In this document: positions 1 to 64,000 of the stretch, piece after piece
Numbering within the stretch: the first letter of the stretch is position 1
Layout of the letters: each line of letters opens with the position of its first letter
Origin: Gammaproteobacteria bacterium
GTDB lineage: Bacteria; Pseudomonadota; Gammaproteobacteria; Steroidobacterales; Steroidobacteraceae
Length of the DNA: 64,000 nucleotides
Direction of reading: 5' to 3'
Assembly: GCA_027452045.1 (NCBI GenBank)
Contig: DAIDHH010000141.1
Coordinates: forward strand, 1 to 64,000
Notes under the pieces: model-generated
Database searches by the model: none
The model's input: the letters and a program-made list of their open reading frames with translations, nothing else
What the model was told of the DNA's origin: nothing
Translations under genes and position numbers: made by a program

Positions 1-598
1 CCAGACGCTTCCGGCGCATCGTGTGCAGGTCGGCTATCGCGACTCGATGGCAATGCGGCAACTGGCGTGGCGAAGACGTCGCGGTGCGTACGCTCATGCC
101 GTGGATCACCGATTTGTCGGATCTCATATGATCGGATACCCAGTCCTTGACCGAGGCGGGCGCCCGGGTGGCCTCGGGGCGGCCCGATCACTGCGACGGC
201 CGAAACTTTTCCATCGCGAAGCGTCCACTTGTGGGAGTTGACGCGACCTGTTTTCCGCCGCGGATCGACCCGGTTGGCACATCGCTGTAGCGTCGCGTGA
301 ACTTGGCGCTCAATGTGAGGCACCGCACCGACGTCGTTGCATTCCTTGCAGCACGCTTGCCGCCTGGTGGGCACTTGCGTCCGCACGGCCCGCAATACCG
401 CGGGTCGGAGCAGCCTTGACCGGTGTGCCGGCGGGTTGATGTAACCCCAGGCCGGTCTTGGTGGGACGGTGGTGTTTAGAGTGAATGGGGTTCGACCGAA
501 GTCCGGCGTGGACCCGTACGATGGGGTGGCAGAGTGCGACACGGAGGAATTCCGGATTCCTGGCTCGCGTAGTCCACCCAAGCAAAGGAGAATTGGAA
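1..598. other. No supported gene; possible 3' tail of an upstream ORF
   Basis: An open frame runs in from the left edge and stops with TGA at 129-131 (about 42 residues ending in a fairly ordinary sequence, ..LMPWITDLSDLI). It could be the C-terminus of a gene starting before the window, but I recognise no family. The rest, up to the PRC-barrel start at 599, contains only weak overlapping ORFs on both strands without ribosome binding sites, so I call no gene there. Confidence 0.3.
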
Positions 599-1498
599 AT
601 GTTACGCAACATGAATGATCTCGATGGCTATACCGTCAACGCCCGTGACGGTGCCATCGGAAAAGTGAAGGATTTCTATTTCGATGACGAGGCATGGGCA
701 GTTCGCTACCTCATCGTCGATACCGGCAGTTGGTTGTCGAGCCGCAAGGTCTTGATCTCACCGATGTCGATGGGCAAGCTGGACCCGAACGGCAAGGTGC
801 TGCCCGTTTCGCTCACGAAGGAGCAGGTCAAGAATAGCCCGGACATCGACCTCGATAAGCCGGTATCCCGGCAGCACGAACTGGAGTACCTCGGCTACTA
901 TAACTACCCGATTTACTGGGGGGGCGCGGGAATGTGGGGCGGCGGCGCCTATCCCGGTATGGTGTCGGGCGTGGGGTTCGATGCGGCATCGGCTGAACAC
1001 CGTCTTGCGCGGCCGCAAGATGAGCCTGTGGATTCCGTCAACGGACCACGCGAGGCGCACGATACTCATCTGCGCAGCTGCAAGGCGATCATGAAGTACG
1101 ACATCGAGGCGACTGACGGCGACATCGGTCATGTCCATGGTCTGCTGCTTGACGACGACACGTGGGCCGTTCGCTACCTGATCGTGGATACCAGCAACTG
1201 GTGGCTCGGTCATAAGGTGCTCATTGCGCCGCAGTGGATCCGCGAGATGCGGTGGTCCGACAAGACGGTGAAGCTGAACTTGACGCGCAAGGCGATCAAG
1301 GAGGCACCGCAGTACGACCCGGCAATCACCGTCAATCGCGACCGGGAAGCGCTCCTGTACAAGCACTACGATCGCCCTGGGTATTGGGCGAGCGAAGGGC
1401 AGCCACCGCCGCAGTCTCGGGTCGGGGAGCCGACCATGCCGCCCACCTTGCGTCAGCCGGATGGGAATGCCACGCGGGACGAACGCCATAGCCGTTGA
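599..1498 (+). CDS. Protein with two PRC-barrel domains
   Basis: A 299-residue protein with two copies of the PRC-barrel fold. The first lies at about residues 1-85 (GYTVNARDGAIGKVKDFYFD..AVRYLIVDTG) and the second at about 155-245 (YDIEATDGDIGHVHGLLLD..AVRYLIVDTS). A glycine- and tyrosine-rich linker joins them. The ATG at 599 is chosen over the ORF-track start at 485 because AAAGGAG lies about 9 nt upstream and the protein then starts directly at the first domain. Stand-alone PRC-barrel proteins of this kind are often stress-induced or act as small-ligand or protein-interaction adaptors; no substrate can be read here. No signal peptide is visible, so it is probably cytoplasmic. It sits alone, convergent with the PilZ gene. 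Confidence 0.88.
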   Translation: MLRNMNDLDGYTVNARDGAIGKVKDFYFDDEAWAVRYLIVDTGSWLSSRKVLISPMSMGKLDPNGKVLPVSLTKEQVKNSPDIDLDKPVSRQHELEYLGYYNYPIYWGGAGMWGGGAYPGMVSGVGFDAASAEHRLARPQDEPVDSVNGPREAHDTHLRSCKAIMKYDIEATDGDIGHVHGLLLDDDTWAVRYLIVDTSNWWLGHKVLIAPQWIREMRWSDKTVKLNLTRKAIKEAPQYDPAITVNRDREALLYKHYDRPGYWASEGQPPPQSRVGEPTMPPTLRQPDGNATRDERHSR

Positions 1499-1639
1499 AA
1501 CGCGGTGCAGGTGCGGGGGGATTCCGTTCCCCCCGTTCTGCGTGGCGGCTCGGCTATCCCATCAGGTACTGTCACTCGCCGCCGTACTGGAGCTGGGGAC
1601 GATCGGCTTACGGGGCCGCTTCGCTGCTTCAGGCCGGGC

Positions 1640-2056
1640 CTATGGATTCATCGGGGTGCAGTGGCTCACGAGGCGCGGGGCTGTCAGTGCCATCATGTCC
1701 GCCTCGGCTGAGTGGGTGCTCTCGAGCCCTCCCGTATCGCTCATGGCAGCGCTTGTGTGCGCAGTCGCCAGCAGCTCGCGCATGGGAACCGGAGCGAGAT
1801 CGCACCATTCGATCCCGACCCCATCTCTCACTCTGCGCGTCACGAGGGCCGAGACACATTCCCCCTTGTGACCTGGCATGCGGGGCAGAACCATTTCGAC
1901 TTGGATTTTTACCCACAGCGGCAAACGGTCCGCGGTCCGCACGAATGCGCCGCTGATACTGGCGTTCACCATGCGACCAACCGCCGGCGTGCGCGGCTCG
2001 GCGAGCAATCGCACGGGCACATCGAGTAGGACACGTTGACCCCATCGGTGTTCCAT
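1640..2056 (-). CDS. PilZ domain protein
   Basis: A 138-residue protein starting MEHRWGQRVLLDVPVRLL. It carries the two c-di-GMP-binding signatures of PilZ: an RxxxR box (RWGQR, residues 4-8) and the NxSxxG box (NASISG, about residues 28-33). The longer frame to 2341 is only an open shadow; the ATG at 2056 has AGAGGA about 8 nt upstream. A c-di-GMP receptor role follows from the motifs. A Cys-containing C-terminal tail of about 50 residues is not recognised. The large GGDEF/EAL protein at 26-30 kb shows the strain makes or degrades this messenger, but no local partner is evident. Confidence 0.85.
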   Translation of the reverse strand: MEHRWGQRVLLDVPVRLLAEPRTPAVGRMVNASISGAFVRTADRLPLWVKIQVEMVLPRMPGHKGECVSALVTRRVRDGVGIEWCDLAPVPMRELLATAHTSAAMSDTGGLESTHSAEADMMALTAPRLVSHCTPMNP

Positions 2057-2473
2057 ATGACACTTCCTCTGGCTGCGTCGCTCCGGATACGTCGAATTGC
2101 ACTTCGCGCGACTTTTTCGTCCGCCGCAATACGCATTACTACCAAGGGAACTTGGGGCGGGTTCCACGGCGGGCGCACGTGCGGATCGAGCCCCTTGCAC
2201 ACCTTGCAGTCCTTCCCGTACGCGGCCGATGCGGTGCGAGGGCGGGCAGGCAAACAGGCCGACCTGATCGTTCTGACGTTTAGGCATCGCCAGCCGATTG
2301 CGCCCAACCGGGGAACGCGAATCTGCCTTCCTCCGCCACAATGAGCTTGGAGATTCACGGGCGCGTCCTTCTTGCGCGCAACGATCCCAGGCGCCGGGCC
2401 GCTCTGTCGGGATCTACTGCCACGCCCGCACTCGCAACCTCGAAATACGCACTTCTGCTCATATAAGCAAAAA

Positions 2474-2501
2474 TTGACAACGGCCCGGTGGCAGGTACGA
2501 T
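2474..2501 (+). promoter_or_regulatory. Sigma-70-type promoter candidate (TTGACA-N16-TACGAT)
   Basis: A perfect -35 hexamer TTGACA (2474-2479) lies 16 nt before TACGAT (2496-2501), which keeps four of six consensus positions including the key A and T. The predicted start would fall about 2-3 nt before the GTG at 2510, implying a leaderless or nearly leaderless transcript. The 450-bp stretch between the PilZ gene and here holds nothing else I can support. Confidence 0.45.
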
Positions 2502-2509
2502 CACCCATC

Positions 2510-2719
2510 GTGGAAGATGAAACACTGAACCGCCTGCTGGCCGCGGAATCCACGGCCGAGCGGATCATTGCGCAGGCCGACCGGGAGCGCACGACTCTCA
2601 TCGAGCAGGCCAAGCGCGCTGCGCAGGAGGCGCAGGCACGGCATGCACAACACACCGCCGAACTCCTTGCCTCCTTCACGACACAGGCGGAACAGCGCGC
2701 CGCGCAGACCATCGAGTGA
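2510..2719 (+). CDS. Small coiled-coil protein, V-ATPase subunit G / ATPase b-like
   Basis: A 69-residue, almost wholly helical charged protein (LNRLLAAESTAERIIAQADR, then KRAAQEAQARHAQ) with the heptad character of V-type ATPase G or F-type b stalk subunits. No ATPase genes are nearby, so the similarity is structural and the function open. The start is taken as GTG at 2510, where the coiled coil begins; the ORF-track start at 2372 would add a low-complexity leader. No Shine-Dalgarno precedes the GTG, but a promoter ends 8 nt upstream, so leaderless translation is possible. Confidence 0.5.
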   Translation: MEDETLNRLLAAESTAERIIAQADRERTTLIEQAKRAAQEAQARHAQHTAELLASFTTQAEQRAAQTIE

Positions 2720-2855
2720 CGTCCCCGCGCGTTCGCCGTCACCACGGATAGCACCGCTCCCGGCGCCCGCGGCCCGGAAAGGCGCTCCTTCGTGAAGCGG
2801 TTCCCGCGCGTTTGGCGCGTACCAAGCGAAGCGCGAACTATCAGGGGGAATTCGC

Positions 2856-4010
2856 ATGGCGGTCTCGAGCAACTCACCGATCCGCTCGCGGGAATGGCGC
2901 GGCATCATCTTGGCCTTGGCCATCCTGCCGGTCGTCGCACTGGCCAAGGCGCACTACCAGGACCCGCAAGGACGGTACGATCTCGAGGTGCCCGCCGGCT
3001 GGCAGGTATATCCGGACAAAGCTGCGGATCAGATCATCGTGCGCCGCGGGGCCGTGCAGGCCATCGTCAGCGTGACCCGCCAGAACGACAGCAACGCGAT
3101 GACGGGGGCACAGTTCGTCGCCATCACCGCCCGAGAGTTTCGGCGCCAGTGCCCGACCTTCCGCCAACGCAAGAGCGGCACGCTAACGCTTGCGGGGGCC
3201 CCGGGCGTCTACGCGCTCTTCACGTGCGCGGACCCGAAGTCCCCCGCCGTTGCGGAGACCGATGCGGCGCTCACCGGGAACGAGTTCCTGGTCGGCGTTA
3301 CGCTGATCGCACCGCTCACCGTCTATTACGAATACCTGCCGGCGTTGGACAGCATTCGCAACAGCTTGCACGTGACGGGAACCCGCAGCGTACCGGCCGC
3401 CTCCGGCAAAGCCGGGTCACAGGCGATGAGCGATCTCGATAAGGCCTGCCTGGTCGGCGCCTTCACCCAGGAAGACTGCGGCCGGCGAATTGCGATGCTT
3501 CTGAGCCGCGAAACCAAACCCGGGACGGCCGCCTCCGCAGCGATGCAGGGCCGTGTGTATCGCGACCCGCAGGGCCGGTTCACCGTGGAGATTCCGCGGC
3601 ACTGGAACGCGATTGCGGAAGGCCATAATGGCGGTCTCGGCGTACAGCTACGCTCCGGCGCGAACTGGATCAACCTCATGCCCTCCGAACCCGCCGCCAA
3701 CCCCAGCGGCGTCGTACTCGACGAGGAACGAAAGATCGCAGCGCGCTCTCACTCAGACCGCCCCGCACCCTTCGGGCCGGCGGGTCTGCTGCAGATCTTT
3801 GGCAATGGTCTCGAGGTTGCCTACGACGAGTTCACCGCGACCTCGCCGCAGGGCGGCGCAGTCGACAGCCATATCGCCGGCATCGGCACCATCGACGGCA
3901 AAGATCCCGCATTTCTGCTCATGGTCGAGTCCTTCCATCCCCGGAAAAAGGATGCGGCGGACGACCCCTTTCTGTCGGTCGCGCAAAGCGTTCGACTGGC
4001 CACCCACTGA
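2856..4010 (+). CDS. Secreted protein with two PsbP/DUF1795-like repeats
   Basis: A 384-residue protein with an N-terminal signal segment (LALAILPVVALAKA, cleavage near residue 31). Two homologous domains follow: HYQDPQGRYDLEVPAGWQVY at about 33-175 and VYRDPQGRFTVEIPRHWNAI at about 233-380. The 'F/Y-x-x-P-x-x-W' opening resembles the PsbP/DUF1795 fold of periplasmic proteins. A GGGGGA motif supports the start at 2856. It is the first of four consecutive plus-strand genes for exported proteins (11 bp to the next one), suggesting a shared envelope role that I cannot name. Confidence 0.75.
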   Translation: MAVSSNSPIRSREWRGIILALAILPVVALAKAHYQDPQGRYDLEVPAGWQVYPDKAADQIIVRRGAVQAIVSVTRQNDSNAMTGAQFVAITAREFRRQCPTFRQRKSGTLTLAGAPGVYALFTCADPKSPAVAETDAALTGNEFLVGVTLIAPLTVYYEYLPALDSIRNSLHVTGTRSVPAASGKAGSQAMSDLDKACLVGAFTQEDCGRRIAMLLSRETKPGTAASAAMQGRVYRDPQGRFTVEIPRHWNAIAEGHNGGLGVQLRSGANWINLMPSEPAANPSGVVLDEERKIAARSHSDRPAPFGPAGLLQIFGNGLEVAYDEFTATSPQGGAVDSHIAGIGTIDGKDPAFLLMVESFHPRKKDAADDPFLSVAQSVRLATH

Positions 4011-4021
4011 GAACCGCCCCG

Positions 4022-4606
4022 ATGCGCAGTCGCTCGCTGACCGCCTCAATCGGCGTAATCACCACTCTCGCGGCGGCCCTTTCGGCGCATGCCGCATCGC
4101 CGGCCGCGCTGTGCGCTCGCCTCGGAACGAGTGACCGGCTGCGTGCCCTTCCGGTTGCGCTCGTGCCGGCGGCGGTGCGCATCTTCAGGCTCGGGGCGAT
4201 GCCCGCCGCCCAGGTCGAGCGGTCAACGGTCTTCCGTTGTTTCGATCATCGGGTGCTCCTATGCAACGAGGGCGCCAACTTGTCCTGCGGCAAGGCCAAT
4301 GGCCGCCGGGACCTACCGGCGGCGTCCGCCTGGTGTGCGCGCCACCCGGGATCGTCCTTCATCCCGATGTACCTGACCGGACACGACACGATTTATGCTT
4401 GGCGCTGCGCGGGGGCGCGGGCCGCCACCGGTGCACCGCGGTGGCGGGTCGATGCCCGCGGCTTCATCGCCTCCCATTGGCGGCGGATGGGGAAGACCGT
4501 GCCGGCCGCCCGGTCCTTGGCCCCTCCGTTGGACCACACGATCATCAAGCAGAATCGTGTCCGCGACCCGGAAAATGCGTCAGTGAGCCATTCGACCGAG
4601 CATTGA
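4022..4606 (+). CDS. Secreted cysteine-containing protein of unknown function
   Basis: A 194-residue protein with a clear signal peptide (SLTASIGVITTLAAALSAHA, cleavage near residue 24) and seven cysteines after it, in segments such as FRCFDHRVLLCNEGANLSCG and IYAWRCAG. Disulfide-bonded periplasmic protein is the likely form. I do not recognise a characterised family. It starts 11 bp after the preceding gene and probably belongs to the same operon. Confidence 0.65.
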   Translation: MRSRSLTASIGVITTLAAALSAHAASPAALCARLGTSDRLRALPVALVPAAVRIFRLGAMPAAQVERSTVFRCFDHRVLLCNEGANLSCGKANGRRDLPAASAWCARHPGSSFIPMYLTGHDTIYAWRCAGARAATGAPRWRVDARGFIASHWRRMGKTVPAARSLAPPLDHTIIKQNRVRDPENASVSHSTEH

Positions 4607-4610
4607 CGCG

Positions 4611-4640
4611 AACCCCGGTGGACCAATCAAAACCGGGGTT
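4611..4640 (+). promoter_or_regulatory. Hairpin covering the ribosome binding site of the next gene
   Basis: Nine-bp perfect arms (AACCCCGGT / ACCGGGGTT) flank a 12-nt A-rich loop. The GGGG in the right arm is the only Shine-Dalgarno candidate for the ATG at 4648, so folding would reduce initiation. There is no following T-run, so a terminator is less likely. Confidence 0.45.
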
Positions 4641-4647
4641 GACGCCA

Positions 4648-5352
4648 ATGGATATCAAGGTCGCGAAGTTCGCGGGGATCGCCGGCCTCGTGCTCGCGGT
4701 GCTCGTCACCGGCCGCAGCATGGCCGCCGGGTTCGGCTTTGTCACGCTCACGGATCCGGCGCTTGGCGGCATGGCCGCCGGTCAGTTGGCCATTCCGGCG
4801 GGCTGGACGGGCCACGGGATCGTGGCGGTCGACTCCTGTCATGTCTCGCAGGCCAAATTCCCGGTGTTCCGCATCCATTCCGCCGACGGCAAGATGAGCG
4901 CCCAGGCGTTGCAAAATTATGGTTGGACCTGGGTCACCGGCAACCCGGGTCTGAAGGCCGCCAGTGGCTGCCTGCCGCTCCAGGGTCCGGTCTCGCCAAC
5001 CAAATTCTTGCGTCTGTTGGTACAGCACTTCCTGCCGCAGGTGCACATCGTAGGTCCCGTGCCGCGGTCTTCCCCGTCGGGGGCACAAGGCGGCAAATCG
5101 GGCGCCTTGCGAGTCACCGTGGGATCCGGAGCCGCGCTCAACGATGGGCTGATGAGCGCGTTCGTTTCCTGTTCGGCGCGTACTGCCACCGACGGCTCCC
5201 CGGCGGGGGGTGCCTGTTATGCCCATGCCACGATCTTCTTCGCGCCGAGCGGCGAACTCGACTCTCTGCTGCAGATGGTGCAGCACGTGCCGCCGTTCAA
5301 GGTGAGCCAGCGCTGGCTGACGGCAGTCAGGCACTCCGCGGCGCATCGGTGA
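4648..5352 (+). CDS. Secreted protein, shorter member of a paralogous pair
   Basis: A 234-residue protein with an N-terminal signal (IAGLVLAVLVTGRSMAAG) and the opening FGFVTLTDPALGGMAAGQLAIPAGW. The next gene opens almost identically (YGHLVLTDPFLGGMQAAVVAIPASW), and both share an internal block ending PQVHIVGP or GVHIVGP, so the two arose by duplication. The ATG at 4648 directly precedes the signal peptide; the ORF-track start at 4237 overlaps the previous gene. Function unknown; exported. Confidence 0.7.
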   Translation: MDIKVAKFAGIAGLVLAVLVTGRSMAAGFGFVTLTDPALGGMAAGQLAIPAGWTGHGIVAVDSCHVSQAKFPVFRIHSADGKMSAQALQNYGWTWVTGNPGLKAASGCLPLQGPVSPTKFLRLLVQHFLPQVHIVGPVPRSSPSGAQGGKSGALRVTVGSGAALNDGLMSAFVSCSARTATDGSPAGGACYAHATIFFAPSGELDSLLQMVQHVPPFKVSQRWLTAVRHSAAHR

Positions 5353-5415
5353 GTCATTTCGCCGCCATTCGACGCGATCCTACAGAGGCCGGAATCTCAG
5401 CAGGGGAGAGGCAGC

Positions 5416-6732
5416 ATGAATCGAGGCACTGAAGCGGCCAGACGGAATGATCGGCACCACTGGCGCCCTCGCGTCGAAGGCCTTGCCGGCCTGCTCACCG
5501 CCTGGCCCGCGTGGCTCGGGCTGATGCTGCCGGGCTGCAGCGCGGCGCAAGGCTACGGTCACCTCGTGCTGACCGATCCTTTTCTCGGCGGCATGCAAGC
5601 CGCCGTCGTTGCCATTCCGGCCAGTTGGAAGGCTCACGGCAGCCTCGGTCGTGCCACCTGCGGGATGCTGGCCGGTCAGCCGGGCGGTATCCCGGTGGAA
5701 TTGCTCAGCGAGGAGTCCCCGGACGGGCAAGTGCAGTATCGCTTGCTGCCCGCGCTCGGCTGGCAGTGGACCCACAACAACACTCCGTGGGGTCGCAACC
5801 TTCGCCCGCATCCAACCGCGGGTTGCCTGCCGATCTTCGCGCCCGTCAGCGCCGCCCAATTCTTGCGCCTCTACGCGCAGCATATGCCGGGCGTGCACAT
5901 CGTCGGCCCCTCGCCGGTTCCGCCACACTTGCAGGCGGCGGTCGCCAAGGCCGCCGCCGAACAACGACATAATCCCCCGCAATACCGAATGCAAGGACCG
6001 CTGTCCGGAACGAGCACTCTGGATGCGGCGGCGCTGCAGGTCGAGTCCGGCGCAAATGGGCGACGGCGGGATGGACTCCTTACCGCGATCGTCACGTGCA
6101 AGACGACGCAGTTTCATCTTCCCAGCGGCTACAGCCAAAGCAGCGGCAATTGCCTCGCCAGAATGAGCTACCTCGTGACTCCACCGGGAAGGTTTGCGGA
6201 GATGAGCCGGGTTGTCGCCGCCTTGCCGCCGATCAAGTGGAACCGGCATTGGCAGGTTGTGCACCGCAGAATGCTGACGCGCGAAGGCAACCGGGTGCTG
6301 GAGGCTACCCAGCGGGAGGGGACCGAGAGACTGCGCCGTGCCTACCGGCAGGATCAGGCACGGTCGATCGCGAGTCATCGGGCCTTCATGCAGCAGCAGG
6401 CGACTCAGCAGCGGAATCACGAGGCATTTCTCGGCCAGATGCAGTCCGCGACCCGGAGCTCGATGAACAACGCCAACGCGGCGATGAACGCGCGCTCGAC
6501 GGCGGCCTCGGACTGGCAGGACTACTCGTTGAACCAGCAGACGGTGCGCGGGGCCAATGGCACGTACAAGACCTCGAGCCAATATACCAACGTGTGGTCC
6601 AGTCCGAACGGCCCGTCGCCATCGCACAGGCGCACCTTCGGCTCGACCGACAACAACGCGAACCCCAACTCCGCCACCGACAACACCTGGACAAAGGACA
6701 AGAAGGTCCACGGCAACGGCAAACCCCGGTAG
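5416..6732 (+). CDS. Putative lipoprotein, longer member of the paralogous pair
   Basis: A 438-residue protein whose N-terminal half is paralogous to the preceding gene. The signal ends in a lipobox (LMLPGC), suggesting membrane anchoring at Cys-41. The C-terminal extension (about residues 310-438) is rich in Gln, Asn, Ser and Thr (QQQATQQRNHEAFLGQMQ and later TDNNANPNSATDN) and is probably disordered or a surface tether. A purine-rich GGGGAGAGG supports the start. Function unknown. The neighbouring exported genes suggest an envelope or surface complex. Confidence 0.7.
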   Translation: MNRGTEAARRNDRHHWRPRVEGLAGLLTAWPAWLGLMLPGCSAAQGYGHLVLTDPFLGGMQAAVVAIPASWKAHGSLGRATCGMLAGQPGGIPVELLSEESPDGQVQYRLLPALGWQWTHNNTPWGRNLRPHPTAGCLPIFAPVSAAQFLRLYAQHMPGVHIVGPSPVPPHLQAAVAKAAAEQRHNPPQYRMQGPLSGTSTLDAAALQVESGANGRRRDGLLTAIVTCKTTQFHLPSGYSQSSGNCLARMSYLVTPPGRFAEMSRVVAALPPIKWNRHWQVVHRRMLTREGNRVLEATQREGTERLRRAYRQDQARSIASHRAFMQQQATQQRNHEAFLGQMQSATRSSMNNANAAMNARSTAASDWQDYSLNQQTVRGANGTYKTSSQYTNVWSSPNGPSPSHRRTFGSTDNNANPNSATDNTWTKDKKVHGNGKPR

Positions 6733-6839
6733 CGCGCAAGGCACTACGAACCGCGACGCGGTAGCCATGCTGTATCGCACGGCCGGTGGACCGTAAGAAT
6801 CGTGCCATTGCCCGAAAGCCCGCCGCAGTGGCCGCCGGA

Positions 6840-9302
6840 TCAGGACGAACAGCCCGATGAAAGCCCGGCAGTAGTCGCGGCCCCGCGCAGTATCGCTTGT
6901 GCCTCCCGTTCCACGTGCAACCCATAGGCGGAAGCGGCCGACTTCGCGAGTATGCGCACCGCCAGCACGGCGTGGGGGCGCGCCGCGGCATAACATTTTT
7001 CGCCGACCAAGGCTTGAGCGAGCGCCATTTGGCCGAGCCCGAACATCCGCGATCCGGGCGCAAGTCGATTGCGCAGGCTTTTGAGAAATTCCTCCGCCAG
7101 CGGCTGCGCGTCGCGATATCGTCCGACCGCCGAATAGGCGCGAGACAGATAGTAGAGAATCTCAACCTGATCCGACCTGTCCCCGAGGGCGCGCCGCCAG
7201 GTCGGCAATGCGCCCTCGAGCAGCTTGACCGCCTCGGCCGGCCGTCCCGCGCGGATCAACGCGTCTCCCCAATAGGGCACTTCTTCCAAGGCCTCTGCGC
7301 TCGCCGGCCCCTGGCATTGCACATAGCCGTCGTAGGCCTCGCGAAACAACGGCAGACTCTCGCTGATGCGCCCGCTCTGATTGTCGATCCAGGCCAGCCA
7401 ACCATTCACATTGGCGCGATCGCAAAGCGCCAATGGATCGTCTCGATAACGCTGCCGCAACAGCGAAAAGATCCGTGTCGCGGTGGCGACATGTCCCTGC
7501 ATATCCGCATCAGCCGCGTAATCAAGGAGCGCCAGGTCTTGATCGTTCCGCGGCAAGTGATCGGCGATGGCCGCATGCGCGCTCTTTCGCAACAGTGCGA
7601 GGTTCCCAGGCTTGATGTAGCCGTTGTTGTCCTCGTTGAACGCATAATAGACATCCGTAAGGATGCGCACCCGCGACGATACCGGGTATGCGTGGGCGAG
7701 CCGGAAAGCCTCCGCCGAAAGGGCTCGTCCGGCCGGAACCTCATTGCGGTCGAAATCGATGACCGCAAGATAGATTTCCGCTTCCACACGACTCCCGATC
7801 GCCGCACTGCCGTGGGACAACGCCAGCACCTGGCGCAACGCCGCGCGGGCATCGTCCGTGTCACCGCTCTCGTACATCGATTCCGCGAGTCCGAGCATCG
7901 CTGCACGGAGGTCGGCGGGATCTTGAATATAGGCCGGCAAATTGCGCACCCCGGCGCGCAAGAATTGCGCCACCGTAGCGACCGGCTTCGCCGTGTAATC
8001 GGGATTCGCCATGCGGAACAAGCGATGCATGAAGTTCTGCATGCGCACCGCGCGGTCTGCCTCGCGCAGGGCACGCGCCTGTCCCACCCATGCGTCCGCG
8101 AGGCTCGCGCCGGACACAGCCACGACCAGCACCGCAACCACCAGTGCCACTCGATGGCGGTCGATGAACTTGCGCATGCGATAGCCCGTGGTCTGCGGAC
8201 GCGCCTTGATCGGTTGATGCGACAGATAGCGCTCGAGGTCGTCCCGCAATGCCTCGGCGGAGCTGTATCGTTCCCGCGGATTACTCCGCAGGCAGGTTTC
8301 GAGGATCGTCGATAGATCGCCGCGCAGTTCCTGGTGAGCGCGCCGCGCGGCGCGATCTGCTCGCGGCCGGGCGTCCGCCGCCGCGCGCGCAAGGGATTCC
8401 GGTTCCAGGCCGCGAAGGGCCTTCTCCATGCGCACGACACCCGAGATGTTGCCGAACGGCGCCCGCCCGCAGAGAATTTTGTATAACGTCGCGCCAAGCG
8501 CGTACACGTCGCTCGCGGTGCTCACCGGACGATTCAGCAGCTGTTCGGGGCTTGCAAATGCCGGCGTCGCGACCAAGGTGGCCGTGGACTCACCGTTGGC
8601 CTGGGTCCATTTGGAGGTACCGAAGTCGAGGAGTTTGACTATGCCGCTCTTCGCGACCAATACGTTCGAGGGCTTCAGATCGAGATGCACGATCAGGCCG
8701 CGATGTGCGGCGCTCACCGCGTCGCACACGGTCAGGAAAAGGCGCACCCGGGATTCGATATCGAGCTGACCTTCGTCGCAATAGCGATCGATCGGTAAGC
8801 CATCGACGTACTCCATGACGATGTACGGCTGGCCGTCCTCGGTCGTCCCGGCGTCGAACAAGCGGGTGATGTTCGGATGGTCGAGCGATGCGAGCAGTCG
8901 CCGTTCGCGGTGGAAACGCTCGACGAAGGACGCATCGACGGCATGCGGCGCCAGCACTTTGAGCGCCGCACGAACCTTCGTCTCGGCCAGGATCCGTTCG
9001 ACCAGATACACGGTGCCGACGCCGCCGGATCCGAGTTTCTCGAGCAAGCGATACGGGCCGATCGAGACCGGCGAGAATCCCGCCGCTTCGCCGGCCGAGG
9101 TGTCCGGCGTCGTGAACGCCGGATCGGAGGTGACGCACCGTGCCGAACGCAGCAACGAGCGCACCCGTTCACGCAAACCGAGATCCGCGACCTCGTTCGC
9201 AAGCAATGCCTCGATCGCCGTGTCGTCGAGGCCGTCACAACGATGGAATAGCCGCTGCAACTCAGCCCAATGCGAGGCGTCGTCCGATGCGTGCTTGTCC
9301 AT
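6840..9302 (-). CDS. Membrane Ser/Thr protein kinase with TPR-type sensor region
   Basis: An 820-residue Hanks-type kinase. The catalytic domain (about 82-345) has the glycine loop LGSGGVGTVYLV (90-101), ATP-binding Lys115 (AALKVL), the catalytic loop HLDLKPSN (206-213) and DFG (226-228). The usual HRD arginine is replaced by leucine, making it a non-RD kinase, which usually does not depend on activation-loop phosphorylation. One membrane helix (VALVVAVLVVAVSGASLADA, about residue 390-410) leads to a C-terminal half of about 400 residues built from TPR-like helical repeats. It starts 29 bp after the ECF sigma gene, an arrangement known from sigma/kinase signalling pairs. Confidence 0.92.
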   Translation of the reverse strand: MDKHASDDASHWAELQRLFHRCDGLDDTAIEALLANEVADLGLRERVRSLLRSARCVTSDPAFTTPDTSAGEAAGFSPVSIGPYRLLEKLGSGGVGTVYLVERILAETKVRAALKVLAPHAVDASFVERFHRERRLLASLDHPNITRLFDAGTTEDGQPYIVMEYVDGLPIDRYCDEGQLDIESRVRLFLTVCDAVSAAHRGLIVHLDLKPSNVLVAKSGIVKLLDFGTSKWTQANGESTATLVATPAFASPEQLLNRPVSTASDVYALGATLYKILCGRAPFGNISGVVRMEKALRGLEPESLARAAADARPRADRAARRAHQELRGDLSTILETCLRSNPRERYSSAEALRDDLERYLSHQPIKARPQTTGYRMRKFIDRHRVALVVAVLVVAVSGASLADAWVGQARALREADRAVRMQNFMHRLFRMANPDYTAKPVATVAQFLRAGVRNLPAYIQDPADLRAAMLGLAESMYESGDTDDARAALRQVLALSHGSAAIGSRVEAEIYLAVIDFDRNEVPAGRALSAEAFRLAHAYPVSSRVRILTDVYYAFNEDNNGYIKPGNLALLRKSAHAAIADHLPRNDQDLALLDYAADADMQGHVATATRIFSLLRQRYRDDPLALCDRANVNGWLAWIDNQSGRISESLPLFREAYDGYVQCQGPASAEALEEVPYWGDALIRAGRPAEAVKLLEGALPTWRRALGDRSDQVEILYYLSRAYSAVGRYRDAQPLAEEFLKSLRNRLAPGSRMFGLGQMALAQALVGEKCYAAARPHAVLAVRILAKSAASAYGLHVEREAQAILRGAATTAGLSSGCSS

Positions 9303-9331
9303 AGGAGCCGGTCACTCGCTTGCGCAACACC

Positions 9332-9907
9332 TCATCCGGCCGGCGCCCCGCCTGCCAATCGTTCGATCAGCCAGGCACGCGCGAATCGCAAGTCGCGGTC
9401 CACTGTGGCCTTGGACATCTTGAGCAGATCGGCGGTCTCCTCCGCGGTCGCACCCAAGAAGAGCCGCAACTCCACCATGCGGGTCTTGCGCGCGTCGATC
9501 AGCTCGAGTTCTTCCAATGCCCGGTCGATGTCCAGCACGTCCGCCGAGGGGCCGACGGTCGTGCCGGCGGTTTCCGGATCGAGCGGAATGCGAATGCCTC
9601 CGTCGCGTTTGTCGCGTCGCTCGGCGCGGGCTGCGTCCACAATGATACGGCGCATCAGCAGCGATCCAAGACTGAAGAAATGTTCGCGATCGGTGAACTG
9701 CAGTCGCCGCTGTTCTGCGAGCTTGAGGAACAATTCATTGACGACGCCGGTTGGCTGCAACAAAGTGGCGGGCGACTCGCCGCGAAAAAGCGCTCCGGCA
9801 ATCTGCCTCAAGCGCGGATAGACAAGAGCGAAAAGCGGGTCGAGTACGGCCGCGTCACCATCACTCCAGCGCCGCAGCAACAAGGTGACATCGCCGTCCG
9901 AACTCAC
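9332..9907 (-). CDS. ECF-type sigma-70 factor (kinase-linked)
   Basis: About 191 residues with region 2 (PLFALVYPRLRQIAGALF..NELFLKLAEQ) and region 4 (MVELRLFLGATAEETADLLKMSKATVDRDLRFARAWL, a helix-turn-helix). The 'LLQPTGVVNELFLKL' block is typical of the ECF group found next to Ser/Thr kinases. The ORF track starts at a TTG (9922); I prefer the GTG at 9907, though neither start has a strong ribosome binding site. It is the promoter-proximal gene of a two-gene operon with the kinase, which may control its activity by phosphorylation. Confidence 0.88.
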   Translation of the reverse strand: MSSDGDVTLLLRRWSDGDAAVLDPLFALVYPRLRQIAGALFRGESPATLLQPTGVVNELFLKLAEQRRLQFTDREHFFSLGSLLMRRIIVDAARAERRDKRDGGIRIPLDPETAGTTVGPSADVLDIDRALEELELIDARKTRMVELRLFLGATAEETADLLKMSKATVDRDLRFARAWLIERLAGGAPAG

Positions 9908-10261
9908 GAATCCGCGCCCCAAGCGTCGTTGCCCGGCCTCCCGGCGGCACGCAATGCAATGACCAGCGGCAGTGACATCGGCAAGATGTTAACAGCTAAA
10001 GGCGCCAAGGGCGTGGCGAAATCGAAAGCCCATCGCGGGTTCCCGCGTGGCCGGCATCCGTGACGGACAGCCTGCCGACGGAATTTTATGTCGATAATTC
10101 AATGACATGGGAGCGACCACACGGAACCGCTCCTCTCTTCGGCGCGAGCGGATACGACATACCGCCCGAGGCGTCGTGAGTCATTTTTCGCTGTCTCGGC
10201 GCCTACCATGCTGACGGACCTGACGTAGCAAATGCCAAGTCCTCCGCAATGAAGCCTGCAC
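9908..10261. other. Intergenic, no gene seen
   Basis: About 350 bp between the minus-strand sigma gene and a plus-strand membrane protein. An AT-richer patch near 10080-10105 (ATTTTATGTCGATAATTC) could hold promoters for either side. I see no ORF, repeat or hairpin worth calling. Confidence 0.4.
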
Positions 10262-10552
10262 ATGATCGAACTATTGAAACTTCTCATGGACGGTCTCGTC
10301 CTCCGTGACACGGCCCGCAAGGGTTTGCTCAATTGGAAGGTCGTGCTCACCGGCTTCGGCTTCGTCATTTTCCTCTACGGCACCGGGCTGCCGGCCGGAC
10401 TCCTATACCAACGCAACCCGCGCTACGAGTGGCTATTCATCGCGACGCTGTGCGTCGATGCCATCGCCTTCATTCTCGTTATTGTTTTGGGCACCCGCTG
10501 GTACTTCCGAGCGACGGCAGCCCGCAATGAAAAGAGCCCCACGTCGCAATAG
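10262..10552 (+). CDS. Small two-helix membrane protein
   Basis: A 96-residue protein with two membrane helices (VVLTGFGFVIFLYGTGLPAG, about 27-46; WLFIATLCVDAIAFILVIVL, about 58-77) and a short charged C-terminus. No family recognised. The start ATG follows AATGAAGCCTGCAC with only a weak ribosome binding site. The next gene, 71 bp on, is another small membrane protein in the same direction. Confidence 0.55.
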   Translation: MIELLKLLMDGLVLRDTARKGLLNWKVVLTGFGFVIFLYGTGLPAGLLYQRNPRYEWLFIATLCVDAIAFILVIVLGTRWYFRATAARNEKSPTSQ

Positions 10553-10623
10553 CCCCTGCGCCCGGGCCTGGTCGCAGTACAACCCGAGAATTCAGTCTGG
10601 ATGACTCGCATGAACAGGCGCGC

Positions 10624-10902
10624 ATGATCTGGCTCTTCTTCATCGGGCTGCAGGTGTTCATTCTCACCAGTGGCATCCGTCAACGCGAACATGACGGCAC
10701 CTGGAGCTGGTCCATGTTCGCGTTCGCCATGGGCTTCATGGTCGTCGAACTCCTCATCCTGCTCCTGCCGCTGCGGTTCGGCATGGTCGGCAGCCGCAAT
10801 TTCGCGGTCGCGTGGACCGCCGCTTGGATCGTCGCCGCTCTAAACTTCATCTGGTTCCTCGCCGTCTGCCGCCGCTGCAAGCCCGGGCGACGCAGCGGAT
10901 GA
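10624..10902 (+). CDS. Small three-helix membrane protein
   Basis: A 92-residue protein, mostly hydrophobic: MIWLFFIGLQVFILTSG, then MFAFAMGFMVVELLILLLPL, then AVAWTAAWIVAALNFIWFLA, with a basic tail (CRRCKPGRRSG). No family recognised. Probably co-expressed with the preceding small membrane protein. Confidence 0.55.
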   Translation: MIWLFFIGLQVFILTSGIRQREHDGTWSWSMFAFAMGFMVVELLILLLPLRFGMVGSRNFAVAWTAAWIVAALNFIWFLAVCRRCKPGRRSG

Positions 10903-11402
10903 CATCCGGGCAACGACATTGACAATACCACAGCGCCATTTCGCGTCGAGAACGCGAAATCCGGCACCGATACCGGCTGCAGTGCGAGCGACAGAAAACC
11001 AGCCTTTTTGACATCCGCTCCGAGCGCGACCTGCTCAGCCATCCGAAATGCGGCGCATCCTGGGAAGGCTAAGTGCTCGAGGAGATCTTGAAGAGCGCCA
11101 TATCGTCTATCCCGGATCGCGCGCCCACGAGTCGGCGCCGGGGGTCAAAGTCGTGCCGGTGAGCGCGAACCCTGAGCTCAGCTCATGACGAGCGCGCTGA
11201 AGGAAATCGCACAGGAATTCGGCCGGATCATCGTCGGGCGCACGTTTGCAACGCGCCATCATGCACGACCTTCCCCGACGCGCGCAGCGCTATCGGCCCT
11301 GAAGCGAGCGCTGCAGCTTTGGGCGTATGAGCGCATCCCTTTTGCAAGCCATTTGCAGGAACTGCCCAAGCCTTACCCAATGGCGTCCGTGTCCTGCGCA
11401 GC
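10903..11402. other. Intergenic, possible decayed sequence
   Basis: About 500 bp upstream of the guanidine operon. Short frames exist (for example 11185-11406, starting MTSALKEIAQEFGRIIVG) but they lack ribosome binding sites and read like a gene remnant. I do not call any of them. No riboswitch-like conserved sequence was found here, which matters because guanidine operons often carry one. Confidence 0.35.
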
Positions 11403-11460
11403 TTGACAGCGCTCATGCCCGCGAGCAGTATTACGAATAGTTAATTCCGTAATACTGCTC
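11403..11460 (+). promoter_or_regulatory. Promoter and operator of the guanidine operon
   Basis: A perfect -35 TTGACA stands at 11403-11408; a weak -10 (CAGTAT, 11426-11431) follows at 17-bp spacing. Overlapping it is a perfect inverted repeat: arms GAGCAGTATTACG (11423-11435) and CGTAATACTGCTC (11448-11460) separated by 12 bp. Long-spaced half-sites are what NikR-type ribbon-helix-helix tetramers bind, and the NikR-like gene begins 20 bp downstream. Autorepression by blocking the -10 is the simple reading. No T-run follows, so this is not a terminator. Confidence 0.7.
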
Positions 11461-11480
11461 CTGCCGCCCCGGGAGGCACT

Positions 11481-11972
11481 ATGAATGACGCGACCGTCCC
11501 ACAGCTTGCACGCCTGAGCGTCAGCCTGCCGAGCGAGCTGCTCGGCGAGCTCGACGCCATGGTGAGCGAGCGTGGCCTGCCGAGCCGCTCCCAAATGATC
11601 GCCGAACTCATCCGGCACGCATTGGCCGAGCATAACGAGGAGCAAGATGAGTCCGTCCTGGCAGGCACGCTCACGCTCATTTACCGCGCGGAGAGCGGCC
11701 GCGTCCGCCAGGCGCTCGCGCAGACTCAGGGCTCCTACGTGGTCGAGATCATCTCTTCGCAGCATGTCCTCCTCGAAGACGACCAGTCCCTCGAAGTGCT
11801 ATTGGTGCAAGGGCCCTCCCGGCGGCTGCACGAGCTTTGCGATGACCTGCGCAAGGTGCGCGGAGTGCAGCAGGTCAAGCTGGTCACCACGACGGCCCTG
11901 CTCCCTCCCCTGCACTCCCATGGCGCCACCGAACCCTCGGCGAGCCCGCGCGCATCCCGGAGTGCCCGATGA
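11481..11972 (+). CDS. NikR/CopG-family regulator lacking most nickel ligands
   Basis: A 163-residue protein with an N-terminal ribbon-helix-helix (ARLSVSLPSELLGELDAMVS..GLPSRSQMIAELIRHAL, about 9-50) and a NikR-type ACT-like C-terminal domain (about 60-140). Aligned by eye to E. coli NikR, the HxH...C nickel site becomes HVLLEDDQS: one His remains, while the second His and the Cys are replaced by Leu and Ser. The effector is therefore probably not nickel. It is the first gene of the guanidine operon, overlapping the next by ATGA, and has a palindromic operator just upstream. GGGAGG gives a good ribosome binding site. Confidence 0.85.
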   Translation: MNDATVPQLARLSVSLPSELLGELDAMVSERGLPSRSQMIAELIRHALAEHNEEQDESVLAGTLTLIYRAESGRVRQALAQTQGSYVVEIISSQHVLLEDDQSLEVLLVQGPSRRLHELCDDLRKVRGVQQVKLVTTTALLPPLHSHGATEPSASPRASRSAR

Positions 11973-12796
11973 GCGGCAGCCCCACGAACAGTCCCGCCGG
12001 CGCACGCGCCCACGCCCGCGCGATGAGCGGAACGGTGGTCGAAGCCATGCCGACCGTTCCCGCAACTCTCGGGCGTGCCCCCCCCGGTGTCACTTCCGAT
12101 CGGATGCTGTGGGATGAGACGGTGGGTCCCGGAGGGTACGCCTCGAAAGTTCTCAATCGCGGCGCACACCTCTGCCTTCAGGATTTGCGTGGCGATGCCT
12201 GCGTGTCGATGCTGCTGTTTAACGCCGAGCAGCCGCTCGAGCGGCTGAACGTCGCCGATACGATCAAAGTGCAGTGGAACGCCTATCTTTGCGCCGGCCG
12301 GGTACTGCTTTCGGACATGGGACGGGTACTAGCTAGCATCCTGGAGGACACCGCCGGGACGCACGATGTCTTTTGCGCTCCCTCGAATGCTGCGATCAAC
12401 ACTCGCCGCTACGGCTCGGGAGAGAACTGGAGCGCGCATCCCAATGCGCGAGATCGGCTGCTGCTGGGGGCCGCCAAGCATGGCCTGGGCCGCAAAGACC
12501 TCCACCCCTGCGTCACCTGGTTCAAGGGTGTGAGCGTCGCCGCCGATGGTGCGGTACGCCTCATCGAGGCGCCCGCCCCGGCGGGCCGGCAGATCACGCT
12601 GCGCGCCGAGATGAATCTGATCGTGGTCCTGGCCAATTGTCCCCACGTGCTCGACTCGCGCTCGCGCTACACGGTAACGCCGGTACGCGTGCTCGCGTGG
12701 CGCGGACCCATCACTTCCAGTGACGATCCGATCCGCAACTCGGCGCCGGAAGTAGCGCGTGCATTCCTCAATGTCGAGGAGTATTTCCGCCGTTGA
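11969..12796 (+). CDS. Carboxyguanidine deiminase subunit (UAAP/DUF1989, longer subunit)
   Basis: A 275-residue member of the 'urea carboxylase-associated protein' (DUF1989) family. Work on guanidine metabolism showed that two such proteins (CgdA and CgdB) form the hydrolase that removes ammonia from carboxyguanidine to give allophanate. Recognisable blocks are NVADTIKVQWNAYLCAG, LLSDMGRVLASI and WFKGVSV. The pocket cysteine-histidine block of the partner protein is absent here. The N-terminal 45 residues are probably disordered. ATGA overlap with the regulator and 30 bp to its partner show co-translation. I have not assigned which is CgdA and which CgdB. Confidence 0.85.
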   Translation: MSGSPTNSPAGARAHARAMSGTVVEAMPTVPATLGRAPPGVTSDRMLWDETVGPGGYASKVLNRGAHLCLQDLRGDACVSMLLFNAEQPLERLNVADTIKVQWNAYLCAGRVLLSDMGRVLASILEDTAGTHDVFCAPSNAAINTRRYGSGENWSAHPNARDRLLLGAAKHGLGRKDLHPCVTWFKGVSVAADGAVRLIEAPAPAGRQITLRAEMNLIVVLANCPHVLDSRSRYTVTPVRVLAWRGPITSSDDPIRNSAPEVARAFLNVEEYFRR

Positions 12797-12826
12797 CCGG
12801 CCGTTGGAGTTTCCGGAGACCGCCCA

Positions 12827-13468
12827 GTGAATGACGCCTTGCCGCCGCTCGAGGGGCGGATCATCCTCGATGAGATCGTGCCAGCTCGCGCCGCATGGGA
12901 CCACATCGTGCGTCGCGGCGAGACCTTGCGCATAGTCGACCTGGAGGGCAATCAGTCGGCGGACTTCCTGCTGTACGCTCTGCACGATGACGCCGAGCGC
13001 TACAGCGCCCAGGACACGATCGCCGCTCAGCGCAATGTCTATCTGACCACCGGAGCGCTCCTCTTGTCCAACGAGGGAAATCCGATGGCCCGCCTCGCGA
13101 GCACCACCGTCGCTCGCCACGATACCATCGGTGGCGCGTGCAGCTGCGAGAGCAACACGCTGCGCTACGGGCACCACACCAAATCTCACCACGCCTGTGT
13201 GGAGAACTTCCTGCAGGCGAATGCGCGTCACGGTCGTGGCAAACGCGACATGGTCTCAAACATCAACTGGTTCATGAACGTCCCTATAGAACAGGACGGG
13301 AACCTGGGAATCGTGGACGGGATATCGGCGCCGGGGTTACACGTCGATCTGCTTGCCGAAATGGACGTGATCGCCGTGATCTCCAACTGCCCGCAGATAA
13401 ACAATCCTTGCAATGCGTTCAACCCGACGCCGCTTCGCGTCATGATCGCCGCGCCCTTGCGAGTTTAG
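12827..13468 (+). CDS. Carboxyguanidine deiminase subunit (UAAP/DUF1989, shorter subunit)
   Basis: A 213-residue DUF1989 protein starting with GTG. It contains the family blocks LRIVDLEGNQSADFLLY, RNVYLTTGALLLSNEGNPMA and the likely metal and catalytic segment CSCESNTLRYGHHTKSHHAC, followed by WFMNVPIEQDG. This Cys/His-rich segment distinguishes it from the preceding paralog and suggests it carries the active site. With that paralog it should hydrolyse carboxyguanidine made by the next gene product. The next start lies 2 bp after its stop. Confidence 0.87.
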   Translation: MNDALPPLEGRIILDEIVPARAAWDHIVRRGETLRIVDLEGNQSADFLLYALHDDAERYSAQDTIAAQRNVYLTTGALLLSNEGNPMARLASTTVARHDTIGGACSCESNTLRYGHHTKSHHACVENFLQANARHGRGKRDMVSNINWFMNVPIEQDGNLGIVDGISAPGLHVDLLAEMDVIAVISNCPQINNPCNAFNPTPLRVMIAAPLRV

Positions 13469-13470
13469 AC

Positions 13471-16400
13471 GTGTTCGAGAAAATCCTGATCGCGAACCGC
13501 GGGGTCATCGCCTGCCGCATCATCCGCACGTTGCGCCGCATGGGCATTGCCTCGGTCGCGGTATTCTCGGATGCCGATGAGGGAGGGCGGCACGTCGAGC
13601 AGGCGGATGAGGCGGTGCGGGTTGGTCCGGCGGCGGCCGCCGAAAGCTACTTAAATGCCGCGGCGATTATCGAGGCCGCTCGCCGCAGTGGCGCTCAAGC
13701 CGTTCATCCAGGCTACGGGTTTCTCAGCGAGTCGCCAACTTTCGCCGCGCGCTGTGAAGATGCGGGCCTCGCCTTCATCGGTCCGACGCCGCAACAGATC
13801 CAGGCATTCGGACTGAAGCATGCCGCTCGAGCGCTCGCGCGCCAGACCAAGGTCCCGCTCATTGAAGGCACTGAGGTGCTTGCGGATGTGGAGGCGGCAC
13901 TCGAGCAGGCGTCCCGAGTCGGATATCCGGTGATGCTCAAGGCGACCGCTGGCGGTGGCGGCATTGGCATGCGAGTCTGCGACGATGCGCAGGCCCTTCG
14001 CGATCAGTTCCAGGCGGTCACGCGCCTGGCGAGCAGCCATTTCGGCGATGGTGGACTCTTTCTGGAGCGTTACGTCCGCCATGCGCGCCATATCGAGGTG
14101 CAGATCTTCGGCGACGGCCACGGTCGCATAGCCGCGCTCGGGGAGCGGGACTGCTCGCTGCAGCGGCGCAACCAGAAAGTGATAGAGGAGACGCCCGCGC
14201 CGGGGTTGGACGATGCTGCGCGGGAGCGCCTGCGGGACGATGCGGTGCGATTGATGAAGGCCGTGAGCTATCGCTCGGCGGGCACGGTGGAGTTTCTTTA
14301 CGACAGCGAACGCCGCGAGAGCTACTTTCTCGAGGTGAATACGCGTCTTCAGGTCGAGCACGGCGTGACCGAGCAGGTTTCCGGAATCGATCTGGTCGAG
14401 TGGATGATCCGCTGCGCCAACGGCGAGCGGGCCTTCCTCGAACCGTGGCTCGAATCGTCGGCCTGGGCGAGCCGCGCTCGCGGCGTGTCGATTCAGGCAC
14501 GACTGTACGCGGAGGATCCGGCGCGGGACTACAGGCCCTCGGCTGGCACGCTCTCCAAGGTCGAATTTCCAGCCGGAATCCGCGTGGAATCCGCCGTGAC
14601 CGACGGCAGCAGTATCACCTCTCACTACGATCCGCTGCTCGCCAAGATCATCGTGACGGCGCCGACACGCGCCGCCGCGGTGCAACAGCTCCAACAGGCT
14701 CTCGATCAGACCAAACTCAGCGGAATCGAAACCAACGTCGAATGGCTGCGCGCGGTCGCACGCAGCGAGTCCGTCCTACGGGGCGAACTCTCGACGCGGG
14801 TGCTGCAGACGGTACGGCATGAACCGCGCACGATCCGCGTGGTGAGCGGCGGTCTGTGCACCACCGTACAGGACTATCCCGGCCGTTTGGGCTACTGGAG
14901 CGTGGGCGTGCCGCCTTCCGGACCGATGGACGATCTTGCCTTCCGGCTCGGCAATCGCCTGCTTGGCAATCCCTCCTCGGCTGCCGGGCTGGAGTGGACG
15001 GCCACCGGTCCTACCCTCGAGTTCGATTGCGCGGTGACCCTGTGCCTCACGGGGGCCGACAGCGCAGCGAGCCTCGATGGCCAGCCTCTCGATCGGTACC
15101 GACCCATCGAAGTCGCGCCTGGTCAGCAGTTGAAGCTTGGTCGGCTGCGTGGTCCCGGGATGCGAGGTTACGTACTCGTACACGGCGGGATCGAGACGGC
15201 CGAATATCTCGGCAGCCGCTCAACGTTCACCCTTGGGGGTTTCGGCGGACACGCGGGACGCGCGCTGGCAGCGGGCGACGTGCTGCATCTCGGTCCCCAT
15301 CCGGGCTTCGTGCCCGAAGCCACCCTGCCCGCGGCGCTCATTCCGCAGCTCAGCCGCGAATGGCGGGTGCGCGTACTGTACGGTCCGCACGGGGCCCCGG
15401 ACTATTTCACGGATGAGGATATTCACTGCATACTCAACGCCGCGTGGCGCGTGCACTATAACTCGAGCCGTACCGGCATCCGGCTGCTCGGGCCACGGCC
15501 GACTTGGGCCCGGCGTGATGGCGGGGAGGCAGGGCTTCATCCCTCGAACATTCACGACAACCCGTACGCAATCGGCGCCATCGACTTCACCGGTGACATG
15601 CCGATCATCCTCGGACCCGACGGTCCCTCGCTCGGGGGGTTCGTCTGTCCGTTCGTCACCGTCCGTGCCGATCTTTGGAAGCTCGGACAACTGGCCCCCG
15701 GGGACATCGTGCGCTTCGAGAGCATCGATGAGCCGGCGGCCGCCACCGCCGCGCGCAAGCGCGAGAAGATGCTCACGACGCTGCGTCCGGTGCGGCCCCC
15801 GGCCCACGCTACGCGTGCGCCACGCACTGCCGTGCTGGCTGAGTTGGCCGCGAGCCCTACACGGCCACGCGCACTCTACCGGCGTCAGGGCGACAGCCAT
15901 GTGCTCATCGAGTACGGCGCGCCGGTTCTCGATCTGACCCTGCGCATCCGTGTCCATGCACTGATGCTCGAGTTCGAGCGGCAACGGCTCCCCGGCGTCA
16001 TTGATGTCACGCCCGGTATCCGCTCGCTTCAAATCCATTACGACAGCTCCCGCTTGAGCCGGGCTCGGCTGCTTGATTGCCTCATGCGCACCGAGGAGCG
16101 TCTCGGTTCTCTCGATGCGTTCGAAACCCCATCCCGGGTGGTGCATCTGCCGCTGTCATTTCGCGATCCGGCCGTCGAGGAAACAGTGAGCCGGTACATG
16201 AACTCGGTGCGCGCCGACGCCCCCTGGTGTCCGGACAATATCGAGTTCATTCGCCGCGTCAATGGTCTCGGCAGCCCGGAGGACGTGCGACGCATCGTAT
16301 TCGATGCGAGCTATCTTGTCGTGGGGCTCGGGGATGTGTATCTCGGAGCTCCGGTGGCGGTGCCACTTGATCCCCGCCACCGCCTCGTCACGACCAAGTA

Positions 16401-17103
16401 CAACCCGGCGCGTACCTGGACACCGCCGAACGTCGTCGGGATAGGCGGCGCATATCTGTGCATCTACGGCCTGGAAGGCCCGGGAGGCTACCAACTCTTC
16501 GGCCGCACCATCCAGGTCTGGAACAGTTACCCGCGTGCCGGAGTTTTCGGCGATGAGCCCTGGCTGCTCAGATTCTTCGATCAGATCCGCTTCTTTCCGG
16601 TTACGCCCGAGGAGCTGCGCGCGTGGCGGGCGGAATTTCCCCTTGGGCGACGCACCTTAAGGATCGAGCCCGAGACTTTCCGACTGGCCGATTACCGCCG
16701 CTTCCTTGCCGAGAACCGCGCCGATATCGACGCGTTCCAGAGTCGCAGGCAGCATGCCTTCGACGCAGAACGCGACGCGTGGCAGCGCGATGCAGCAAGC
16801 GCGCCAACTCAGTGCGACAGCACCGATTTGGTGCAACAGCCGATCAACGTCCCTCCGGGGGTAGAGCTGGTGGAAGCGCCGCTCGGCGGCAGCATCTGCA
16901 GGGTTCTGGTCGAGTCTGGAGATCGGATCGAGCGTGGCATGCCCATTGCATTAATAGAGGCGATGAAAAGCGAATGCAGCGTCCCCAGCCCCATCAGCGG
17001 CCACGTGCGCGCCGTGTACGTTCGTCTGAATCAGCCGATCACCCCCGGTGCCCCGCTGGTGGCGATCGAGCCGGTGGCAAATGTGTCCCCCACGGGAGAC
17101 TGA
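13471..17103 (+). CDS. Biotin-dependent guanidine carboxylase (annotated in databases as urea carboxylase)
   Basis: A 1210-residue enzyme, full length for the family. It has an N-terminal biotin carboxylase domain (FEKILIANRGVIACRIIRT; ATP loop KATAGGGGIGMR; LEVNTRLQVEH), a carboxyltransferase region of two AHS-type domains (about 460-1090) and a C-terminal biotinyl domain with LIEAMKSE as the biotin-lysine site. In the carboxyltransferase pocket the sequence reads GAIDFTGDMP. From memory, fungal urea carboxylase has Asn at this Asp, and Asp marks the guanidine-preferring enzymes. It uses ATP and bicarbonate to make carboxyguanidine. The GTG at 13471 follows the previous stop by 2 bp; the longer ORF in the track is a read-through. 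Confidence 0.93.
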   Translation: MFEKILIANRGVIACRIIRTLRRMGIASVAVFSDADEGGRHVEQADEAVRVGPAAAAESYLNAAAIIEAARRSGAQAVHPGYGFLSESPTFAARCEDAGLAFIGPTPQQIQAFGLKHAARALARQTKVPLIEGTEVLADVEAALEQASRVGYPVMLKATAGGGGIGMRVCDDAQALRDQFQAVTRLASSHFGDGGLFLERYVRHARHIEVQIFGDGHGRIAALGERDCSLQRRNQKVIEETPAPGLDDAARERLRDDAVRLMKAVSYRSAGTVEFLYDSERRESYFLEVNTRLQVEHGVTEQVSGIDLVEWMIRCANGERAFLEPWLESSAWASRARGVSIQARLYAEDPARDYRPSAGTLSKVEFPAGIRVESAVTDGSSITSHYDPLLAKIIVTAPTRAAAVQQLQQALDQTKLSGIETNVEWLRAVARSESVLRGELSTRVLQTVRHEPRTIRVVSGGLCTTVQDYPGRLGYWSVGVPPSGPMDDLAFRLGNRLLGNPSSAAGLEWTATGPTLEFDCAVTLCLTGADSAASLDGQPLDRYRPIEVAPGQQLKLGRLRGPGMRGYVLVHGGIETAEYLGSRSTFTLGGFGGHAGRALAAGDVLHLGPHPGFVPEATLPAALIPQLSREWRVRVLYGPHGAPDYFTDEDIHCILNAAWRVHYNSSRTGIRLLGPRPTWARRDGGEAGLHPSNIHDNPYAIGAIDFTGDMPIILGPDGPSLGGFVCPFVTVRADLWKLGQLAPGDIVRFESIDEPAAATAARKREKMLTTLRPVRPPAHATRAPRTAVLAELAASPTRPRALYRRQGDSHVLIEYGAPVLDLTLRIRVHALMLEFERQRLPGVIDVTPGIRSLQIHYDSSRLSRARLLDCLMRTEERLGSLDAFETPSRVVHLPLSFRDPAVEETVSRYMNSVRADAPWCPDNIEFIRRVNGLGSPEDVRRIVFDASYLVVGLGDVYLGAPVAVPLDPRHRLVTTKYNPARTWTPPNVVGIGGAYLCIYGLEGPGGYQLFGRTIQVWNSYPRAGVFGDEPWLLRFFDQIRFFPVTPEELRAWRAEFPLGRRTLRIEPETFRLADYRRFLAENRADIDAFQSRRQHAFDAERDAWQRDAASAPTQCDSTDLVQQPINVPPGVELVEAPLGGSICRVLVESGDRIERGMPIALIEAMKSECSVPSPISGHVRAVYVRLNQPITPGAPLVAIEPVANVSPTGD

Positions 17104-17107
17104 GCGA

Positions 17108-18886
17108 ATGCGCACCGATTCGCTGATCGACATTGCCAAGGCGGTCGCGGGGCGCGAAGCGAGCGCCGAGAAAATTGCGCTGCAGGCGCTGCGCAAGGTC
17201 GAAGAGTACGACGCGGTGCAACCGCAGGCGTGGATTGCGCGCTGTGGCGCCATCGAGGTCCTGGCGCAGGCGCGCGAGGTTGACGCCAGGATCGCCGCCG
17301 GAGAAAGCCTGGCGCTGCCGGGCGTGCCCTTTGCAGTGAAGGACAATATCGATGTCGCCGGCATGCCGACCTCAGCGGCGTGCCCGACCTTCTCGTACCG
17401 TGCCGAGCAGTCCGCGGTGGTGGTCGAGCGACTGCGCGCCGCGGGCGCGATCCTCCTCGGCAAGACCAATCTCGACCAATTCGCCACCGGCCTCACGGGT
17501 ACCCGCAGTCCCTATGGGATCCCGGGCTGCGTCTACAATCGCGAATACGTTGCGGGCGGCTCGAGTTCCGGCTCGGCGGTACTCGTGGGCGCAGGCGTGG
17601 TGCCGCTCGCCCTCGGATCTGACACTGCTGGCTCCGGCCGGGTGCCGGCCGCATTCAATCACCTGGTGGGCCTGAAGCCGACCCGCGGCCGCTGGAGCAC
17701 CCGCGGCTTGGTGCCGGCCTGTCGCAGCCTCGATTGCGTGTCCGCTTTCACGCGCACAGCCGCCGAGGCCATTGCGGTCGATCGAGTACTCACGGCATAC
17801 GATGCCGAGGATCCGTATTCGCGCCGGGTCGCCTCGAATGCTTCGCTCGGCGCCGCCTTCCGCCTGGGTGTTCCTCTCGAAGCGCAGCTTTCCTTTTCCG
17901 ACGCAGAGACGCGCGGGCTGTTCGCGGCGGCGCTGGAGCGAGTGCAGAGCCTCGGCGGCATGGTGCACCGCATCGACATCCAGCCGCTGCTCGAGTGCGG
18001 ACAGCTTCTCTACGAGGGACCATGGCTCGCCGAGCGCGCGCTCGCGATCGAATCCATGCTCGCCTCGAGATCGAGCGCTCTGCACCCTGTGGTACGGGCC
18101 ATCGTGCAGGCCGGCTGCGGGATCGGCGCCACCGAGGCGTTCCGCGGGCTGCACTCGCTGAAGAGCCATGCCCGCGCCGCGCAAGCGATCTGGGAGCGTG
18201 TCGATGTGCTGCTTGTGCCGACCACCACGCAAATCCATCGCATCGCCGAAGTGCTCGCCGATCCATTCACGCTTAACAGCCAGCTCGGTCGTTACACCAA
18301 CTTCGTCAACCTTCTTGACTTCAGTGCGCTCGCCGTGCCTGCGGGCTTTCGTACCAATCGCACGCCCTTCGGCGTCACTTTGATGGGTCCTGCCTGGGCG
18401 GACGATGCGCTGCTCGAGCTCGCCATGCGCCTTGAGCACACCCGGCCACTCGAGCCCGCGCCGCCGCTCGATCGGCATGCGCATCCATCCGGCACCCTGC
18501 TCGCCGTGGTCGGGGCGCACCTCTCGGGCATGCCGCTTCATTGGCAGTTGAGCGCCCGCGGCGCACGCTTCATCGAGCGTACCCGAACCGCTGCGACCTA
18601 TCGGCTCTACGCGCTGTCTGAGAGCGCCCCCCCGAAGCCCGCTCTGGTGCACACGAGTCAAGGCGGCAATGCTATCGAGGTCGAGCTCTACGAGCTCGAT
18701 CCGCCCGCCCTTGGCGACTTTCTCTGCGAAGTTCCGCCGCCGCTCGCCATCGGCACGGTGCACCTGCACGATGGGCGAATGGTGCGAGGCTTCGTGGCCG
18801 AGCCGCGAGCCCTGGAAGGTGCACTGGACATCACCGCCAGCGGGGGATGGCGCGCCTATATGGCGGGTCGCGGGAGTTTCTCATGA
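17108..18886 (+). CDS. atzF: Allophanate hydrolase
   Basis: A 592-residue amidase-signature enzyme. The Ser-cisSer-Lys triad is visible: Lys in FAVKDNIDVAG, cis-Ser in GGSSSGSAVLV and nucleophile Ser in LGSDTAGSGRVPA. After about residue 440 comes the C-terminal domain typical of AtzF-type allophanate hydrolases (AVVGAHLSGMPLHWQL..GTVHLHDGRMVRGFVAE). It converts allophanate to two ammonia and two carbon dioxide, the last step of guanidine (or urea) breakdown. The ATG at 17108 lies 4 bp after the carboxylase stop, so the genes are translationally coupled. Confidence 0.94.
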   Translation: MRTDSLIDIAKAVAGREASAEKIALQALRKVEEYDAVQPQAWIARCGAIEVLAQAREVDARIAAGESLALPGVPFAVKDNIDVAGMPTSAACPTFSYRAEQSAVVVERLRAAGAILLGKTNLDQFATGLTGTRSPYGIPGCVYNREYVAGGSSSGSAVLVGAGVVPLALGSDTAGSGRVPAAFNHLVGLKPTRGRWSTRGLVPACRSLDCVSAFTRTAAEAIAVDRVLTAYDAEDPYSRRVASNASLGAAFRLGVPLEAQLSFSDAETRGLFAAALERVQSLGGMVHRIDIQPLLECGQLLYEGPWLAERALAIESMLASRSSALHPVVRAIVQAGCGIGATEAFRGLHSLKSHARAAQAIWERVDVLLVPTTTQIHRIAEVLADPFTLNSQLGRYTNFVNLLDFSALAVPAGFRTNRTPFGVTLMGPAWADDALLELAMRLEHTRPLEPAPPLDRHAHPSGTLLAVVGAHLSGMPLHWQLSARGARFIERTRTAATYRLYALSESAPPKPALVHTSQGGNAIEVELYELDPPALGDFLCEVPPPLAIGTVHLHDGRMVRGFVAEPRALEGALDITASGGWRAYMAGRGSFS

Positions 18887-18905
18887 CGCCAGATCGTAGA
18901 TCCGC

Positions 18906-19937
18906 ATGACTAGAGGTTGCATCACCGTGAACGAATCGATCACAAGCCGCGTGCGCCCCGGGGCTTTCAACCACGCCCGAAGCGCGCGTCTTCTCGTGCC
19001 GCTTCTGTGCCTGCTCTTGCCCTCCTTGGCGCGCGCCACCATCAAGGTTGGTGTCTCGGACTGGACCGGGTGGGTGGCATGGTACGTGGCCCGCCAGGAA
19101 GGGTACTTTCAGAAGTACGGTGCGCGGGTGCGGCTCATCTGGTTTCCAAACTACAGCGATTCGATTTCGGCGTTGTCCACGGGGCAGCTCGATGCAAACA
19201 GCCAGACCTGGTCCGATACACTGAGCCCGCTGGCGCGCGGATTGCCCCTTCAGGTCGTGCTGGTAAATGACAACTCTTCGGGAAATGACGCGGTCATGGC
19301 GGGTCCCGCCATCCGTTCCATAGCCGCCTTGAAGGGGCGGACCGTAGCGCTCGAAGAATACAGCGTGTCGCACTTCGTGCTGTATACGGCGCTCGCACGC
19401 GCTGGGATGACTCCTTCGGAGGTTCATCTCGTCAACCTTGATGCGGGCGACGCCGCCGCTGCGTTCATGACCGGACGGGTGGACGCGGCGGTGGTATGGA
19501 ACCCGTGGATCAGTCGCATCGAGGCGAGCGGCACCGGGCACGCGCTGTTTACCTCCAGACAGATGCCCGGCCTCATTCCGGACCTGCTCGTCGCCCAGCG
19601 CGCCTCGATCGCTGCGCACCGCGCCGACTTCGTTGGCATGATCCGTGCCTGGTTCGCCACTGTGGCCTTCATTCACACCCACCCCAACCAGGCAGTGCGC
19701 ATCATGGCGAAGGTGGTGAGCATGAGTCCCGCTCAGTACAAGGTGTTCCTGCCGGGCACTCGCCTGTTCGGCGCTCGGGCGAATCTCGCCGCCTTCGACC
19801 CGCACAATCCGACGAGTCTCGTGGCGGTCGAGCCGGCAATCGCCAAGTTTTTGCGCACTTATCGGCTCATCGAAGGATCCCCGGACCTCGCCCACGCCAT
19901 CGACTCCGCACCGCTCGAACAGGCGTTGCACCGATGA
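18906..19937 (+). CDS. ABC importer substrate-binding protein of the guanidine operon
   Basis: About 343 residues, NMT1/SsuA-like periplasmic binding protein. The signal segment (ARLLVPLLCLLLPSLARAT) is followed by the mature start IKVGVSDWTGWVAWYVARQEGYF and the SALSTGQLDA and VDAAVVWNPW blocks. It resembles the binding-protein family found in 'urea carboxylase' regions. The ATG at 18906 and a GTG at 18927 (VNESITSRV) are both possible starts. Its gene overlaps the permease gene by 4 bp. Guanidinium or a related cation is the inferred ligand from context alone. Confidence 0.88.
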   Translation: MTRGCITVNESITSRVRPGAFNHARSARLLVPLLCLLLPSLARATIKVGVSDWTGWVAWYVARQEGYFQKYGARVRLIWFPNYSDSISALSTGQLDANSQTWSDTLSPLARGLPLQVVLVNDNSSGNDAVMAGPAIRSIAALKGRTVALEEYSVSHFVLYTALARAGMTPSEVHLVNLDAGDAAAAFMTGRVDAAVVWNPWISRIEASGTGHALFTSRQMPGLIPDLLVAQRASIAAHRADFVGMIRAWFATVAFIHTHPNQAVRIMAKVVSMSPAQYKVFLPGTRLFGARANLAAFDPHNPTSLVAVEPAIAKFLRTYRLIEGSPDLAHAIDSAPLEQALHR

Positions 19938-20812
19938 GTTCCCCCGAGTCGATCGGTCAGGCCCCCGCCGCCCCCCGCTCGGTCTCGGCGCTCGGGCTTC
20001 CGCCGCCGATGCGCCGCGATCATCAGGGCCTGTGGGTGATCCGCGGCTCGATGAGTTCGCGCCGCTATTGGTGCCTCGCCGCCATCGGCCTTGCCCTGCC
20101 CCTGGTCGGCTGGTTCGCGCTTGCGCGCTTCGGGACGGTGAACCCGGTCTTCTTGCCCGGACCGGCCGCCGTCGCGCGCAGCGCCATCCATTGGCTCACC
20201 CGCGGCAATCTCCTTGACGATACGCGCATCAGCATCTACCGGGTGGTCGCGGGCTGGGCGCTCTCGGCGCTCATTGCCCTGCCGCTCGGACTGTTGATCG
20301 GGACCTATCGAACGATACAGGCACTGCTCGAACCGCTGACGGATTTCATCCGCTACATGCCGGCCGCGGCGTTCATCCCGCTCGTCATGCTGTGGGTCGG
20401 CATCGGAGAGAGCGCGAAGATCGCGATCATCTTCATCGGTACGTTCTTTCAGATGGTGCTCATGATGGCCGAGGACGTGCGTCGTGTGCCGATGGCCCAG
20501 ATCGAGGCCGCCCAGACCATGGGCGCAACGCGCGCCGAGATCCTCGAGAAGGTGATCCTGCCGTCCGCCAAACCCGCGCTTCTTGATACGCTTCGCATCA
20601 CGATGGGCTGGGCCTGGACCTATCTGGTCGTCGCCGAGCTCGTTGCCGCCAATACCGGACTCGGCTACGCCATCCTCAAGGCGCAGCGCTTCCTCGAGAC
20701 CGAGCGAATCTTCTGCGGCATCATCATCATAGGCCTCATCGGCATGGCGATGGACCAGATCTTTCGCCTCGTGCACCGGCTCGCCTTCCCCTGGCTCCAG
20801 ACGAGGACCTGA
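19934..20812 (+). CDS. ABC importer permease of the guanidine operon
   Basis: A 292-residue inner-membrane permease of the SsuC/TauC type. About six membrane helices are visible (YWCLAAIGLALPLVGWFALA, VVAGWALSALIALPLGLLIG, and others). The EAA loop reads IEAAQTMGATRAEILEKVILPSAKPALLDTLR, the contact for the ATPase. ATGA overlap with the binding-protein gene fixes the start at 19934; the ORF-track start at 19496 lies inside that gene. One permease gene implies a homodimer. Confidence 0.92.
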   Translation: MSSPESIGQAPAAPRSVSALGLPPPMRRDHQGLWVIRGSMSSRRYWCLAAIGLALPLVGWFALARFGTVNPVFLPGPAAVARSAIHWLTRGNLLDDTRISIYRVVAGWALSALIALPLGLLIGTYRTIQALLEPLTDFIRYMPAAAFIPLVMLWVGIGESAKIAIIFIGTFFQMVLMMAEDVRRVPMAQIEAAQTMGATRAEILEKVILPSAKPALLDTLRITMGWAWTYLVVAELVAANTGLGYAILKAQRFLETERIFCGIIIIGLIGMAMDQIFRLVHRLAFPWLQTRT

Positions 20813-20813
20813 C

Positions 20814-21644
20814 GTGCAAGCGATCAGCTGTCGCAAAGTCTGCAAGGTATTCGGGCCCGCAGCCAAGCCCATTGTTGCCTTGCAAAACATCAACCTCGAC
20901 ATCGCCGAAGGCGAGTTCGTTACGCTGGTTGGCGCCTCCGGCTGCGGCAAATCCACCCTGCTGAGAGCCCTCGCCGGTCTGGAGAGCCACTCCAGCGGGG
21001 AGATCTATGCCTCCGGTGCGCCGGTGACCGGCCCGGGTATCGATCGGGCCATGGTCTTTCAGCACTACAGCCTGTTCCCGTGGCTCGATGTTCTCGATAA
21101 CATCAAGTTCACCCGCCAGATTGCCGCACACATCCGCGAGCGCACTTCGGCGGAAGTCGAGATGGCGAGCGGTAGGGCCCAGGCGCTCTTGCAAGTGATG
21201 GGCCTGACCGATGCGGCCCACGCCTATCCCAACCAGCTCTCTGGTGGCATGCAGCAGCGCGTCGCCATCGCCCGCGCGCTGATGGGCCGTCCGCGCATTC
21301 TGCTCATGGACGAGCCGTTCGGGGCGCTTGACGCCCAGACCCGCGAAGTCATGCACGATCTGATCCTGCACGTCTCGCAACTCGAGCGCTGCACCGTCGT
21401 GTTCGTCACGCATGACGTCGAAGAGGCGATCTATCTTGGGCACCGCGTAGTGCTGATGGCCCCGCGCCCGGGACGCATCGAGTGTGAATACCCGGTACCG
21501 CTGCCGGAGCTGCGCGCGCAACACATGAAGTACACGCCGGCCTTTCTCGAGCTCAAGTCGCGCATCATCGGACAGATTCGCGCCACCTCGGGCATCAAGA
21601 CCGATAGCGAGCTGCTCGAGAAGCTCGCCCGCCGCAGTGCCTGA
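20814..21644 (+). CDS. ABC importer ATPase of the guanidine operon
   Basis: A 276-residue ATPase of the nitrate/sulfonate/taurine class. Walker A is GASGCGKST, the Q-loop follows [10 protein letters not shown], the signature is LSGGMQQRV and Walker B is [12 protein letters not shown] with the following H-loop [12 protein letters not shown] start, 1 bp after the permease stop. It is the last gene of the operon; the NtrC-like sites of the next transcription unit begin 16 bp after its stop. Confidence 0.94.
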
Positions 21645-21659
21645 CGGCCGCTTCGGGCC

Positions 21660-21707
21660 TGCGCAACAATTGTGCGTCCCGCCCACGCATTGCGCCGCGA
21701 TGGTGCG
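21660..21707 (+). promoter_or_regulatory. Two NtrC-like enhancer sites
   Basis: Two dyads match the 17-bp NtrC pattern TGCACCA-N3-TGGTGCA: TGCGCAACAATTGTGCG (21660-21676) and TGCGCCGCGATGGTGCG (21691-21707). Each keeps most of the TGC...GTGC core. They are 31 bp apart, about three helical turns, the same-face arrangement known for NtrC dimers at glnA. Their centres lie about 172 and 141 bp before the predicted sigma-54 start, a usual enhancer distance. Confidence 0.65.
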
Positions 21708-21812
21708 CCAGGGAGTCGAGGAACTTCGGGCAGCCGCGCTCGGCGACAGCCAACGACACGCTAAATCCCGGATTTCGCACGACGTAACTTGCGGCGCACG
21801 TCGTCGTGATCG

Positions 21813-21829
21813 TTGGCATGTAGTTTGCA
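21813..21829 (+). promoter_or_regulatory. Sigma-54 (RpoN) promoter
   Basis: TTGGCATGTAGTTTGCA matches the -24/-12 consensus YTGGCACGRNNNTTGCW at all but two fixed positions, with GG and GC exactly 12 bp apart. Transcription should begin near 21840, about ten bases before the guanidine-I riboswitch. Together with the upstream NtrC-like sites it indicates nitrogen-limitation control of the TonB receptor operon. Confidence 0.8.
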
Positions 21830-21849
21830 AGTTACTCATTGGATAACGT

Positions 21850-21975
21850 GCTTCTAGGGTTCCGGTCCCCGCAAATGGGATGTCTGGTCCGAGAGAGGCA
21901 GTCCGTTGTGGCAGCGGCAGATCGAACGGCCGCTCTACCCGGATACACGGCGGGATAAAAGCCCGGGAGATCTTC
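21850..21975 (+). promoter_or_regulatory. Guanidine-I (ykkC) riboswitch
   Basis: The conserved blocks of the ykkC guanidine-I aptamer occur in order and at normal spacing: CTAGGGTTCCGG (from 21854), CTGGTCCGAGAG (21884-21895), then ACACGG and GGGATAAAAGCCCGGGAGA ending at 21970. The middle carries a variable stem. It lies in the 5' leader of the TonB-receptor gene, between the sigma-54 promoter and the GTG start. Guanidine-I riboswitches are ON switches that increase expression when guanidinium binds. Outer limits are approximate. Confidence 0.93.
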
Positions 21976-22095
21976 TGTCGAGGAGGCTTGGCATCCTCGG
22001 GATGGTCTTCCGTTTTGCGGCCGCGCCATCCCGAATGCGACCTCGCTCTCCTCGACTGTGCGAACAGTGCATCAGAATTCAGGAGACGACTCGCT
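21976..22095 (+). promoter_or_regulatory. Expression platform: leader hairpins and a candidate start-site sequester
   Basis: After the aptamer come three possible stems. CGAGGA/TCCTCG (about 21979-21998) is first. CGGGATGG (21998-22005) pairs with CCATCCCG (22026-22033). TCTCCT (22047-22052) pairs exactly with AGGAGA (22081-22086), the ribosome binding site of the GTG at 22096, and encloses a small ACTGT/ACAGT hairpin. No T-run follows the stems, so I favour translational control, or Rho-dependent control, over intrinsic termination. The switching partner in the aptamer was not worked out. Confidence 0.5.
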
Positions 22096-24558
22096 GTGAA
22101 TGCAAATGTCCCCCGGCTCTTCAGCGCCACCTGCCGCCCACTCGCCCGCCGCCTCGCCCCGCTCAGCGCCGCGGTGCTCACCGCGCTCTACGGTGCGCAC
22201 ACGCTGGCCGCTGACGCCCCGCCGGATCCGCCCACACGGTTGCGTGAAGTGATGGTCACCGCAACCCGACACCGGATTTCGGCGCAGGACCTGCCGCTCA
22301 GCATCACTGCCGTTACCGGCTCTCAGCTGGTGCAGCAGGGTATCGGCAACATATCCGGCCTCGCCCATTCCCTGGCCGGCGTCAACTTCGCTGACAAGGG
22401 ACCCTTCGGTGGCGTCAACGGCTCGACTCTCATCATCCGCGGCTTGAACAGCGAGGCAACCGCCGGACAGCTGGCCCTCGCCACGCCCATCGTCCCGCCG
22501 GTCTCGATCTATGTGGACAATACGCCGCTGTTCGTAAACCTGCGCCTGCAGGATCTGAAGCGGGTCGAGGTCCTGCGAGGTCCCCAGGGAACCCTCTACG
22601 GGTCCGGGGCGCTCGGCGGCATGATCCGCTTCGTACAGAATCCGCCCGATCCGAAGGCGTTCGATGCCCGCGCGGAAATTGGGGTTAGCGACACCGCGCA
22701 CACGCACGAGCCGAACGAAGAAGCGAGCGCCATTCTCAACATTCCGCTCAGCAAGGACCTCGCCGTGCGGCTCGATACGAGCTGGTCCGAGGACGCCGGG
22801 TTCATCAACCAACCGGATCTGTACAAGCTGGACTCCTCCGGCGCGCCGGTGCTCGCCCAGCCCGGGAACCCGCTCTCGAGCCCACCGGTCACATACGAGC
22901 AGAAGGGAACCAATCTCTATACGTACAAGGCCGCCAGAATCTCGACGCAGTGGCAACCGAGTTCCCGGTTCACCACCCGCCTGTCGTACTATTACCAGCT
23001 CTCGGTCGCGAGCGGCTTCCCGTACTCCTCGGTGCGCCTGGGAGTGGACAACCTCGCGTCCACGGACCATACGCTCGCCTCGGCGAATGACAAGGTCGAT
23101 GTCGCCTCGCTCAGCCTGGAGTACGACTTCGGCTTTGCGACGCTCAGCTCGAATACCTCCTGGTCCCGGCACGATAACCTCTCGAGCGGCGATTTGACCG
23201 CCTTGTACGATGACTTCTCGTTCTATCCCTCGCTCTACGGGGCGAGCCCGCGCGTGCTGGTCACCGGGCACGATGAGCTCTATGACGAGCCCTGGACCGA
23301 GGAGCTGCGCCTGGTTTCGCCCACCGGTGGCACCTTGGAGTGGGTGGCCGGATTCTATTACCAGAACGAAAAGACCGATATCCGCGAGCATGAGTTCTAC
23401 CCCGGATATCTCAACTACTTCAATGCCTGCGCGCCCGTGTACGGAGTGAGCAATGGCGACGGCGTCACACCCTCGCAATGCGGGATCGGGGAAACCGCCT
23501 ACAGCCCGGCCCCCCTCAACTACGTGGATGGCATTCCGATCATCAAGGATCAGGCGTACATCGGTGACTTCGAAACACGCTTCAAGGACATGGCGGTGTT
23601 TGCAGATCTGACGATCAATCTGACCCACAGATGGAGCGTGACCGGTGGCACACGCGTCTTCAGGCAGACGCTCTCTCAGGCACAGCAGACCGGTCTGCTG
23701 TTCGACGGTCCCGGATCCATCGCCAATAACACGCTGCGCGCTGCCTGGCAACGGGCGCTGTGGAAGCTCAATACCGCCTATCATCTGAATCACTCGACGC
23801 TCGCCTACGCCACGTGGTCACAGGGATTCCGTCGCGGCAGCGTCAATGCCCTGCCACCGACGGAGCCGGCCGTGAACTACGTGACCGACCCGCGCCTGTA
23901 TAAGGTTGCGCCTGATACCGCGGACAACTACGAGCTCGGGCTGAAGGGCACCGTCGATGATCTGCTGAGCTACTCGGTCGATGTTTACGACATCCAGTGG
24001 CACAACGTGCAGGAGGGGGCGCAGCTCACGCCCCTGGTGCTCCCCGGGGCGATTAATGTCGGCGATGCATTCAGCCGGGGCCTTGAATCGGAGCTGTATG
24101 TCGGCTTCACCGACAATCTGACCGGTACGCTCGATTACACCTATGACCAGACTCGTCTCACCGCCCTCACCCCCTACGCGATCGCGGGACTGGCCGTGGC
24201 ACCGCCCGCCGTCGGCGCACCGCTCCCTGGAACCCCGAAGAACAGTCTCGCCGTGGGACTCAATTATGGCTTCGGGCTCGGACGGGCGCGGATGCACCTG
24301 ATGCTCGATGCCCACTACCAGAGCTCGCTGGTGCCCGCCCTGTCAGCCACCATTCCGACCGTTGCCGGATATACTCTGGTGAATGCACGTCTCACCTACC
24401 ATCGGGCGCATTGGCTGATCGCCCTGTACTGCGACAATCTGACCAACCGGCTTGGAATCAACTCCTATGAGGATCCATTCAATTATGGGGTCGACTATCA
24501 GGCGCTGGTGACGACGCCGCGAACGATCGGTCTCACCGTGGCGTATTCGCTGCGGTGA
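22096..24558 (+). CDS. TonB-dependent receptor controlled by the guanidine-I riboswitch
   Basis: An 820-residue outer-membrane receptor. The signal segment (LAPLSAAVLTALYGAHTLAADA) is followed by a TonB box (REVMVTATR), the plug domain (LIIRGLNSE; VEVLRGPQGTLYGSGALGGMIRF) and a beta-barrel ending in the aromatic-rich strand TIGLTVAYSLR. There is no N-terminal STN signalling domain. GTG start at 22096 with AGGAGA 9 nt before it; the ORF-track start at 21880 falls inside the riboswitch. Substrate is inferred from control only: free guanidinium should pass porins, so a larger guanidine-containing compound, or a scarce guanidine source, is more likely. It is followed 31 bp later by a sulfotransferase gene. 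Confidence 0.93.
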   Translation: MNANVPRLFSATCRPLARRLAPLSAAVLTALYGAHTLAADAPPDPPTRLREVMVTATRHRISAQDLPLSITAVTGSQLVQQGIGNISGLAHSLAGVNFADKGPFGGVNGSTLIIRGLNSEATAGQLALATPIVPPVSIYVDNTPLFVNLRLQDLKRVEVLRGPQGTLYGSGALGGMIRFVQNPPDPKAFDARAEIGVSDTAHTHEPNEEASAILNIPLSKDLAVRLDTSWSEDAGFINQPDLYKLDSSGAPVLAQPGNPLSSPPVTYEQKGTNLYTYKAARISTQWQPSSRFTTRLSYYYQLSVASGFPYSSVRLGVDNLASTDHTLASANDKVDVASLSLEYDFGFATLSSNTSWSRHDNLSSGDLTALYDDFSFYPSLYGASPRVLVTGHDELYDEPWTEELRLVSPTGGTLEWVAGFYYQNEKTDIREHEFYPGYLNYFNACAPVYGVSNGDGVTPSQCGIGETAYSPAPLNYVDGIPIIKDQAYIGDFETRFKDMAVFADLTINLTHRWSVTGGTRVFRQTLSQAQQTGLLFDGPGSIANNTLRAAWQRALWKLNTAYHLNHSTLAYATWSQGFRRGSVNALPPTEPAVNYVTDPRLYKVAPDTADNYELGLKGTVDDLLSYSVDVYDIQWHNVQEGAQLTPLVLPGAINVGDAFSRGLESELYVGFTDNLTGTLDYTYDQTRLTALTPYAIAGLAVAPPAVGAPLPGTPKNSLAVGLNYGFGLGRARMHLMLDAHYQSSLVPALSATIPTVAGYTLVNARLTYHRAHWLIALYCDNLTNRLGINSYEDPFNYGVDYQALVTTPRTIGLTVAYSLR

Positions 24559-24589
24559 GGGTTCCTGGTGAGATCGGAGGGCGGCGCCG

Positions 24590-26029
24590 ATGAGCCCGCT
24601 CGAGAGCCCGGCCGAGCAGAGACTTCGACAGATTGAGCGGGCGCTTAAGGTGCGGGCGGATCCTTCGCTCCTGCTGCGCCGTGCGCATTGCTTGCTCTCG
24701 CTCGGGCGCGTGGTGGAGGCGAGGACGGCTGCCATGCAAGCCTGGTGTTCGGCGCCCGCGCAAGCCGGTTACTGGGACGCGCTCGGCACCACGCTCAGCC
24801 GTGCCGGTGAGCAGCATCGCTCGATCGAGGCCTACGATGAGGCGCTCAAGCTGCATCCGGATGAGCCAAGAATTCTCTTCAACCGTGCCGCCGTGCGTCG
24901 CTATACGGGAGATCTGGCCGGGGCGGAGGCCGACTACGATCGGGTGATCGCGCTGAATCCTGGCGATTACGAGGCCTATAAGAATCGGTCGGACCTGCGC
25001 CCGCAGACGCCCGCCAGCAACCATGTGCGTGAACTCGAGACATTGCTCTGCGGGGCCCCTTTGCCCTGGATGGCGCAGGTGCACGTGCACTACGCACTTG
25101 CCAAGGAGTACGAGGATCTCGGGCAATACCCGCTATCATTCACTCACCTCACGCGCGCCGCGCAACAGCGTCGCGCGCACCTGCGCTATGAAGTCTGTGC
25201 GGATGAGCAGACCGTGGACTGGATTATCGAGGCTTTCGATGCGCAGGTTCCGCCCCCGCCGCCCGACGCTGCGCACGCGGACTCGCAGCGGCCGGTATTC
25301 ATAGTCGGACTGCCGCGCAGCGGCAGCACCCTGGTCGATCGGATTCTCGATCGTCACCCGGACATCCACTCGGCTGGAGAGCTGCCGAGCTTCGCGCTGA
25401 CCCTCGTCGAGCTCATCGGGCGCACAGAGGGCGGCTCGTCCTTGCCCCGCCGTGCGCTCATTGACCGCTCCGCCACCATGGATTTCGAGGGCCTTGGCCG
25501 CCACTACCTGCGATCCGCCCGGGCGGCCGGCGCCGCACCGGGCCGATTCACCGACAAAATGCCGCTCAACTTCCTGTATTGCGGCCTGATCCGCCGAGCC
25601 TTACCCGGGGCACGCATCGTGCACGTGACCCGTGAGCCGATGGATGCCTGCTACGCGATGTACAAAACGCTGTTCGACGCGGGCTATCCGTTCTCCTACG
25701 AACAGATCGAACTCGGCCGCTATTACGCCGCCTACCATCGCCTGATGCGGCACTGGCAGAGCGTGCTGCCTGGAGCGATTCATGAGGTGCGCTATGAGTC
25801 GCTGGTCACGGCCACGGAGCATGAGATCCGCAAGCTGCTCGCATTCTGTGGGCTCCCCTGGCACCCCGATTGCCTCGCCTTCCACGAAAATCCTGCGCCC
25901 ACTATCACGGCAAGCGCCGCCCAGGTGCGCCGTCCCCTCTATCAGTCCTCGCTCGGCAAATGGAAATGCTACGAAGACCAGCTCGCCCCGATGTTGCGCA
26001 CTCTGCGCGCCGCACACGTGCACGAGTAG
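24590..26029 (+). CDS. TPR-sulfotransferase fusion
   Basis: A 479-residue protein. The N-terminal 170 residues hold TPR repeats (SIEAYDEALKLHPDEPRILFNRAAV; AEADYDRVIALNPGDYEAYKNR). From about residue 230 comes a sulfotransferase domain with the PAPS 5'-phosphosulfate loop VGLPRSGSTLVDRIL, followed by IVHVTREPMDACYAMYKTLF, the 3'-phosphate-binding region. Such TPR-sulfotransferases often sit next to TonB receptors in proteobacteria; the acceptor is unknown. It lies 31 bp after the receptor gene and so should share the sigma-54 and guanidine control. GATCGGAGGGCGG provides the ribosome binding site. Confidence 0.88.
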   Translation: MSPLESPAEQRLRQIERALKVRADPSLLLRRAHCLLSLGRVVEARTAAMQAWCSAPAQAGYWDALGTTLSRAGEQHRSIEAYDEALKLHPDEPRILFNRAAVRRYTGDLAGAEADYDRVIALNPGDYEAYKNRSDLRPQTPASNHVRELETLLCGAPLPWMAQVHVHYALAKEYEDLGQYPLSFTHLTRAAQQRRAHLRYEVCADEQTVDWIIEAFDAQVPPPPPDAAHADSQRPVFIVGLPRSGSTLVDRILDRHPDIHSAGELPSFALTLVELIGRTEGGSSLPRRALIDRSATMDFEGLGRHYLRSARAAGAAPGRFTDKMPLNFLYCGLIRRALPGARIVHVTREPMDACYAMYKTLFDAGYPFSYEQIELGRYYAAYHRLMRHWQSVLPGAIHEVRYESLVTATEHEIRKLLAFCGLPWHPDCLAFHENPAPTITASAAQVRRPLYQSSLGKWKCYEDQLAPMLRTLRAAHVHE

Positions 26030-26219
26030 GCGGCGGCCTGGCTCACCGGATCTTCGAACGCGTGTCACGCTGCCCCGCCCAGGGTGCCCGAATGCCGCAG
26101 GCCCGATATCACCTGCAATGGGATGCACGCTGGGGCGAATTGCTAAATCGAGACGCTACGGTTGGGGCCCTGGGCGCGCCGGCCTCCCATTGGTCGCGGC
26201 ACGGCGAGCACCCGCCCGA

Positions 26220-29200
26220 TCATATTGCACGGACCTTGCCGCTCATCCATTGCATCAAGTGACGCATGGCCTGCACGCGAACCGTTTCGACCGGATCGTC
26301 ATGAATCTGCCAGTGCCAGTGCAGTACCTGCGGATCGTGGACTTCATGCGCCTCCAAGAAGTCGGTGATCGGACACGATGCAACCTCGCCCGGAAAGCGC
26401 AGATACAGTGTGTCGTGCAACATCATCCATTGATATGCAAGAGCGCCGACCCAGCTCTGCAATCCAAGTTCATTGGCTCCGCGGAATGCTCGGGCTTTGA
26501 CCCATTCCACCAGAGCCGCGGCCGGCATCGGCCGCGCGAGTCCATAGCCCTGACCCAGGCTGCAGCCGAGCTGACGCGCCGCTTCGACGATCCCCTCATC
26601 CTCCAGGCCCTCCGCCACCACCTCGCGCCCGAGATCCCGGCCGATCTGCACGATGGTGCGGATCAGGCTGAGCGCCTTGAGCGGGTCGCAGGCGAGATCC
26701 TTGACGATGTTCTGGTCGATCTTGATCACATCGAACGGCAGCTCCCCCAGGCGTTTCAAGTTGCTGAACCCGGCTCCCAGGTCATCGAGCGCGATCTTCA
26801 CGCCCGTCGACGCCAGACGGGCGAGGGCCTCATCCACCGTGCCGGCTTCGAGCGCCTGGCTCTCCAGCAGTTCCAGGGTCAGGTGCTTGGGCGCCACCTG
26901 CGCCTCGCGCAGCGCCTCCTCGATCCAGCGCGCGCAGTCCGCATGCCGCAAAGTGCTCGGAGCAAGATTGATCGACAGTTTGACGTCGAGCTTCCCGTCG
27001 CGCCAGCGACGCAGATGGCCGAGCCCTTGCGCCAGGGCCTGCCGGAAAAGCGCATCGAGGTCCGCCTCCCCGAGCGCTGGCAGGAACTGTCCGGGGAGCA
27101 GCAGCGTGCCATCGCGCGAGCGCAGCCGCGCCAGCGCCTCGACTTTCACGAGCGCGCCGTCCGCCAGATTGACGATGGGCTGCACATGCATCTCAACGCC
27201 ACCGCCATAGAGCAGCGCGCGGATCTGCGCAGCCTCGCGTGCATCGACCGCATTTCGTCGGCTCTGGGACCGCGTCGTCATCAAATCCCAGCGGTTCTGC
27301 AGCGACAGGCGCCAGGTGTGCATCCAGCTCGAGGAAAACTGGTTCGGGTAGGAACCGAACAGCATCAAGACGGCATGAACAGCGCCATGGCGGTGTGCGG
27401 GAAGAGTTACTGCGCTGCGAATACCGAACTCCCGCATCAGCTCCTGCCAGGGTTGCGAGCGGCTCTCATGCGCAAAGGCGGCAGTCTCCTGCTGGGAATC
27501 GGTCATCCAGGTCGCTGCAACCATCCCCTGGCCACGAATATCGCGTGGATCTAGCGTCGGATAGCGGTCGCGCACGCGGAAGGCGTCGACGAACTGGTCA
27601 ACGCGCTCTCCGGCTGCCCGCTCGAAGTTGAGCCGATTCTGAGCGTCCGGTCGCCACACCACTGCTGCACGGATACCCGGCAGCGCCGCCAGGGAGTCGA
27701 GCTCCCCCTGCATCCAGTCCGAATCCATGGCTCGCTCGTCCATAGGGCGCGCAAGCAGCCTCTGGTACCGATCGATAATGGACTGCATGGCAAGCAGCTG
27801 GTTCTCGATGTCCAACTGCAGCCGGGCATCGGCCGCTTGCAAAGTGCGGTAGCGCGCGTCTACGGTGAGCAGCGATGCCTCCAGATGGGTACGCAATAAC
27901 TGACGGTACAGGCCCATCGCGCGCGTCATCCATGCTCCCGAGATGCCGATGAGGGCATGGACGATCCCCAACCTGTGCGCGGTCTGCGCCACTGACCGCT
28001 CTGTGGTTTGGGCATCGAGCAGAAAGCGCAGATGGTCTGCCTGTTTGCGCGCGAGATCTTTGAATTCCTCGGCGGAGAGGCACGCAAGGATCGTGGCGCT
28101 CTCCTCGTGAGTCTGCAACTCGCGATAGAATGATGCCGAAAACTCCTCCGCAACAGTCTGAAGATGCGGCGCCAGCCCCCGCATCAGCTCCTGCGCCTCG
28201 GGGCCGAACGCATCGAACGAAGTCCCGGCGATCTGCTCCGGCGTGTCATCGCCGCAGACACGCCACCACTGTCGCCGCTGCCTGCCGGTCTGCCTGGCTT
28301 GATACATCGCCGCATCCGCCTTGCGCAGCAACGACGTCGGCTCGGGTCCTCTCCCGCAAGACAGCGCTACACCCATGGTCATGTCGATCGACACCGTTTC
28401 GCTTCCGGCGAGCGTGAACGGGGTTTCGACCGCGCGGTGCAATCGCTTCAGTGCCGCATCGAGCTGCGGCATCGCCTGCGTCGCATCGAGCTCTTCCAGC
28501 ACCACGACGAACTCGTCGCCGCCCAGGTGGGCAAGGAAATCCGAGTTCCCCAACCAATCGCGCAGACGACGCGATAAGCACCGGAGCAACTCGTCCGCGG
28601 CTTCGCGCCCATACCGCTCATCGATGGGCTTGAAGTCCTCGAGTTCGATCACGCCAACGGCGAGAAGCGAGCCGCTGCGCTGCGCGCGTGCGATGGCCTG
28701 CGGCAGGTACTCCTCGATCGCCACGCGGTTTGGCAGCCCGGTGAGCGCGTCGGTGCGCGCGATGCGCACCTCTTGCTCGTCTGCGGCCCAGTGGCGGTTC
28801 CGGGCATCCAGTTCATCGAGGCCCTCACCCAAAAGGCCCGCGATTCGCGAACACACCTCGATCGCGAGCGCATCGAAGCAGTCGCGCCAGGGCGAGGCGA
28901 CAACCATCATGGCCCACATCCGTCCGGTCCGCATGATCGGCAGGGCGAGCATGCTGAGCCAGCGATGTTCGGCAAAGCTCGCGTGCCATGGCCGCAATGT
29001 CGGATCGGACAAGGTATCGTTGCAGACAACTGGAGATTGCCGGGTCCACGTCTCGAGCAGCTTGCGCGCGGCCTCCTGATCCGTACCCTTCTGCAGTGCC
29101 GTTCGAACCGCACCGGCGCCCTCGCCGGCCAGCGAGAGAATGTCGAATTCGCCCGATGGGCAGCGCTCGAGGATGCATGCCGCGTCGAACACGACATCCT

Positions 29201-29858
29201 GCACCAGATGGGCACAGAGTCTGTCTATCATCTCCTGAGCGGAGCGGCATTGACTCATCACCTCGCCGCACTGCAGCAACGTTCGGTACAAGGCCTGCAG
29301 ATTCATCATCTGTTGCCGTTGCCCGAAGAACTCAAACGTCCGCTTTCCCAGGCGCTCGGTAAACTGGCTCACAGCCTGCGCCACCTCGTGCTTGCCGTCC
29401 TCGGACGGCTCGAGCACGCCAAGGGCGCAAGCGTCGCCCGCCTGCAGATGATGGATGGCGTGGGCCATCCGCCGGTCGACGTCCATGATGTGGTGCAGCA
29501 GCCATTGCGTCAGGAAGGCCAGGAGCTCTACGGTGACCTGCGGTGCATGCTCGCGAGCGAACTCCCGGGCCTGGCGCAGCAATCCGCGGAAGCTCTCATG
29601 GGCTTGCAGATGCATCGTGCGGTGTCCGGAATCGAGCCGCGACTGCCGGATCAGCCGCTCCTCTTCCCGGAAGTGGTAGCGGGTATAGTCCTCCAGCTCA
29701 TCGAGACACGCGAGAACCGTCTCATGCGAGGCATCTTCTGCCGGAATGACTGCGATCCGATTGAAGATCTCCAGCAGGCATTCATGCTGCTCATCGACCG
29801 TGGCGATGCCCGTGGCCATGGCATCGTTCCACCGCAGCGGTCTTGCTGGATCAGACAT
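26220..29858 (-). CDS. Hemerythrin-GGDEF-globin-EAL c-di-GMP signalling protein
   Basis: A 1212-residue protein. Order read by eye: bacteriohemerythrin (about 1-135; DEQHECLLEIFNRI, HFREEERLI, HRTMHLQAHESF, WLLHHIMDVD); GAF-like region (about 190-350); GGDEF domain (about 365-530) with intact GGDEF motif; globin-sensor domain (about 550-690) with the proximal-His block RLGIVHALIGI; a second GAF-like region (about 720-890); and EAL domain (about 900-1130) with VEALARL, LELLES, LDDLGAGFSNL, VIKIDQN and VAEGLED, all consistent with an active phosphodiesterase. About 80 residues at the end are unassigned. It can in principle both make and degrade c-di-GMP and sense oxygen twice. The ATG at 29858 is preferred to the upstream GTG of the ORF track. 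Confidence 0.92.
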   Translation of the reverse strand: MSDPARPLRWNDAMATGIATVDEQHECLLEIFNRIAVIPAEDASHETVLACLDELEDYTRYHFREEERLIRQSRLDSGHRTMHLQAHESFRGLLRQAREFAREHAPQVTVELLAFLTQWLLHHIMDVDRRMAHAIHHLQAGDACALGVLEPSEDGKHEVAQAVSQFTERLGKRTFEFFGQRQQMMNLQALYRTLLQCGEVMSQCRSAQEMIDRLCAHLVQDVVFDAACILERCPSGEFDILSLAGEGAGAVRTALQKGTDQEAARKLLETWTRQSPVVCNDTLSDPTLRPWHASFAEHRWLSMLALPIMRTGRMWAMMVVASPWRDCFDALAIEVCSRIAGLLGEGLDELDARNRHWAADEQEVRIARTDALTGLPNRVAIEEYLPQAIARAQRSGSLLAVGVIELEDFKPIDERYGREAADELLRCLSRRLRDWLGNSDFLAHLGGDEFVVVLEELDATQAMPQLDAALKRLHRAVETPFTLAGSETVSIDMTMGVALSCGRGPEPTSLLRKADAAMYQARQTGRQRRQWWRVCGDDTPEQIAGTSFDAFGPEAQELMRGLAPHLQTVAEEFSASFYRELQTHEESATILACLSAEEFKDLARKQADHLRFLLDAQTTERSVAQTAHRLGIVHALIGISGAWMTRAMGLYRQLLRTHLEASLLTVDARYRTLQAADARLQLDIENQLLAMQSIIDRYQRLLARPMDERAMDSDWMQGELDSLAALPGIRAAVVWRPDAQNRLNFERAAGERVDQFVDAFRVRDRYPTLDPRDIRGQGMVAATWMTDSQQETAAFAHESRSQPWQELMREFGIRSAVTLPAHRHGAVHAVLMLFGSYPNQFSSSWMHTWRLSLQNRWDLMTTRSQSRRNAVDAREAAQIRALLYGGGVEMHVQPIVNLADGALVKVEALARLRSRDGTLLLPGQFLPALGEADLDALFRQALAQGLGHLRRWRDGKLDVKLSINLAPSTLRHADCARWIEEALREAQVAPKHLTLELLESQALEAGTVDEALARLASTGVKIALDDLGAGFSNLKRLGELPFDVIKIDQNIVKDLACDPLKALSLIRTIVQIGRDLGREVVAEGLEDEGIVEAARQLGCSLGQGYGLARPMPAAALVEWVKARAFRGANELGLQSWVGALAYQWMMLHDTLYLRFPGEVASCPITDFLEAHEVHDPQVLHWHWQIHDDPVETVRVQAMRHLMQWMSGKVRAI

Positions 29859-30950
29859 GAAGATTTGCCCCGGGATCGAAGCAGGCACCGGAGGGCTCCA
29901 TCACGGGCCTCGGGCCGGCTTGACGGAAGAGGCAGTGTTCGCCGAGGGAAGTCTTGCCTTCGAATGCCGCGCCAGGGCAAGAGCGACGATCACCTGAGGT
30001 CCAGGAGCCGGCCCATCCGAGACTGCTGGGGGTGCTGTGGGGGCAGCGTGGAGTACGGCGTTGCGGCGGCGAGTGGCCTTTCGAGCAATCCCGGCTTGCG
30101 CAGTATCGTCTCTTCACTTCGCGCAGCTCCTGATCGGCTGACGGCCCGGCCACGTGACATCGGTCTGAGCCCCATGGCGCAAGGCAGAACGTTCCCGGGC
30201 TCGCTCCGGTGGGCGGACGCCTGGGCCAGGTGTGATTCCCACCTGCAGGCAGTATGGCATCATCCAGCTCGGCATTTGCCCCTAAACCCTTCCGATTTCA
30301 CCCTGCGACTTGCACCTTTCCCCCAATGTCCTGAGCAGCGGGTCCAGCTGCACCATGGTTTGCCCTGGGATTATGTCTTTGCGCTTACCTAAGACACCTA
30401 ATACCTCGGTCCGGCCCGGCGGGCAAGGTCAAGGTAGTGCCTCCGCCCCTTCAATATGACTGCGAAAGCGCGAAACGTGAGCCAGTCCCGGTTTTGCTGT
30501 GATCCTCGCTGCGCAATCCCACCGCTTGCTCCGCCTTTGTGTGCGCAAGGTCGTAGAGGCGGATCTCCTCATCAACACGATCGCGGTTCTTCATTACCGC
30601 AGCGGCTATCCCGGATCACCGAAGTGCGCCCGCGCAAAGAGCAGCGCACCCGGTCCGCGATTGCGCGCATCCCGTCCTTCTTTGCCTCTCTGATCCGGCC
30701 TGCGACAGACTTGGCAACACGTGGTCTGCGAGGAGCTCAAGCACCGCTGACACAGGGACGAGCAGCGTCAGCGGATTGCCAAATTTCTCCCGGTTACGAA
30801 GCCGTATTCTTTCGCCGCGGCAGGAAGATCGGGCGGCAGGCCCGTGACGGGCTGGCTGGCTGATCCGCGTCGAGCCTACGGCTCAGGTCGAGCCGGGACC
30901 GGTCCCTGGATGAGGCGCTGAGGCCGTTCGATAGTCGACACCCTTGCTCC
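29859..30950. other. Long region without a convincing gene
   Basis: About 1.1 kb between the c-di-GMP gene and the LacI operator. ORF-track entries here (for example 30456-30863) have unnatural composition and no ribosome binding sites. One small minus-strand frame, 30451-30594 (47 residues, MKNRDRVDEEIRLYDLAHTK...), has protein-like composition but no Shine-Dalgarno, so I do not call it. No tRNA, repeat or strong hairpin was found. It may contain decayed genes. Confidence 0.35.
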
Positions 30951-30989
30951 TGTAAGCGTTTTCATATAGGGTATCTGAAAACGCTTACA
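30951..30989 (+). promoter_or_regulatory. Twin LacI-type operators
   Basis: TGTAAGCGTTTTCA (30951-30964) and its exact reverse complement TGAAAACGCTTACA (30976-30989) are separated by 11 bp. Each 14-mer is itself a near-palindrome around CG, the form of a LacI/GalR-family operator (TGTAAACGTTTACA-like). Their centres are 25 bp apart. They lie 17 bp before the LacI-family gene and likely overlap its promoter (TATAGG between them), so the regulator should control itself and the downstream locus. Confidence 0.8.
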
Positions 30990-31006
30990 ATCGAGGGGGC
31001 GATTCC

Positions 31007-32074
31007 TTGTCCGCGAGCATCAAAGACGTGGCCGCACGGGCTGGCGTGTCCATTGCGACCGTTTCGCGGGTAATGAATGCCTCTTCGCTGGTAAAGGGCA
31101 AAGCGCGCGAGGCCGTATTGCGGGCCGCCCGAGAGCTCAATTACACGCCCCATGCCGCGGCCCGAGCCCTGAGCACCGGCCGCAGCCACACGATCGCCGT
31201 ACTGCTGCCCGACATGCACGGCGCCTTCTTCTCCGAGCTCATCCGAGAGTTGGACCAGAGCGCCCATGCGCATGGTCAACGACTGCTGGTGGCGAGCCTG
31301 CACGGAGATCTCGGCGAGACGGCCAGGGTCATCGGCCTCCTGCACGGTCAAGTCGACGGTGTGATCCTGATGGCGCCCTTCATCGATGCGCCGCGACGCC
31401 TGGCTGACCTGCCGCTGACAGTACCCACGGTGCTGCTCAATGCGCCCGAGCCGATCCGGGGCTGCCCGGTACTCAGCGTCGACAACGCCGGCGGCGCTCG
31501 GCAGGTCGTCGAGCATTTCGTCTCTCAGGGGTACCGAGAGATCGCGCATATCGAGGGGCCCGACGGCAATTTCGATGCCGCCGAGCGGTCCCGTGGGTTC
31601 CGCGAGGCGATCGAGCAGGCTGGGCTGACAGCCTTGCGCAATATTCCAGGAGACTACTCGGAAAAGGCCGGTTACGAGGCGGGCAAGCGCATTGCCGGCT
31701 CCAGGAGGCGCCCGCACGCGGTTTTCGCGGCCAACGACAACATGGCCATCGGCTGTCTCGACGCCCTGCTTGAGGCCGGGGTGCGCGTGCCGCAGGACGT
31801 GGCCATCGCAGGCTTTGACGACATTCCTGTGGCGCGATACACGCGCCCTCCTCTCACCACGGTACGTTCGCCAGTTGCGCAACAGGGTACCGAAGCATTC
31901 GAGTGGCTGGTGCGCGCGATCAATCGCAAACCCGACGGCACCATACCGGTGCAATCGGTCCATCCGCCGCTTGCCACGTCCCTGATCGTGCGCGGGTCGA
32001 GTGAAGCGGGCGCGTCTTCTCGGCAGCGTTCGCGCAAGAACATCGCGAAAAGGAGCGCTCCAAGGTCGCGATGA
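31007..32074 (+). CDS. LacI/GalR-family transcriptional regulator of the glycan locus
   Basis: A 355-residue repressor with an N-terminal helix-turn-helix and hinge (SIKDVAARAGVSIATVSRVMNAS..AARALSTGRS, about 4-60), then a periplasmic-binding-protein-like effector domain (IAVLLPDMHGAFFSELIREL; VDGVILMAPF; AVFAANDNMAIGCLDALLEAG; VAIAGFDDIPVARY). It starts with TTG at 31007 behind GAGGGGG. The C-terminal 25 residues are a basic extension rich in Arg, Lys and Ser. The inducer is probably a sugar released by the adjacent glycosidases. Confidence 0.93.
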   Translation: MSASIKDVAARAGVSIATVSRVMNASSLVKGKAREAVLRAARELNYTPHAAARALSTGRSHTIAVLLPDMHGAFFSELIRELDQSAHAHGQRLLVASLHGDLGETARVIGLLHGQVDGVILMAPFIDAPRRLADLPLTVPTVLLNAPEPIRGCPVLSVDNAGGARQVVEHFVSQGYREIAHIEGPDGNFDAAERSRGFREAIEQAGLTALRNIPGDYSEKAGYEAGKRIAGSRRRPHAVFAANDNMAIGCLDALLEAGVRVPQDVAIAGFDDIPVARYTRPPLTTVRSPVAQQGTEAFEWLVRAINRKPDGTIPVQSVHPPLATSLIVRGSSEAGASSRQRSRKNIAKRSAPRSR

Positions 32075-32159
32075 GGGAGTTTCGAACATAGTCGAATCGC
32101 GGGCGTTTTCGGTGCGACCGGACGTGCGCGAGCCAATTGCAATCCAACGGGGGGAAACG

Positions 32160-35100
32160 ATGACCAAGCCAATCGCATATCGCCGCAAGCTCATCGCGAG
32201 CTTCGTGGCATCCACACTTGCGGCAAGTTCCGCCGCGCTCATTCCGCACACGGCCCAGGCACAGATAGCCAACGCGACCCTCGAAGGCCATGCGGATCCG
32301 GGCACGAAGATCGTCGCCACCAATATTGCCACGGGCGCGCGCCGTGAAGCGCAGGCCTCCAAGTCCGGCACGTACATCCTGATCGGCTTACCTCCCGGCC
32401 GCTACCGGGTCCGGGCTGGGAGCGAGGAGCAGACCCTGACGCTCAGCGTCGCCTCGACGATTACCTTCGACTTCACCAGCACGAAGCTTCGCACGGCGAC
32501 GTTGGAGGAGGTGTTGGTGACCGGCCGCCGCCTGGTCGAGGTACGCACGCCGGCAGTCGGGGGGCTCGTGTCCCAGCGGACCATCGAGACCATCCCGCAA
32601 ATAACGCGCAACTTCCTGGAATTCGCCGACACCGTCCCGGGTGTCACCTTCACGGTCGACGGCAACGGCAATACGGCATTTCGCGGCGGCGCGCAAGAAG
32701 CCCAAAACGCCAACGTCTACATAGACGGCATGAGCATGACCGACTTCGTGCAGGGCGGCATCGCCGGCCAGTCGGGTCCGACGAAAAATCCCAACGTGGG
32801 CGATCCCGGGAATCCTTTCCCGCAGTCGGCGATCGCCGAGTACCGGGTGATCACCTCGAACTACAGCGCCCAATACGCGCAGGTCGCAAGCGCTGCCATC
32901 GCCGCCAAGACCAAGTCGGGCACGAACCGCTTCCAAGGCAGCTCCTTCGTCAGCTTCACCAATCAGAACCTGCGTGCGGATACGCCGGCCGAGGCGAACT
33001 CGACGAAGCCGGGCGACCCCAAGGCATTGGGGGGGCAGAGCCTGGAGTACGGCGCCTCCTTCGGCGGCCCCATCGTGAAGAACGTCGCGCACTTCTTCGT
33101 CGCCTACGAGCACAAGGACCTGGCTCTGCCGAATACCGTGTTCCCGCCCGGAGGTGGCGTGCCTACCGTCGCCGGCCTTCAGTCGCTGCTGCCCGCGAGC
33201 GTCTGGTCGCAGTTCGGTCCAACGACCAATCCCTTCACCGAGAACCTGCTGTTCGCCAAGCTCGACTACGAGCCCACGGAGAACGACCGTCTCGAACTCT
33301 CGGAACTCTATCGTTTCGAAAGCCAGATCAGCGGCGCCAATGGTCAGACCGCGGCCTCATCGGCCAACTCGGTGGACAACCGCTTCAGCCGGGTGGGCCT
33401 CTATTGGCTGCACGCCGGCGACAGCTGGACAAACCAGGCGCGCCTCAGCTACGAATCATCCGGTCAGACTCCGTTTTCGAGCTCCACGGCCCCGCAGGAC
33501 ACCTATGTATGGTTCTGCAATCCGGCCGACACGGGTTGCACCGGCAGTCAATCGACGATCATCAACGTCAATGGCGAGAACGTCTATTCCCAGTTCAAGA
33601 ATCAGCAGCAGGTGTGGACGTTCTCCGATGACTTCACGCTTGCCAACCTGAACTTCGCAGGAACGCATACGCTCAAGATGGGGGTGAGTTACAGCGGCAC
33701 CAAGCTCGCCTATCAGGACGCGGGTCAGGGCTCGCAGTTCTACTACGCGGTGGATTCCACCGGCACTTACGCGACGCCCTATCAGGCGAGCTATACGGCC
33801 CTTTATCAGGGTAACAAGCAGGTGCGGGCGGACTCCAACGACAACCTGTACGGGCTCTACTTGCAGGACGACTGGAACGTCAATCAGCACCTGGAATTCA
33901 ATCTCGGCGTACGCTACGACTACGAGACCGTGCCGGCATGGGAGCATTTCGTCACACCGCAGACCGTCGTCGGCGACATCTACGGCCCGTACTCTGCCGG
34001 GTCGAGCGTGACCTACGCGCAGGCGCTCGCACTCGGTGGTGAGAATATCGCCAATTACATCAGCAACGGCCACAACCGCTCGCCGCAGAGCAACGAGATC
34101 CAGCCGCGGCTCGGCTTCTCCTACGACATCGAAGGCAATCAGCGCTACGTCATATTCGGCGGTTACGCGCGCAGCTACGACCGCAACATTTTCGACCTGA
34201 TGTCCCTCGAGCTCACCAAGTCGGCCCTCGCCGAGCCTCAGGTGAACTTTTACGGCGGCGGATACAGCTTCAACAGCTGCGTGACCGCGGCCAATGCCGG
34301 ACCAAACTGCCTGGCGTGGAATCCGGCCTATATGAGTCTTGCCAATCTCCAGGGCCTCAACACCACCCCGTTCGGCGAGATCGATATGGTGAACAACCAT
34401 ATCAAGAGCCCCTATTCCGACCAGTTCAGCCTCGGGTTCCGCACCCGACTCGGGGAGTGGGACGCGAGCATCACGCTATCGGAAGTCAAGAGCTACAACC
34501 GTATCGTGGGGCAACTTGGCAACCGTGCGGCAAATGGCGCTTACTACGTGCCATGCAGCTGGGGCAACGCCGGGGTCTGCCCCGCGTGGGGCGGCGTGCC
34601 GGGAACGACCGGCAACCTGGTGCTCTGGAACAACGGCGGAAAAGACACCAACAAGGAGGTTTTGGTGTTCCTCGACAAGCCCTATACGCGAGCCTCCGGC
34701 TGGAGCGCCACGGTCGCCTATACCTATTCGGACGCGTACCAGAACGACTACTATTCGTATTTCACCAATAACAACTACCTGTTCGACCTGCCGAAGGTGT
34801 CGATGTATCCCATGGTGCCGAGCAGCGTCATTCCGAAGCACCGCGTGGTGATCACCGGCTCGATCAACGGACCCTGGGGCATCGTTTACGGCGCGAAGCT
34901 CACCCTGGCGACGCCGGTCGGGTTCGGCGGCTCTGCGCCCTGTCCGACTACCATCCAGCAGTGCCAAGGTTACTGGGACTTCCCCATGACGGGGTTCCCG
35001 CGCGACGCGTGGGGCGAGCACAATCTCGACCTGCAGGCGACCAAGGACTTTGGCTTGCGTGTGTACGGACTGAAGGGGTACGTCCGGCTCGATGTCCTCG

Positions 35101-35240
35101 ATCTGTTCAATACGCCGCAGTATGCATCGGCGACCTTCAGCCCCTCGCTTGCCGGCGCGCCGCCGCCGCAATACGTCACCAACGGGCCCATTTACGGAGT
35201 GCCTCTGACGCTGAAACTCACGGCGGGAATCAATTGGTAG
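32160..35240 (+). CDS. Oar-like TonB-dependent receptor for a glycan
   Basis: A 1026-residue outer-membrane receptor. The signal peptide (LIASFVASTLAASSAALIPHTAQA) leads to a carboxypeptidase-regulatory-like beta domain (TLEGHADPGTKIVATN..YILIGLPPGRYRVRAG), a TonB box (EEVLVTGRR), a plug (NTAFRGGAQEAQNANVYIDGMS) and a long barrel. This long class is typical of polysaccharide receptors next to LacI regulators. GGGGGGAAA precedes the ATG at 32160. It should carry an oligosaccharide to the periplasm for the enzymes downstream. Confidence 0.93.
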   Translation: MTKPIAYRRKLIASFVASTLAASSAALIPHTAQAQIANATLEGHADPGTKIVATNIATGARREAQASKSGTYILIGLPPGRYRVRAGSEEQTLTLSVASTITFDFTSTKLRTATLEEVLVTGRRLVEVRTPAVGGLVSQRTIETIPQITRNFLEFADTVPGVTFTVDGNGNTAFRGGAQEAQNANVYIDGMSMTDFVQGGIAGQSGPTKNPNVGDPGNPFPQSAIAEYRVITSNYSAQYAQVASAAIAAKTKSGTNRFQGSSFVSFTNQNLRADTPAEANSTKPGDPKALGGQSLEYGASFGGPIVKNVAHFFVAYEHKDLALPNTVFPPGGGVPTVAGLQSLLPASVWSQFGPTTNPFTENLLFAKLDYEPTENDRLELSELYRFESQISGANGQTAASSANSVDNRFSRVGLYWLHAGDSWTNQARLSYESSGQTPFSSSTAPQDTYVWFCNPADTGCTGSQSTIINVNGENVYSQFKNQQQVWTFSDDFTLANLNFAGTHTLKMGVSYSGTKLAYQDAGQGSQFYYAVDSTGTYATPYQASYTALYQGNKQVRADSNDNLYGLYLQDDWNVNQHLEFNLGVRYDYETVPAWEHFVTPQTVVGDIYGPYSAGSSVTYAQALALGGENIANYISNGHNRSPQSNEIQPRLGFSYDIEGNQRYVIFGGYARSYDRNIFDLMSLELTKSALAEPQVNFYGGGYSFNSCVTAANAGPNCLAWNPAYMSLANLQGLNTTPFGEIDMVNNHIKSPYSDQFSLGFRTRLGEWDASITLSEVKSYNRIVGQLGNRAANGAYYVPCSWGNAGVCPAWGGVPGTTGNLVLWNNGGKDTNKEVLVFLDKPYTRASGWSATVAYTYSDAYQNDYYSYFTNNNYLFDLPKVSMYPMVPSSVIPKHRVVITGSINGPWGIVYGAKLTLATPVGFGGSAPCPTTIQQCQGYWDFPMTGFPRDAWGEHNLDLQATKDFGLRVYGLKGYVRLDVLDLFNTPQYASATFSPSLAGAPPPQYVTNGPIYGVPLTLKLTAGINW

Positions 35241-35250
35241 CACGACGCAC

Positions 35251-35278
35251 GGCCGCCGGGGTGCTTGTCCCGGCGGCC
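35251..35278 (+). terminator. GC-rich hairpin after the glycan receptor gene
   Basis: Ten-bp perfect arms (GGCCGCCGGG / CCCGGCGGCC) with an 8-nt loop begin 10 bp after the receptor stop. No T-run follows. It may stabilise the receptor mRNA 3' end or pause polymerase ahead of the next hairpin. Confidence 0.5.
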
Positions 35279-35307
35279 TGCGGACTGCAATATGCCTGAT
35301 GTCATCT

Positions 35308-35338
35308 CCCAGGGGAGCGCCTCCCCTGGGATTCTTTC
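35308..35338 (+). terminator. Terminator-like hairpin between receptor and halogenase genes
   Basis: Ten-bp perfect arms (CCCAGGGGAG / CTCCCCTGGG) with a CGC loop are followed by ATTCTTTC. This is close to an intrinsic terminator with a short, interrupted T-tract. Because downstream genes run in the same direction without another clear promoter, it probably works as a partial terminator that keeps receptor mRNA in excess. Confidence 0.6.
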
Positions 35339-35388
35339 GGCGCGCCGTGGCGCGCGCACGCTCGAGCAGTGCCGGAGAGGGGCAATCA

Positions 35389-36903
35389 ATGAATGAGCAG
35401 AGCATCCGGCGGTTGGTGATCGTTGGCGGCGGTACGGCAGGCTGGATGGCGGCCACGGCGCTACGGCGCCTCCTCTACCCGGGTCTTTCCATCGACGTGG
35501 TCGAATCCGAGGAGATCGGCAGCATCGGAGTCGGCGAGGCCACCATCCCGCCGTTCCGTGTGCACAACGCCCTGCTCAAGATCGACGAGCGAGAGTTCGT
35601 GCGGGGAACTCAGGCGACTTTCAAGCTCGGTATCGAGTTCCGGGACTGGACGCGGCTCGGGGATTCGTACATTCATGGCTTCGGCAAACTCGGGCTGGAC
35701 CTGGATGGGCAGCCCTTTCACCTCTACTGGACCCGGGCCATGCAGGCCGGCATCGGCAAGGATCTGGGGCTTTATTCCTTCAATGTCCAGGCTGCCCGCC
35801 AACACCGCTTCATGCCGACGCCCACGGATGCGCCGAAGAACACACCGCTCGAAGACATCGTTTACGCGTACCACTTCGACGCGGCGCTCTACGCCCGGTA
35901 TTTGCGGCGCATCGCGGAGGCGGATGGCGTGCGGCGTATCGAGGGGCGGATCGTGGATGTGCGGCTGCACCCGGAAAGCGGCTTCGTGGATTCGCTCGTG
36001 CTGCAGGATGGCCGCACCGTGTCGGGAGATTTCTTCATCGATTGCTCGGGCTTCCGCGGCCTGCTCATCGAGCAGCACCTGCACTCCGGTTACGAGGACT
36101 GGTCACACTGGCTGCCGTGCGACCGCGCCTGGGCTGTGCCGTGCGAGAACGTCGTACCGCCTGTGCCCTACACGCGCGCAAGCGCGCGCTCGGCAGGTTG
36201 GCAATGGCGAATCCCATTGCAGCACCGTGTGGGCAACGGGCATGTATTCTCCAGCCGCTTCATGAGCGAGGACGAAGCGGCGGCGGTGCTGCTCGCCAGT
36301 CTCGAAGGCCGGCCGCTCGCCGAACCCAGGCTCATCCCCTTCCACGGGGGCAAGCGGCGGCGCGCCTGGATCCGCAACGTCGTGGCCATAGGGCTTTCGG
36401 GCGGATTCCTCGAGCCCCTGGAGTCGACGGCCATACACCTGATCCAGACCTCGATCGCGAAGCTGGCACTGCTGTTTCCCGAGCGTGATTGCAGCGAAGC
36501 GCTGCAGAACCGCTACAACGCGCAAATGGACTATGAATTCGAGCGGGTGCGCGACTTTCTCATCCTGCACTACCACGCAACGGAGCGTGCCGACACGCCG
36601 TTCTGGAACTACTGTCGCACCATGGAGATTCCGGAGTCGCTGCGTGAGTACATCGCACTGTTTCGCGACAGCGCCCGCATCATGCCTCGCAGCGATGAAC
36701 TGTTCACCACCGTGAGCTGGGCCCAGGTGATGATCGGCCAGGGCATCTCCCCCCGCCGCTATCCTCCCGTCATCGATCGCTTGACCCAGGCGGAGCTCAA
36801 GCAGTTCGTCGATCACGTCGAGGAGGTCATCGGCAGCTGCGTTGCGCTCGTGCCTCCCCACGAGGCGTTCATCGCGCGGCACTGCAAGGCGCCACCGCCC
36901 TGA
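35389..36903 (+). CDS. Flavin-dependent tryptophan-halogenase-family protein
   Basis: A 504-residue protein with the FAD motif GGGTAGWMAA (residues 9-18), GEATIPPF, the region with the family lysine (TFKLGIEFRDW) and the WxWxIP signature (GWQWRIPLQ), which marks flavin-dependent halogenases over simple monooxygenases. Relatives occur widely inside TonB-receptor sugar loci, where the real substrate is unknown; a halogenated tryptophan product should not be assumed. GGAGAGGGG precedes the ATG at 35389. The next gene starts 19 bp after its stop. Confidence 0.9.
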   Translation: MNEQSIRRLVIVGGGTAGWMAATALRRLLYPGLSIDVVESEEIGSIGVGEATIPPFRVHNALLKIDEREFVRGTQATFKLGIEFRDWTRLGDSYIHGFGKLGLDLDGQPFHLYWTRAMQAGIGKDLGLYSFNVQAARQHRFMPTPTDAPKNTPLEDIVYAYHFDAALYARYLRRIAEADGVRRIEGRIVDVRLHPESGFVDSLVLQDGRTVSGDFFIDCSGFRGLLIEQHLHSGYEDWSHWLPCDRAWAVPCENVVPPVPYTRASARSAGWQWRIPLQHRVGNGHVFSSRFMSEDEAAAVLLASLEGRPLAEPRLIPFHGGKRRRAWIRNVVAIGLSGGFLEPLESTAIHLIQTSIAKLALLFPERDCSEALQNRYNAQMDYEFERVRDFLILHYHATERADTPFWNYCRTMEIPESLREYIALFRDSARIMPRSDELFTTVSWAQVMIGQGISPRRYPPVIDRLTQAELKQFVDHVEEVIGSCVALVPPHEAFIARHCKAPPP

Positions 36904-36922
36904 TCCGGCCGCGAAACGTCTC

Positions 36923-38677
36923 ATGATCCACAGGATCCCCACAGGGGCGCGCGTTGCCCTGGCGGTGCCGAGTGCTTTCGCTGCCTTTTTGCACATCGCG
37001 CAATCGGCGGCAGGCACCGCCGCGCCTCAGCCCCGACCGCCACATTCACGGCAAGAGCAGCTATCGCCTTCGCCCCTCTCTTCGCTCCCCCGGCCTCACG
37101 TGTGGCACCTCGGGGCGCCACCGCCAAGCCAGTATCGCGAAATCGCGCGTCGTACGGGCGATGAGTTCTGGAAGAGGAAGAATCCGTTCATGGGGCTGGC
37201 ACGGCAACTCACTCGCGCGCGTAATGCACTCAGCGCACGAGCGTGCGATCCGCCGGGGCCGGCGACCCCGCGCAAACCCCTTGCGCCGGTTTCTGAAAGA
37301 TGCGTGCAGTGGATCACCGCCGACACTCAACGCATGTATCGGGATATCGAGCGGCGGACATTCGACTATTTCTGGGACACCGCCGACCCGGTTACCGGAT
37401 TGAGCCCGGACCGCTGGCCGGCGCGCGCTCCGGCCAGCATCGCGGCCGTCGGCTTTGCGCTGACGGCCGACGTGATCGGCGCCCACCGCGGATACGTCAC
37501 CCGAGAGGCTGCCGCCTCACGAGTGGTGAAGGTCCTCGCGTTCCTGCTCACCCGTCCCGAGGGACCGGGGCCGAGGGGCTATGCGGGCTACCACGGGTTG
37601 TTCTATCACTTCCTCGACATGCATACCGGTCTGAGGTACGGCAATAGCGAGCTGTCCACCATAGATACCGCCTTGCTGATGGCGGGAGTGCTCACCGCGG
37701 AAAGCTACTTCGATCGTCCCACCAGGCAGGAACGGCGGATCCGCCGATTGGCCGACCGGCTGTACCGTCGCGTCGATTGGGGGTGGGCTGCGCCGGGGCT
37801 GAATCCGCTCGTGAGCATGGCCTGGCTTCCCGGTCACGGCTTCTACAAGGCGCGCTGGGCCGGATTCAACGAGGCGTCCATTCTGTACATCCTCGGTCTA
37901 GGCTCCCCCACCCACCCCTTGCGCGACAATGCCTGGAGCGCCTGGATGGCCAGCAACGGGCGCGACTGGCGGCAGCTCGACGGTCAGACGCTGCTCGCCA
38001 TCGGTCCCCAGTTTGTCTTTCAATACACGGCCGTGTGGGTGGATATGCGGGATATCGCCGATCCTTTCATGCGGTCCCACGGAGAGAACTTCTTCGAAAA
38101 CGATCGCAGGGCGACTCTCGCCCAGCGCCAGTACGCCATCAACAATCCGCACGGCTGGGCGGGATACGGGCCCGACATCTGGGGGCTCACCGCCTGTGAC
38201 GGGCCGGGAAATGTGCGCGCCCCGTATCGGGGCCGGCTGCGGCAATTTCACAGCTATGACGCTCGCGGAATAACCGATCAGGACGATGACGACGGCACGC
38301 TCGCTCCGACCGCCGTGCTCGGCTCTCTGCCGTTCGCGCCCCGGTACGTGACCGCGGCGACACGCGCGCTGTTGCGTCAATACGGCGACATCATCTATAC
38401 CCGCTACGGTTTTCTCGACTCCTTCAACCCGAGCTTCACCCAGCCCGGACTGGCTCGCAAGGGGCACGTCGTGCCGGGCCGCGGCTGGGTCGATGACGAC
38501 TTCATCGGGATTGACCAGGGTCCGATCATCGCAATGATCGAGAACCATCGCAGTGGCCTGATCTGGCGGATCATGCGACACAATCCCTACATCCGCGCCG
38601 GACTGCGGCGCGCCGAATTCACGGGCGGGTGGTTCAGTGCGGCTACGGCCCGCGCCACGGCGGGACGTCGGCCGTGA
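36923..38677 (+). CDS. Glycoamylase-like enzyme (GH144-type beta-1,2-glucanase candidate)
   Basis: A 584-residue exported enzyme; the signal is VALAVPSAFAAFLHIAQSAAG. From about residue 125 it has the (alpha/alpha)6 glycoamylase-like domain: DIERRTFDYFWDTADPVTGLSPDRWP, HGFYKARWAGFNEASILYILGLGSP, GWAGYGPDIWGLTACDGPG and DDDGTLAPTAVLGSLPFAP. This PF10091-type domain includes GH144 endo-beta-1,2-glucanases. Assignment to beta-1,2-glucan is an inference; other glucans are possible. A Pro/Ser-rich linker precedes the domain. Its TGA overlaps the next GTG start. Confidence 0.85.
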   Translation: MIHRIPTGARVALAVPSAFAAFLHIAQSAAGTAAPQPRPPHSRQEQLSPSPLSSLPRPHVWHLGAPPPSQYREIARRTGDEFWKRKNPFMGLARQLTRARNALSARACDPPGPATPRKPLAPVSERCVQWITADTQRMYRDIERRTFDYFWDTADPVTGLSPDRWPARAPASIAAVGFALTADVIGAHRGYVTREAAASRVVKVLAFLLTRPEGPGPRGYAGYHGLFYHFLDMHTGLRYGNSELSTIDTALLMAGVLTAESYFDRPTRQERRIRRLADRLYRRVDWGWAAPGLNPLVSMAWLPGHGFYKARWAGFNEASILYILGLGSPTHPLRDNAWSAWMASNGRDWRQLDGQTLLAIGPQFVFQYTAVWVDMRDIADPFMRSHGENFFENDRRATLAQRQYAINNPHGWAGYGPDIWGLTACDGPGNVRAPYRGRLRQFHSYDARGITDQDDDDGTLAPTAVLGSLPFAPRYVTAATRALLRQYGDIIYTRYGFLDSFNPSFTQPGLARKGHVVPGRGWVDDDFIGIDQGPIIAMIENHRSGLIWRIMRHNPYIRAGLRRAEFTGGWFSAATARATAGRRP

Positions 38678-39972
38678 GGCTCGCCGCCGCCAAAGGTCTC
38701 TTGACTGCCGTCGCCGGTGCGGCCGTTCTTGCCTGTGCGGGCTGCGCGCGCTCATCATGTGGGCTGACGGTTTGGGCGATCGGTTCCGAGGCGGAGGCGC
38801 TCGAGCAAATGGTCCCCGGCTTTGAAAGGAGCCGTCCCGGGGTGCACGTCTGTGTGCAAGAGCTCGCCTGGAGCTCAGCCCAGGTAAGACTCCTGTCGGC
38901 CGTGGCGGCCGGCGATCCGCCGGATGTCGCACAGGTGGGTGACACGGACTTGGCGATGCTGGTCACGCTGCACGCGCTGCGGCCGCAGCGGCGGATCGCG
39001 GACGACCTCTTCCCCGGGGCGCTCGAAGTCACGCGCTTCGATGGGATCTCTTACGGCGTGCCCTGGTATGTCGACACGCGGCTGCTCTTCTACCGCCCGG
39101 ACATCCTGCGGCGCGCGGGCTTCAACCGGCCGGCCCGGACCTGGAGCGGGTGGCTGAGGCAGATGCGTGCGGTGAAGCGTCTTCTCGGTCCCGGACAGTA
39201 CCCGCTGCTCGCTCCCACCAACGAGTACGAGTTTCTCGAAGTCCTCGCCCTGCAGCAACCGGCCCCGATGTTGCGGGACGGCGATCGCTACGGCAATTTC
39301 GAGAGCACCTCGTTCCGGCAGGCACTATCATTCTACAAAGGGCTGTACCAGCGGCATCTGGCGGCACGAATCGATGATCGCCAGCTCGTCAACCTGTGGT
39401 GGGAGATGGCGCGCGGAGACTTCGTGTTCTACGTGTCAGGCCCATGGAACATCGGTGAATTCCGTCGCTTCCTGCCGCCTCGGGACGAAGCCCTGTGGAT
39501 GACCGCCCCGATGCCCGGGCCCGATGGCCCGGGCGCCTCGATCATCGGCGGCTCGGATTTCGTGGTGTTCCGGGCCTCTCACCGTGCCTCCGTGGCGCAC
39601 CAGTTCATCCGCTACATGCTGGCCGATCCACAACAGGTCCGGCTGTACGAGATCACGGGCGATCTGCCGTCGCGGCGCGGCGTGTGGCGGCTGCCACCGC
39701 TTGCCACGGACGTCAAGTTGCGGGCGTTCCACACGCAGCTCGAACGCGTGCGTCCCTTCGAGGCGATTCCGGAGTGGGACGAGATCATGGATGGCATGCG
39801 TCGCATGGCTGCACGAGTGGCGGCCGGCGATGTCTCGGTGCGAAGCGCGACGAGGCGGTTCGACCACGCGGTCGATGACTGGCTCGCCAAGCGTCGCGAG
39901 CTTCTGGCGCGCTCCATGCCCGCGACGGCGACGGCCCCCCACGGCCGGGAGCCCCCGGTGGACTCGCCATGA
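38674..39972 (+). CDS. Sugar ABC importer substrate-binding lipoprotein
   Basis: A 432-residue family-1 (MalE/UgpB-like) binding protein with a lipoprotein-type signal (GLLTAVAGAAVLACAGC). Recognisable parts are LTVWAIGSEAEALEQMVPGFE, GDPPDVAQVGDTDLAML, the YGVPWYVDTRLLFYRPDILRRAGF block and GPWNIGEF. GTG start at 38674 overlapping the previous stop (GTGA), and an ATGA overlap with the first permease. It should bind oligosaccharides in the periplasm. A receptor plus an ABC importer in one locus covers both membranes. Confidence 0.92.
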   Translation: MRLAAAKGLLTAVAGAAVLACAGCARSSCGLTVWAIGSEAEALEQMVPGFERSRPGVHVCVQELAWSSAQVRLLSAVAAGDPPDVAQVGDTDLAMLVTLHALRPQRRIADDLFPGALEVTRFDGISYGVPWYVDTRLLFYRPDILRRAGFNRPARTWSGWLRQMRAVKRLLGPGQYPLLAPTNEYEFLEVLALQQPAPMLRDGDRYGNFESTSFRQALSFYKGLYQRHLAARIDDRQLVNLWWEMARGDFVFYVSGPWNIGEFRRFLPPRDEALWMTAPMPGPDGPGASIIGGSDFVVFRASHRASVAHQFIRYMLADPQQVRLYEITGDLPSRRGVWRLPPLATDVKLRAFHTQLERVRPFEAIPEWDEIMDGMRRMAARVAAGDVSVRSATRRFDHAVDDWLAKRRELLARSMPATATAPHGREPPVDSP

Positions 39973-40850
39973 CGCGCAAGCACCCATCCGGCGTGCTGTT
40001 TGTCCTGCCGGCGCTCTTGCTGCTCGCGCTCTTCGTATTCATCCCGCTGATCGGGGTGTTCGGGCTCAGTCTGACCGACTTCGATGTCTACGCGCTCGCC
40101 GACTCAGCCAACCTGCACCTGATCGGCGCCGCCAACTATTGGCATCTGCTTCGGGATAGACAGGCTTGGCAGGCGCTCGAGGTCACTCTCGTAGTGGTGC
40201 TGGTGGGCGTGCCGGCGACGCTGCTCCTCTCCCTGATCTCCGCGCTGATGATCGAATCCATCGCCGAGCGATGGCGCGGGCTGTTTCGCACGGCGCTGTT
40301 CGTGCCCGTCGTGTGCTCAACGGTCGCCATCGCGATCAGTTGGCGCTATCTTCTCAACACCCGCTTCGGCCTGGTCAACCACCTGCTTGCACTGCTCGGC
40401 CTCGGCACTCCTGACTGGCTCGGCAGCCCGAACCTGGCGATCCTCGCGATCACCCTCGTCGTGGTCTGGAAGGGGTTCGGGTACGGGATGATCATCGTGG
40501 CCGCAGCGCGTAGGGAAATACCCGATGAGTTGTACGATGCCGCCCGCATCGAGGGCGCAGGCGTGCGCCAGCGGCTGCTGCGCATCACGGTGCCCATGCT
40601 CGCCCCAACGCTCGGCCTCCTGGCTCTGCTCGATGTCAGCGGCTACTGGCAGCTCTTTGCCGAACCCTATGTGCTCACGCAGGGCGGCCCGCTCGGCAGC
40701 ACCACGAGTCTGCTGTTGCTGATGTACGAGCGCGGTTTCCGATGGTGGCGCTGGGGAACCGCGAGCGCCATCGCCATGGCGCTCACCGCCGTGATGTGGC
40801 TGTTCGCATGGGTACAGCGGCACACCCGGGCCGGCTGGCGGGGAGAGTGA
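39969..40850 (+). CDS. Sugar ABC importer permease, MalF-type
   Basis: A 293-residue permease with six predicted helices. The first is LFVLPALLLLALFVFIPLIGVFGLSL. The EAA loop reads YDAARIEGAGVRQRLLRITVPMLAPTL, the ATPase contact. ATGA overlap with the binding protein and 1 bp to the second permease indicate translational coupling. Confidence 0.94.
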   Translation: MTRKHPSGVLFVLPALLLLALFVFIPLIGVFGLSLTDFDVYALADSANLHLIGAANYWHLLRDRQAWQALEVTLVVVLVGVPATLLLSLISALMIESIAERWRGLFRTALFVPVVCSTVAIAISWRYLLNTRFGLVNHLLALLGLGTPDWLGSPNLAILAITLVVVWKGFGYGMIIVAAARREIPDELYDAARIEGAGVRQRLLRITVPMLAPTLGLLALLDVSGYWQLFAEPYVLTQGGPLGSTTSLLLLMYERGFRWWRWGTASAIAMALTAVMWLFAWVQRHTRAGWRGE

Positions 40851-40851
40851 G

Positions 40852-41679
40852 GTGAGTCTGCGTACCCGCGCACTGCAGGTCACGACCTACCTGGGGCTCG
40901 CCATTCTCGCCATCGCCACCCTCTTTCCGCTGTTGTGGGTGACCTCGATCGCGCTCATGCGCGCGCCGGAGACCGCCGCCGGCACGCCGCCCCTCTGGCC
41001 GCACCATCCGACGCTCTATAATGTCGTCGACATCATCCGCCGCCAGCACCTCGGCCGGTATTTCTTCAATTCAATGGTCGTCGCGGCCGCCACTACCGCA
41101 CTGTCCGTGCTGGTCGCCGGCTCCGCCGGCTATGCGCTGGCACGCGTCGACTTCCGCGGCAGGCGCCTCGTGTCATGGCTGGTCATGCTTGGCGTCCTTA
41201 TCCCGAACCAGGCGCTAGTCCTGCCGCTGTTCGAGATGTTCCGCGCGGTGCACCTGATCAACCATTATGCGGCGCTGGTGCTGCCCGCCGCCGCCAACCC
41301 GGTCGGTATCGTGCTGGTGCAGGCCTACATGCGCGGCATCCCCGCGGAAATTCTCGATGCCGCGCGCATCGACGGCGCTAGCGAATGGCGCATCTTCCGC
41401 TCGATCGTGGTGCCGCTCATGGCCCCGATGCTGGCCGCGGTGGGGGTATTGATTTTCGTGGTGAGCTGGAATGACTTCATGTGGCCGATGATCGCCATGC
41501 AGCAGGAGGGCATGCAGACCCTGCCGGTCGCCCTGGCGGCGATCGACCGCGAGCACTACCAGGACATCGGACTTATGGCAGCGGGGGCGACCGTGACCAT
41601 ACTGCCGATGGTCTTGGTGTTCCTGGCATCGCAACGCTATTACCTGCGGTCGGTGATCGCGGGAAGCCTCACGGACTGA
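40852..41679 (+). CDS. Sugar ABC importer permease, MalG-type
   Basis: A 275-residue permease, GTG start. Helices include LGLAILAIATLFPLLWVTSIAL, and the EAA loop is LDAARIDGASEWRIFRSIVVPLMAPML. The C-terminal FLASQRYYLRSVIAGSLTD is typical of the MalG side. Pairs with the preceding permease; 1 bp to the ATPase gene. Confidence 0.94.
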   Translation: MSLRTRALQVTTYLGLAILAIATLFPLLWVTSIALMRAPETAAGTPPLWPHHPTLYNVVDIIRRQHLGRYFFNSMVVAAATTALSVLVAGSAGYALARVDFRGRRLVSWLVMLGVLIPNQALVLPLFEMFRAVHLINHYAALVLPAAANPVGIVLVQAYMRGIPAEILDAARIDGASEWRIFRSIVVPLMAPMLAAVGVLIFVVSWNDFMWPMIAMQQEGMQTLPVALAAIDREHYQDIGLMAAGATVTILPMVLVFLASQRYYLRSVIAGSLTD

Positions 41680-41680
41680 C

Positions 41681-42718
41681 ATGGCCGCTCTCGAGATCGA
41701 GAATGTCGGGAAGATCCTGCGCGACGGTCAGGCAGTGTTGCGCGATGTGACCTGCGCGGCCCGGGACGGGGAACTCCTCGCGGTTGTCGGACCCTCGGGT
41801 TGTGGAAAGTCCACCCTGTTGCGCATGGTCGCGGGGCTCGAATCCGTTACCAGCGGGGTCATCCGTATCGGCGGGCAGACGGTCAACGAGCTGGCGCCCC
41901 AGCAGCGCGACGTCGCGATGGTGTTCCAGAACCACGCGCTATATCCGCACATGACCGTATACGAGAATCTCGCGTTTGGACTGCTGGTGCGTGGCACACC
42001 GCGCGCGAACATCGACTTGCGGGTCAGGCGGACCGCAGCGCAACTCGGTCTCGAGGCGATGCTTAGACGCTATCCACGCGAGCTCTCCGGCGGCCAGAGG
42101 CAGCGCACGGCCCTCGGCAGGGCGATGCTGCGTCAACCCGCTGTGTTCCTCCTCGACGAGCCGCTCTCGAGCCTCGATGTGCCGCTGCGCGCTGAGCTGA
42201 GGCGCGAACTCTCCACCCTGCACCGCTCCCTCGGCACGACCATGGTGTACGTCACTCACGACCAATCCGAGGCGCTGTCGCTAGGTGAGCGCATAGTGGT
42301 GCTTGCCGGCGGACGGGTGCAGCAGATCGACACGCCGGTCCAAGTCTACCACCGGCCGGCAAATCGCTTTGTGGCCGGATTCGTCGGCTGGCCACCGATG
42401 AACTTTCTCGCAGCCGAGTCCTTTGACGATCCCACGCGCGTACCGGCCGGCGAAGGCGCACTGGAGTACGGCGTGCGTCCTGAATGCTTCTGCGCGCGAC
42501 CCGGAGGTGCGGATGATCTGCCATTGACCGGCCGCATCGAGCGGATCGAGTCGCAAGGCAGCGAATGGCATCTGGAACTCACGCACCGGCTCGGGCAGGT
42601 GCTGGCGCGCCTTCGCCCCGAGGAGGCGCTGCGCGTCGGGGAGCAGGTTCGACTCTGGGTCAAACGGGAGGATTTGCATGCCTTCGATCGCGCCAGTGGC
42701 TTGCGTGTGGAGCTATGA
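41681..42718 (+). CDS. Sugar ABC importer ATPase, MalK/UgpC-type
   Basis: A 345-residue ATPase with Walker A GPSGCGKST, signature LSGGQRQRTALGRAM, Walker B VFLLDEPLSSLD and H-loop VTHDQSEA. The C-terminal TOBE/OB region (about 240-345) includes the PVQVYHRPANRFVAGFVGWPPMNF linker, as in MalK. Most loci rely on a shared MsmK-type ATPase; having a dedicated one makes this importer self-contained. Confidence 0.94.
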   Translation: MAALEIENVGKILRDGQAVLRDVTCAARDGELLAVVGPSGCGKSTLLRMVAGLESVTSGVIRIGGQTVNELAPQQRDVAMVFQNHALYPHMTVYENLAFGLLVRGTPRANIDLRVRRTAAQLGLEAMLRRYPRELSGGQRQRTALGRAMLRQPAVFLLDEPLSSLDVPLRAELRRELSTLHRSLGTTMVYVTHDQSEALSLGERIVVLAGGRVQQIDTPVQVYHRPANRFVAGFVGWPPMNFLAAESFDDPTRVPAGEGALEYGVRPECFCARPGGADDLPLTGRIERIESQGSEWHLELTHRLGQVLARLRPEEALRVGEQVRLWVKREDLHAFDRASGLRVEL

Positions 42719-44748
42719 CCATGACCGTATCTGAGCGTAATCCGGCAGCCGCACTGCGCATTCGGCAGATGGCGGCGGCGCTGGTGCTCCTTGGCCTGGC
42801 GCTCGCGCCAGCGCGCGGCTCCTGTACAAATGGCCCGTCCGGTGTGCCGGCCGCGGCCGGCGTTCCCATATCTCTGTCACCCGATGCGGTCATCGCCACC
42901 GGCAACGACTGGATCGCGCTCCCCGAGATCCGAGCCAACGACGGCGCACTCGTGAGCTTCAACGTCCTGTCGATGCACGACCGCGGTCTGCTTCAGGTCC
43001 AGGGCTCCTCCAGCGTCAATACGCAGCGCGAGCAAGCGCTGACTCCCGTTATTTCGCCCTGGGTGTCTGGTGGACCTGGACCCGCGGGGCTCCATGTGAC
43101 GGGATGGCGCCTGATCGATGACTGGATTCCCGTCGCGAAGGCTCGCACCGGATCTGTGCGCGTTACGCTCACGTACGCGACCCCGCCCCGGGCTCGGGCG
43201 GCCTGGATCCACATGGTGGTTGTGAACGAGGGGACCGCCCAGCGCACCGTGCGCTTCGGCATCACCGCCCGCTGGGGCGGATTGGCACGAGTCGTGTATG
43301 CGCCCTCGATGATCATCGGGCAACGGCTGCAATCGAGGGCTCCGCCGTGGATACCGCGCACGCACGTATTCAGCTTCGTGGAGAGCGATACGGTATTCGC
43401 ATGGGCGTTGGGCCATCCGGACTGCGGGCGCAGCCGGCGCGCCGGCGATACCTACACCGTCGAATGTCGGCGAGTGCTTGCCCCCGGGGGGCGCGCCGCG
43501 GCAAACTTCATCGTCTCGGTCGGACTCGAGGAGTCGAGCGCAGAATACGGCTCGAAGGTGCTCGCGGCGCAGCTCGTGCACCGCGGCGCCGGGACGGTGC
43601 TCGAGCAGGAGCGCGCCTGGCTCGCACCACGCCTGAGAACCACCGGCGATCCGGCGCTCGATGAGTTCATGAACCGCAATCTACTGTTTTCCTCTTTCTT
43701 CGCCTGGGGTCGCACCTACGATACGGAGCAGTTTGTCGGAGTGACCTCGCGATCGCCACGCTACTACGTCTCGGCGGCATACTGGGATCGTGACTCCATG
43801 CTGTGGAGCTTTCCGGCATTGCTCGCAACCGACCGCGCGCGCGCGCGCAGGGCGCTCGAGGTCGCCCTTGGCATGCAGTTGCGCGATACCGGCACGCATA
43901 GCCGCTTCATTGACGGGGTCACGCTCGAGCCTGGTTATGAGCTCGATGAAAATGCCGCGCCACTCATCGCACTCACATCCTATTGGCGAAAGACGGGCGA
44001 CACCGCCTTCGTGCGCCGGCACCTGGGGGCGCTGCACACGCTGCTCGCGAAGCTCGCCGCGCATCGCGGGCGCGCCGGCCTTTACTGGACCGAGCAGGAC
44101 TCGCAAGATGAAAACCGGCGCTCGCGCTACGAAACGTACGACAATGCGCTCGTGTGGCGCGCATTGCGCGATGCGGCCGTTCTGTACCGTGCGTTGGGCG
44201 ATCCGGCGACCGGGCGTGCCCTGGACGGCAAGGCGCGGCGTCTGCGTACTGCAGTGATGCGAAGGCTCGTCGCCACGGGCGCGCCGGGCGCGCGCGGTCC
44301 GATCTTCGCGTTCGGCTGGGACGGCAGGCACTACACGTTCGATGACGTTCCGCCGGGCTCGCTCATGAAGCTGCCGGCCCTGGGATTCATTGACGAGGAC
44401 GATCCGCTCTTCATCCGCACCTACCGCTGGCTGCATTCGAGGCATTTCAAGTACTCGAACGCCGGCAAGCCCTATGGACTGCCCGGAAGCTACAGGTTAC
44501 CGGCCACGACCAGCTGGTCGATTGCCGATCACCTGCGCCTGCGAGCCGGACAGGCCCTCGCGATGAAGATCCTGCGCGCGAGCCCGTGGGACGGGGGCAT
44601 CGTGTCGGAACAGGTGGATCCCATGAACGCCCGCAGTCTTGCCGGTGGCGGAGCATTCGCCACCGCCGCCGGCTATGTCGCCGCGACGGTCTGCGAGCTC
44701 TATTGTCTGCCACGCCACGCCGTTCCGCCCTCAGTTAAAGCGCATTGA
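42715..44748 (+). CDS. Exported six-hairpin ((alpha/alpha)6) glycosidase, family uncertain
   Basis: A 677-residue protein with an export signal (MAAALVLLGLALAPARG) after a 20-residue N-terminus. An N-terminal beta domain (about 30-290) precedes an (alpha/alpha)6 barrel with YYVSAAYWDRDSMLWSFPALL, DGVTLEPGYELDENAAPLIALTSYW and RRSRYETYDNALVWRALRDAA. The layout resembles GH15/GH63/GH78-like glycosidases, but I cannot fix the family or catalytic acids. ATGA overlap with the ATPase gene fixes the start at 42715. Confidence 0.8.
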   Translation: MTMTVSERNPAAALRIRQMAAALVLLGLALAPARGSCTNGPSGVPAAAGVPISLSPDAVIATGNDWIALPEIRANDGALVSFNVLSMHDRGLLQVQGSSSVNTQREQALTPVISPWVSGGPGPAGLHVTGWRLIDDWIPVAKARTGSVRVTLTYATPPRARAAWIHMVVVNEGTAQRTVRFGITARWGGLARVVYAPSMIIGQRLQSRAPPWIPRTHVFSFVESDTVFAWALGHPDCGRSRRAGDTYTVECRRVLAPGGRAAANFIVSVGLEESSAEYGSKVLAAQLVHRGAGTVLEQERAWLAPRLRTTGDPALDEFMNRNLLFSSFFAWGRTYDTEQFVGVTSRSPRYYVSAAYWDRDSMLWSFPALLATDRARARRALEVALGMQLRDTGTHSRFIDGVTLEPGYELDENAAPLIALTSYWRKTGDTAFVRRHLGALHTLLAKLAAHRGRAGLYWTEQDSQDENRRSRYETYDNALVWRALRDAAVLYRALGDPATGRALDGKARRLRTAVMRRLVATGAPGARGPIFAFGWDGRHYTFDDVPPGSLMKLPALGFIDEDDPLFIRTYRWLHSRHFKYSNAGKPYGLPGSYRLPATTSWSIADHLRLRAGQALAMKILRASPWDGGIVSEQVDPMNARSLAGGGAFATAAGYVAATVCELYCLPRHAVPPSVKAH

Positions 44749-44793
44749 AGGGGAGATCCCACCGTGTTCCGGCTGTATTTCGAGGAAAAACCC

Positions 44794-46383
44794 ATGCACC
44801 GCACCATCGCTATCATCGCCGTCCTCATCGGCTGGCTGGCAATCGCGAGTCCCGCGAGCCGCGCCGCAGCACCTGCGGCGAACGTCGTGGAGCACCTGCG
44901 CATCGAGGCGAACGCCTCCGGTCGACCCTTCCCACACTTCTGGGAGCGCGTGTTCGGCTCCGGGCGCGCGGTGCTGGTACTGCGGGCGAACTATCAGCGC
45001 GACCTCGCGATGATGAAATCGCACACCGGCATCGGCTATGTGCGGTTCCATGGCCTTCTCGACCGTGGCGTCGGCATTGCCGGCGGTCACACGGCGCTTT
45101 TCTACGACAAGCCCACGGGCGCGCGGCATCCGTACAACTTCTCCTACCTCGATCAGATCATGGATGCGCTCGAAGCGCGGGGTGTGCGTCCGTTCGTGGA
45201 GCTCGACTTCATGCCCCCGTCACTGGCGAGCGATCCGAAGAAGATCCATCCATTCTGGTATCACCCGAACGTGTCCCCACCGCGCAGCTACGCGCAGTGG
45301 GACGACATGATTCGCGCCATGGCGAGGCATCTGATCTCGCGCTACGGCATCGACGAGGTCTCCAAATGGTATTTCGAGGTCTGGAACGAGCCTAATCTCG
45401 ACTTCTGGGGCGGGGTGCCCAAGCAGCAGACCTACTTCACGCTGTACGACCACACCGTGCGGGCGCTGAAGAGCGTCGATACTCGTCTGCGGGTCGGCGG
45501 TCCGGCCACGGCGCAGGCGGCATGGGTGAGCGCATTCCTGCGCCATGTGGCCCAGGTCCGGGCGCCCATCGATTTCGTGAGCACCCATGTCTATGCCAAT
45601 GACACCGCGGCCAACGTCTTCGGCACCCACCAGAAGATCCCGCGGCGGGCGATGGTCTGTCGCGCAGTGCGCAAAGTGCATCGGGAAATCGCGCGTTCCG
45701 CCTATCCGCATCTGCCGCTGATTTTCTCCGAGTACAACGCCAGCTACTCGAACGAGCCGGACGTCACCGATACTCCCTATATGGGGCCGTGGCTGGCGAC
45801 GACCATCGCTCGCTGTGATGGCCTGGTCCAAGCCATGAGCTACTGGACGTTCTCGGATGTATTCGAAGAGGGAGGAGTGATACGCACCCCGTTCTACGGC
45901 GGCTTCGGCCTGATAGCAGAAGATGACATTCCAAAGGCGGCCTTCAATGCCTTCGCCTTGCTGCACAAGCTCGGCACCATCAGGCTCGATCCACGCGCTC
46001 ACTCGGCGTTGATTACCCGCACCCGCAAGGGCGACCTTGCCATGGCGCTGTGGAACTACTCACCGCCCGACGGCACGGGTCCCCACTACACCCCGCCGCC
46101 CGCCAAGCGCAGCGAGCGGATCTTCGACCTGCGCATCGATGGAGTATCCGCATCGAGCCCGGCTCTGCTCTGGAGAGTCGATGACCGGCACAGCAACGTG
46201 CTCAGCCTCTATGACGCAATGGGCCGGCCCGCCTGGCCGACACCGGCGCAGATCACCGAGCTGAGGCAGGCGGGGCGGCTGGCCAAGCCTCAGCACGTGA
46301 CGTTGCGGAACGGACGGATCCGGATATCCGTACCGCAACATGGCCTGGTGCTGCTGATGCTCCGGGGGCGGTCCACTCACTGA
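44794..46383 (+). CDS. Exported GH39-like glycosidase
   Basis: A 529-residue protein with a signal peptide (TIAIIAVLIGWLAIASPASRAAA). The TIM-barrel shows the clan GH-A acid/base motif YFEVWNEPNLDFW and the nucleophile region LIFSEYNASYSNEP, in the arrangement seen in GH39 beta-xylosidase/iduronidase-type enzymes. A C-terminal beta domain (about 400-529) is also typical. The ATG at 44794 has GAGGAAAAA upstream and is preferred to the GTG at 44764. It is the last gene of the locus. Confidence 0.87.
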   Translation: MHRTIAIIAVLIGWLAIASPASRAAAPAANVVEHLRIEANASGRPFPHFWERVFGSGRAVLVLRANYQRDLAMMKSHTGIGYVRFHGLLDRGVGIAGGHTALFYDKPTGARHPYNFSYLDQIMDALEARGVRPFVELDFMPPSLASDPKKIHPFWYHPNVSPPRSYAQWDDMIRAMARHLISRYGIDEVSKWYFEVWNEPNLDFWGGVPKQQTYFTLYDHTVRALKSVDTRLRVGGPATAQAAWVSAFLRHVAQVRAPIDFVSTHVYANDTAANVFGTHQKIPRRAMVCRAVRKVHREIARSAYPHLPLIFSEYNASYSNEPDVTDTPYMGPWLATTIARCDGLVQAMSYWTFSDVFEEGGVIRTPFYGGFGLIAEDDIPKAAFNAFALLHKLGTIRLDPRAHSALITRTRKGDLAMALWNYSPPDGTGPHYTPPPAKRSERIFDLRIDGVSASSPALLWRVDDRHSNVLSLYDAMGRPAWPTPAQITELRQAGRLAKPQHVTLRNGRIRISVPQHGLVLLMLRGRSTH

Positions 46384-46482
46384 GCCACCACCCCCGTCGC
46401 CTCGGCAGTCTCAGCCACGCGAAGCAGAACGCCTTGATGGCGTACTGCACATCCTTGCCCGGGGCCGGGCAGGGCAAACCCT

Positions 46483-47454
46483 TCAGCGGGAGCCTGTCGC
46501 CAAGACCGGCGAGGGCGTGAGTGCGCTCGGCTCGGGTTCCATCCGCGCCCCGGCGAGTCCGAAGAAGGCGCGCAGCTCATCCCTCGCCCGGCACCCGGCA
46601 TCCAGATTCCAGGCGTTGATGACCGCGAGCCGAAATCCCCCCGGGGGCATGGCATGGACCGCGGCCGGCCGGTCGGCATGAAAGGTGATCTGCACACTGC
46701 TGATGCACGGCTCGGCGGTCAGTTCGCGAATCATGCGCTCCTCGGGATGCCGATAGGCGTGGCCATGGGGGCCAAACAGCGCGATGCTGAAGCTGTCGCG
46801 CCGCGATGCGAGGTCCGGCGGCCAGCTCGACTTGGAGTACAGCTCCACCACCGAGCTCAGCCATTGCGCCCCGTAGAGGTCGGGCCACTGGTCCGTGACC
46901 CGCAAGTGGGCTTCTATGATGTGCCCATCGATCGATTCGAGGTTCACCATGCCCGTATAGTCCTCGAGGTGTCTCTCGATCCAGCCTGACAGATACACCT
47001 CGAGCGCCGGCCGCGGCTGCGCCTCGATGATCCAATAGTCGAACAGGCCACCGGGCAGGGAGATGCCTTTGGCGTGGCGAATGTCGCACACCTTTCCCTC
47101 GACCACCGCGGCATCGGTGCTGATGTGCTCACCCGTCAACAGGCGCATCCACATGTGTCCGGCGCTCAGGTGTGACTCATAGTCTTGCGGGCTGCAAAGC
47201 ATTCTCGAACCGACGCCCATGCCCTCCAGATTGATGACCGGTTTGCTGAACACCGGGTAGTGCGTGGGCTCGATGCCATGGGGCGCGCACTCGATTCCCT
47301 GGGATTCGGCGACCAGCAGCTTGTTGTAGACCCAGCGATGTCGGGGATACCAGCGCCACGCATCGGCATCATCGGTCGGAATGTGAACGTCCGGGGGACA
47401 GTTCGTCCCGGAAAAGTAGGGGCGACGCCAGGGATCACGTTCATGAATCGGCAT
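46483..47454 (-). CDS. Conserved protein with ATP-grasp-like features
   Basis: A 323-residue protein. FSKPVINLEGMGVGSR, GEHISTDAAVVEGKVC and the late acidic block YTGMVNLESIDGHIIEAHLR recall the lysine, hinge and metal-binding positions of ATP-grasp ligases, but the fold call is mine and untested. It starts at the ATG 47454, with CCGGAG 7 nt upstream, rather than at the ORF-track start. It runs opposite to, and converges with, the glycan locus, and is probably independent of it. No substrate can be proposed. Confidence 0.6.
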   Translation of the reverse strand: MPIHERDPWRRPYFSGTNCPPDVHIPTDDADAWRWYPRHRWVYNKLLVAESQGIECAPHGIEPTHYPVFSKPVINLEGMGVGSRMLCSPQDYESHLSAGHMWMRLLTGEHISTDAAVVEGKVCDIRHAKGISLPGGLFDYWIIEAQPRPALEVYLSGWIERHLEDYTGMVNLESIDGHIIEAHLRVTDQWPDLYGAQWLSSVVELYSKSSWPPDLASRRDSFSIALFGPHGHAYRHPEERMIRELTAEPCISSVQITFHADRPAAVHAMPPGGFRLAVINAWNLDAGCRARDELRAFFGLAGARMEPEPSALTPSPVLATGSR

Positions 47455-47839
47455 ACGAGCACTCCGGGTCTCGCTTCGATCTGTACTCGCCCTTCGAGCC
47501 AAGGGTTCCCCGGCAGGGCTCGGGGTTGACCATCGGCATCGGATGATACCGGGCAAGAGCTCAATGTGCCGCGGCGAAAATCCACATCCGGGCCGCCCCT
47601 CGGGCCGACGGCCACCGCGGCCGCGCGATGCACCTCCAGTGGGCCGCGCCCTGTCGCCAGGGCCAGACGACCTTGGCCGTCCCCTGGTCGCATTTCGGGC
47701 AATGGCGGAACATCAAGGGCGACCGAATTCACATTCCGTCTTGAAGCCGAATCGACCCGCCGACGTTATGGGAATCTACGAGCGCAGGACGCGGCATCTG
47801 GGGGACGTCCGACTAATCTACTTTTCGAGGCTGAGCGAT
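47455..47839. other. Divergent intergenic region, no gene seen
   Basis: About 385 bp between the ATP-grasp-like gene (minus) and the lipoprotein gene (plus). ORF-track frames here are upstream extensions of the lipoprotein frame. Promoters for both genes should lie here, but I found no convincing -35/-10 pair or operator. Confidence 0.35.
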
Positions 47840-48790
47840 ATGAGACACACCATCCGTCGATCCATTGCGTGGCGCCCTCTGCGCCCCATCGCCCTGGCAT
47901 GCCTCGCGCTGCCGTTGCTCGCCGCGTGCGGCGGCGGCGGCGGACCGGGCTCGAGCACCATGAACCTCGGCATCACCGATGGACCGGTCGATTCGGCGAG
48001 CTCGGTGGTCGTTTCCTTTACGGGCGTCGAACTGCAACCGAGCGGCGGCGGCAATGCCCTCACCTTCAATTTCAGCTCGCCCGAGACGATCGACCTGCTC
48101 AAAGAACAGAACGGCAATCAGGCCTCGCTCCTCTCCGGAGCCTCGGTGCCCGCCGGCAACTATGACTGGATCCGCCTGCTCGTCAGCGCCGCCGCGGACG
48201 GCACGGTGGCGAACTCTTACATCGAGATCAACGGCGCGCAGTATCCGCTCATCATCCCGAGCAGCGCCCAGACAGGCCTGAAACTGGTGCAGGGCTTTAC
48301 CATGGCTGTCGGGCAGCAGGCCAATTTCACCATCGACTTCATGCTGCAGCAGTCGATCACGGCGCCGCCGGGGCAGACGACCAGCGGCGGCCTGCAGGAG
48401 TACCTCCTGAAGCCCGCATTGCGTCTGGTGAACGATGAGCAGGTGGGCACCCTCAGCGGCTCCGTGGCCCTCCAGACCCTGCAGAGCAATGCCGCCTGTC
48501 TCGCCGGGGCGACATCCGGCACGGGTCCGCTGCCGAATGCCCATGTCTACATTTTCTCAGGGACCCTCACGAGCCTCTCGAGCACCCTCACACCGCTGGT
48601 CGAGCCGGAAATCGTGGAATCTTCCTCGGGATACAGCTACAGCCAGGCCTTCCTGCCCACCGGGGCCTATACACTGGCGGTGGCATGCACCAGCACCTCG
48701 GGCACCGGTGCGACGACCGTGACCTTTCTGCCGGCCAACGGCACGGCCGCGACCGTCACGGCCAATCAGACGGCCACGGTCAACTTCTGA
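47840..48790 (+). CDS. DUF4382-like lipoprotein
   Basis: A 316-residue lipoprotein with signal and lipobox ALPLLAAC, then a Gly-rich spacer (GGGGGPGSS). The mature part opens MNLGITDGPVDSASSVVVSFTGVELQPSG, the signature of DUF4382, and has SGASVPAGNYDWIRLLVSA. A carboxypeptidase-regulatory-like beta region follows near 225-316. The protein is envelope-anchored; its function is unknown. The ATG at 47840 begins the signal peptide directly. Confidence 0.83.
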   Translation: MRHTIRRSIAWRPLRPIALACLALPLLAACGGGGGPGSSTMNLGITDGPVDSASSVVVSFTGVELQPSGGGNALTFNFSSPETIDLLKEQNGNQASLLSGASVPAGNYDWIRLLVSAAADGTVANSYIEINGAQYPLIIPSSAQTGLKLVQGFTMAVGQQANFTIDFMLQQSITAPPGQTTSGGLQEYLLKPALRLVNDEQVGTLSGSVALQTLQSNAACLAGATSGTGPLPNAHVYIFSGTLTSLSSTLTPLVEPEIVESSSGYSYSQAFLPTGAYTLAVACTSTSGTGATTVTFLPANGTAATVTANQTATVNF

Positions 48791-48811
48791 TCGCGCCCTG
48801 ATCTTGCCGGA

Positions 48812-48845
48812 GCCGGCCCGATCGAGGAGAGCCGATCGGGCCGGC
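48812..48845. terminator. Strong hairpin between convergent genes
   Basis: Perfect 13-bp arms (GCCGGCCCGATCG / CGATCGGGCCGGC) with an 8-nt loop sit between the stops of two converging genes. It can serve both strands, although neither side has a T-run. Confidence 0.6.
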
Positions 48846-48882
48846 CGTCCGTGCCGGAGCGCCCGCGCAGCCAACGCCGAGA

Positions 48883-50538
48883 TCACCCTGCAGGGGTGCC
48901 TGCCGAGAAGCCCTGGTCGCGCAGTTCCCGCACCAGGACGCGCATGTTCTCGGAATAATCGATCGGCACGACGACCAGCTGGACCCCGCCGCCGGCGAAG
49001 GCGGCTTCGAGTGTCGGCGCAAGCATCTGCGCGCTCTCCACGCGCGCGCCCTTCACGCCGTACGCATTTGCGTAGGTGACGAAGTCCGGGTTGCCGAAGG
49101 TCATCCCGAAGTCGGGAAAGTCATCGACCGCCTGCTTCCAGCGGATCATGCCGTAAGCGTCATCCTGCAGTATCAAGACCACCAGGTTCGCCCTGACACG
49201 CACCGCCGTCTCGAGCTCCTGCGAGTTCATCATGAAGCCGCCATCACCGCACACGGCGAGCACCCGTCTCCCGGGGTACAGGAGCGAGGCCATGATGGCC
49301 GAGGGCAGTCCCGCCCCCATGGTGGCGAGCGCATTGTCGAGCAGCAGTGTGTTTGCCACTTGAGTGCGGTAATTGCGCGCGAACCAGATCTTGTACATGC
49401 CGTTATCGAGACAGACGATGCCGTCCTGCGGCATCACCCGGCGCACCTCGTGCACGATGCGCTGCGGAGTGAGCGGATAGCGGCTCTCCTCTGCCCGCTC
49501 GGCGATGCGCCCGAGAATCTCTTCTCGCAGCGGAAGCAGCGCTGCGGCTTGCGGAAGCTTGCCCTCCAGGCGGTCGGCGAGCAGCGCCAGGCTCCCGCCA
49601 ATGTCCCCGATCAGCTCCGCGTGCGGAAAGTAGACTTCCTCGACCGTGGCGGGCAGGTAGCCGACGTGCAACACCTTGGGCCCGCCGGGACCCATCAGGA
49701 ACGGCGGCTTCTCGACCGTGTCGTGACCGATCGAGATGATGAGATCCGCGCGGTCGATCGCCCGGTGCACGTGGTCTCGCTCGGAGAGCGCGGCGGTCCC
49801 CATGTAAAGCCCGGAGCCGCCCGCGACCGACCCCTTGCCCATCTGGGTGTTGAAGAAGGGGATCTGCACTCGCCTCACGAACGCCGACAGCGCCTCGGCG
49901 AGGCGCGGGCGGCTCGCCGCCGCGCCGAGCATGACCAAAGGACGTTCGGCCTCGAGGATCAGCTTCGCGGCGCGATCGAGCGCCAGCGGATGAGCAACCG
50001 GCATGACAGTCGCAAGGGGGGGCGCCAGCGCGATGGCCGGGGCCTCCTCCGCTGCAATGTCCTCCGGCAATTCCAGGTGCACGGGACCTGGGCGCTCCTG
50101 GCGCGCGATGCGGAACGCTTCGCGCACCGTCGAGGGAATCGTCGCGGCGCTGACGATCTGCTGAGCCATCTTCGTGAGAGGCCGCATGGTCGAAACGATG
50201 TCCACGATCTGAAAGCGCCCCTGCTTGTGCGTGCGGATGCCCTTCTGGCCCGTGATCATGACCATCGGCATCGCACCGAGTCCGGCGTAGGCGGCGCCCG
50301 TCGTGAGATTCAGTGCTCCGGGGCCGAGCGTCGAGAGGCACACTCCCGGCTCACCGGTCAGTCGTCCGTGCGTGGCGGCCATGAAGGCGGCGGCCTGTTC
50401 GTGACGGGTCAGCACGAGCTCGATCGGGGAGCGGCGCAGGGCCTCGACGACACCGAGATTCTCTTCTCCCGGAACCCCGAATATCCGCTCGACACGCTCA
50501 TTCTCGAGAGCCGCAACGAAAAGTTCCGCGCCGTTCAT
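48883..50538 (-). CDS. ThDP-dependent enzyme, acetolactate synthase-like
   Basis: A 551-residue enzyme of the acetolactate synthase/benzoylformate decarboxylase family. The catalytic Glu is in the N-terminal pyrimidine domain (TRHEQAAAFMAATHGRLTG, about residue 47). The central domain is about 190-330, and the ThDP/Mg motif is VCGDGGFMMNSQELETAVR with the following NLVVLILQDDAYGMI. It may condense pyruvate or act on another 2-oxo acid. There is no regulatory subunit gene next to it, which suggests a catabolic rather than a valine-pathway enzyme. It is the last gene of the minus-strand block and starts 246 bp after the peptidase stop. Confidence 0.87.
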   Translation of the reverse strand: MNGAELFVAALENERVERIFGVPGEENLGVVEALRRSPIELVLTRHEQAAAFMAATHGRLTGEPGVCLSTLGPGALNLTTGAAYAGLGAMPMVMITGQKGIRTHKQGRFQIVDIVSTMRPLTKMAQQIVSAATIPSTVREAFRIARQERPGPVHLELPEDIAAEEAPAIALAPPLATVMPVAHPLALDRAAKLILEAERPLVMLGAAASRPRLAEALSAFVRRVQIPFFNTQMGKGSVAGGSGLYMGTAALSERDHVHRAIDRADLIISIGHDTVEKPPFLMGPGGPKVLHVGYLPATVEEVYFPHAELIGDIGGSLALLADRLEGKLPQAAALLPLREEILGRIAERAEESRYPLTPQRIVHEVRRVMPQDGIVCLDNGMYKIWFARNYRTQVANTLLLDNALATMGAGLPSAIMASLLYPGRRVLAVCGDGGFMMNSQELETAVRVRANLVVLILQDDAYGMIRWKQAVDDFPDFGMTFGNPDFVTYANAYGVKGARVESAQMLAPTLEAAFAGGGVQLVVVPIDYSENMRVLVRELRDQGFSAGTPAG

Positions 50539-50784
50539 CGATCCCTATCCCGAGGAGTGCCGGCCTCAAGGATACGGCATTACCCGCCGGCTCGCGCGCC
50601 CTGCCCCCGTGCGCCCGCTGAATGCGCGCTCAGCTCCCACAGGGGCGGCCGAGAATCCTCGCCTGTCGTTCGCCCGGTGGATCGCGCTTCCCGGGTGGAC
50701 CCAATGGTGCAGCAGGGACATCGGCGAGTGCGCGCGTTGCCGAACACCGCGCCGGGCGGGACAGGAGCCTCGATCCAGCGCCGC

Positions 50785-53052
50785 CTAATAGTCTTTGGCA
50801 AGCACCGTGCAGATGCGACTGAGCGCATAGACGTCCCGGGTGTCGGACTGCTCGGCCGGGGAATGCGAGTACTTGGTCGGCCATCCAAGCGCCACGGCGT
50901 TGGCGCCGTACCGCGTGTACACCGCCGAGTCGTTACCGCCTCCGGTCACGCCGTACTGCACCGGAATGTGATGTGCGCGGGCGAGCGCGACCACCCGCGC
51001 GACGTCGGCGGGCGAATCAACGTGCGACAGGTCGACGGCGCGCACCACGAAGCCCTGGCCGAGCGGCTGGTCACCATAGCGCCGGGTCTCGAGCGGAGAC
51101 TGGCTGCTCACGAACATGTCGACCGCGAACACCACATCCGGCTCCCGGCCGAGGCGGGCCACCCGTGCGGCGTAGGCGGCCGCACCCTCGAGTCCGAGCT
51201 CCTCGCGCGTGGCCCAGAGGAACGTCAGCTGCCGGCCGGGAAAGCGTTGCGCAAAATGGGGCCCGAGCGCGCGCACCGTTTCGATCAGGGCCGTGTCTCC
51301 CGCCCGGTCATCGATGCTGCGCACCTCGAAGTGCGATCCGAGGAGCGGGCGATAGACCTTCGGGATGGTGAGGAAGTCTCCCACCTCGATGCCGAGCCGC
51401 TCGGTGGCGCTGCGAGAGCCGGTCCCGACGTAAGCCTCCGCCGACTCGCCGAGCGTCTTCAGCGCCGGCGGCCACTTGAAGCCGGGCTTGTTCCAACCGG
51501 AGGGCAGGCCGAGCGCCGCGCCGATGCTGCGTCCATCGGGCAGATGAACCAGAGCGACGTGGCCCAGGTAGTAGCGGCCATAGAAGCCGCCCAGCTCGCG
51601 AATGACGAGGTCACCGTCGGGCTTGATGGCCGTCACCTGATATCCGATCTCGTCCATGTGCGCGACAAAAAGAATCGTCGGCGCATGGACGCCCGGTACC
51701 GCGTGACCGAGGTGAAGCACCAGGTTGCCGGCTGGATCGACGTGTGCGAGCGAACGCGCCCAGGCCGGCAAGCGGCTGAGGATGGCCTCGCGCGCGCCCT
51801 CCTCGTGCCTGCTCGCCCCATAGGCGGTGGTCATGGTCCGGAGCGTTTTCAGCACGTTTGCATCGGGTGCCCGTGCCTCATCGAACAGCGTCTGGCCGGC
51901 CTCGGATGAGGGCGCACGCGCGGCATCGAACGGATCATGCGCGGCGCTCATCTTCGTGAGCGGCTCCTCGAGGTACTCCTCGATCAATCGCGTCAGATTG
52001 CGCAGATCCGCCCGGGAGAACGTCTCCGCCGGCGTGGCCGGGAAACGCGTGGGCACCCCGAGCAGTGCCATCCGCGCGGGAAGCTGAGGCCTGGGTCCGA
52101 AACCGAGAATGAGGGGCGGCCGGGCCGGGACGGCTTTCGCGAGGATGTGGTGCTCCCGCGCGAGGCTCAGCAACGCATCGGGCAAGGCGTCCGCGCCCGC
52201 CGCGCCCGTGCCGACCAGGACCCCATCACCGGGAAGCGGCACCGCCCCATCCCCTGCCGAGGGCTTTGCATTCACGCGGCCCACGAAAATCATTTCCTCT
52301 GCCGGCACTTCCGTCAGCATCCGCGCGAGGCCCCGCCCCCCCAGCCATTGCTGCGTGACGAATGCAACGGTCGTGGTTCCCCTCAGCCGCGCATCGCCAA
52401 GTCCCTGCGCCGCTTCAAGCAGCGCTTCCCAGCCGAAGCGATCGCCCGCCGAGGCGCCCGCCTCATCGTCGGCCCCGACGGTGATCGGGGGCTGTGCGAG
52501 CGCCACCGGCTCGAGGAGGTCGGCGCCGGCCGCGCGAGCCTCGGCAGCGGAAGTCGCCCCGATATCCACGTGCAGATTCCCCACCGTGCTCATGGAGGGG
52601 GGATTCAGATGATCCGCGGTCAGATGAATGCTGAGTCCCGCGAAGCCGCCGTTCAGCACCCCCTTCGGCGTCAAGACACGTACGGGTTGTGCGAAGCTCA
52701 AAGTATCGAAAACGGCGTTCGGCTCGCGCTGCGGCAGGCGCTGCACGCGCAGATACCCTTTCGAGTCGATGGCACTGACGATGTAGCCGGGCTGATCGAT
52801 GGCCGCGACGATGAGCCGGTGCGGCAGCCCGCTGCCCACCGTCACCCACACATCGGACATATTGTCCGTGCGTGGATGCAGACCCTGCTCCCGCAGCTGC
52901 TGCGCGATGGCGCCCGAGAGCCCTTGCTCGTAGCCGGATACCGCGACGATGCGGCTCAGGGCGGGGAAATCGGGCGCCGCGCCCGCCAGCACGGGCGAGA
53001 CCGCCCCGCCGGCGGCGAGAACCCCGGCAATCATCAGCACACATCGTCTCAT
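50785..53052 (-). CDS. Exported tandem M42-type metallopeptidase with degenerate N-terminal half
   Basis: A 755-residue protein with a signal peptide (CVLMIAGVLAAGGAVSPVLAGA). The C-terminal half (about 400-755) has the M42/M28 dinuclear zinc set: VAHMDEIGY, SIDDRAGDTALIE, ATREELGLEGA, FAVDMFVSS and KYSHSPAE. The N-terminal half (about 30-370) is a second copy where these become VAAIDQPGY, AGDRFGWEALLE and VTQQWLGGRG, so the Glu-Glu pair is Gln-Gln and the His is Ala; it should be inactive. The ATG at 53052 is chosen because GGAGCAG precedes it. It lies 82 bp downstream of the signalling TonB receptor and may process an imported peptide. Confidence 0.88.
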   Translation of the reverse strand: MRRCVLMIAGVLAAGGAVSPVLAGAAPDFPALSRIVAVSGYEQGLSGAIAQQLREQGLHPRTDNMSDVWVTVGSGLPHRLIVAAIDQPGYIVSAIDSKGYLRVQRLPQREPNAVFDTLSFAQPVRVLTPKGVLNGGFAGLSIHLTADHLNPPSMSTVGNLHVDIGATSAAEARAAGADLLEPVALAQPPITVGADDEAGASAGDRFGWEALLEAAQGLGDARLRGTTTVAFVTQQWLGGRGLARMLTEVPAEEMIFVGRVNAKPSAGDGAVPLPGDGVLVGTGAAGADALPDALLSLAREHHILAKAVPARPPLILGFGPRPQLPARMALLGVPTRFPATPAETFSRADLRNLTRLIEEYLEEPLTKMSAAHDPFDAARAPSSEAGQTLFDEARAPDANVLKTLRTMTTAYGASRHEEGAREAILSRLPAWARSLAHVDPAGNLVLHLGHAVPGVHAPTILFVAHMDEIGYQVTAIKPDGDLVIRELGGFYGRYYLGHVALVHLPDGRSIGAALGLPSGWNKPGFKWPPALKTLGESAEAYVGTGSRSATERLGIEVGDFLTIPKVYRPLLGSHFEVRSIDDRAGDTALIETVRALGPHFAQRFPGRQLTFLWATREELGLEGAAAYAARVARLGREPDVVFAVDMFVSSQSPLETRRYGDQPLGQGFVVRAVDLSHVDSPADVARVVALARAHHIPVQYGVTGGGNDSAVYTRYGANAVALGWPTKYSHSPAEQSDTRDVYALSRICTVLAKDY

Positions 53053-53134
53053 GTCTGCTCCAGGCATTCCCACGGGGAAATAGGTCTCCTCGAGCCACTA
53101 GGCGGCGATATCAGCGGCCCGCAGGCGTCCACCG

Positions 53135-56100
53135 TCAATGCAGGTCGTAGCTGATGGTTGCATAGACGTATCGGCCACGCGGATCCCCATAGGAGAGGTC
53201 GTAACCGCCGACGAAGTTGTTCGCGATGGACCCATAGTTCGTATACGGGGGGTTCTGATTGAAGAGGTTGATCACCCCGACCGTGAAGTCGAAGTGCCGC
53301 AGGCCCGTGTAGGAGCCCTGCGTGTTGAGCGTGTCGTAAGCCGAGACGTGCCGCGGCACCCGCGTGACTGTCGATGGGGTGTCGAGATATGGCTCCTGGT
53401 ACTGCTGCGTCACCGAAAGCTCCCATGAGGGCGTGCGATACCCGAGCGTCAGGCTGTGGCGCCAGCGCACGATGACCCCTCCGGCCTCACCGACCTGTGA
53501 CAGACCCTGATTGATCACATCGGTCCAGCTTCCATCGAAGTTCTGAACGGCGAACTTGTAGAAATACGCGCCGTTGCCCCGCACGAAAACCTCCCCCGGA
53601 CCGAGCCGCCAGTCGTAACTCAGGTTGATGTCGAGTCCGCTCAGGTAGGTCTTGAAGAGATTCTGGTTGGTCTGACTGATGGAGACGATGTTGCCCGCCG
53701 CATCGCGAGTGACGAAGCTTGCGAATTCCGATGCCGTCTGGGCGTTCTGCAGGATCACGCTGTACGGCAATCCGCCGGGCACGATCTCATGGCGCAGATA
53801 GATCCAGAAGGAGTCGAGCCCGAGGCGCAGATTGCGCACCGGCTCGAGCACCGTGCCCAGGGTATAGTTGACCGACTTCTCCGGCTTCAGATTGGGATTG
53901 CCGCCGATGAGGGTCGTGAACTGCTCGCTGCAGGCGGGATTGTTCGGATTGAATACCGGGCACTGGATGGGATCGCGCGTCCCGTTCGAGGTGACGTTGA
54001 AAGTCTGGGGCGCGTAGAGATCGGGGAGCGAGGGCGCGCGGAATCCCGTCCCCGCCGAGCCGCGCAGCTGCAGCCACCGCAGCGGCCGCCAATGCAGCCA
54101 GAGTTGGGGATTGACCGTACTGCCAACGCCTTGGTAGTGATCCCAGCGCACCGCCACGTCCGCCTGCAGCGAGCGCAGCAGGTAGCCGTTCAATTCGAAG
54201 TAGGCGGCCTGCGCGGTCCGCGAGGAGGACTCCGGGAGCGAATTGCCGCCGAGCCCGCCGACGTTGCCCTGCTGCAGGACGAGCGCAGGCGAATAGTCGT
54301 AGGTTTCGCGCCGCAGCTCAGCGCCCACCGCGAGCCGCAGCGGTCCGGCCGGCAGCTGCGCGATCCTGCGCGTGGCGCTGGCATCGAGGCTCGAGAGCGA
54401 GGTCTTGGACGAGTAGTCCTGGCCGACGAACTGGTCGGCCTGGGCCTGCGCGAGCGCGCTCGCATCCTGCGTCGGGCCGAAGGGATTGATGACGCCGGAG
54501 TCGAGCAGCGGCATGATCTTCGAATAAAGCGGCCAGCCGCTCTCGAGGTTGTCGTAGAGCGCCACCTGGCCGTAAAGGAGCGAGGCATTGTAATGCCACC
54601 CGAGGGAATGGCCCTTGACGCCGCCCACCACACGCGTCGTATTCGTCGTGTCGAGCGTCTGGCGGATGCCGTTCGCGAAATCGCGATAAATGAGGTTCAG
54701 GGGCTGTCCGGCAAGCCCATGCTGAGCCGCCCACGCCGTCGGATAATAGGGACTGGTGGGCGGCAGCAGGAATGCGCCCTGCCCCGGCTTGGCGTTCGGA
54801 TTGCTGTATCCGGGATACTGCGTCGCGAGCAGGTTCGCGAGGTAGGCAATGTAGGGATTGCCGGGCAGGAGGGGATTCAGGAACGCGAGCGGCACCGGCT
54901 GCGTATAGGTCGTCTGCCTCACCTGCGAGAAGAGCGCATTGCCGTAGAGCCGGCTCGATGCCGTCAGCTGGTAGGTGCCGTTGAGGAAGGCGCTGTACCT
55001 CGAGCGCTTGGGCTGCAGGGAATCATAGGGCGAGTTGTCGAAGCGGCATTGCGTCGGGTAATTCTGGTCGTTGATCGAAGTCGGCGCACAGTTGCCCACC
55101 TCGGGGTTGTACACGCCGCCGTGGGCGAGCACCGCGTTCGGGGGAATCAGCACATTCGCCGGGAAGGCGAAGAAGGAGGTCACATCGTTGCCGTAGCCGG
55201 GACTGTAGCGGGTGGCATACGGGCGCGAGGCGCCCATGATGGGAGCCTTGTGGTCGTACTCGAGGCCGATGCCGATGTTGTAGTGGTCCTGCTCGAGGGA
55301 TCCCAAGCCGGCATAGAGCGACAGGTTCTCCGAGGTCCCGCCTCCCGATCGGGTCGGCGTGCCCACCGTCGCGCTCGTGTCAAGACCCTGGAAATCCGAC
55401 TTCAGGATGAAATTGACGACTCCCGCGATGGCATCGCTGCCATAGACCGCGGAAGCGCCGTTCTCCAGCACCTCGACCCGCTGCACCGCCGCGAGTGGAA
55501 TGGCGCCAACATCGACCGAGTCGCCCGTCGTGCTGACGGGCGTGCGCAGGCCATTGATGAGCACGAGCGTGCGGGCGGCGCCCAGGCCGTGCAGTGAGAT
55601 CGTTTCGACCCCTCCGGATGTGAAACCCGTCGCCTGCGCCGTGGTGGTGCTGCCCACGCTGCTCGTCGCGCTCACCTGTTCGAGCAGCTGCGGAACGCTG
55701 GTCGCTCCCGAGAGGCGGATCGCCCGTCGGCTCAAGATCTGCACGGGCAACGCGTTCAGCGCGTTGACTCCCCTGATGCGACTACCGGTCACCACCACTT
55801 CCTCGAGCGCGGTGGGAGCGGCGCTGCTGGGGGTGGCGTTGGGGCCCGTGGTGCCGGCACCAACCGCCTGTGGAGCCGGATCGCCTTGCGAGGCGCCCGT
55901 GGGACGCTCGGCGGGCTGCGGATCCGCCGCTTGCGGCACCTCCCCTGCCCGGCCGGGTCGCCGTGGAGAATCGGCCGGCGGGTCATCGGTCATCGCCTGA
56001 GCCCGGGCGATCGGCAGTACGGTGATGGTATGCAGATCGACGTACCGGAACGTCAGGCCGGTGCCGGCCAGCGCGTGCTCGAGAGCCTCCGCCAACGTGA

Positions 56101-56317
56101 AGCTGCCCGTCACGCCGCGGGTGCGAAGCGCGGCGATATCCTTCGACGGATAGACGATCTGAAAGCCGAACTGTTGCGCGAGGCTGCGCAGCGCCGGTCC
56201 GAGCGCCTCCGGTGGGATATTGGTCCGTACCCGATCGTTCGTGGAGTGCGCCGCGGCGGCGCCCGAGACCCCAATCAATGCCAGACCCACTGCGGCGGCG
56301 ATGGCGGTGGCTCGCAT
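53135..56317 (-). CDS. TonB-dependent receptor with STN signalling domain
   Basis: A 1060-residue receptor. After the signal (AIAAAVGLALIGVSGAAAA) comes an STN domain (IPPEALGPALRSLAQQFGFQIVY..VTGSFTLAEALEHALAGTGLTFRY, about 30-105), a Pro/Ala-rich linker, a TonB box (EEVVVTGSR), a plug (VEVLENGASAVYGSDAIAGVVNF) and a barrel ending YVYATISYDLH. The STN domain is what passes the ligand signal to a FecR protein, and fecI- and fecR-like genes lie just upstream, forming a trans-envelope signalling set. The ligand is unknown; the peptidase downstream suggests a peptide. Confidence 0.93.
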   Translation of the reverse strand: MRATAIAAAVGLALIGVSGAAAAHSTNDRVRTNIPPEALGPALRSLAQQFGFQIVYPSKDIAALRTRGVTGSFTLAEALEHALAGTGLTFRYVDLHTITVLPIARAQAMTDDPPADSPRRPGRAGEVPQAADPQPAERPTGASQGDPAPQAVGAGTTGPNATPSSAAPTALEEVVVTGSRIRGVNALNALPVQILSRRAIRLSGATSVPQLLEQVSATSSVGSTTTAQATGFTSGGVETISLHGLGAARTLVLINGLRTPVSTTGDSVDVGAIPLAAVQRVEVLENGASAVYGSDAIAGVVNFILKSDFQGLDTSATVGTPTRSGGGTSENLSLYAGLGSLEQDHYNIGIGLEYDHKAPIMGASRPYATRYSPGYGNDVTSFFAFPANVLIPPNAVLAHGGVYNPEVGNCAPTSINDQNYPTQCRFDNSPYDSLQPKRSRYSAFLNGTYQLTASSRLYGNALFSQVRQTTYTQPVPLAFLNPLLPGNPYIAYLANLLATQYPGYSNPNAKPGQGAFLLPPTSPYYPTAWAAQHGLAGQPLNLIYRDFANGIRQTLDTTNTTRVVGGVKGHSLGWHYNASLLYGQVALYDNLESGWPLYSKIMPLLDSGVINPFGPTQDASALAQAQADQFVGQDYSSKTSLSSLDASATRRIAQLPAGPLRLAVGAELRRETYDYSPALVLQQGNVGGLGGNSLPESSSRTAQAAYFELNGYLLRSLQADVAVRWDHYQGVGSTVNPQLWLHWRPLRWLQLRGSAGTGFRAPSLPDLYAPQTFNVTSNGTRDPIQCPVFNPNNPACSEQFTTLIGGNPNLKPEKSVNYTLGTVLEPVRNLRLGLDSFWIYLRHEIVPGGLPYSVILQNAQTASEFASFVTRDAAGNIVSISQTNQNLFKTYLSGLDINLSYDWRLGPGEVFVRGNGAYFYKFAVQNFDGSWTDVINQGLSQVGEAGGVIVRWRHSLTLGYRTPSWELSVTQQYQEPYLDTPSTVTRVPRHVSAYDTLNTQGSYTGLRHFDFTVGVINLFNQNPPYTNYGSIANNFVGGYDLSYGDPRGRYVYATISYDLH

Positions 56318-56390
56318 GACTCTTCCCCCGGTTGGTTTTAATGATGCACTCGCCGGCATCGGTTCGCGGCAGGCCGCGTCGGCCGGCGAT

Positions 56391-56426
56391 GGGTATAAAG
56401 AGCGCTCGAAGCGCTGCTTTATACCC
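56391..56426 (-). promoter_or_regulatory. Large palindrome upstream of the signalling receptor gene
   Basis: Ten-bp perfect outer arms (GGGTATAAAG / CTTTATACCC) enclose an inner AGCGCT/AGCGCT stem with a CGA loop and one bulged G. It lies 73 bp before the receptor start. The element GGGTATAAA also occurs on the minus strand upstream of the sigma gene (58142-58150), so it could be part of a shared promoter. As RNA it would also be an attenuator between fecR and the receptor. Confidence 0.55.
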
Positions 56427-56453
56427 CCCGCCTCCCTGGCTCATTCATCCGGA

Positions 56454-57533
56454 CTACTGTCGGGAGATGAAGACATCCTCCGCGGTCTCCGTCACCTTGA
56501 CGCCGGGATACTGCTGAAGAAATGCGATCAGCGATTTCGGATTCGTGGAGGAAAACACGCCGTCGATCTTGAAGTCCTCGAGCGATGGCGAGGCGATCAC
56601 CAGCGGTCGGGTGTTGTACCGATTGAATTCCTGGACCACATCGCGCAGATCCGTCGCGGTAAAGATGAGCTCGTGGTGAGTCCAGGCGATGGCGTCGGTC
56701 ACATTGGTGCGTACGGGCCGCATGTGCCGTGCCGGAGTAACCGTGAGCTGCTCCCCGGCGCTCAGGTAGACCGTGCGAAGCCGCGGTACGGCGTAATGGA
56801 AAGGCGGCCGCGACCGGTGTGATACGGGCACCGGGCGGGGTTGTTGCGCGACGGCAACCTTGCCCTGGATCACCGTCACGATCGTTTTGGCCTCGAGCTG
56901 GTTGACGTCGAATTGCGTCCCGACGGCGCGCACCACGGCTCCGCGGCTGCGCACGATGAAGGGCCGATCCGGCTCATACGTATCCACAAACAAGGCCTGG
57001 CCCCGCAGCAGGTCGATCTCGCGCCGGGTCCTCGTGTAGCGCACGATGATGCGCGACTGCGCGTTCAGGTGAACGATCGACCCATCGGCGAGCCTGATGA
57101 GCCGTTTCTGACCGATTCCCGTGGAATAGACGGGACCGGCGCCGCCGAGCATCCAGGCCGCAACGACTGCAACGGCGATCAGGGCGAGCGTGCCGGCGAC
57201 GATCGCCGCGCGGGCGGGCGCAAGTCGCCATGGGCCGCCACCGCGGCGCGTGCTGGCCCTGCCCGAGGCGGCAACGCCCGGATGCACGAGGAGGTTGTCC
57301 GACTCGTCCGCCTCGGCAATGAGCTTCGCCCGCGGAAAGCGCGCGCTGACATCGAGCGTCCCGGTCCAGTTCCAACTCGAGGCGACATCGAGGTACGCCG
57401 CCATGTGTGCTGGAGCCTGCTGCAGCCAGCCGTAGAAGGCGCGCCGCATCTGCTCATCGGCCGAGGCCGAGCGAAATTCAACGAACCACTCGCAGGCTCT
57501 TGCGTACACCTCGGGAGAATACCGTTTGCCCAT
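56454..57533 (-). CDS. FecR-type anti-sigma factor
   Basis: About 359 residues. The N-terminal DUF4880-like region (YARACEWFVEFRSA..FYGWLQQAPAHMAAYLDV) is cytoplasmic, one membrane helix is AIVAGTLALIAVAVVAAWML (about 110-130), and the periplasmic FecR domain follows (YSTGIGQKRLIRLADGSIVHLNAQSRIIVRY). A C-terminal STN-like region (FTATDLRDVVQEFNRYN) follows. It should hold the sigma factor until the receptor STN domain signals. ATG 57533 and GTG 57545 are both possible starts. Confidence 0.92.
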   Translation of the reverse strand: MGKRYSPEVYARACEWFVEFRSASADEQMRRAFYGWLQQAPAHMAAYLDVASSWNWTGTLDVSARFPRAKLIAEADESDNLLVHPGVAASGRASTRRGGGPWRLAPARAAIVAGTLALIAVAVVAAWMLGGAGPVYSTGIGQKRLIRLADGSIVHLNAQSRIIVRYTRTRREIDLLRGQALFVDTYEPDRPFIVRSRGAVVRAVGTQFDVNQLEAKTIVTVIQGKVAVAQQPRPVPVSHRSRPPFHYAVPRLRTVYLSAGEQLTVTPARHMRPVRTNVTDAIAWTHHELIFTATDLRDVVQEFNRYNTRPLVIASPSLEDFKIDGVFSSTNPKSLIAFLQQYPGVKVTETAEDVFISRQ

Positions 57534-57552
57534 CTGAGGTCTCACAGCTCCC

Positions 57553-58080
57553 CTACTCCGTGTCCAGGTCCGTGTCCAGGTGCCGGTGTATCTGCTGCAG
57601 CGCCTTCGCGAGGTACTTCTTGGCCATCGGGAAGGACACCCGCAGCTCGCGGCTGATTTCCTTCAATGTCATGCCGTATTGGCGGTGCAGCAGGAACGTC
57701 GCACGCACCTTGGGCGACATTCCCTCGAGGGCGCGCGTGAGCGCCTCCAGGCACTGCTCACGGTGGACCTGCAGGAGCGGATCCGCATCGGGCGAAGCCG
57801 GCAGTTGCGCGAGAAGCTCCTCGGCGCGCTCGGCAGGGCCCATGGCGGAATCCTGCATCGCGTGCTGCTGAGCGACGTGCAGGGCGACCGTGAACAGGTA
57901 GGCCTCGGGGGAGCGGATGGCATCCCGGTCCGGGATCCGCAGCATGCGCAGGAAAACCTCCTGGGTGAGATCGGGAATGTCCGCGGCATTTCGCACCCGG
58001 AACGAGAAGAAACGCCGCAGCTTCCCGGTTTGCGAGTGGGCGAGCGCGGCGGCGAGGCTGGTCGGCTTGTCGGGCGGCAC
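57553..58080 (-). CDS. FecI-type ECF sigma factor
   Basis: A 175-residue sigma factor, GTG start. Region 2 is IPDLTQEVFLRMLRIPDRDAIRSPEAYLFTVALHVAQQHA, as in iron-type ECF factors; region 4 is ATFLLHRQYGMTLKEISRELRVSFPMAKKYLAKALQQIHRHL. It leads the minus-strand block sigma, fecR, receptor, peptidase. The fecR gene starts about 8-20 bp after its stop. Confidence 0.93.
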   Translation of the reverse strand: MPPDKPTSLAAALAHSQTGKLRRFFSFRVRNAADIPDLTQEVFLRMLRIPDRDAIRSPEAYLFTVALHVAQQHAMQDSAMGPAERAEELLAQLPASPDADPLLQVHREQCLEALTRALEGMSPKVRATFLLHRQYGMTLKEISRELRVSFPMAKKYLAKALQQIHRHLDTDLDTE

Positions 58081-58358
58081 GGTGGAGCGGGCGCGGAACC
58101 TTGGAATACCTGAGGGATTAAGATCGCTGGCCGCGGCGATTTATACCCTCTCGGATCACCGGCGAGTCAATGCTCGTCGGTGACCGTACTTGGGTCGCAT
58201 CTGCCCAATCCGTTGCGCCACACAAATTGTTATTGTCTTATCAATTGCTTATAGACTGTTTCGGATAAATTACTTCAAATTTGGACGCTGCGCCTCATGG
58301 ATCACGAGGTGATGCCTCAGGTGCCTCTCCAGTTGGTCGATGAAGGGCGGCTGACCCT
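58081..58358 (-). promoter_or_regulatory. AT-rich upstream region of the sigma operon
   Basis: On the minus strand TTGACT (about 58165-58170) and TATAAA (about 58141-58146) stand 18-19 bp apart, a possible sigma-70 promoter just ahead of the sigma gene. The same TATAAA is within the GGGTATAAA element repeated upstream of the receptor gene. Around 58220-58280 the DNA becomes unusually AT-rich (TTGTTATTGTCTTATCAATT) for this genome, which may mark old transfer or a deletion junction. Confidence 0.4.
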
Positions 58359-58460
58359 TTATGATCTTGCGCACGGACCTCCGGGGTGCACCAGCAGCAC
58401 TTCGAGCGCTCCGGCGGCTTCCCGGAACATGAGCAGCCCCGCGCTCTGTTTTCCTGCCAT
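58359..58460 (-). pseudogene. Truncated NUDIX hydrolase remnant
   Basis: A 33-codon frame reads MAGKQSAGLLMFREAAGALEV and LLVHPGGP, the exact opening of NUDIX pyrophosphohydrolases of the 'SAGLLMYR..LEVLLVHPGGP' type, then stops (CARS*). The NUDIX box and everything after are missing. In another frame the following sequence reads VRKIIKGQPPFIDQLERHL... to a stop near 58268, which may be the tail of a different gene joined by a deletion. Confidence 0.7.
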
Positions 58461-58571
58461 CACTTGCTCGGATCGCAGCACCCCGTAGGTCGCTTGAGGC
58501 GCGAGCGCCACCACCTCACCCGGGACTCCCGGGCAGGTTCCCGCGACCTGCGCTCTCTCGGGAGACCTCCG

Positions 58572-59675
58572 TCAGGCGAGCGCGCGAAACAGCGCCGGAT
58601 CGGCCGCGCCGGAGACGGCGATCTCGGCCATGAGGCCCTTGCGCGCGACGCGCGACAGCGCGTGATCGACCAGCTTGATCGTCTCACCCGCCGGCAGCTC
58701 CATGTCACCGACGAAACAGCTCCCTGGAGCGACCGGCTGGGTCTGCACATAGCCGAGCGGGGAATTGGCGAGCGCGCCCTGCGGCCAGCATCGCTTCCAG
58801 ACGTTGCCGACGGGATGGAAGCTCGAGGTGAGGTTCGGCCCCCCGTTCACCATGAAGACTCGCACCGTCTCGCCGGCATTCGCCTGCATCGCCCCCAGTG
58901 CCCCGGCGGTGAGTCCCTCCGCCCTGCCGTTGAAGAGCACGAAGTTCGGGTCTTCGCGGGTCATGGCTGCGAAATCAAAGTGCAAGAGGCCGCTCGAGCC
59001 GAAGGGCTCGCGGGTGTAGAGCTCGTGCTGCCCGATGTAGAACTCCCGATCGACCGCCGGCAGACCCTCGTAGGGCTCGACCAGGATCATGCCAAACATT
59101 CCGCGGCTGATGTGCTCGTCCATGCCCATGACCGCGCAGTGGTAGATGAAGGCGCCCGGATAGATGCACTTGAAGAACTCCCGGCGCGTGCCGCCGGGGG
59201 GCACCATGGTCGCGATGGCGCCCCCTCCGCTCCCGTATACCGCATGAATGTCGAGACAATGCGGTCTCTCGTTGCTCGCGGCGCTGCTCACCGTGAGGGT
59301 GACCGTATCGCCCTGGCGCACCCGGATCATGGGCGCGGGAATTTGCCCGCCCCAGGTCATGAAGAGGAACTCGCAGCCGTCCGCGAGGCCGGCGCGCAGT
59401 TCCCGCGCCTCGAGCGCGATGTCGTGATGGATCGCGTGCGAGCGATGGATGGGCGGCGGCAGGCGGGTTGGATCGGCCGCCACCGTATGTACGGTGGCGA
59501 TCGATGTGAGGCCGGACATCCCGGAGGACTGCGCCCCCGACTGCGCGGCGCGCGCGCCGCGATCGGCCGCGCCGGCGAGTCCCGTGAAAAGCGCCACGGT
59601 CCCGGCATTGCCGAGAAACCTCCGGCGCGATGTGTCGACTGCAGATTCGACCTTGCCGCTCGTCATCGTATTCAC
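58572..59675 (-). CDS. nirK: Copper-containing nitrite reductase, Tat-exported
   Basis: A 367-residue two-cupredoxin protein. A twin-arginine signal (TSRRRFLGNAGTVALFTGLAGA) directs folded export. Copper ligands read in order: type 1 and 2 sites in PHCLDIHAV, then FIYHCAVMGMDEHISRGMFGMIL (His-Cys, His and Met), and the later His in SSFHPVGNV; Asp in CLDIH is the catalytic Asp position. It reduces nitrite to nitric oxide in the periplasm. GTG at 59675 has GAGGAG at good spacing, better than the ATG at 59666. No nor, nar or nos gene is in the window. The gene stands alone, divergent from the stress-protein gene. Confidence 0.9.
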   Translation of the reverse strand: MNTMTSGKVESAVDTSRRRFLGNAGTVALFTGLAGAADRGARAAQSGAQSSGMSGLTSIATVHTVAADPTRLPPPIHRSHAIHHDIALEARELRAGLADGCEFLFMTWGGQIPAPMIRVRQGDTVTLTVSSAASNERPHCLDIHAVYGSGGGAIATMVPPGGTRREFFKCIYPGAFIYHCAVMGMDEHISRGMFGMILVEPYEGLPAVDREFYIGQHELYTREPFGSSGLLHFDFAAMTREDPNFVLFNGRAEGLTAGALGAMQANAGETVRVFMVNGGPNLTSSFHPVGNVWKRCWPQGALANSPLGYVQTQPVAPGSCFVGDMELPAGETIKLVDHALSRVARKGLMAEIAVSGAADPALFRALA

Positions 59676-59692
59676 GCTAGCACTCTCCTCGC

Positions 59693-59734
59693 GGCGTCAC
59701 GTCCGTGACGCCAGAGCTTTATCGCATTGCGATA
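59693..59734 (-). promoter_or_regulatory. Two palindromes in the nirK promoter region
   Basis: Two perfect inverted repeats lie upstream of the nirK start. GGCGTCACG-tc-CGTGACGCC (59693-59712) sits right before the ribosome binding site and could be an operator or a leader hairpin. TATCGCA-t-TGCGATA (59720-59734) is the size of an operator for a small dimeric repressor such as an Rrf2/NsrR-type protein. I cannot name the regulator. Confidence 0.6.
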
Positions 59735-59896
59735 TGAGTGTCGGGTCGCAGCGCGCAGGAGGGAATACGCATTAATGCGGAGCCCGCCGGTACGGGTTCA
59801 CCTCCGCGGCACCCCGGCCGTGCGCGGCTTCGACCTTGCGCCCCGCGCTCGCGCTCCGTAGTGTAGGGACATCAGGCGAACGCATGGGAGAGTTGC

Positions 59897-60355
59897 ATGT
59901 ACCAGCGGATACTCGTTCCGATCGATGGAAGCCCGGCTGCCGCGCGCGGACTTGGCGAGGCGATCGGGCTCGCGGGCAATCAAGGGGCCGAAATCCTTCT
60001 CCTGCACGTCGTCAACGAGTGGCAGATTGCCTCCGGCGACATCGCCGCCGTCAACCTCGAGGCCGGCGCACGCAGACTGCGCGAAATCGGCCAGGACCTG
60101 CTGCAGGAAGCCGAGTCACGCGTGCGCGGCGCCGGCGTGTCCGCGAAGAGCGCTCTCATCGAGGAAATCGGCGTGGCGGTCGGTGCCTGCGTGGTGCAGC
60201 GCGCGCGCGAATGGCCCGCCGATCTCATCGTTTGCGGAACTCACGGACGTCGTGGCCTCGCGCGCCTCCTGTTGGGCAGTGACGCGGAGTACATCGTGCG
60301 CCACACGCCCGTTCCGGTCCTGCTGGTGCGGGCGGAGCAGCGAAGCGGGGCGTGA
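59897..60355 (+). CDS. Universal stress protein, UspA family
   Basis: A 152-residue single-domain Usp: MYQRILVPIDGSPAAARGLGEAI at the start and the ATP-binding pattern GTHGRRGLARLLLGSDAEYIVRHTPVPVLLV at the end, matching G-2x-G-9x-G(S/T). This ATP-binding type is common in proteobacteria and is often induced by low oxygen or stationary phase, which would fit its divergent position next to nirK. GGGAGAG precedes the ATG. Confidence 0.93.
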   Translation: MYQRILVPIDGSPAAARGLGEAIGLAGNQGAEILLLHVVNEWQIASGDIAAVNLEAGARRLREIGQDLLQEAESRVRGAGVSAKSALIEEIGVAVGACVVQRAREWPADLIVCGTHGRRGLARLLLGSDAEYIVRHTPVPVLLVRAEQRSGA

Positions 60356-60534
60356 AGCGGCCGGCGTTTGCGTGGAATACGCATAGCCCGCCGGGGAAAA
60401 ATCATCTGTCATATTGCCGAGGCAGGGAATGCTCTGAACCCGCTCCTCGGCCGAGCGCCGGTTCACCACGGTCCCGGGAGCCCCGTTGCCGCGCCCGGTG
60501 AGAGGGTTTCGCTGTCCGCCTTCGAGAGTACGCA

Positions 60535-61029
60535 GTGTTTGCAGATTTCCGCTCCATCCCTGTCGCGCAAGCCATCCCCTCCCCCTTGGTGCTCATCCTC
60601 GATCGGGATGAGGGAACCCGTAACGCCATGCACGGGCTCCTGCGCACCGCCGGATACGCAACGCTCCTGGCCGCGAACCTGTCCGAAGCGGCCGCGCTCG
60701 CCCGAGAGCACTCGGCACTCCAATTGCTCGTGTTGAACTCGCTCATGGCTTCGGGCGCGCGCGCGACGGAAGCCCTGTGCGCCTTGCGCGAGCTGGCCGG
60801 ACATCATCTGAAGGCCGTCGTGATCCTGGAGAGCCTCTGGTCGCTCCCGAGTCACCTGCGCAGCGATCCTCGCACCCGGGTGACGCGCGGGCCGGTCAGT
60901 CCCGATGCGCTCGTGGCCGCGCTCGAAGCGCTGCAGTCTCACACACCGGCGGGCCGGCTCGCGAAGCCGACATCCGCGGCTCACCGGACCGCTCACAGGA
61001 AGCGCCAAAGACCCCTGGCCGTGACGTAA
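60535..61029 (+). CDS. Receiver-like protein without the phospho-aspartate
   Basis: A 164-residue protein with a response-regulator-like fold: LVLILDRDEGTRNAMHGLLRTAGY, LQLLVLNSLMASGARATEAL, LKAVVILESLWSLP and a final VSPDALVAALEAL helix. The early acidic pair is partly present (DRDE), but the phosphorylation Asp position reads Asn (LLVLNSLM), so it is probably a pseudo-receiver. The C-terminal 35 residues are basic and disordered. GTG start; the gene overlaps the convergent TauE-like gene by 37 bp. Confidence 0.6.
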   Translation: MFADFRSIPVAQAIPSPLVLILDRDEGTRNAMHGLLRTAGYATLLAANLSEAAALAREHSALQLLVLNSLMASGARATEALCALRELAGHHLKAVVILESLWSLPSHLRSDPRTRVTRGPVSPDALVAALEALQSHTPAGRLAKPTSAAHRTAHRKRQRPLAVT

Positions 61030-61781
61030 ATGCCCACCAGAGCGACGATCGCGCTGAAGAGGATCGCGAGCAGACGCTTGCGCTCGGCCAGCGCCCTTGC
61101 GGTTCGGACACCGGCGTACCCGCCCGCCGCGCCGCCGAGGATGAACAGCCCCGCTACGCGCCAAGCGACGAGCCCCGAGGCGGCATAGCTTGCGGCCGTG
61201 GTCGCGCCAAAGGCCGATACGGACACGAGCGAGGATCCGATCGCATTGAGCAGCGGCATTGCCGTGGCGGAGATCAACCCCGGCACGATGAGGAAGCCGC
61301 CACCGATGCCGAAGAACCCCGAAAGTGCCCCCACGGCGAACCCGGTGCCGGCGAGCGGCGGCAGCAGACGCGGCGCGGTCGCTCGAGTCAGGCGCACATC
61401 GCGGTCGTGGCCACCGCGCCGCGGACGGAACATGAGGGCTGCGACGACGATCATCAGGACTCCGAATGCCCCGAGCAGTGCCTGGCCGTCGACGCGCTTG
61501 CCCACCTGCGCCCCGAGCGCCGCGCCCGCCATTCCCGCCACGGCGAACAGCATGGCGCACGGCCACTTGACCGTCCGCGCCCGTGCATGGCCGCCGAGAT
61601 TGATGAGCGCGCTCGCGCCAACAGCCACGGCGCTCGTGCCGATCGCGAGGTGCGGCGGCAAACCCACCACATAGGCCATGAGCGGTACGGCGAGAATCGA
61701 GCCTCCGCCGCCGATCAGCCCGAGCGACAGGCCCACCAGGGTCCCCGAGAGGACTGAGAGGATGGCGATCGTCGCAGTCAC
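60993..61781 (-). CDS. TauE/SafE-family membrane permease
   Basis: A 262-residue protein with the two family repeats: LGLIGGGGSILAVPLMAYVVG and LSGFFGIGGGFLIVPGLIS. About seven to eight helices. Family members are thought to export sulfite or organosulfur anions. It follows the rhodanese gene by 19 bp in a minus-strand operon led by an ArsR regulator, which supports sulfite or thiosulfate export during sulfide detoxification. GTG start. Confidence 0.9.
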   Translation of the reverse strand: MTATIAILSVLSGTLVGLSLGLIGGGGSILAVPLMAYVVGLPPHLAIGTSAVAVGASALINLGGHARARTVKWPCAMLFAVAGMAGAALGAQVGKRVDGQALLGAFGVLMIVVAALMFRPRRGGHDRDVRLTRATAPRLLPPLAGTGFAVGALSGFFGIGGGFLIVPGLISATAMPLLNAIGSSLVSVSAFGATTAASYAASGLVAWRVAGLFILGGAAGGYAGVRTARALAERKRLLAILFSAIVALVGIYVTARGLWRFL

Positions 61782-61800
61782 CGCACGCCGCGCTGCGCCC

Positions 61801-62184
61801 CTAGAGGTGCGCCTGGTGCACGCGGCCGGTCGCCGGGGCGAAGGTCATGAGCGGCAGTCCCGCCTCCTTCCACGCCTTGAGCCCGCCTGCCAGGTGCGCC
61901 ACTTCCTCGCACCCGGCCTCGAGCAGCCGCTGCGCGGCCTGCGCGGAGCGCCGTCCGGTGCCACACTGCAGGATGATGCGCTTGCCGCCATCGAGGGGCA
62001 GACTCCCCGGGTCGAACCCCGAGAGCGGGAAAAGCAACGCCCCGGGAATGCGCTCGGCCTCGAATTCCCCGGGCTCGCGAACATCGATGAGCACGGCCTG
62101 CCGGCTGCGCAGCAAGGCGTGCACGTGGGAGGCCTCGAGCTCGTGGAGGGTGCCCTTGGGGTGATGATGATGGGTGTCTGACAT
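61801..62184 (-). CDS. Single-domain rhodanese
   Basis: A 127-residue rhodanese with the catalytic Cys loop QCGTGRRS (about residue 74-81) and the VLIDVREPGEFEAERIPGALLFPL opening. A His-rich N-terminus (DTHHHHPKG) is unusual and may bind metal. In this context it should transfer persulfide sulfur between glutathione persulfide, sulfite and thiosulfate. It lies 15 bp after the regulator gene. Confidence 0.92.
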   Translation of the reverse strand: MSDTHHHHPKGTLHELEASHVHALLRSRQAVLIDVREPGEFEAERIPGALLFPLSGFDPGSLPLDGGKRIILQCGTGRRSAQAAQRLLEAGCEEVAHLAGGLKAWKEAGLPLMTFAPATGRVHQAHL

Positions 62185-62199
62185 GCTCAGGCTCCTCTA

Positions 62200-62538
62200 T
62201 CAAACTCTCGATGCATTTGCGCGCCTGCGAGCGGGCGATGGCCGGCTGCGGCCGTAGACGGTGCACAGCGCCTCGAGCACGCGCCTGCCCTCCTTGCTCG
62301 CGAGGGAGTAATAGACGGTCTGACCGGCGCGGCGCGCCCGCACCAGGCCCGAGCGGCGCAGGATCGCGAGCTGCTGGGAGGCATTCGCCTGGGAGATCGA
62401 CAGCGCCTCGCACAGCGCTCCGACGCTGCGCTCGGCATCGCTCAACAGGCACAGGATCCGCAGCCGCTTCTCGCTGGCGAGCGAGCGCAGCAGCTCGGCG
62501 GCATCGGCGACGGTCTCCTGCAAGGCCAGCATATTCAT
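62200..62538 (-). CDS. ArsR-family regulator, BigR-like (sulfide/persulfide responsive)
   Basis: A 112-residue winged-helix regulator: LLRSLASEKRLRILCLLSDAERSVGALCEALSISQANASQQLAIL, then GLVRARRAGQTVYYSL. Cysteines in RILCLLSD and in LEALCTVYG lie where BigR-type regulators form a sulfide-sensing disulfide or polysulfide bond. No arsenic- or zinc-type cysteine pair is visible. It is transcribed away from the persulfide dioxygenase gene and leads the rhodanese/TauE operon. Confidence 0.87.
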   Translation of the reverse strand: MNMLALQETVADAAELLRSLASEKRLRILCLLSDAERSVGALCEALSISQANASQQLAILRRSGLVRARRAGQTVYYSLASKEGRRVLEALCTVYGRSRPSPARRRANASRV

Positions 62539-62628
62539 ATTTTCTTATATTAGCATTTTCGCATATACTGTCAACCGTGGCCCGATTGACCGTCTGCCGC
62601 AGGCGCTCGAGTCCGGTGAGGTGAGAGC
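62539..62628 (+). promoter_or_regulatory. Divergent AT-rich control region of the sulfide module
   Basis: The first 30 bp are AT-rich (ATATTCATATTTTCTTATAT), unusual here, and include a good -10 (TATACT, 62564-62569) for the dioxygenase gene. AT-rich, imperfectly symmetric sites overlapping the -10 are what BigR-type repressors bind. I could not define a clean dyad. Confidence 0.5.
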
Positions 62629-63498
62629 ATGCAGTCCGTTGCGCACATTGAGTCGTTCTTCGATCCCGCCACCAACACGGTGAGTCACGTCGTGTCCGAT
62701 GTCCGGGCCCGGGAGTGCGCCATCATCGACCCCGTCCTCGACTATGATCCCGCGGCCGGCAGGACCAGCACGCATTCGGCCGACCGGATCAGCGAGTACG
62801 TGCGCCGGGAGGGGCTCAAGACGCGCTGGATCCTCGAGACCCACGCGCACGCCGATCACCTGAGCGCCGCTCAATATCTGAAGGAATCACTAGGCGGCCG
62901 GATCGGTATCGGCGCACGCATCCAGGACGTCCAGCGCATCTTCGGCCGGATCTTGAACCTCGAAGCCGCCTTTGCGCCCGATGGGTCGCAGTTCGACCAT
63001 CTCTTCGAAGACGGTGAGACATTCCTGATCGGCACCCTCGCGGCGCGCGTCATGCATACCCCGGGCCACACGCCCGCCTGCATAACCTATCTCCTCGCCG
63101 ATGCCGCCTTTGTCGGCGACACGCTGTTCATGCCGGACTTCGGCACGGCGCGCGCCGATTTCCCGGGCGGCGATGCGCGCACGCTCTATCGCTCCATTCA
63201 GAAGATTCTCGCCCTGCCTCCCGAGACGCGGCTGTTCATGTGTCACGACTACGGTGCCCCGGGACGGAGCGAATTCGAGTGGCAGAGCACCGTCGGCGAA
63301 GAGCTTCGCGGCAACGTTCACATCAGGCTCGGCATCGACGAGGATGACTTCGTCCTCATGAGGACCCGGCGCGATGCCACGCTCGGGATGCCCGCTCTCC
63401 TTCTACCCTCGATCCAGGTCAACATCCGCGCCGGCCGGATGCCGCCGCCGGAAGGCAACGGAGTGCGCTACCTCAAGATCCCGATCAACCTCCTCTGA
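62629..63498 (+). CDS. Persulfide dioxygenase, Blh/ETHE1-like
   Basis: A 289-residue metallo-beta-lactamase-fold enzyme. The metal motif is THAHADHLSA (about residue 70), with MHTPGHTPACITYLL, the FVGDTLFMPDFGTARADFPGGD block and LFMCHDYGAPG. This set marks the iron-dependent glutathione-persulfide dioxygenase group, with the Blh-type longer C-terminus. It oxidises persulfide to sulfite, which the rhodanese and TauE-like permease can then handle. GGTGAGGTGAG precedes the ATG. Confidence 0.92.
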   Translation: MQSVAHIESFFDPATNTVSHVVSDVRARECAIIDPVLDYDPAAGRTSTHSADRISEYVRREGLKTRWILETHAHADHLSAAQYLKESLGGRIGIGARIQDVQRIFGRILNLEAAFAPDGSQFDHLFEDGETFLIGTLAARVMHTPGHTPACITYLLADAAFVGDTLFMPDFGTARADFPGGDARTLYRSIQKILALPPETRLFMCHDYGAPGRSEFEWQSTVGEELRGNVHIRLGIDEDDFVLMRTRRDATLGMPALLLPSIQVNIRAGRMPPPEGNGVRYLKIPINLL

Positions 63499-63525
63499 AT
63501 CGGTGACGGCCCGCCCTGCGCACGC

Positions 63526-63984
63526 CTACTGCGCCGGCGGGGGAGGAAATCGCAGCGGACCGGCAATACGGTTCCAGGCGTTGATCGCGGCGATGGCGAC
63601 CGTGAGCCGCAGTTGCCGCTCGGTGTCGAAGGCGCCCTGCAGGGCCTTGCGGGCCGATTCGACCGCCTCGTGCCGTCCGGGCTGGCACAGCGCTTCGGTC
63701 CATGCGAGAGCGGCACGCTCCTCGGCGCTGAAATCCGCCGTCTCACGCCAGACCGCGAGGCGATCGAGCTTGCCCTGGGGCACACCGGCTTTGCGTGCCC
63801 AGTTCAAGTGCAGCTGCAGGCAGTAGGCGCAGCCGTTCATCTGCGAAGCGCGCACTTTCACCAGCTCGAGGAGCGCCTTGTCAAGATCCTGCCCCGAGAG
63901 GTGGCTCAGCGTGCGCAGCGCCGCCACCGCCTCCGGCATGCTCGTGGCAAAGAAGTCGAAATCGATGGACTCGATACCGCTCAT
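63526..63984 (-). CDS. Carboxymuconolactone decarboxylase/AhpD-like protein
   Basis: A 152-residue alkylhydroperoxidase-like protein with the redox motif CAYCLQLH (MNGCAYC), in the KVRASQMNGCAYCLQLHLNWARKAG helix pair, and SAEERAALAWTEALC. The two cysteines suggest peroxidase activity. The ATG at 63984 has GGAG 6 nt upstream and is chosen over the TTG of the ORF track. It ends 27 bp from the convergent dioxygenase gene. Confidence 0.92.
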   Translation of the reverse strand: MSGIESIDFDFFATSMPEAVAALRTLSHLSGQDLDKALLELVKVRASQMNGCAYCLQLHLNWARKAGVPQGKLDRLAVWRETADFSAEERAALAWTEALCQPGRHEAVESARKALQGAFDTERQLRLTVAIAAINAWNRIAGPLRFPPPPAQ

Positions 63985-64000
63985 GTGAGGCTCCAAGGAC

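Follow-up and report, generated by a model that had tools for sequence, protein, structure and literature searches.

Guanidine-I (ykkC) riboswitches are known from the leaders of TauABC-type importer genes and of guanidine carboxylase operons, loci that share the sequence and structure of the aptamer, the enzymes and the ABC importer with the locus analyzed here, but in the latter the directly controlled gene is that of an outer-membrane TonB-dependent receptor. In comammox Nitrospira, a Guanidine-I riboswitch precedes the genes of an APC permease and a guanidinase (PMC11410670); there, too, the riboswitch controls import and guanidine is a nitrogen source, but only an inner-membrane permease is involved and no outer-membrane receptor is mentioned. 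In the literature examined, only inner-membrane importers are described for the entry of guanidine into Gram-negative cells, and a 2025 review of guanidine physiology makes no mention of TonB. Metabolite riboswitches in the leaders of outer-membrane receptor genes are likewise known for vitamins. Cobalamin riboswitches precede BtuB-type TonB receptor genes, and a TPP riboswitch is reported ahead of a thiamine receptor gene of Bacteroides (PMC5613172). These systems sense vitamins and are repressing, whereas the riboswitch described here would sense a nitrogen source and is predicted to activate.

The DNA analyzed is a stretch of 64,000 nucleotides (the window) from a soil-type gammaproteobacterium, in which an earlier note had placed a Guanidine-I riboswitch ahead of the gene of a TonB-dependent receptor. 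That note knew of no established TonB-receptor target of this class, which agrees with the open full-text literature (5.39 million papers): within this scope we found no such target for any guanidine riboswitch, and it appears to be undescribed there.

A Guanidine-I riboswitch leads into the gene of a TonB-dependent receptor

When the whole window was searched with cmscan, a match to the Guanidine-I family (RF00442) was obtained at 21843-21971 (+), with a score of 85.9 bits (E = 6.1e-14) against a gathering score of 63 bits, and it spanned the full model (1-107) without truncation. This covariance search was the check that the earlier note had proposed, and it bears out the identity of the element, whose interval had been set a few bases apart (21850-21975). 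The conserved blocks listed there are all exact in the window, where the four of them read CTAGGGTTCCG, GTCTGGTCCGAGAG, TACACGG and GGGATAAAAGCCCGGGAGAT; the covariance alignment has only two non-standard pairs, and the pairs of the core are kept. Guanidine-I was the sole RNA family above threshold in the window, and the assembly, which has a genome completeness of ~75%, contains this single match. A scan of 9200-25000 at a permissive threshold gave no second Guanidine-I aptamer, which ruled out a hidden one ahead of the carboxylase operon described below.

The gene that follows on this strand encodes a TonB-dependent outer-membrane receptor of 820 aa (22096-24558, +), with a GTG start and a Shine-Dalgarno (SD) sequence, AGGAGA, at 22081-22086 (+). 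Both the Plug (PF07715, 1.2e-15) and the TonB_dep_Rec beta-barrel (PF00593, 3.2e-32) domains were detected with Pfam. Read by eye, the N-terminus, MNANVPRLFSATCRPLARRLAPLSAAVLTALYGAHTLAADA, looks like a signal peptide and is followed by a TonB-box-like sequence, LREVMVTA. An AlphaFold2 model (pLDDT 74, pTM 0.78) had an ordinary plug-barrel fold, and the nearest solved folds found with Foldseek were those of the siderophore receptors FyuA, Fiu and FptA, so that the assignment of the gene product made earlier also holds at the level of domains and fold. The window receptor shares the plug and barrel with these three proteins, but it is only 13-17% identical to them, its context is one of nitrogen metabolism, and no iron-uptake genes were seen adjoining it. 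Sequence and structure neighbors were also tried as a guide to the substrate, and they were uninformative, as generic siderophore receptors alone came up. These results confirmed that the element at 21843-21971 is a Guanidine-I riboswitch, predicted from its sequence to bind guanidinium, and that it lies in the leader of the gene of a TonB-dependent receptor.

A TPR-sulfotransferase gene (24590-26029, +; Pfam), located 31 nt 3′ of the receptor gene, is probably co-transcribed with it. Such a gene adjoins homologues of the receptor family in many loci, the riboswitch-less ones included.

A guanidine assimilation operon directly upstream

A guanidine carboxylase operon with an ABC importer, missing from the earlier note, occupies positions 11481-21644 (+) directly upstream of the riboswitch. 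The riboswitch is 3′ of this operon, with a gap of ~200 nt after the stop codon of the ATPase gene. The first gene (11481-11972, +; profile search) encodes a NikR-like ribbon-helix-helix regulator, and it is followed by those of two DUF1989 (PF09347) proteins, UAAP1 of the CgdA type, a carboxyguanidine deiminase subunit (11969-12796, +; TIGR03425 above cut-off), and UAAP2 of the CgdB type (12827-13468, +; TIGR03424 above cut-off). A guanidine carboxylase of the urea carboxylase family (13471-17103, +) and an allophanate hydrolase (17048-18886, +; TIGR02713, 724.4 bits) come next. The importer consists of a substrate-binding protein of the SsuA/TauA type (18906-19937, +), a type that most Guanidine-I riboswitches have downstream, a permease (19940-20812, +; PF00528, with an approximate start inside the ORF 19496-20812) and an ATPase of nitrate/taurine-type families (20814-21644, +; PF00005).

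The carboxylase scored 1729.7 bits against TIGR02712 (cut-off 1303.85). A guanidine carboxylase is recognized by Asp at the positions equivalent to 1330 and 1584 of the Kluyveromyces lactis enzyme (PMC11410670). In an alignment with the K. lactis urea amidolyase, the window protein had Asp at both positions, the first in YAIGAIDFTGD, aligned with YSLGAIN(1330)FTGD of the yeast urea enzyme, in which this residue is Asn, and the second in GLGD; since both signature residues are of the guanidine type, a urea carboxylase could be ruled out. The Asp1330 motif is common to the carboxylases of five relatives.

The regulator encoded by the first gene has the domain architecture of the nickel regulator NikR, with a ribbon-helix-helix and a NikR_C domain, and its scores are below the NCBIfam cut-offs. 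It differs from NikR at the four nickel ligands (His, His, His and Cys): an alignment to 2bj1 has G, H, L and S in their places, and three of the four are gone. Members of this family were also observed near guanidine carboxylase or ABC genes at other loci (L013, 3858-4349; L197, L199 and L201). In the window and L013 proteins the nickel ligands are largely gone and a C-terminal LLPPLHSH is conserved, and these proteins are possibly repurposed sensors.

The presence of this regulator raises the question of whether the cargo of the receptor is a metal that nitrogen metabolism requires, in the form of nickel or a metallophore complex, with the riboswitch merely synchronizing receptor synthesis with guanidine catabolism. 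A NikR-family regulator heads the window operon and occurs in the operon of a second genome (G027, see below), NikR-like genes lie near ABC genes in other relatives, siderophore receptors are the nearest folds, and some guanidinases use nickel (PMC12186494, PMC11410670). However, the NikR-like proteins of both the window and G027 are devoid of three of the four nickel ligands, which makes a metal cargo less likely and weakens nickel uptake as a theme; in addition, the pathway here is of the biotin carboxylase type, not a nickel guanidinase, and among its neighbors we saw neither a nickel enzyme nor a nickel chaperone. Metal import is thus an unlikely explanation.

Recurrence of the riboswitch-receptor pairing in related genomes

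A survey of 217 genomes of the bacterial family of the window gave 30 Guanidine-I matches, one of them below the cut-off, in 26 genomes. A TonB receptor was the first gene downstream in 10 of the 30 matches, that of the window included, and these ten loci belong to ten genomes, four genus-level groups and two receptor subfamilies; their aptamers are intact (83-96 bits). Nine of the linked receptors are of the window's subfamily (52-67% identity over the matched segments), and the tenth (G027), of the other subfamily, is ~31% identical to the window receptor over the N-terminal third. The riboswitch of G027 is located at the start of one uninterrupted run of genes, receptor-NikR-CgdA-CgdB-carboxylase. 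The order found in the window, carboxylase-allophanate hydrolase-ABC-riboswitch-receptor, is present in another genus (G361, L131) as far as the contig reaches. A riboswitch-receptor and a riboswitch-carboxylase cluster are 19 kb apart in G333, and the carboxylase is 14 kb from the riboswitch-receptor pair in G362. None of the 56 Guanidine-I loci from outside the family, taken from partial class- and phylum-wide samples, had a TonB receptor after the riboswitch; nearly all of them start with ABC importer genes, in most cases that of the binding protein, and a few with other genes. At two family loci (L134, 8900-9937, −, in G332; L136, 8533-9411, −, in G334) a gene of the fatty-acid-hydroxylase/sterol-desaturase family comes directly after Guanidine-I, which is a further unusual target, and the gene after it in G334 is that of a TonB receptor belonging to the second subfamily.

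The location of the riboswitch at the end of a carboxylase/ABC operon, whose start is without a Guanidine-I aptamer, could mean that it is a relic of a rearranged guanidine operon that landed there fortuitously and does not affect the receptor in a meaningful way. A sister receptor gene would fit such a view, since in G328 (L133, 10577-11310) the aptamer is intact and the receptor gene is split over three frames, which may reflect either decay or an assembly error. Against this, intact aptamers of 83-96 bits stand before receptors of two subfamilies in ten genomes, and the promoter spacing and the leader complementarity described below are conserved, so that we assign a very low probability to a fortuitous placement.

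A link of the receptor to guanidine catabolism was also apparent at the level of genomes. Among genomes with a receptor of the window's subfamily, which are related to each other and in many cases incomplete, a strong match to guanidine carboxylase was found in 8 of 9 with a riboswitch-bearing receptor and in 3 of 13 with a riboswitch-less one, a set that includes G340, where the receptor starts at a contig edge (Fisher p = 0.0075). The riboswitch label is clustered on the receptor tree and needs two to four changes, which, together with the unrelated receptor of G027, indicates that the regulatory element was captured at least twice. A search for other known RNA classes upstream of the riboswitch-less homologues gave only tRNAs in the vicinity and, at a distance, a single group II intron domain. 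Because several genomes have the subfamily without the riboswitch or the carboxylase, the ancestral cargo need not be guanidine. Several genomic signals support a real regulatory link between the receptor and guanidine nutrition.

Guanidine-II was considered as the switch of the receptor and rejected, its matches being located directly before the carboxylase gene (G005, G258, G314, G362 and G368). In these five genomes Guanidine-I stands before the TonB receptor, i.e., one pathway carries two riboswitch classes.

A predicted sigma-54 promoter element upstream of the aptamer

A sigma-54 type −24/−12 element, TGGCATGTAGTTTGCA, is located at 21814-21829 (+), and it matches the consensus applied (TGGCAYR-N4-TTGCW, with GG-N10-GC) at 16 of 16 positions. 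The predicted start of transcription would be at ~21840, which is the 5′ edge of the aptamer. In the window alone there are 3 matches to the motif with ≤1 mismatch against 1.4 expected, which is not beyond chance in 64 kb; the assignment draws its strength instead from fixed position and recurrence. Each of the ten receptor-linked riboswitches has a near-perfect element 11-16 nt 5′ of its aptamer, and such elements are also present at 18 of 19 other riboswitches of the family. In contrast, the element is absent upstream of 17 of 18 riboswitch-less receptor homologues, and it thus seems that promoter and aptamer travel as one cassette. Many Guanidine-I aptamers outside the family also have a sigma-54 element, often with another spacing. 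A sigma-70 promoter and an intrinsic terminator were looked for as well, and neither a sigma-70-like site in the leader region nor a terminator-like element in the window leader was found.

Sigma-54 elements directly 5′ of aptamers were seen at most family loci (L002-L012, L054-L071) and, among others, at L090, L091, L116, L123 and L125, with other Pseudomonadota included. Their recurrence suggests that control by nitrogen and by guanidine may be general for these riboswitches, which in these bacteria would behave as AND gates that combine guanidine with nitrogen starvation. In the literature searched we found no report that connects guanidine riboswitches with sigma-54.

Folding of the leader and direction of the switch

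From the aptamer end to the receptor gene, the leader contains four segments that could exchange partners. The 3′ strand of the aptamer, A (GGGAGATC, 21965-21972, +), belongs both to the end of the aptamer and to the expression platform, and it is complementary, G-U pairs included, to an element A′ (GGTCTTCC, 22004-22011, +). Just past the aptamer, the putative anti-anti-SD strand B (GTCGAGGAG, 21977-21985, +) is the exact complement of 22048-22056, a perfect pair of 9-mers within the putative anti-SD strand D (CTCTCCTCGAC, 22046-22056, +), which is also complementary to the SD. The sister leaders have a strand D with two alternative partners, the SD and a strand B that comes just past the aptamer, and in most of them an element complementary to A lies ~33 nt downstream. 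When duplexes within leaders were compared with those of swapped leaders in permutations over nine related leaders, the B:D duplex was stronger for strands of one leader than for strands of different leaders (p = 0.008), and the values for A:A′ and D:SD were p = 0.043 and p = 0.051, respectively.

In the full window leader, the mean unpaired probability of the SD rose from 0.03 in the free state to 0.43 when hairpin P3 was imposed and the tail of the aptamer was held, and a similar opening was obtained under this constraint with two other leaders (L005 and L061). With the model in which only the tail is held, SD accessibility was gained in 3 of the 9 leaders, unchanged in 6, that of the window among them, and lost in none (Wilcoxon p = 0.125). 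A translational ON switch is therefore plausible and is our best guess from the modeled folds.

The opposite direction, with guanidine repressing the receptor, either against toxic over-accumulation or as a signal of sufficiency from the guanidine product, would have a parallel in some TonB receptor genes that are repressed by the ligands of their cobalamin or TPP riboswitches. The SD resembles the 3′ strand of the aptamer, and A′ could pair with the SD too. Nevertheless, Guanidine-I riboswitches have been described to permit expression only with guanidine (PMC11410670), and with the aptamer tail held no leader clearly lost SD accessibility in either folding model. An OFF switch is accordingly given little credence.

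A model for receptor control, and the cargo of the receptor

We consider it probable that a cassette of a sigma-54 promoter and a Guanidine-I aptamer has been placed before a TonB receptor that cooperates with the guanidine carboxylase pathway, and the best reading of the locus is that receptor synthesis would depend on both nitrogen shortage and guanidine through this transplanted cassette. When nitrogen is short, sigma-54 RNA polymerase would initiate at the 5′ edge of the aptamer. If guanidine is present, the aptamer would retain its 3′ strand GGGAGATC, so that strand B could pair with the anti-SD strand D, the ribosome-binding site would be freed and the receptor made. The receptor would then carry a guanidine source past the outer membrane, and the inner-membrane step would fall to the ABC importer (in relatives, to an NCS1-type permease). 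Finally, CgdAB, the carboxylase and the allophanate hydrolase would convert guanidine to ammonium. The analysis itself shows the aptamer, the promoter-like element, the order of the genes, the recurrence of the pairing and the co-occurrence with the carboxylase, and we infer the ON direction, the translational mechanism, the use of sigma-54 and the guanidine-source cargo. More generally, we lean slightly towards the view that some Gammaproteobacteria take up guanidine or a guanidine-yielding compound actively through the outer membrane via a dedicated TonB receptor that is turned on under nitrogen limitation (sigma-54) and by guanidine (riboswitch). The earlier note had proposed that guanidine induces active outer-membrane import; its placement of the riboswitch in the receptor leader stands, and the part on induction and import has indirect support only, from the gene neighborhood, the co-occurrence with the carboxylase, a promoter of the nitrogen type and, in some leaders, folds that favor the ON state of a possible anti-SD switch.

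If this is correct, the receptor would represent the first component in the outer membrane that serves guanidine nutrition, as well as the first TonB receptor dedicated to this role, and a well-studied riboswitch would gain a new target class. A guanidine-gated TonB receptor would also imply that there is a natural source of guanidine worth active transport across the outer membrane, and it would offer a concrete genetic handle on this source, by way of the cargo of the receptor.

As to the nature of the cargo, the solutes taken up by TonB receptors are usually large or scarce, and guanidine, with 59 Da, is small enough for porins. For these reasons, and because of the gene neighbors of related receptors, a larger guanidine- or urea-yielding compound seems a likelier cargo than guanidine itself. 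These neighbors encode an NCS1-type permease, a nitrilase-superfamily amidase, an HpaB-type monooxygenase, TPR-sulfotransferases and an M20 deacylase of the acetylornithine-deacetylase type, and several related receptors adjoin an agmatinase-family ureohydrolase whose nearest solved relatives are 3-guanidinopropionase and guanidinobutyrase. High-affinity scavenging of free guanidinium at very low concentration, with nothing larger involved, would have the merit that riboswitch ligand and cargo coincide, and the adjoining ABC importer and carboxylase pathway handle free guanidine. However, ordinary porins let guanidinium through, and the riboswitch-less homologues are found mostly in genomes without the carboxylase, often by a guanidinopropionase/agmatinase-like ureohydrolase, a nitrilase-superfamily amidase and an NCS1 permease, neighbors that suggest a larger guanidino or ureido compound. 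Free guanidinium is hence a possible but rather doubtful cargo.

Further observations

In a group of loci from Parahaliea, Seongchinamella, Woeseiaceae and others (L039-L051), receptor homologues of ~30% identity are riboswitch-less, a nitrilase-superfamily amidase gene is usually located just 5′ of the receptor gene, and a TPR-sulfotransferase gene is often 3′ of it. Amidase, receptor and TPR-sulfotransferase may represent an old functional linkage, which could hint at the cargo.

Elsewhere in the window, a carbohydrate utilization cluster (32001-46383) contains a second TonB receptor, a tryptophan-halogenase-family protein, and genes of the glucoamylase type, of an ABC sugar importer, and of GH125 and GH39. 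A hemerythrin domain protein that also carries GGDEF and EAL domains is encoded at 26220-29888 (−), and from its domains it is likely an oxygen-sensing cyclic-di-GMP enzyme.
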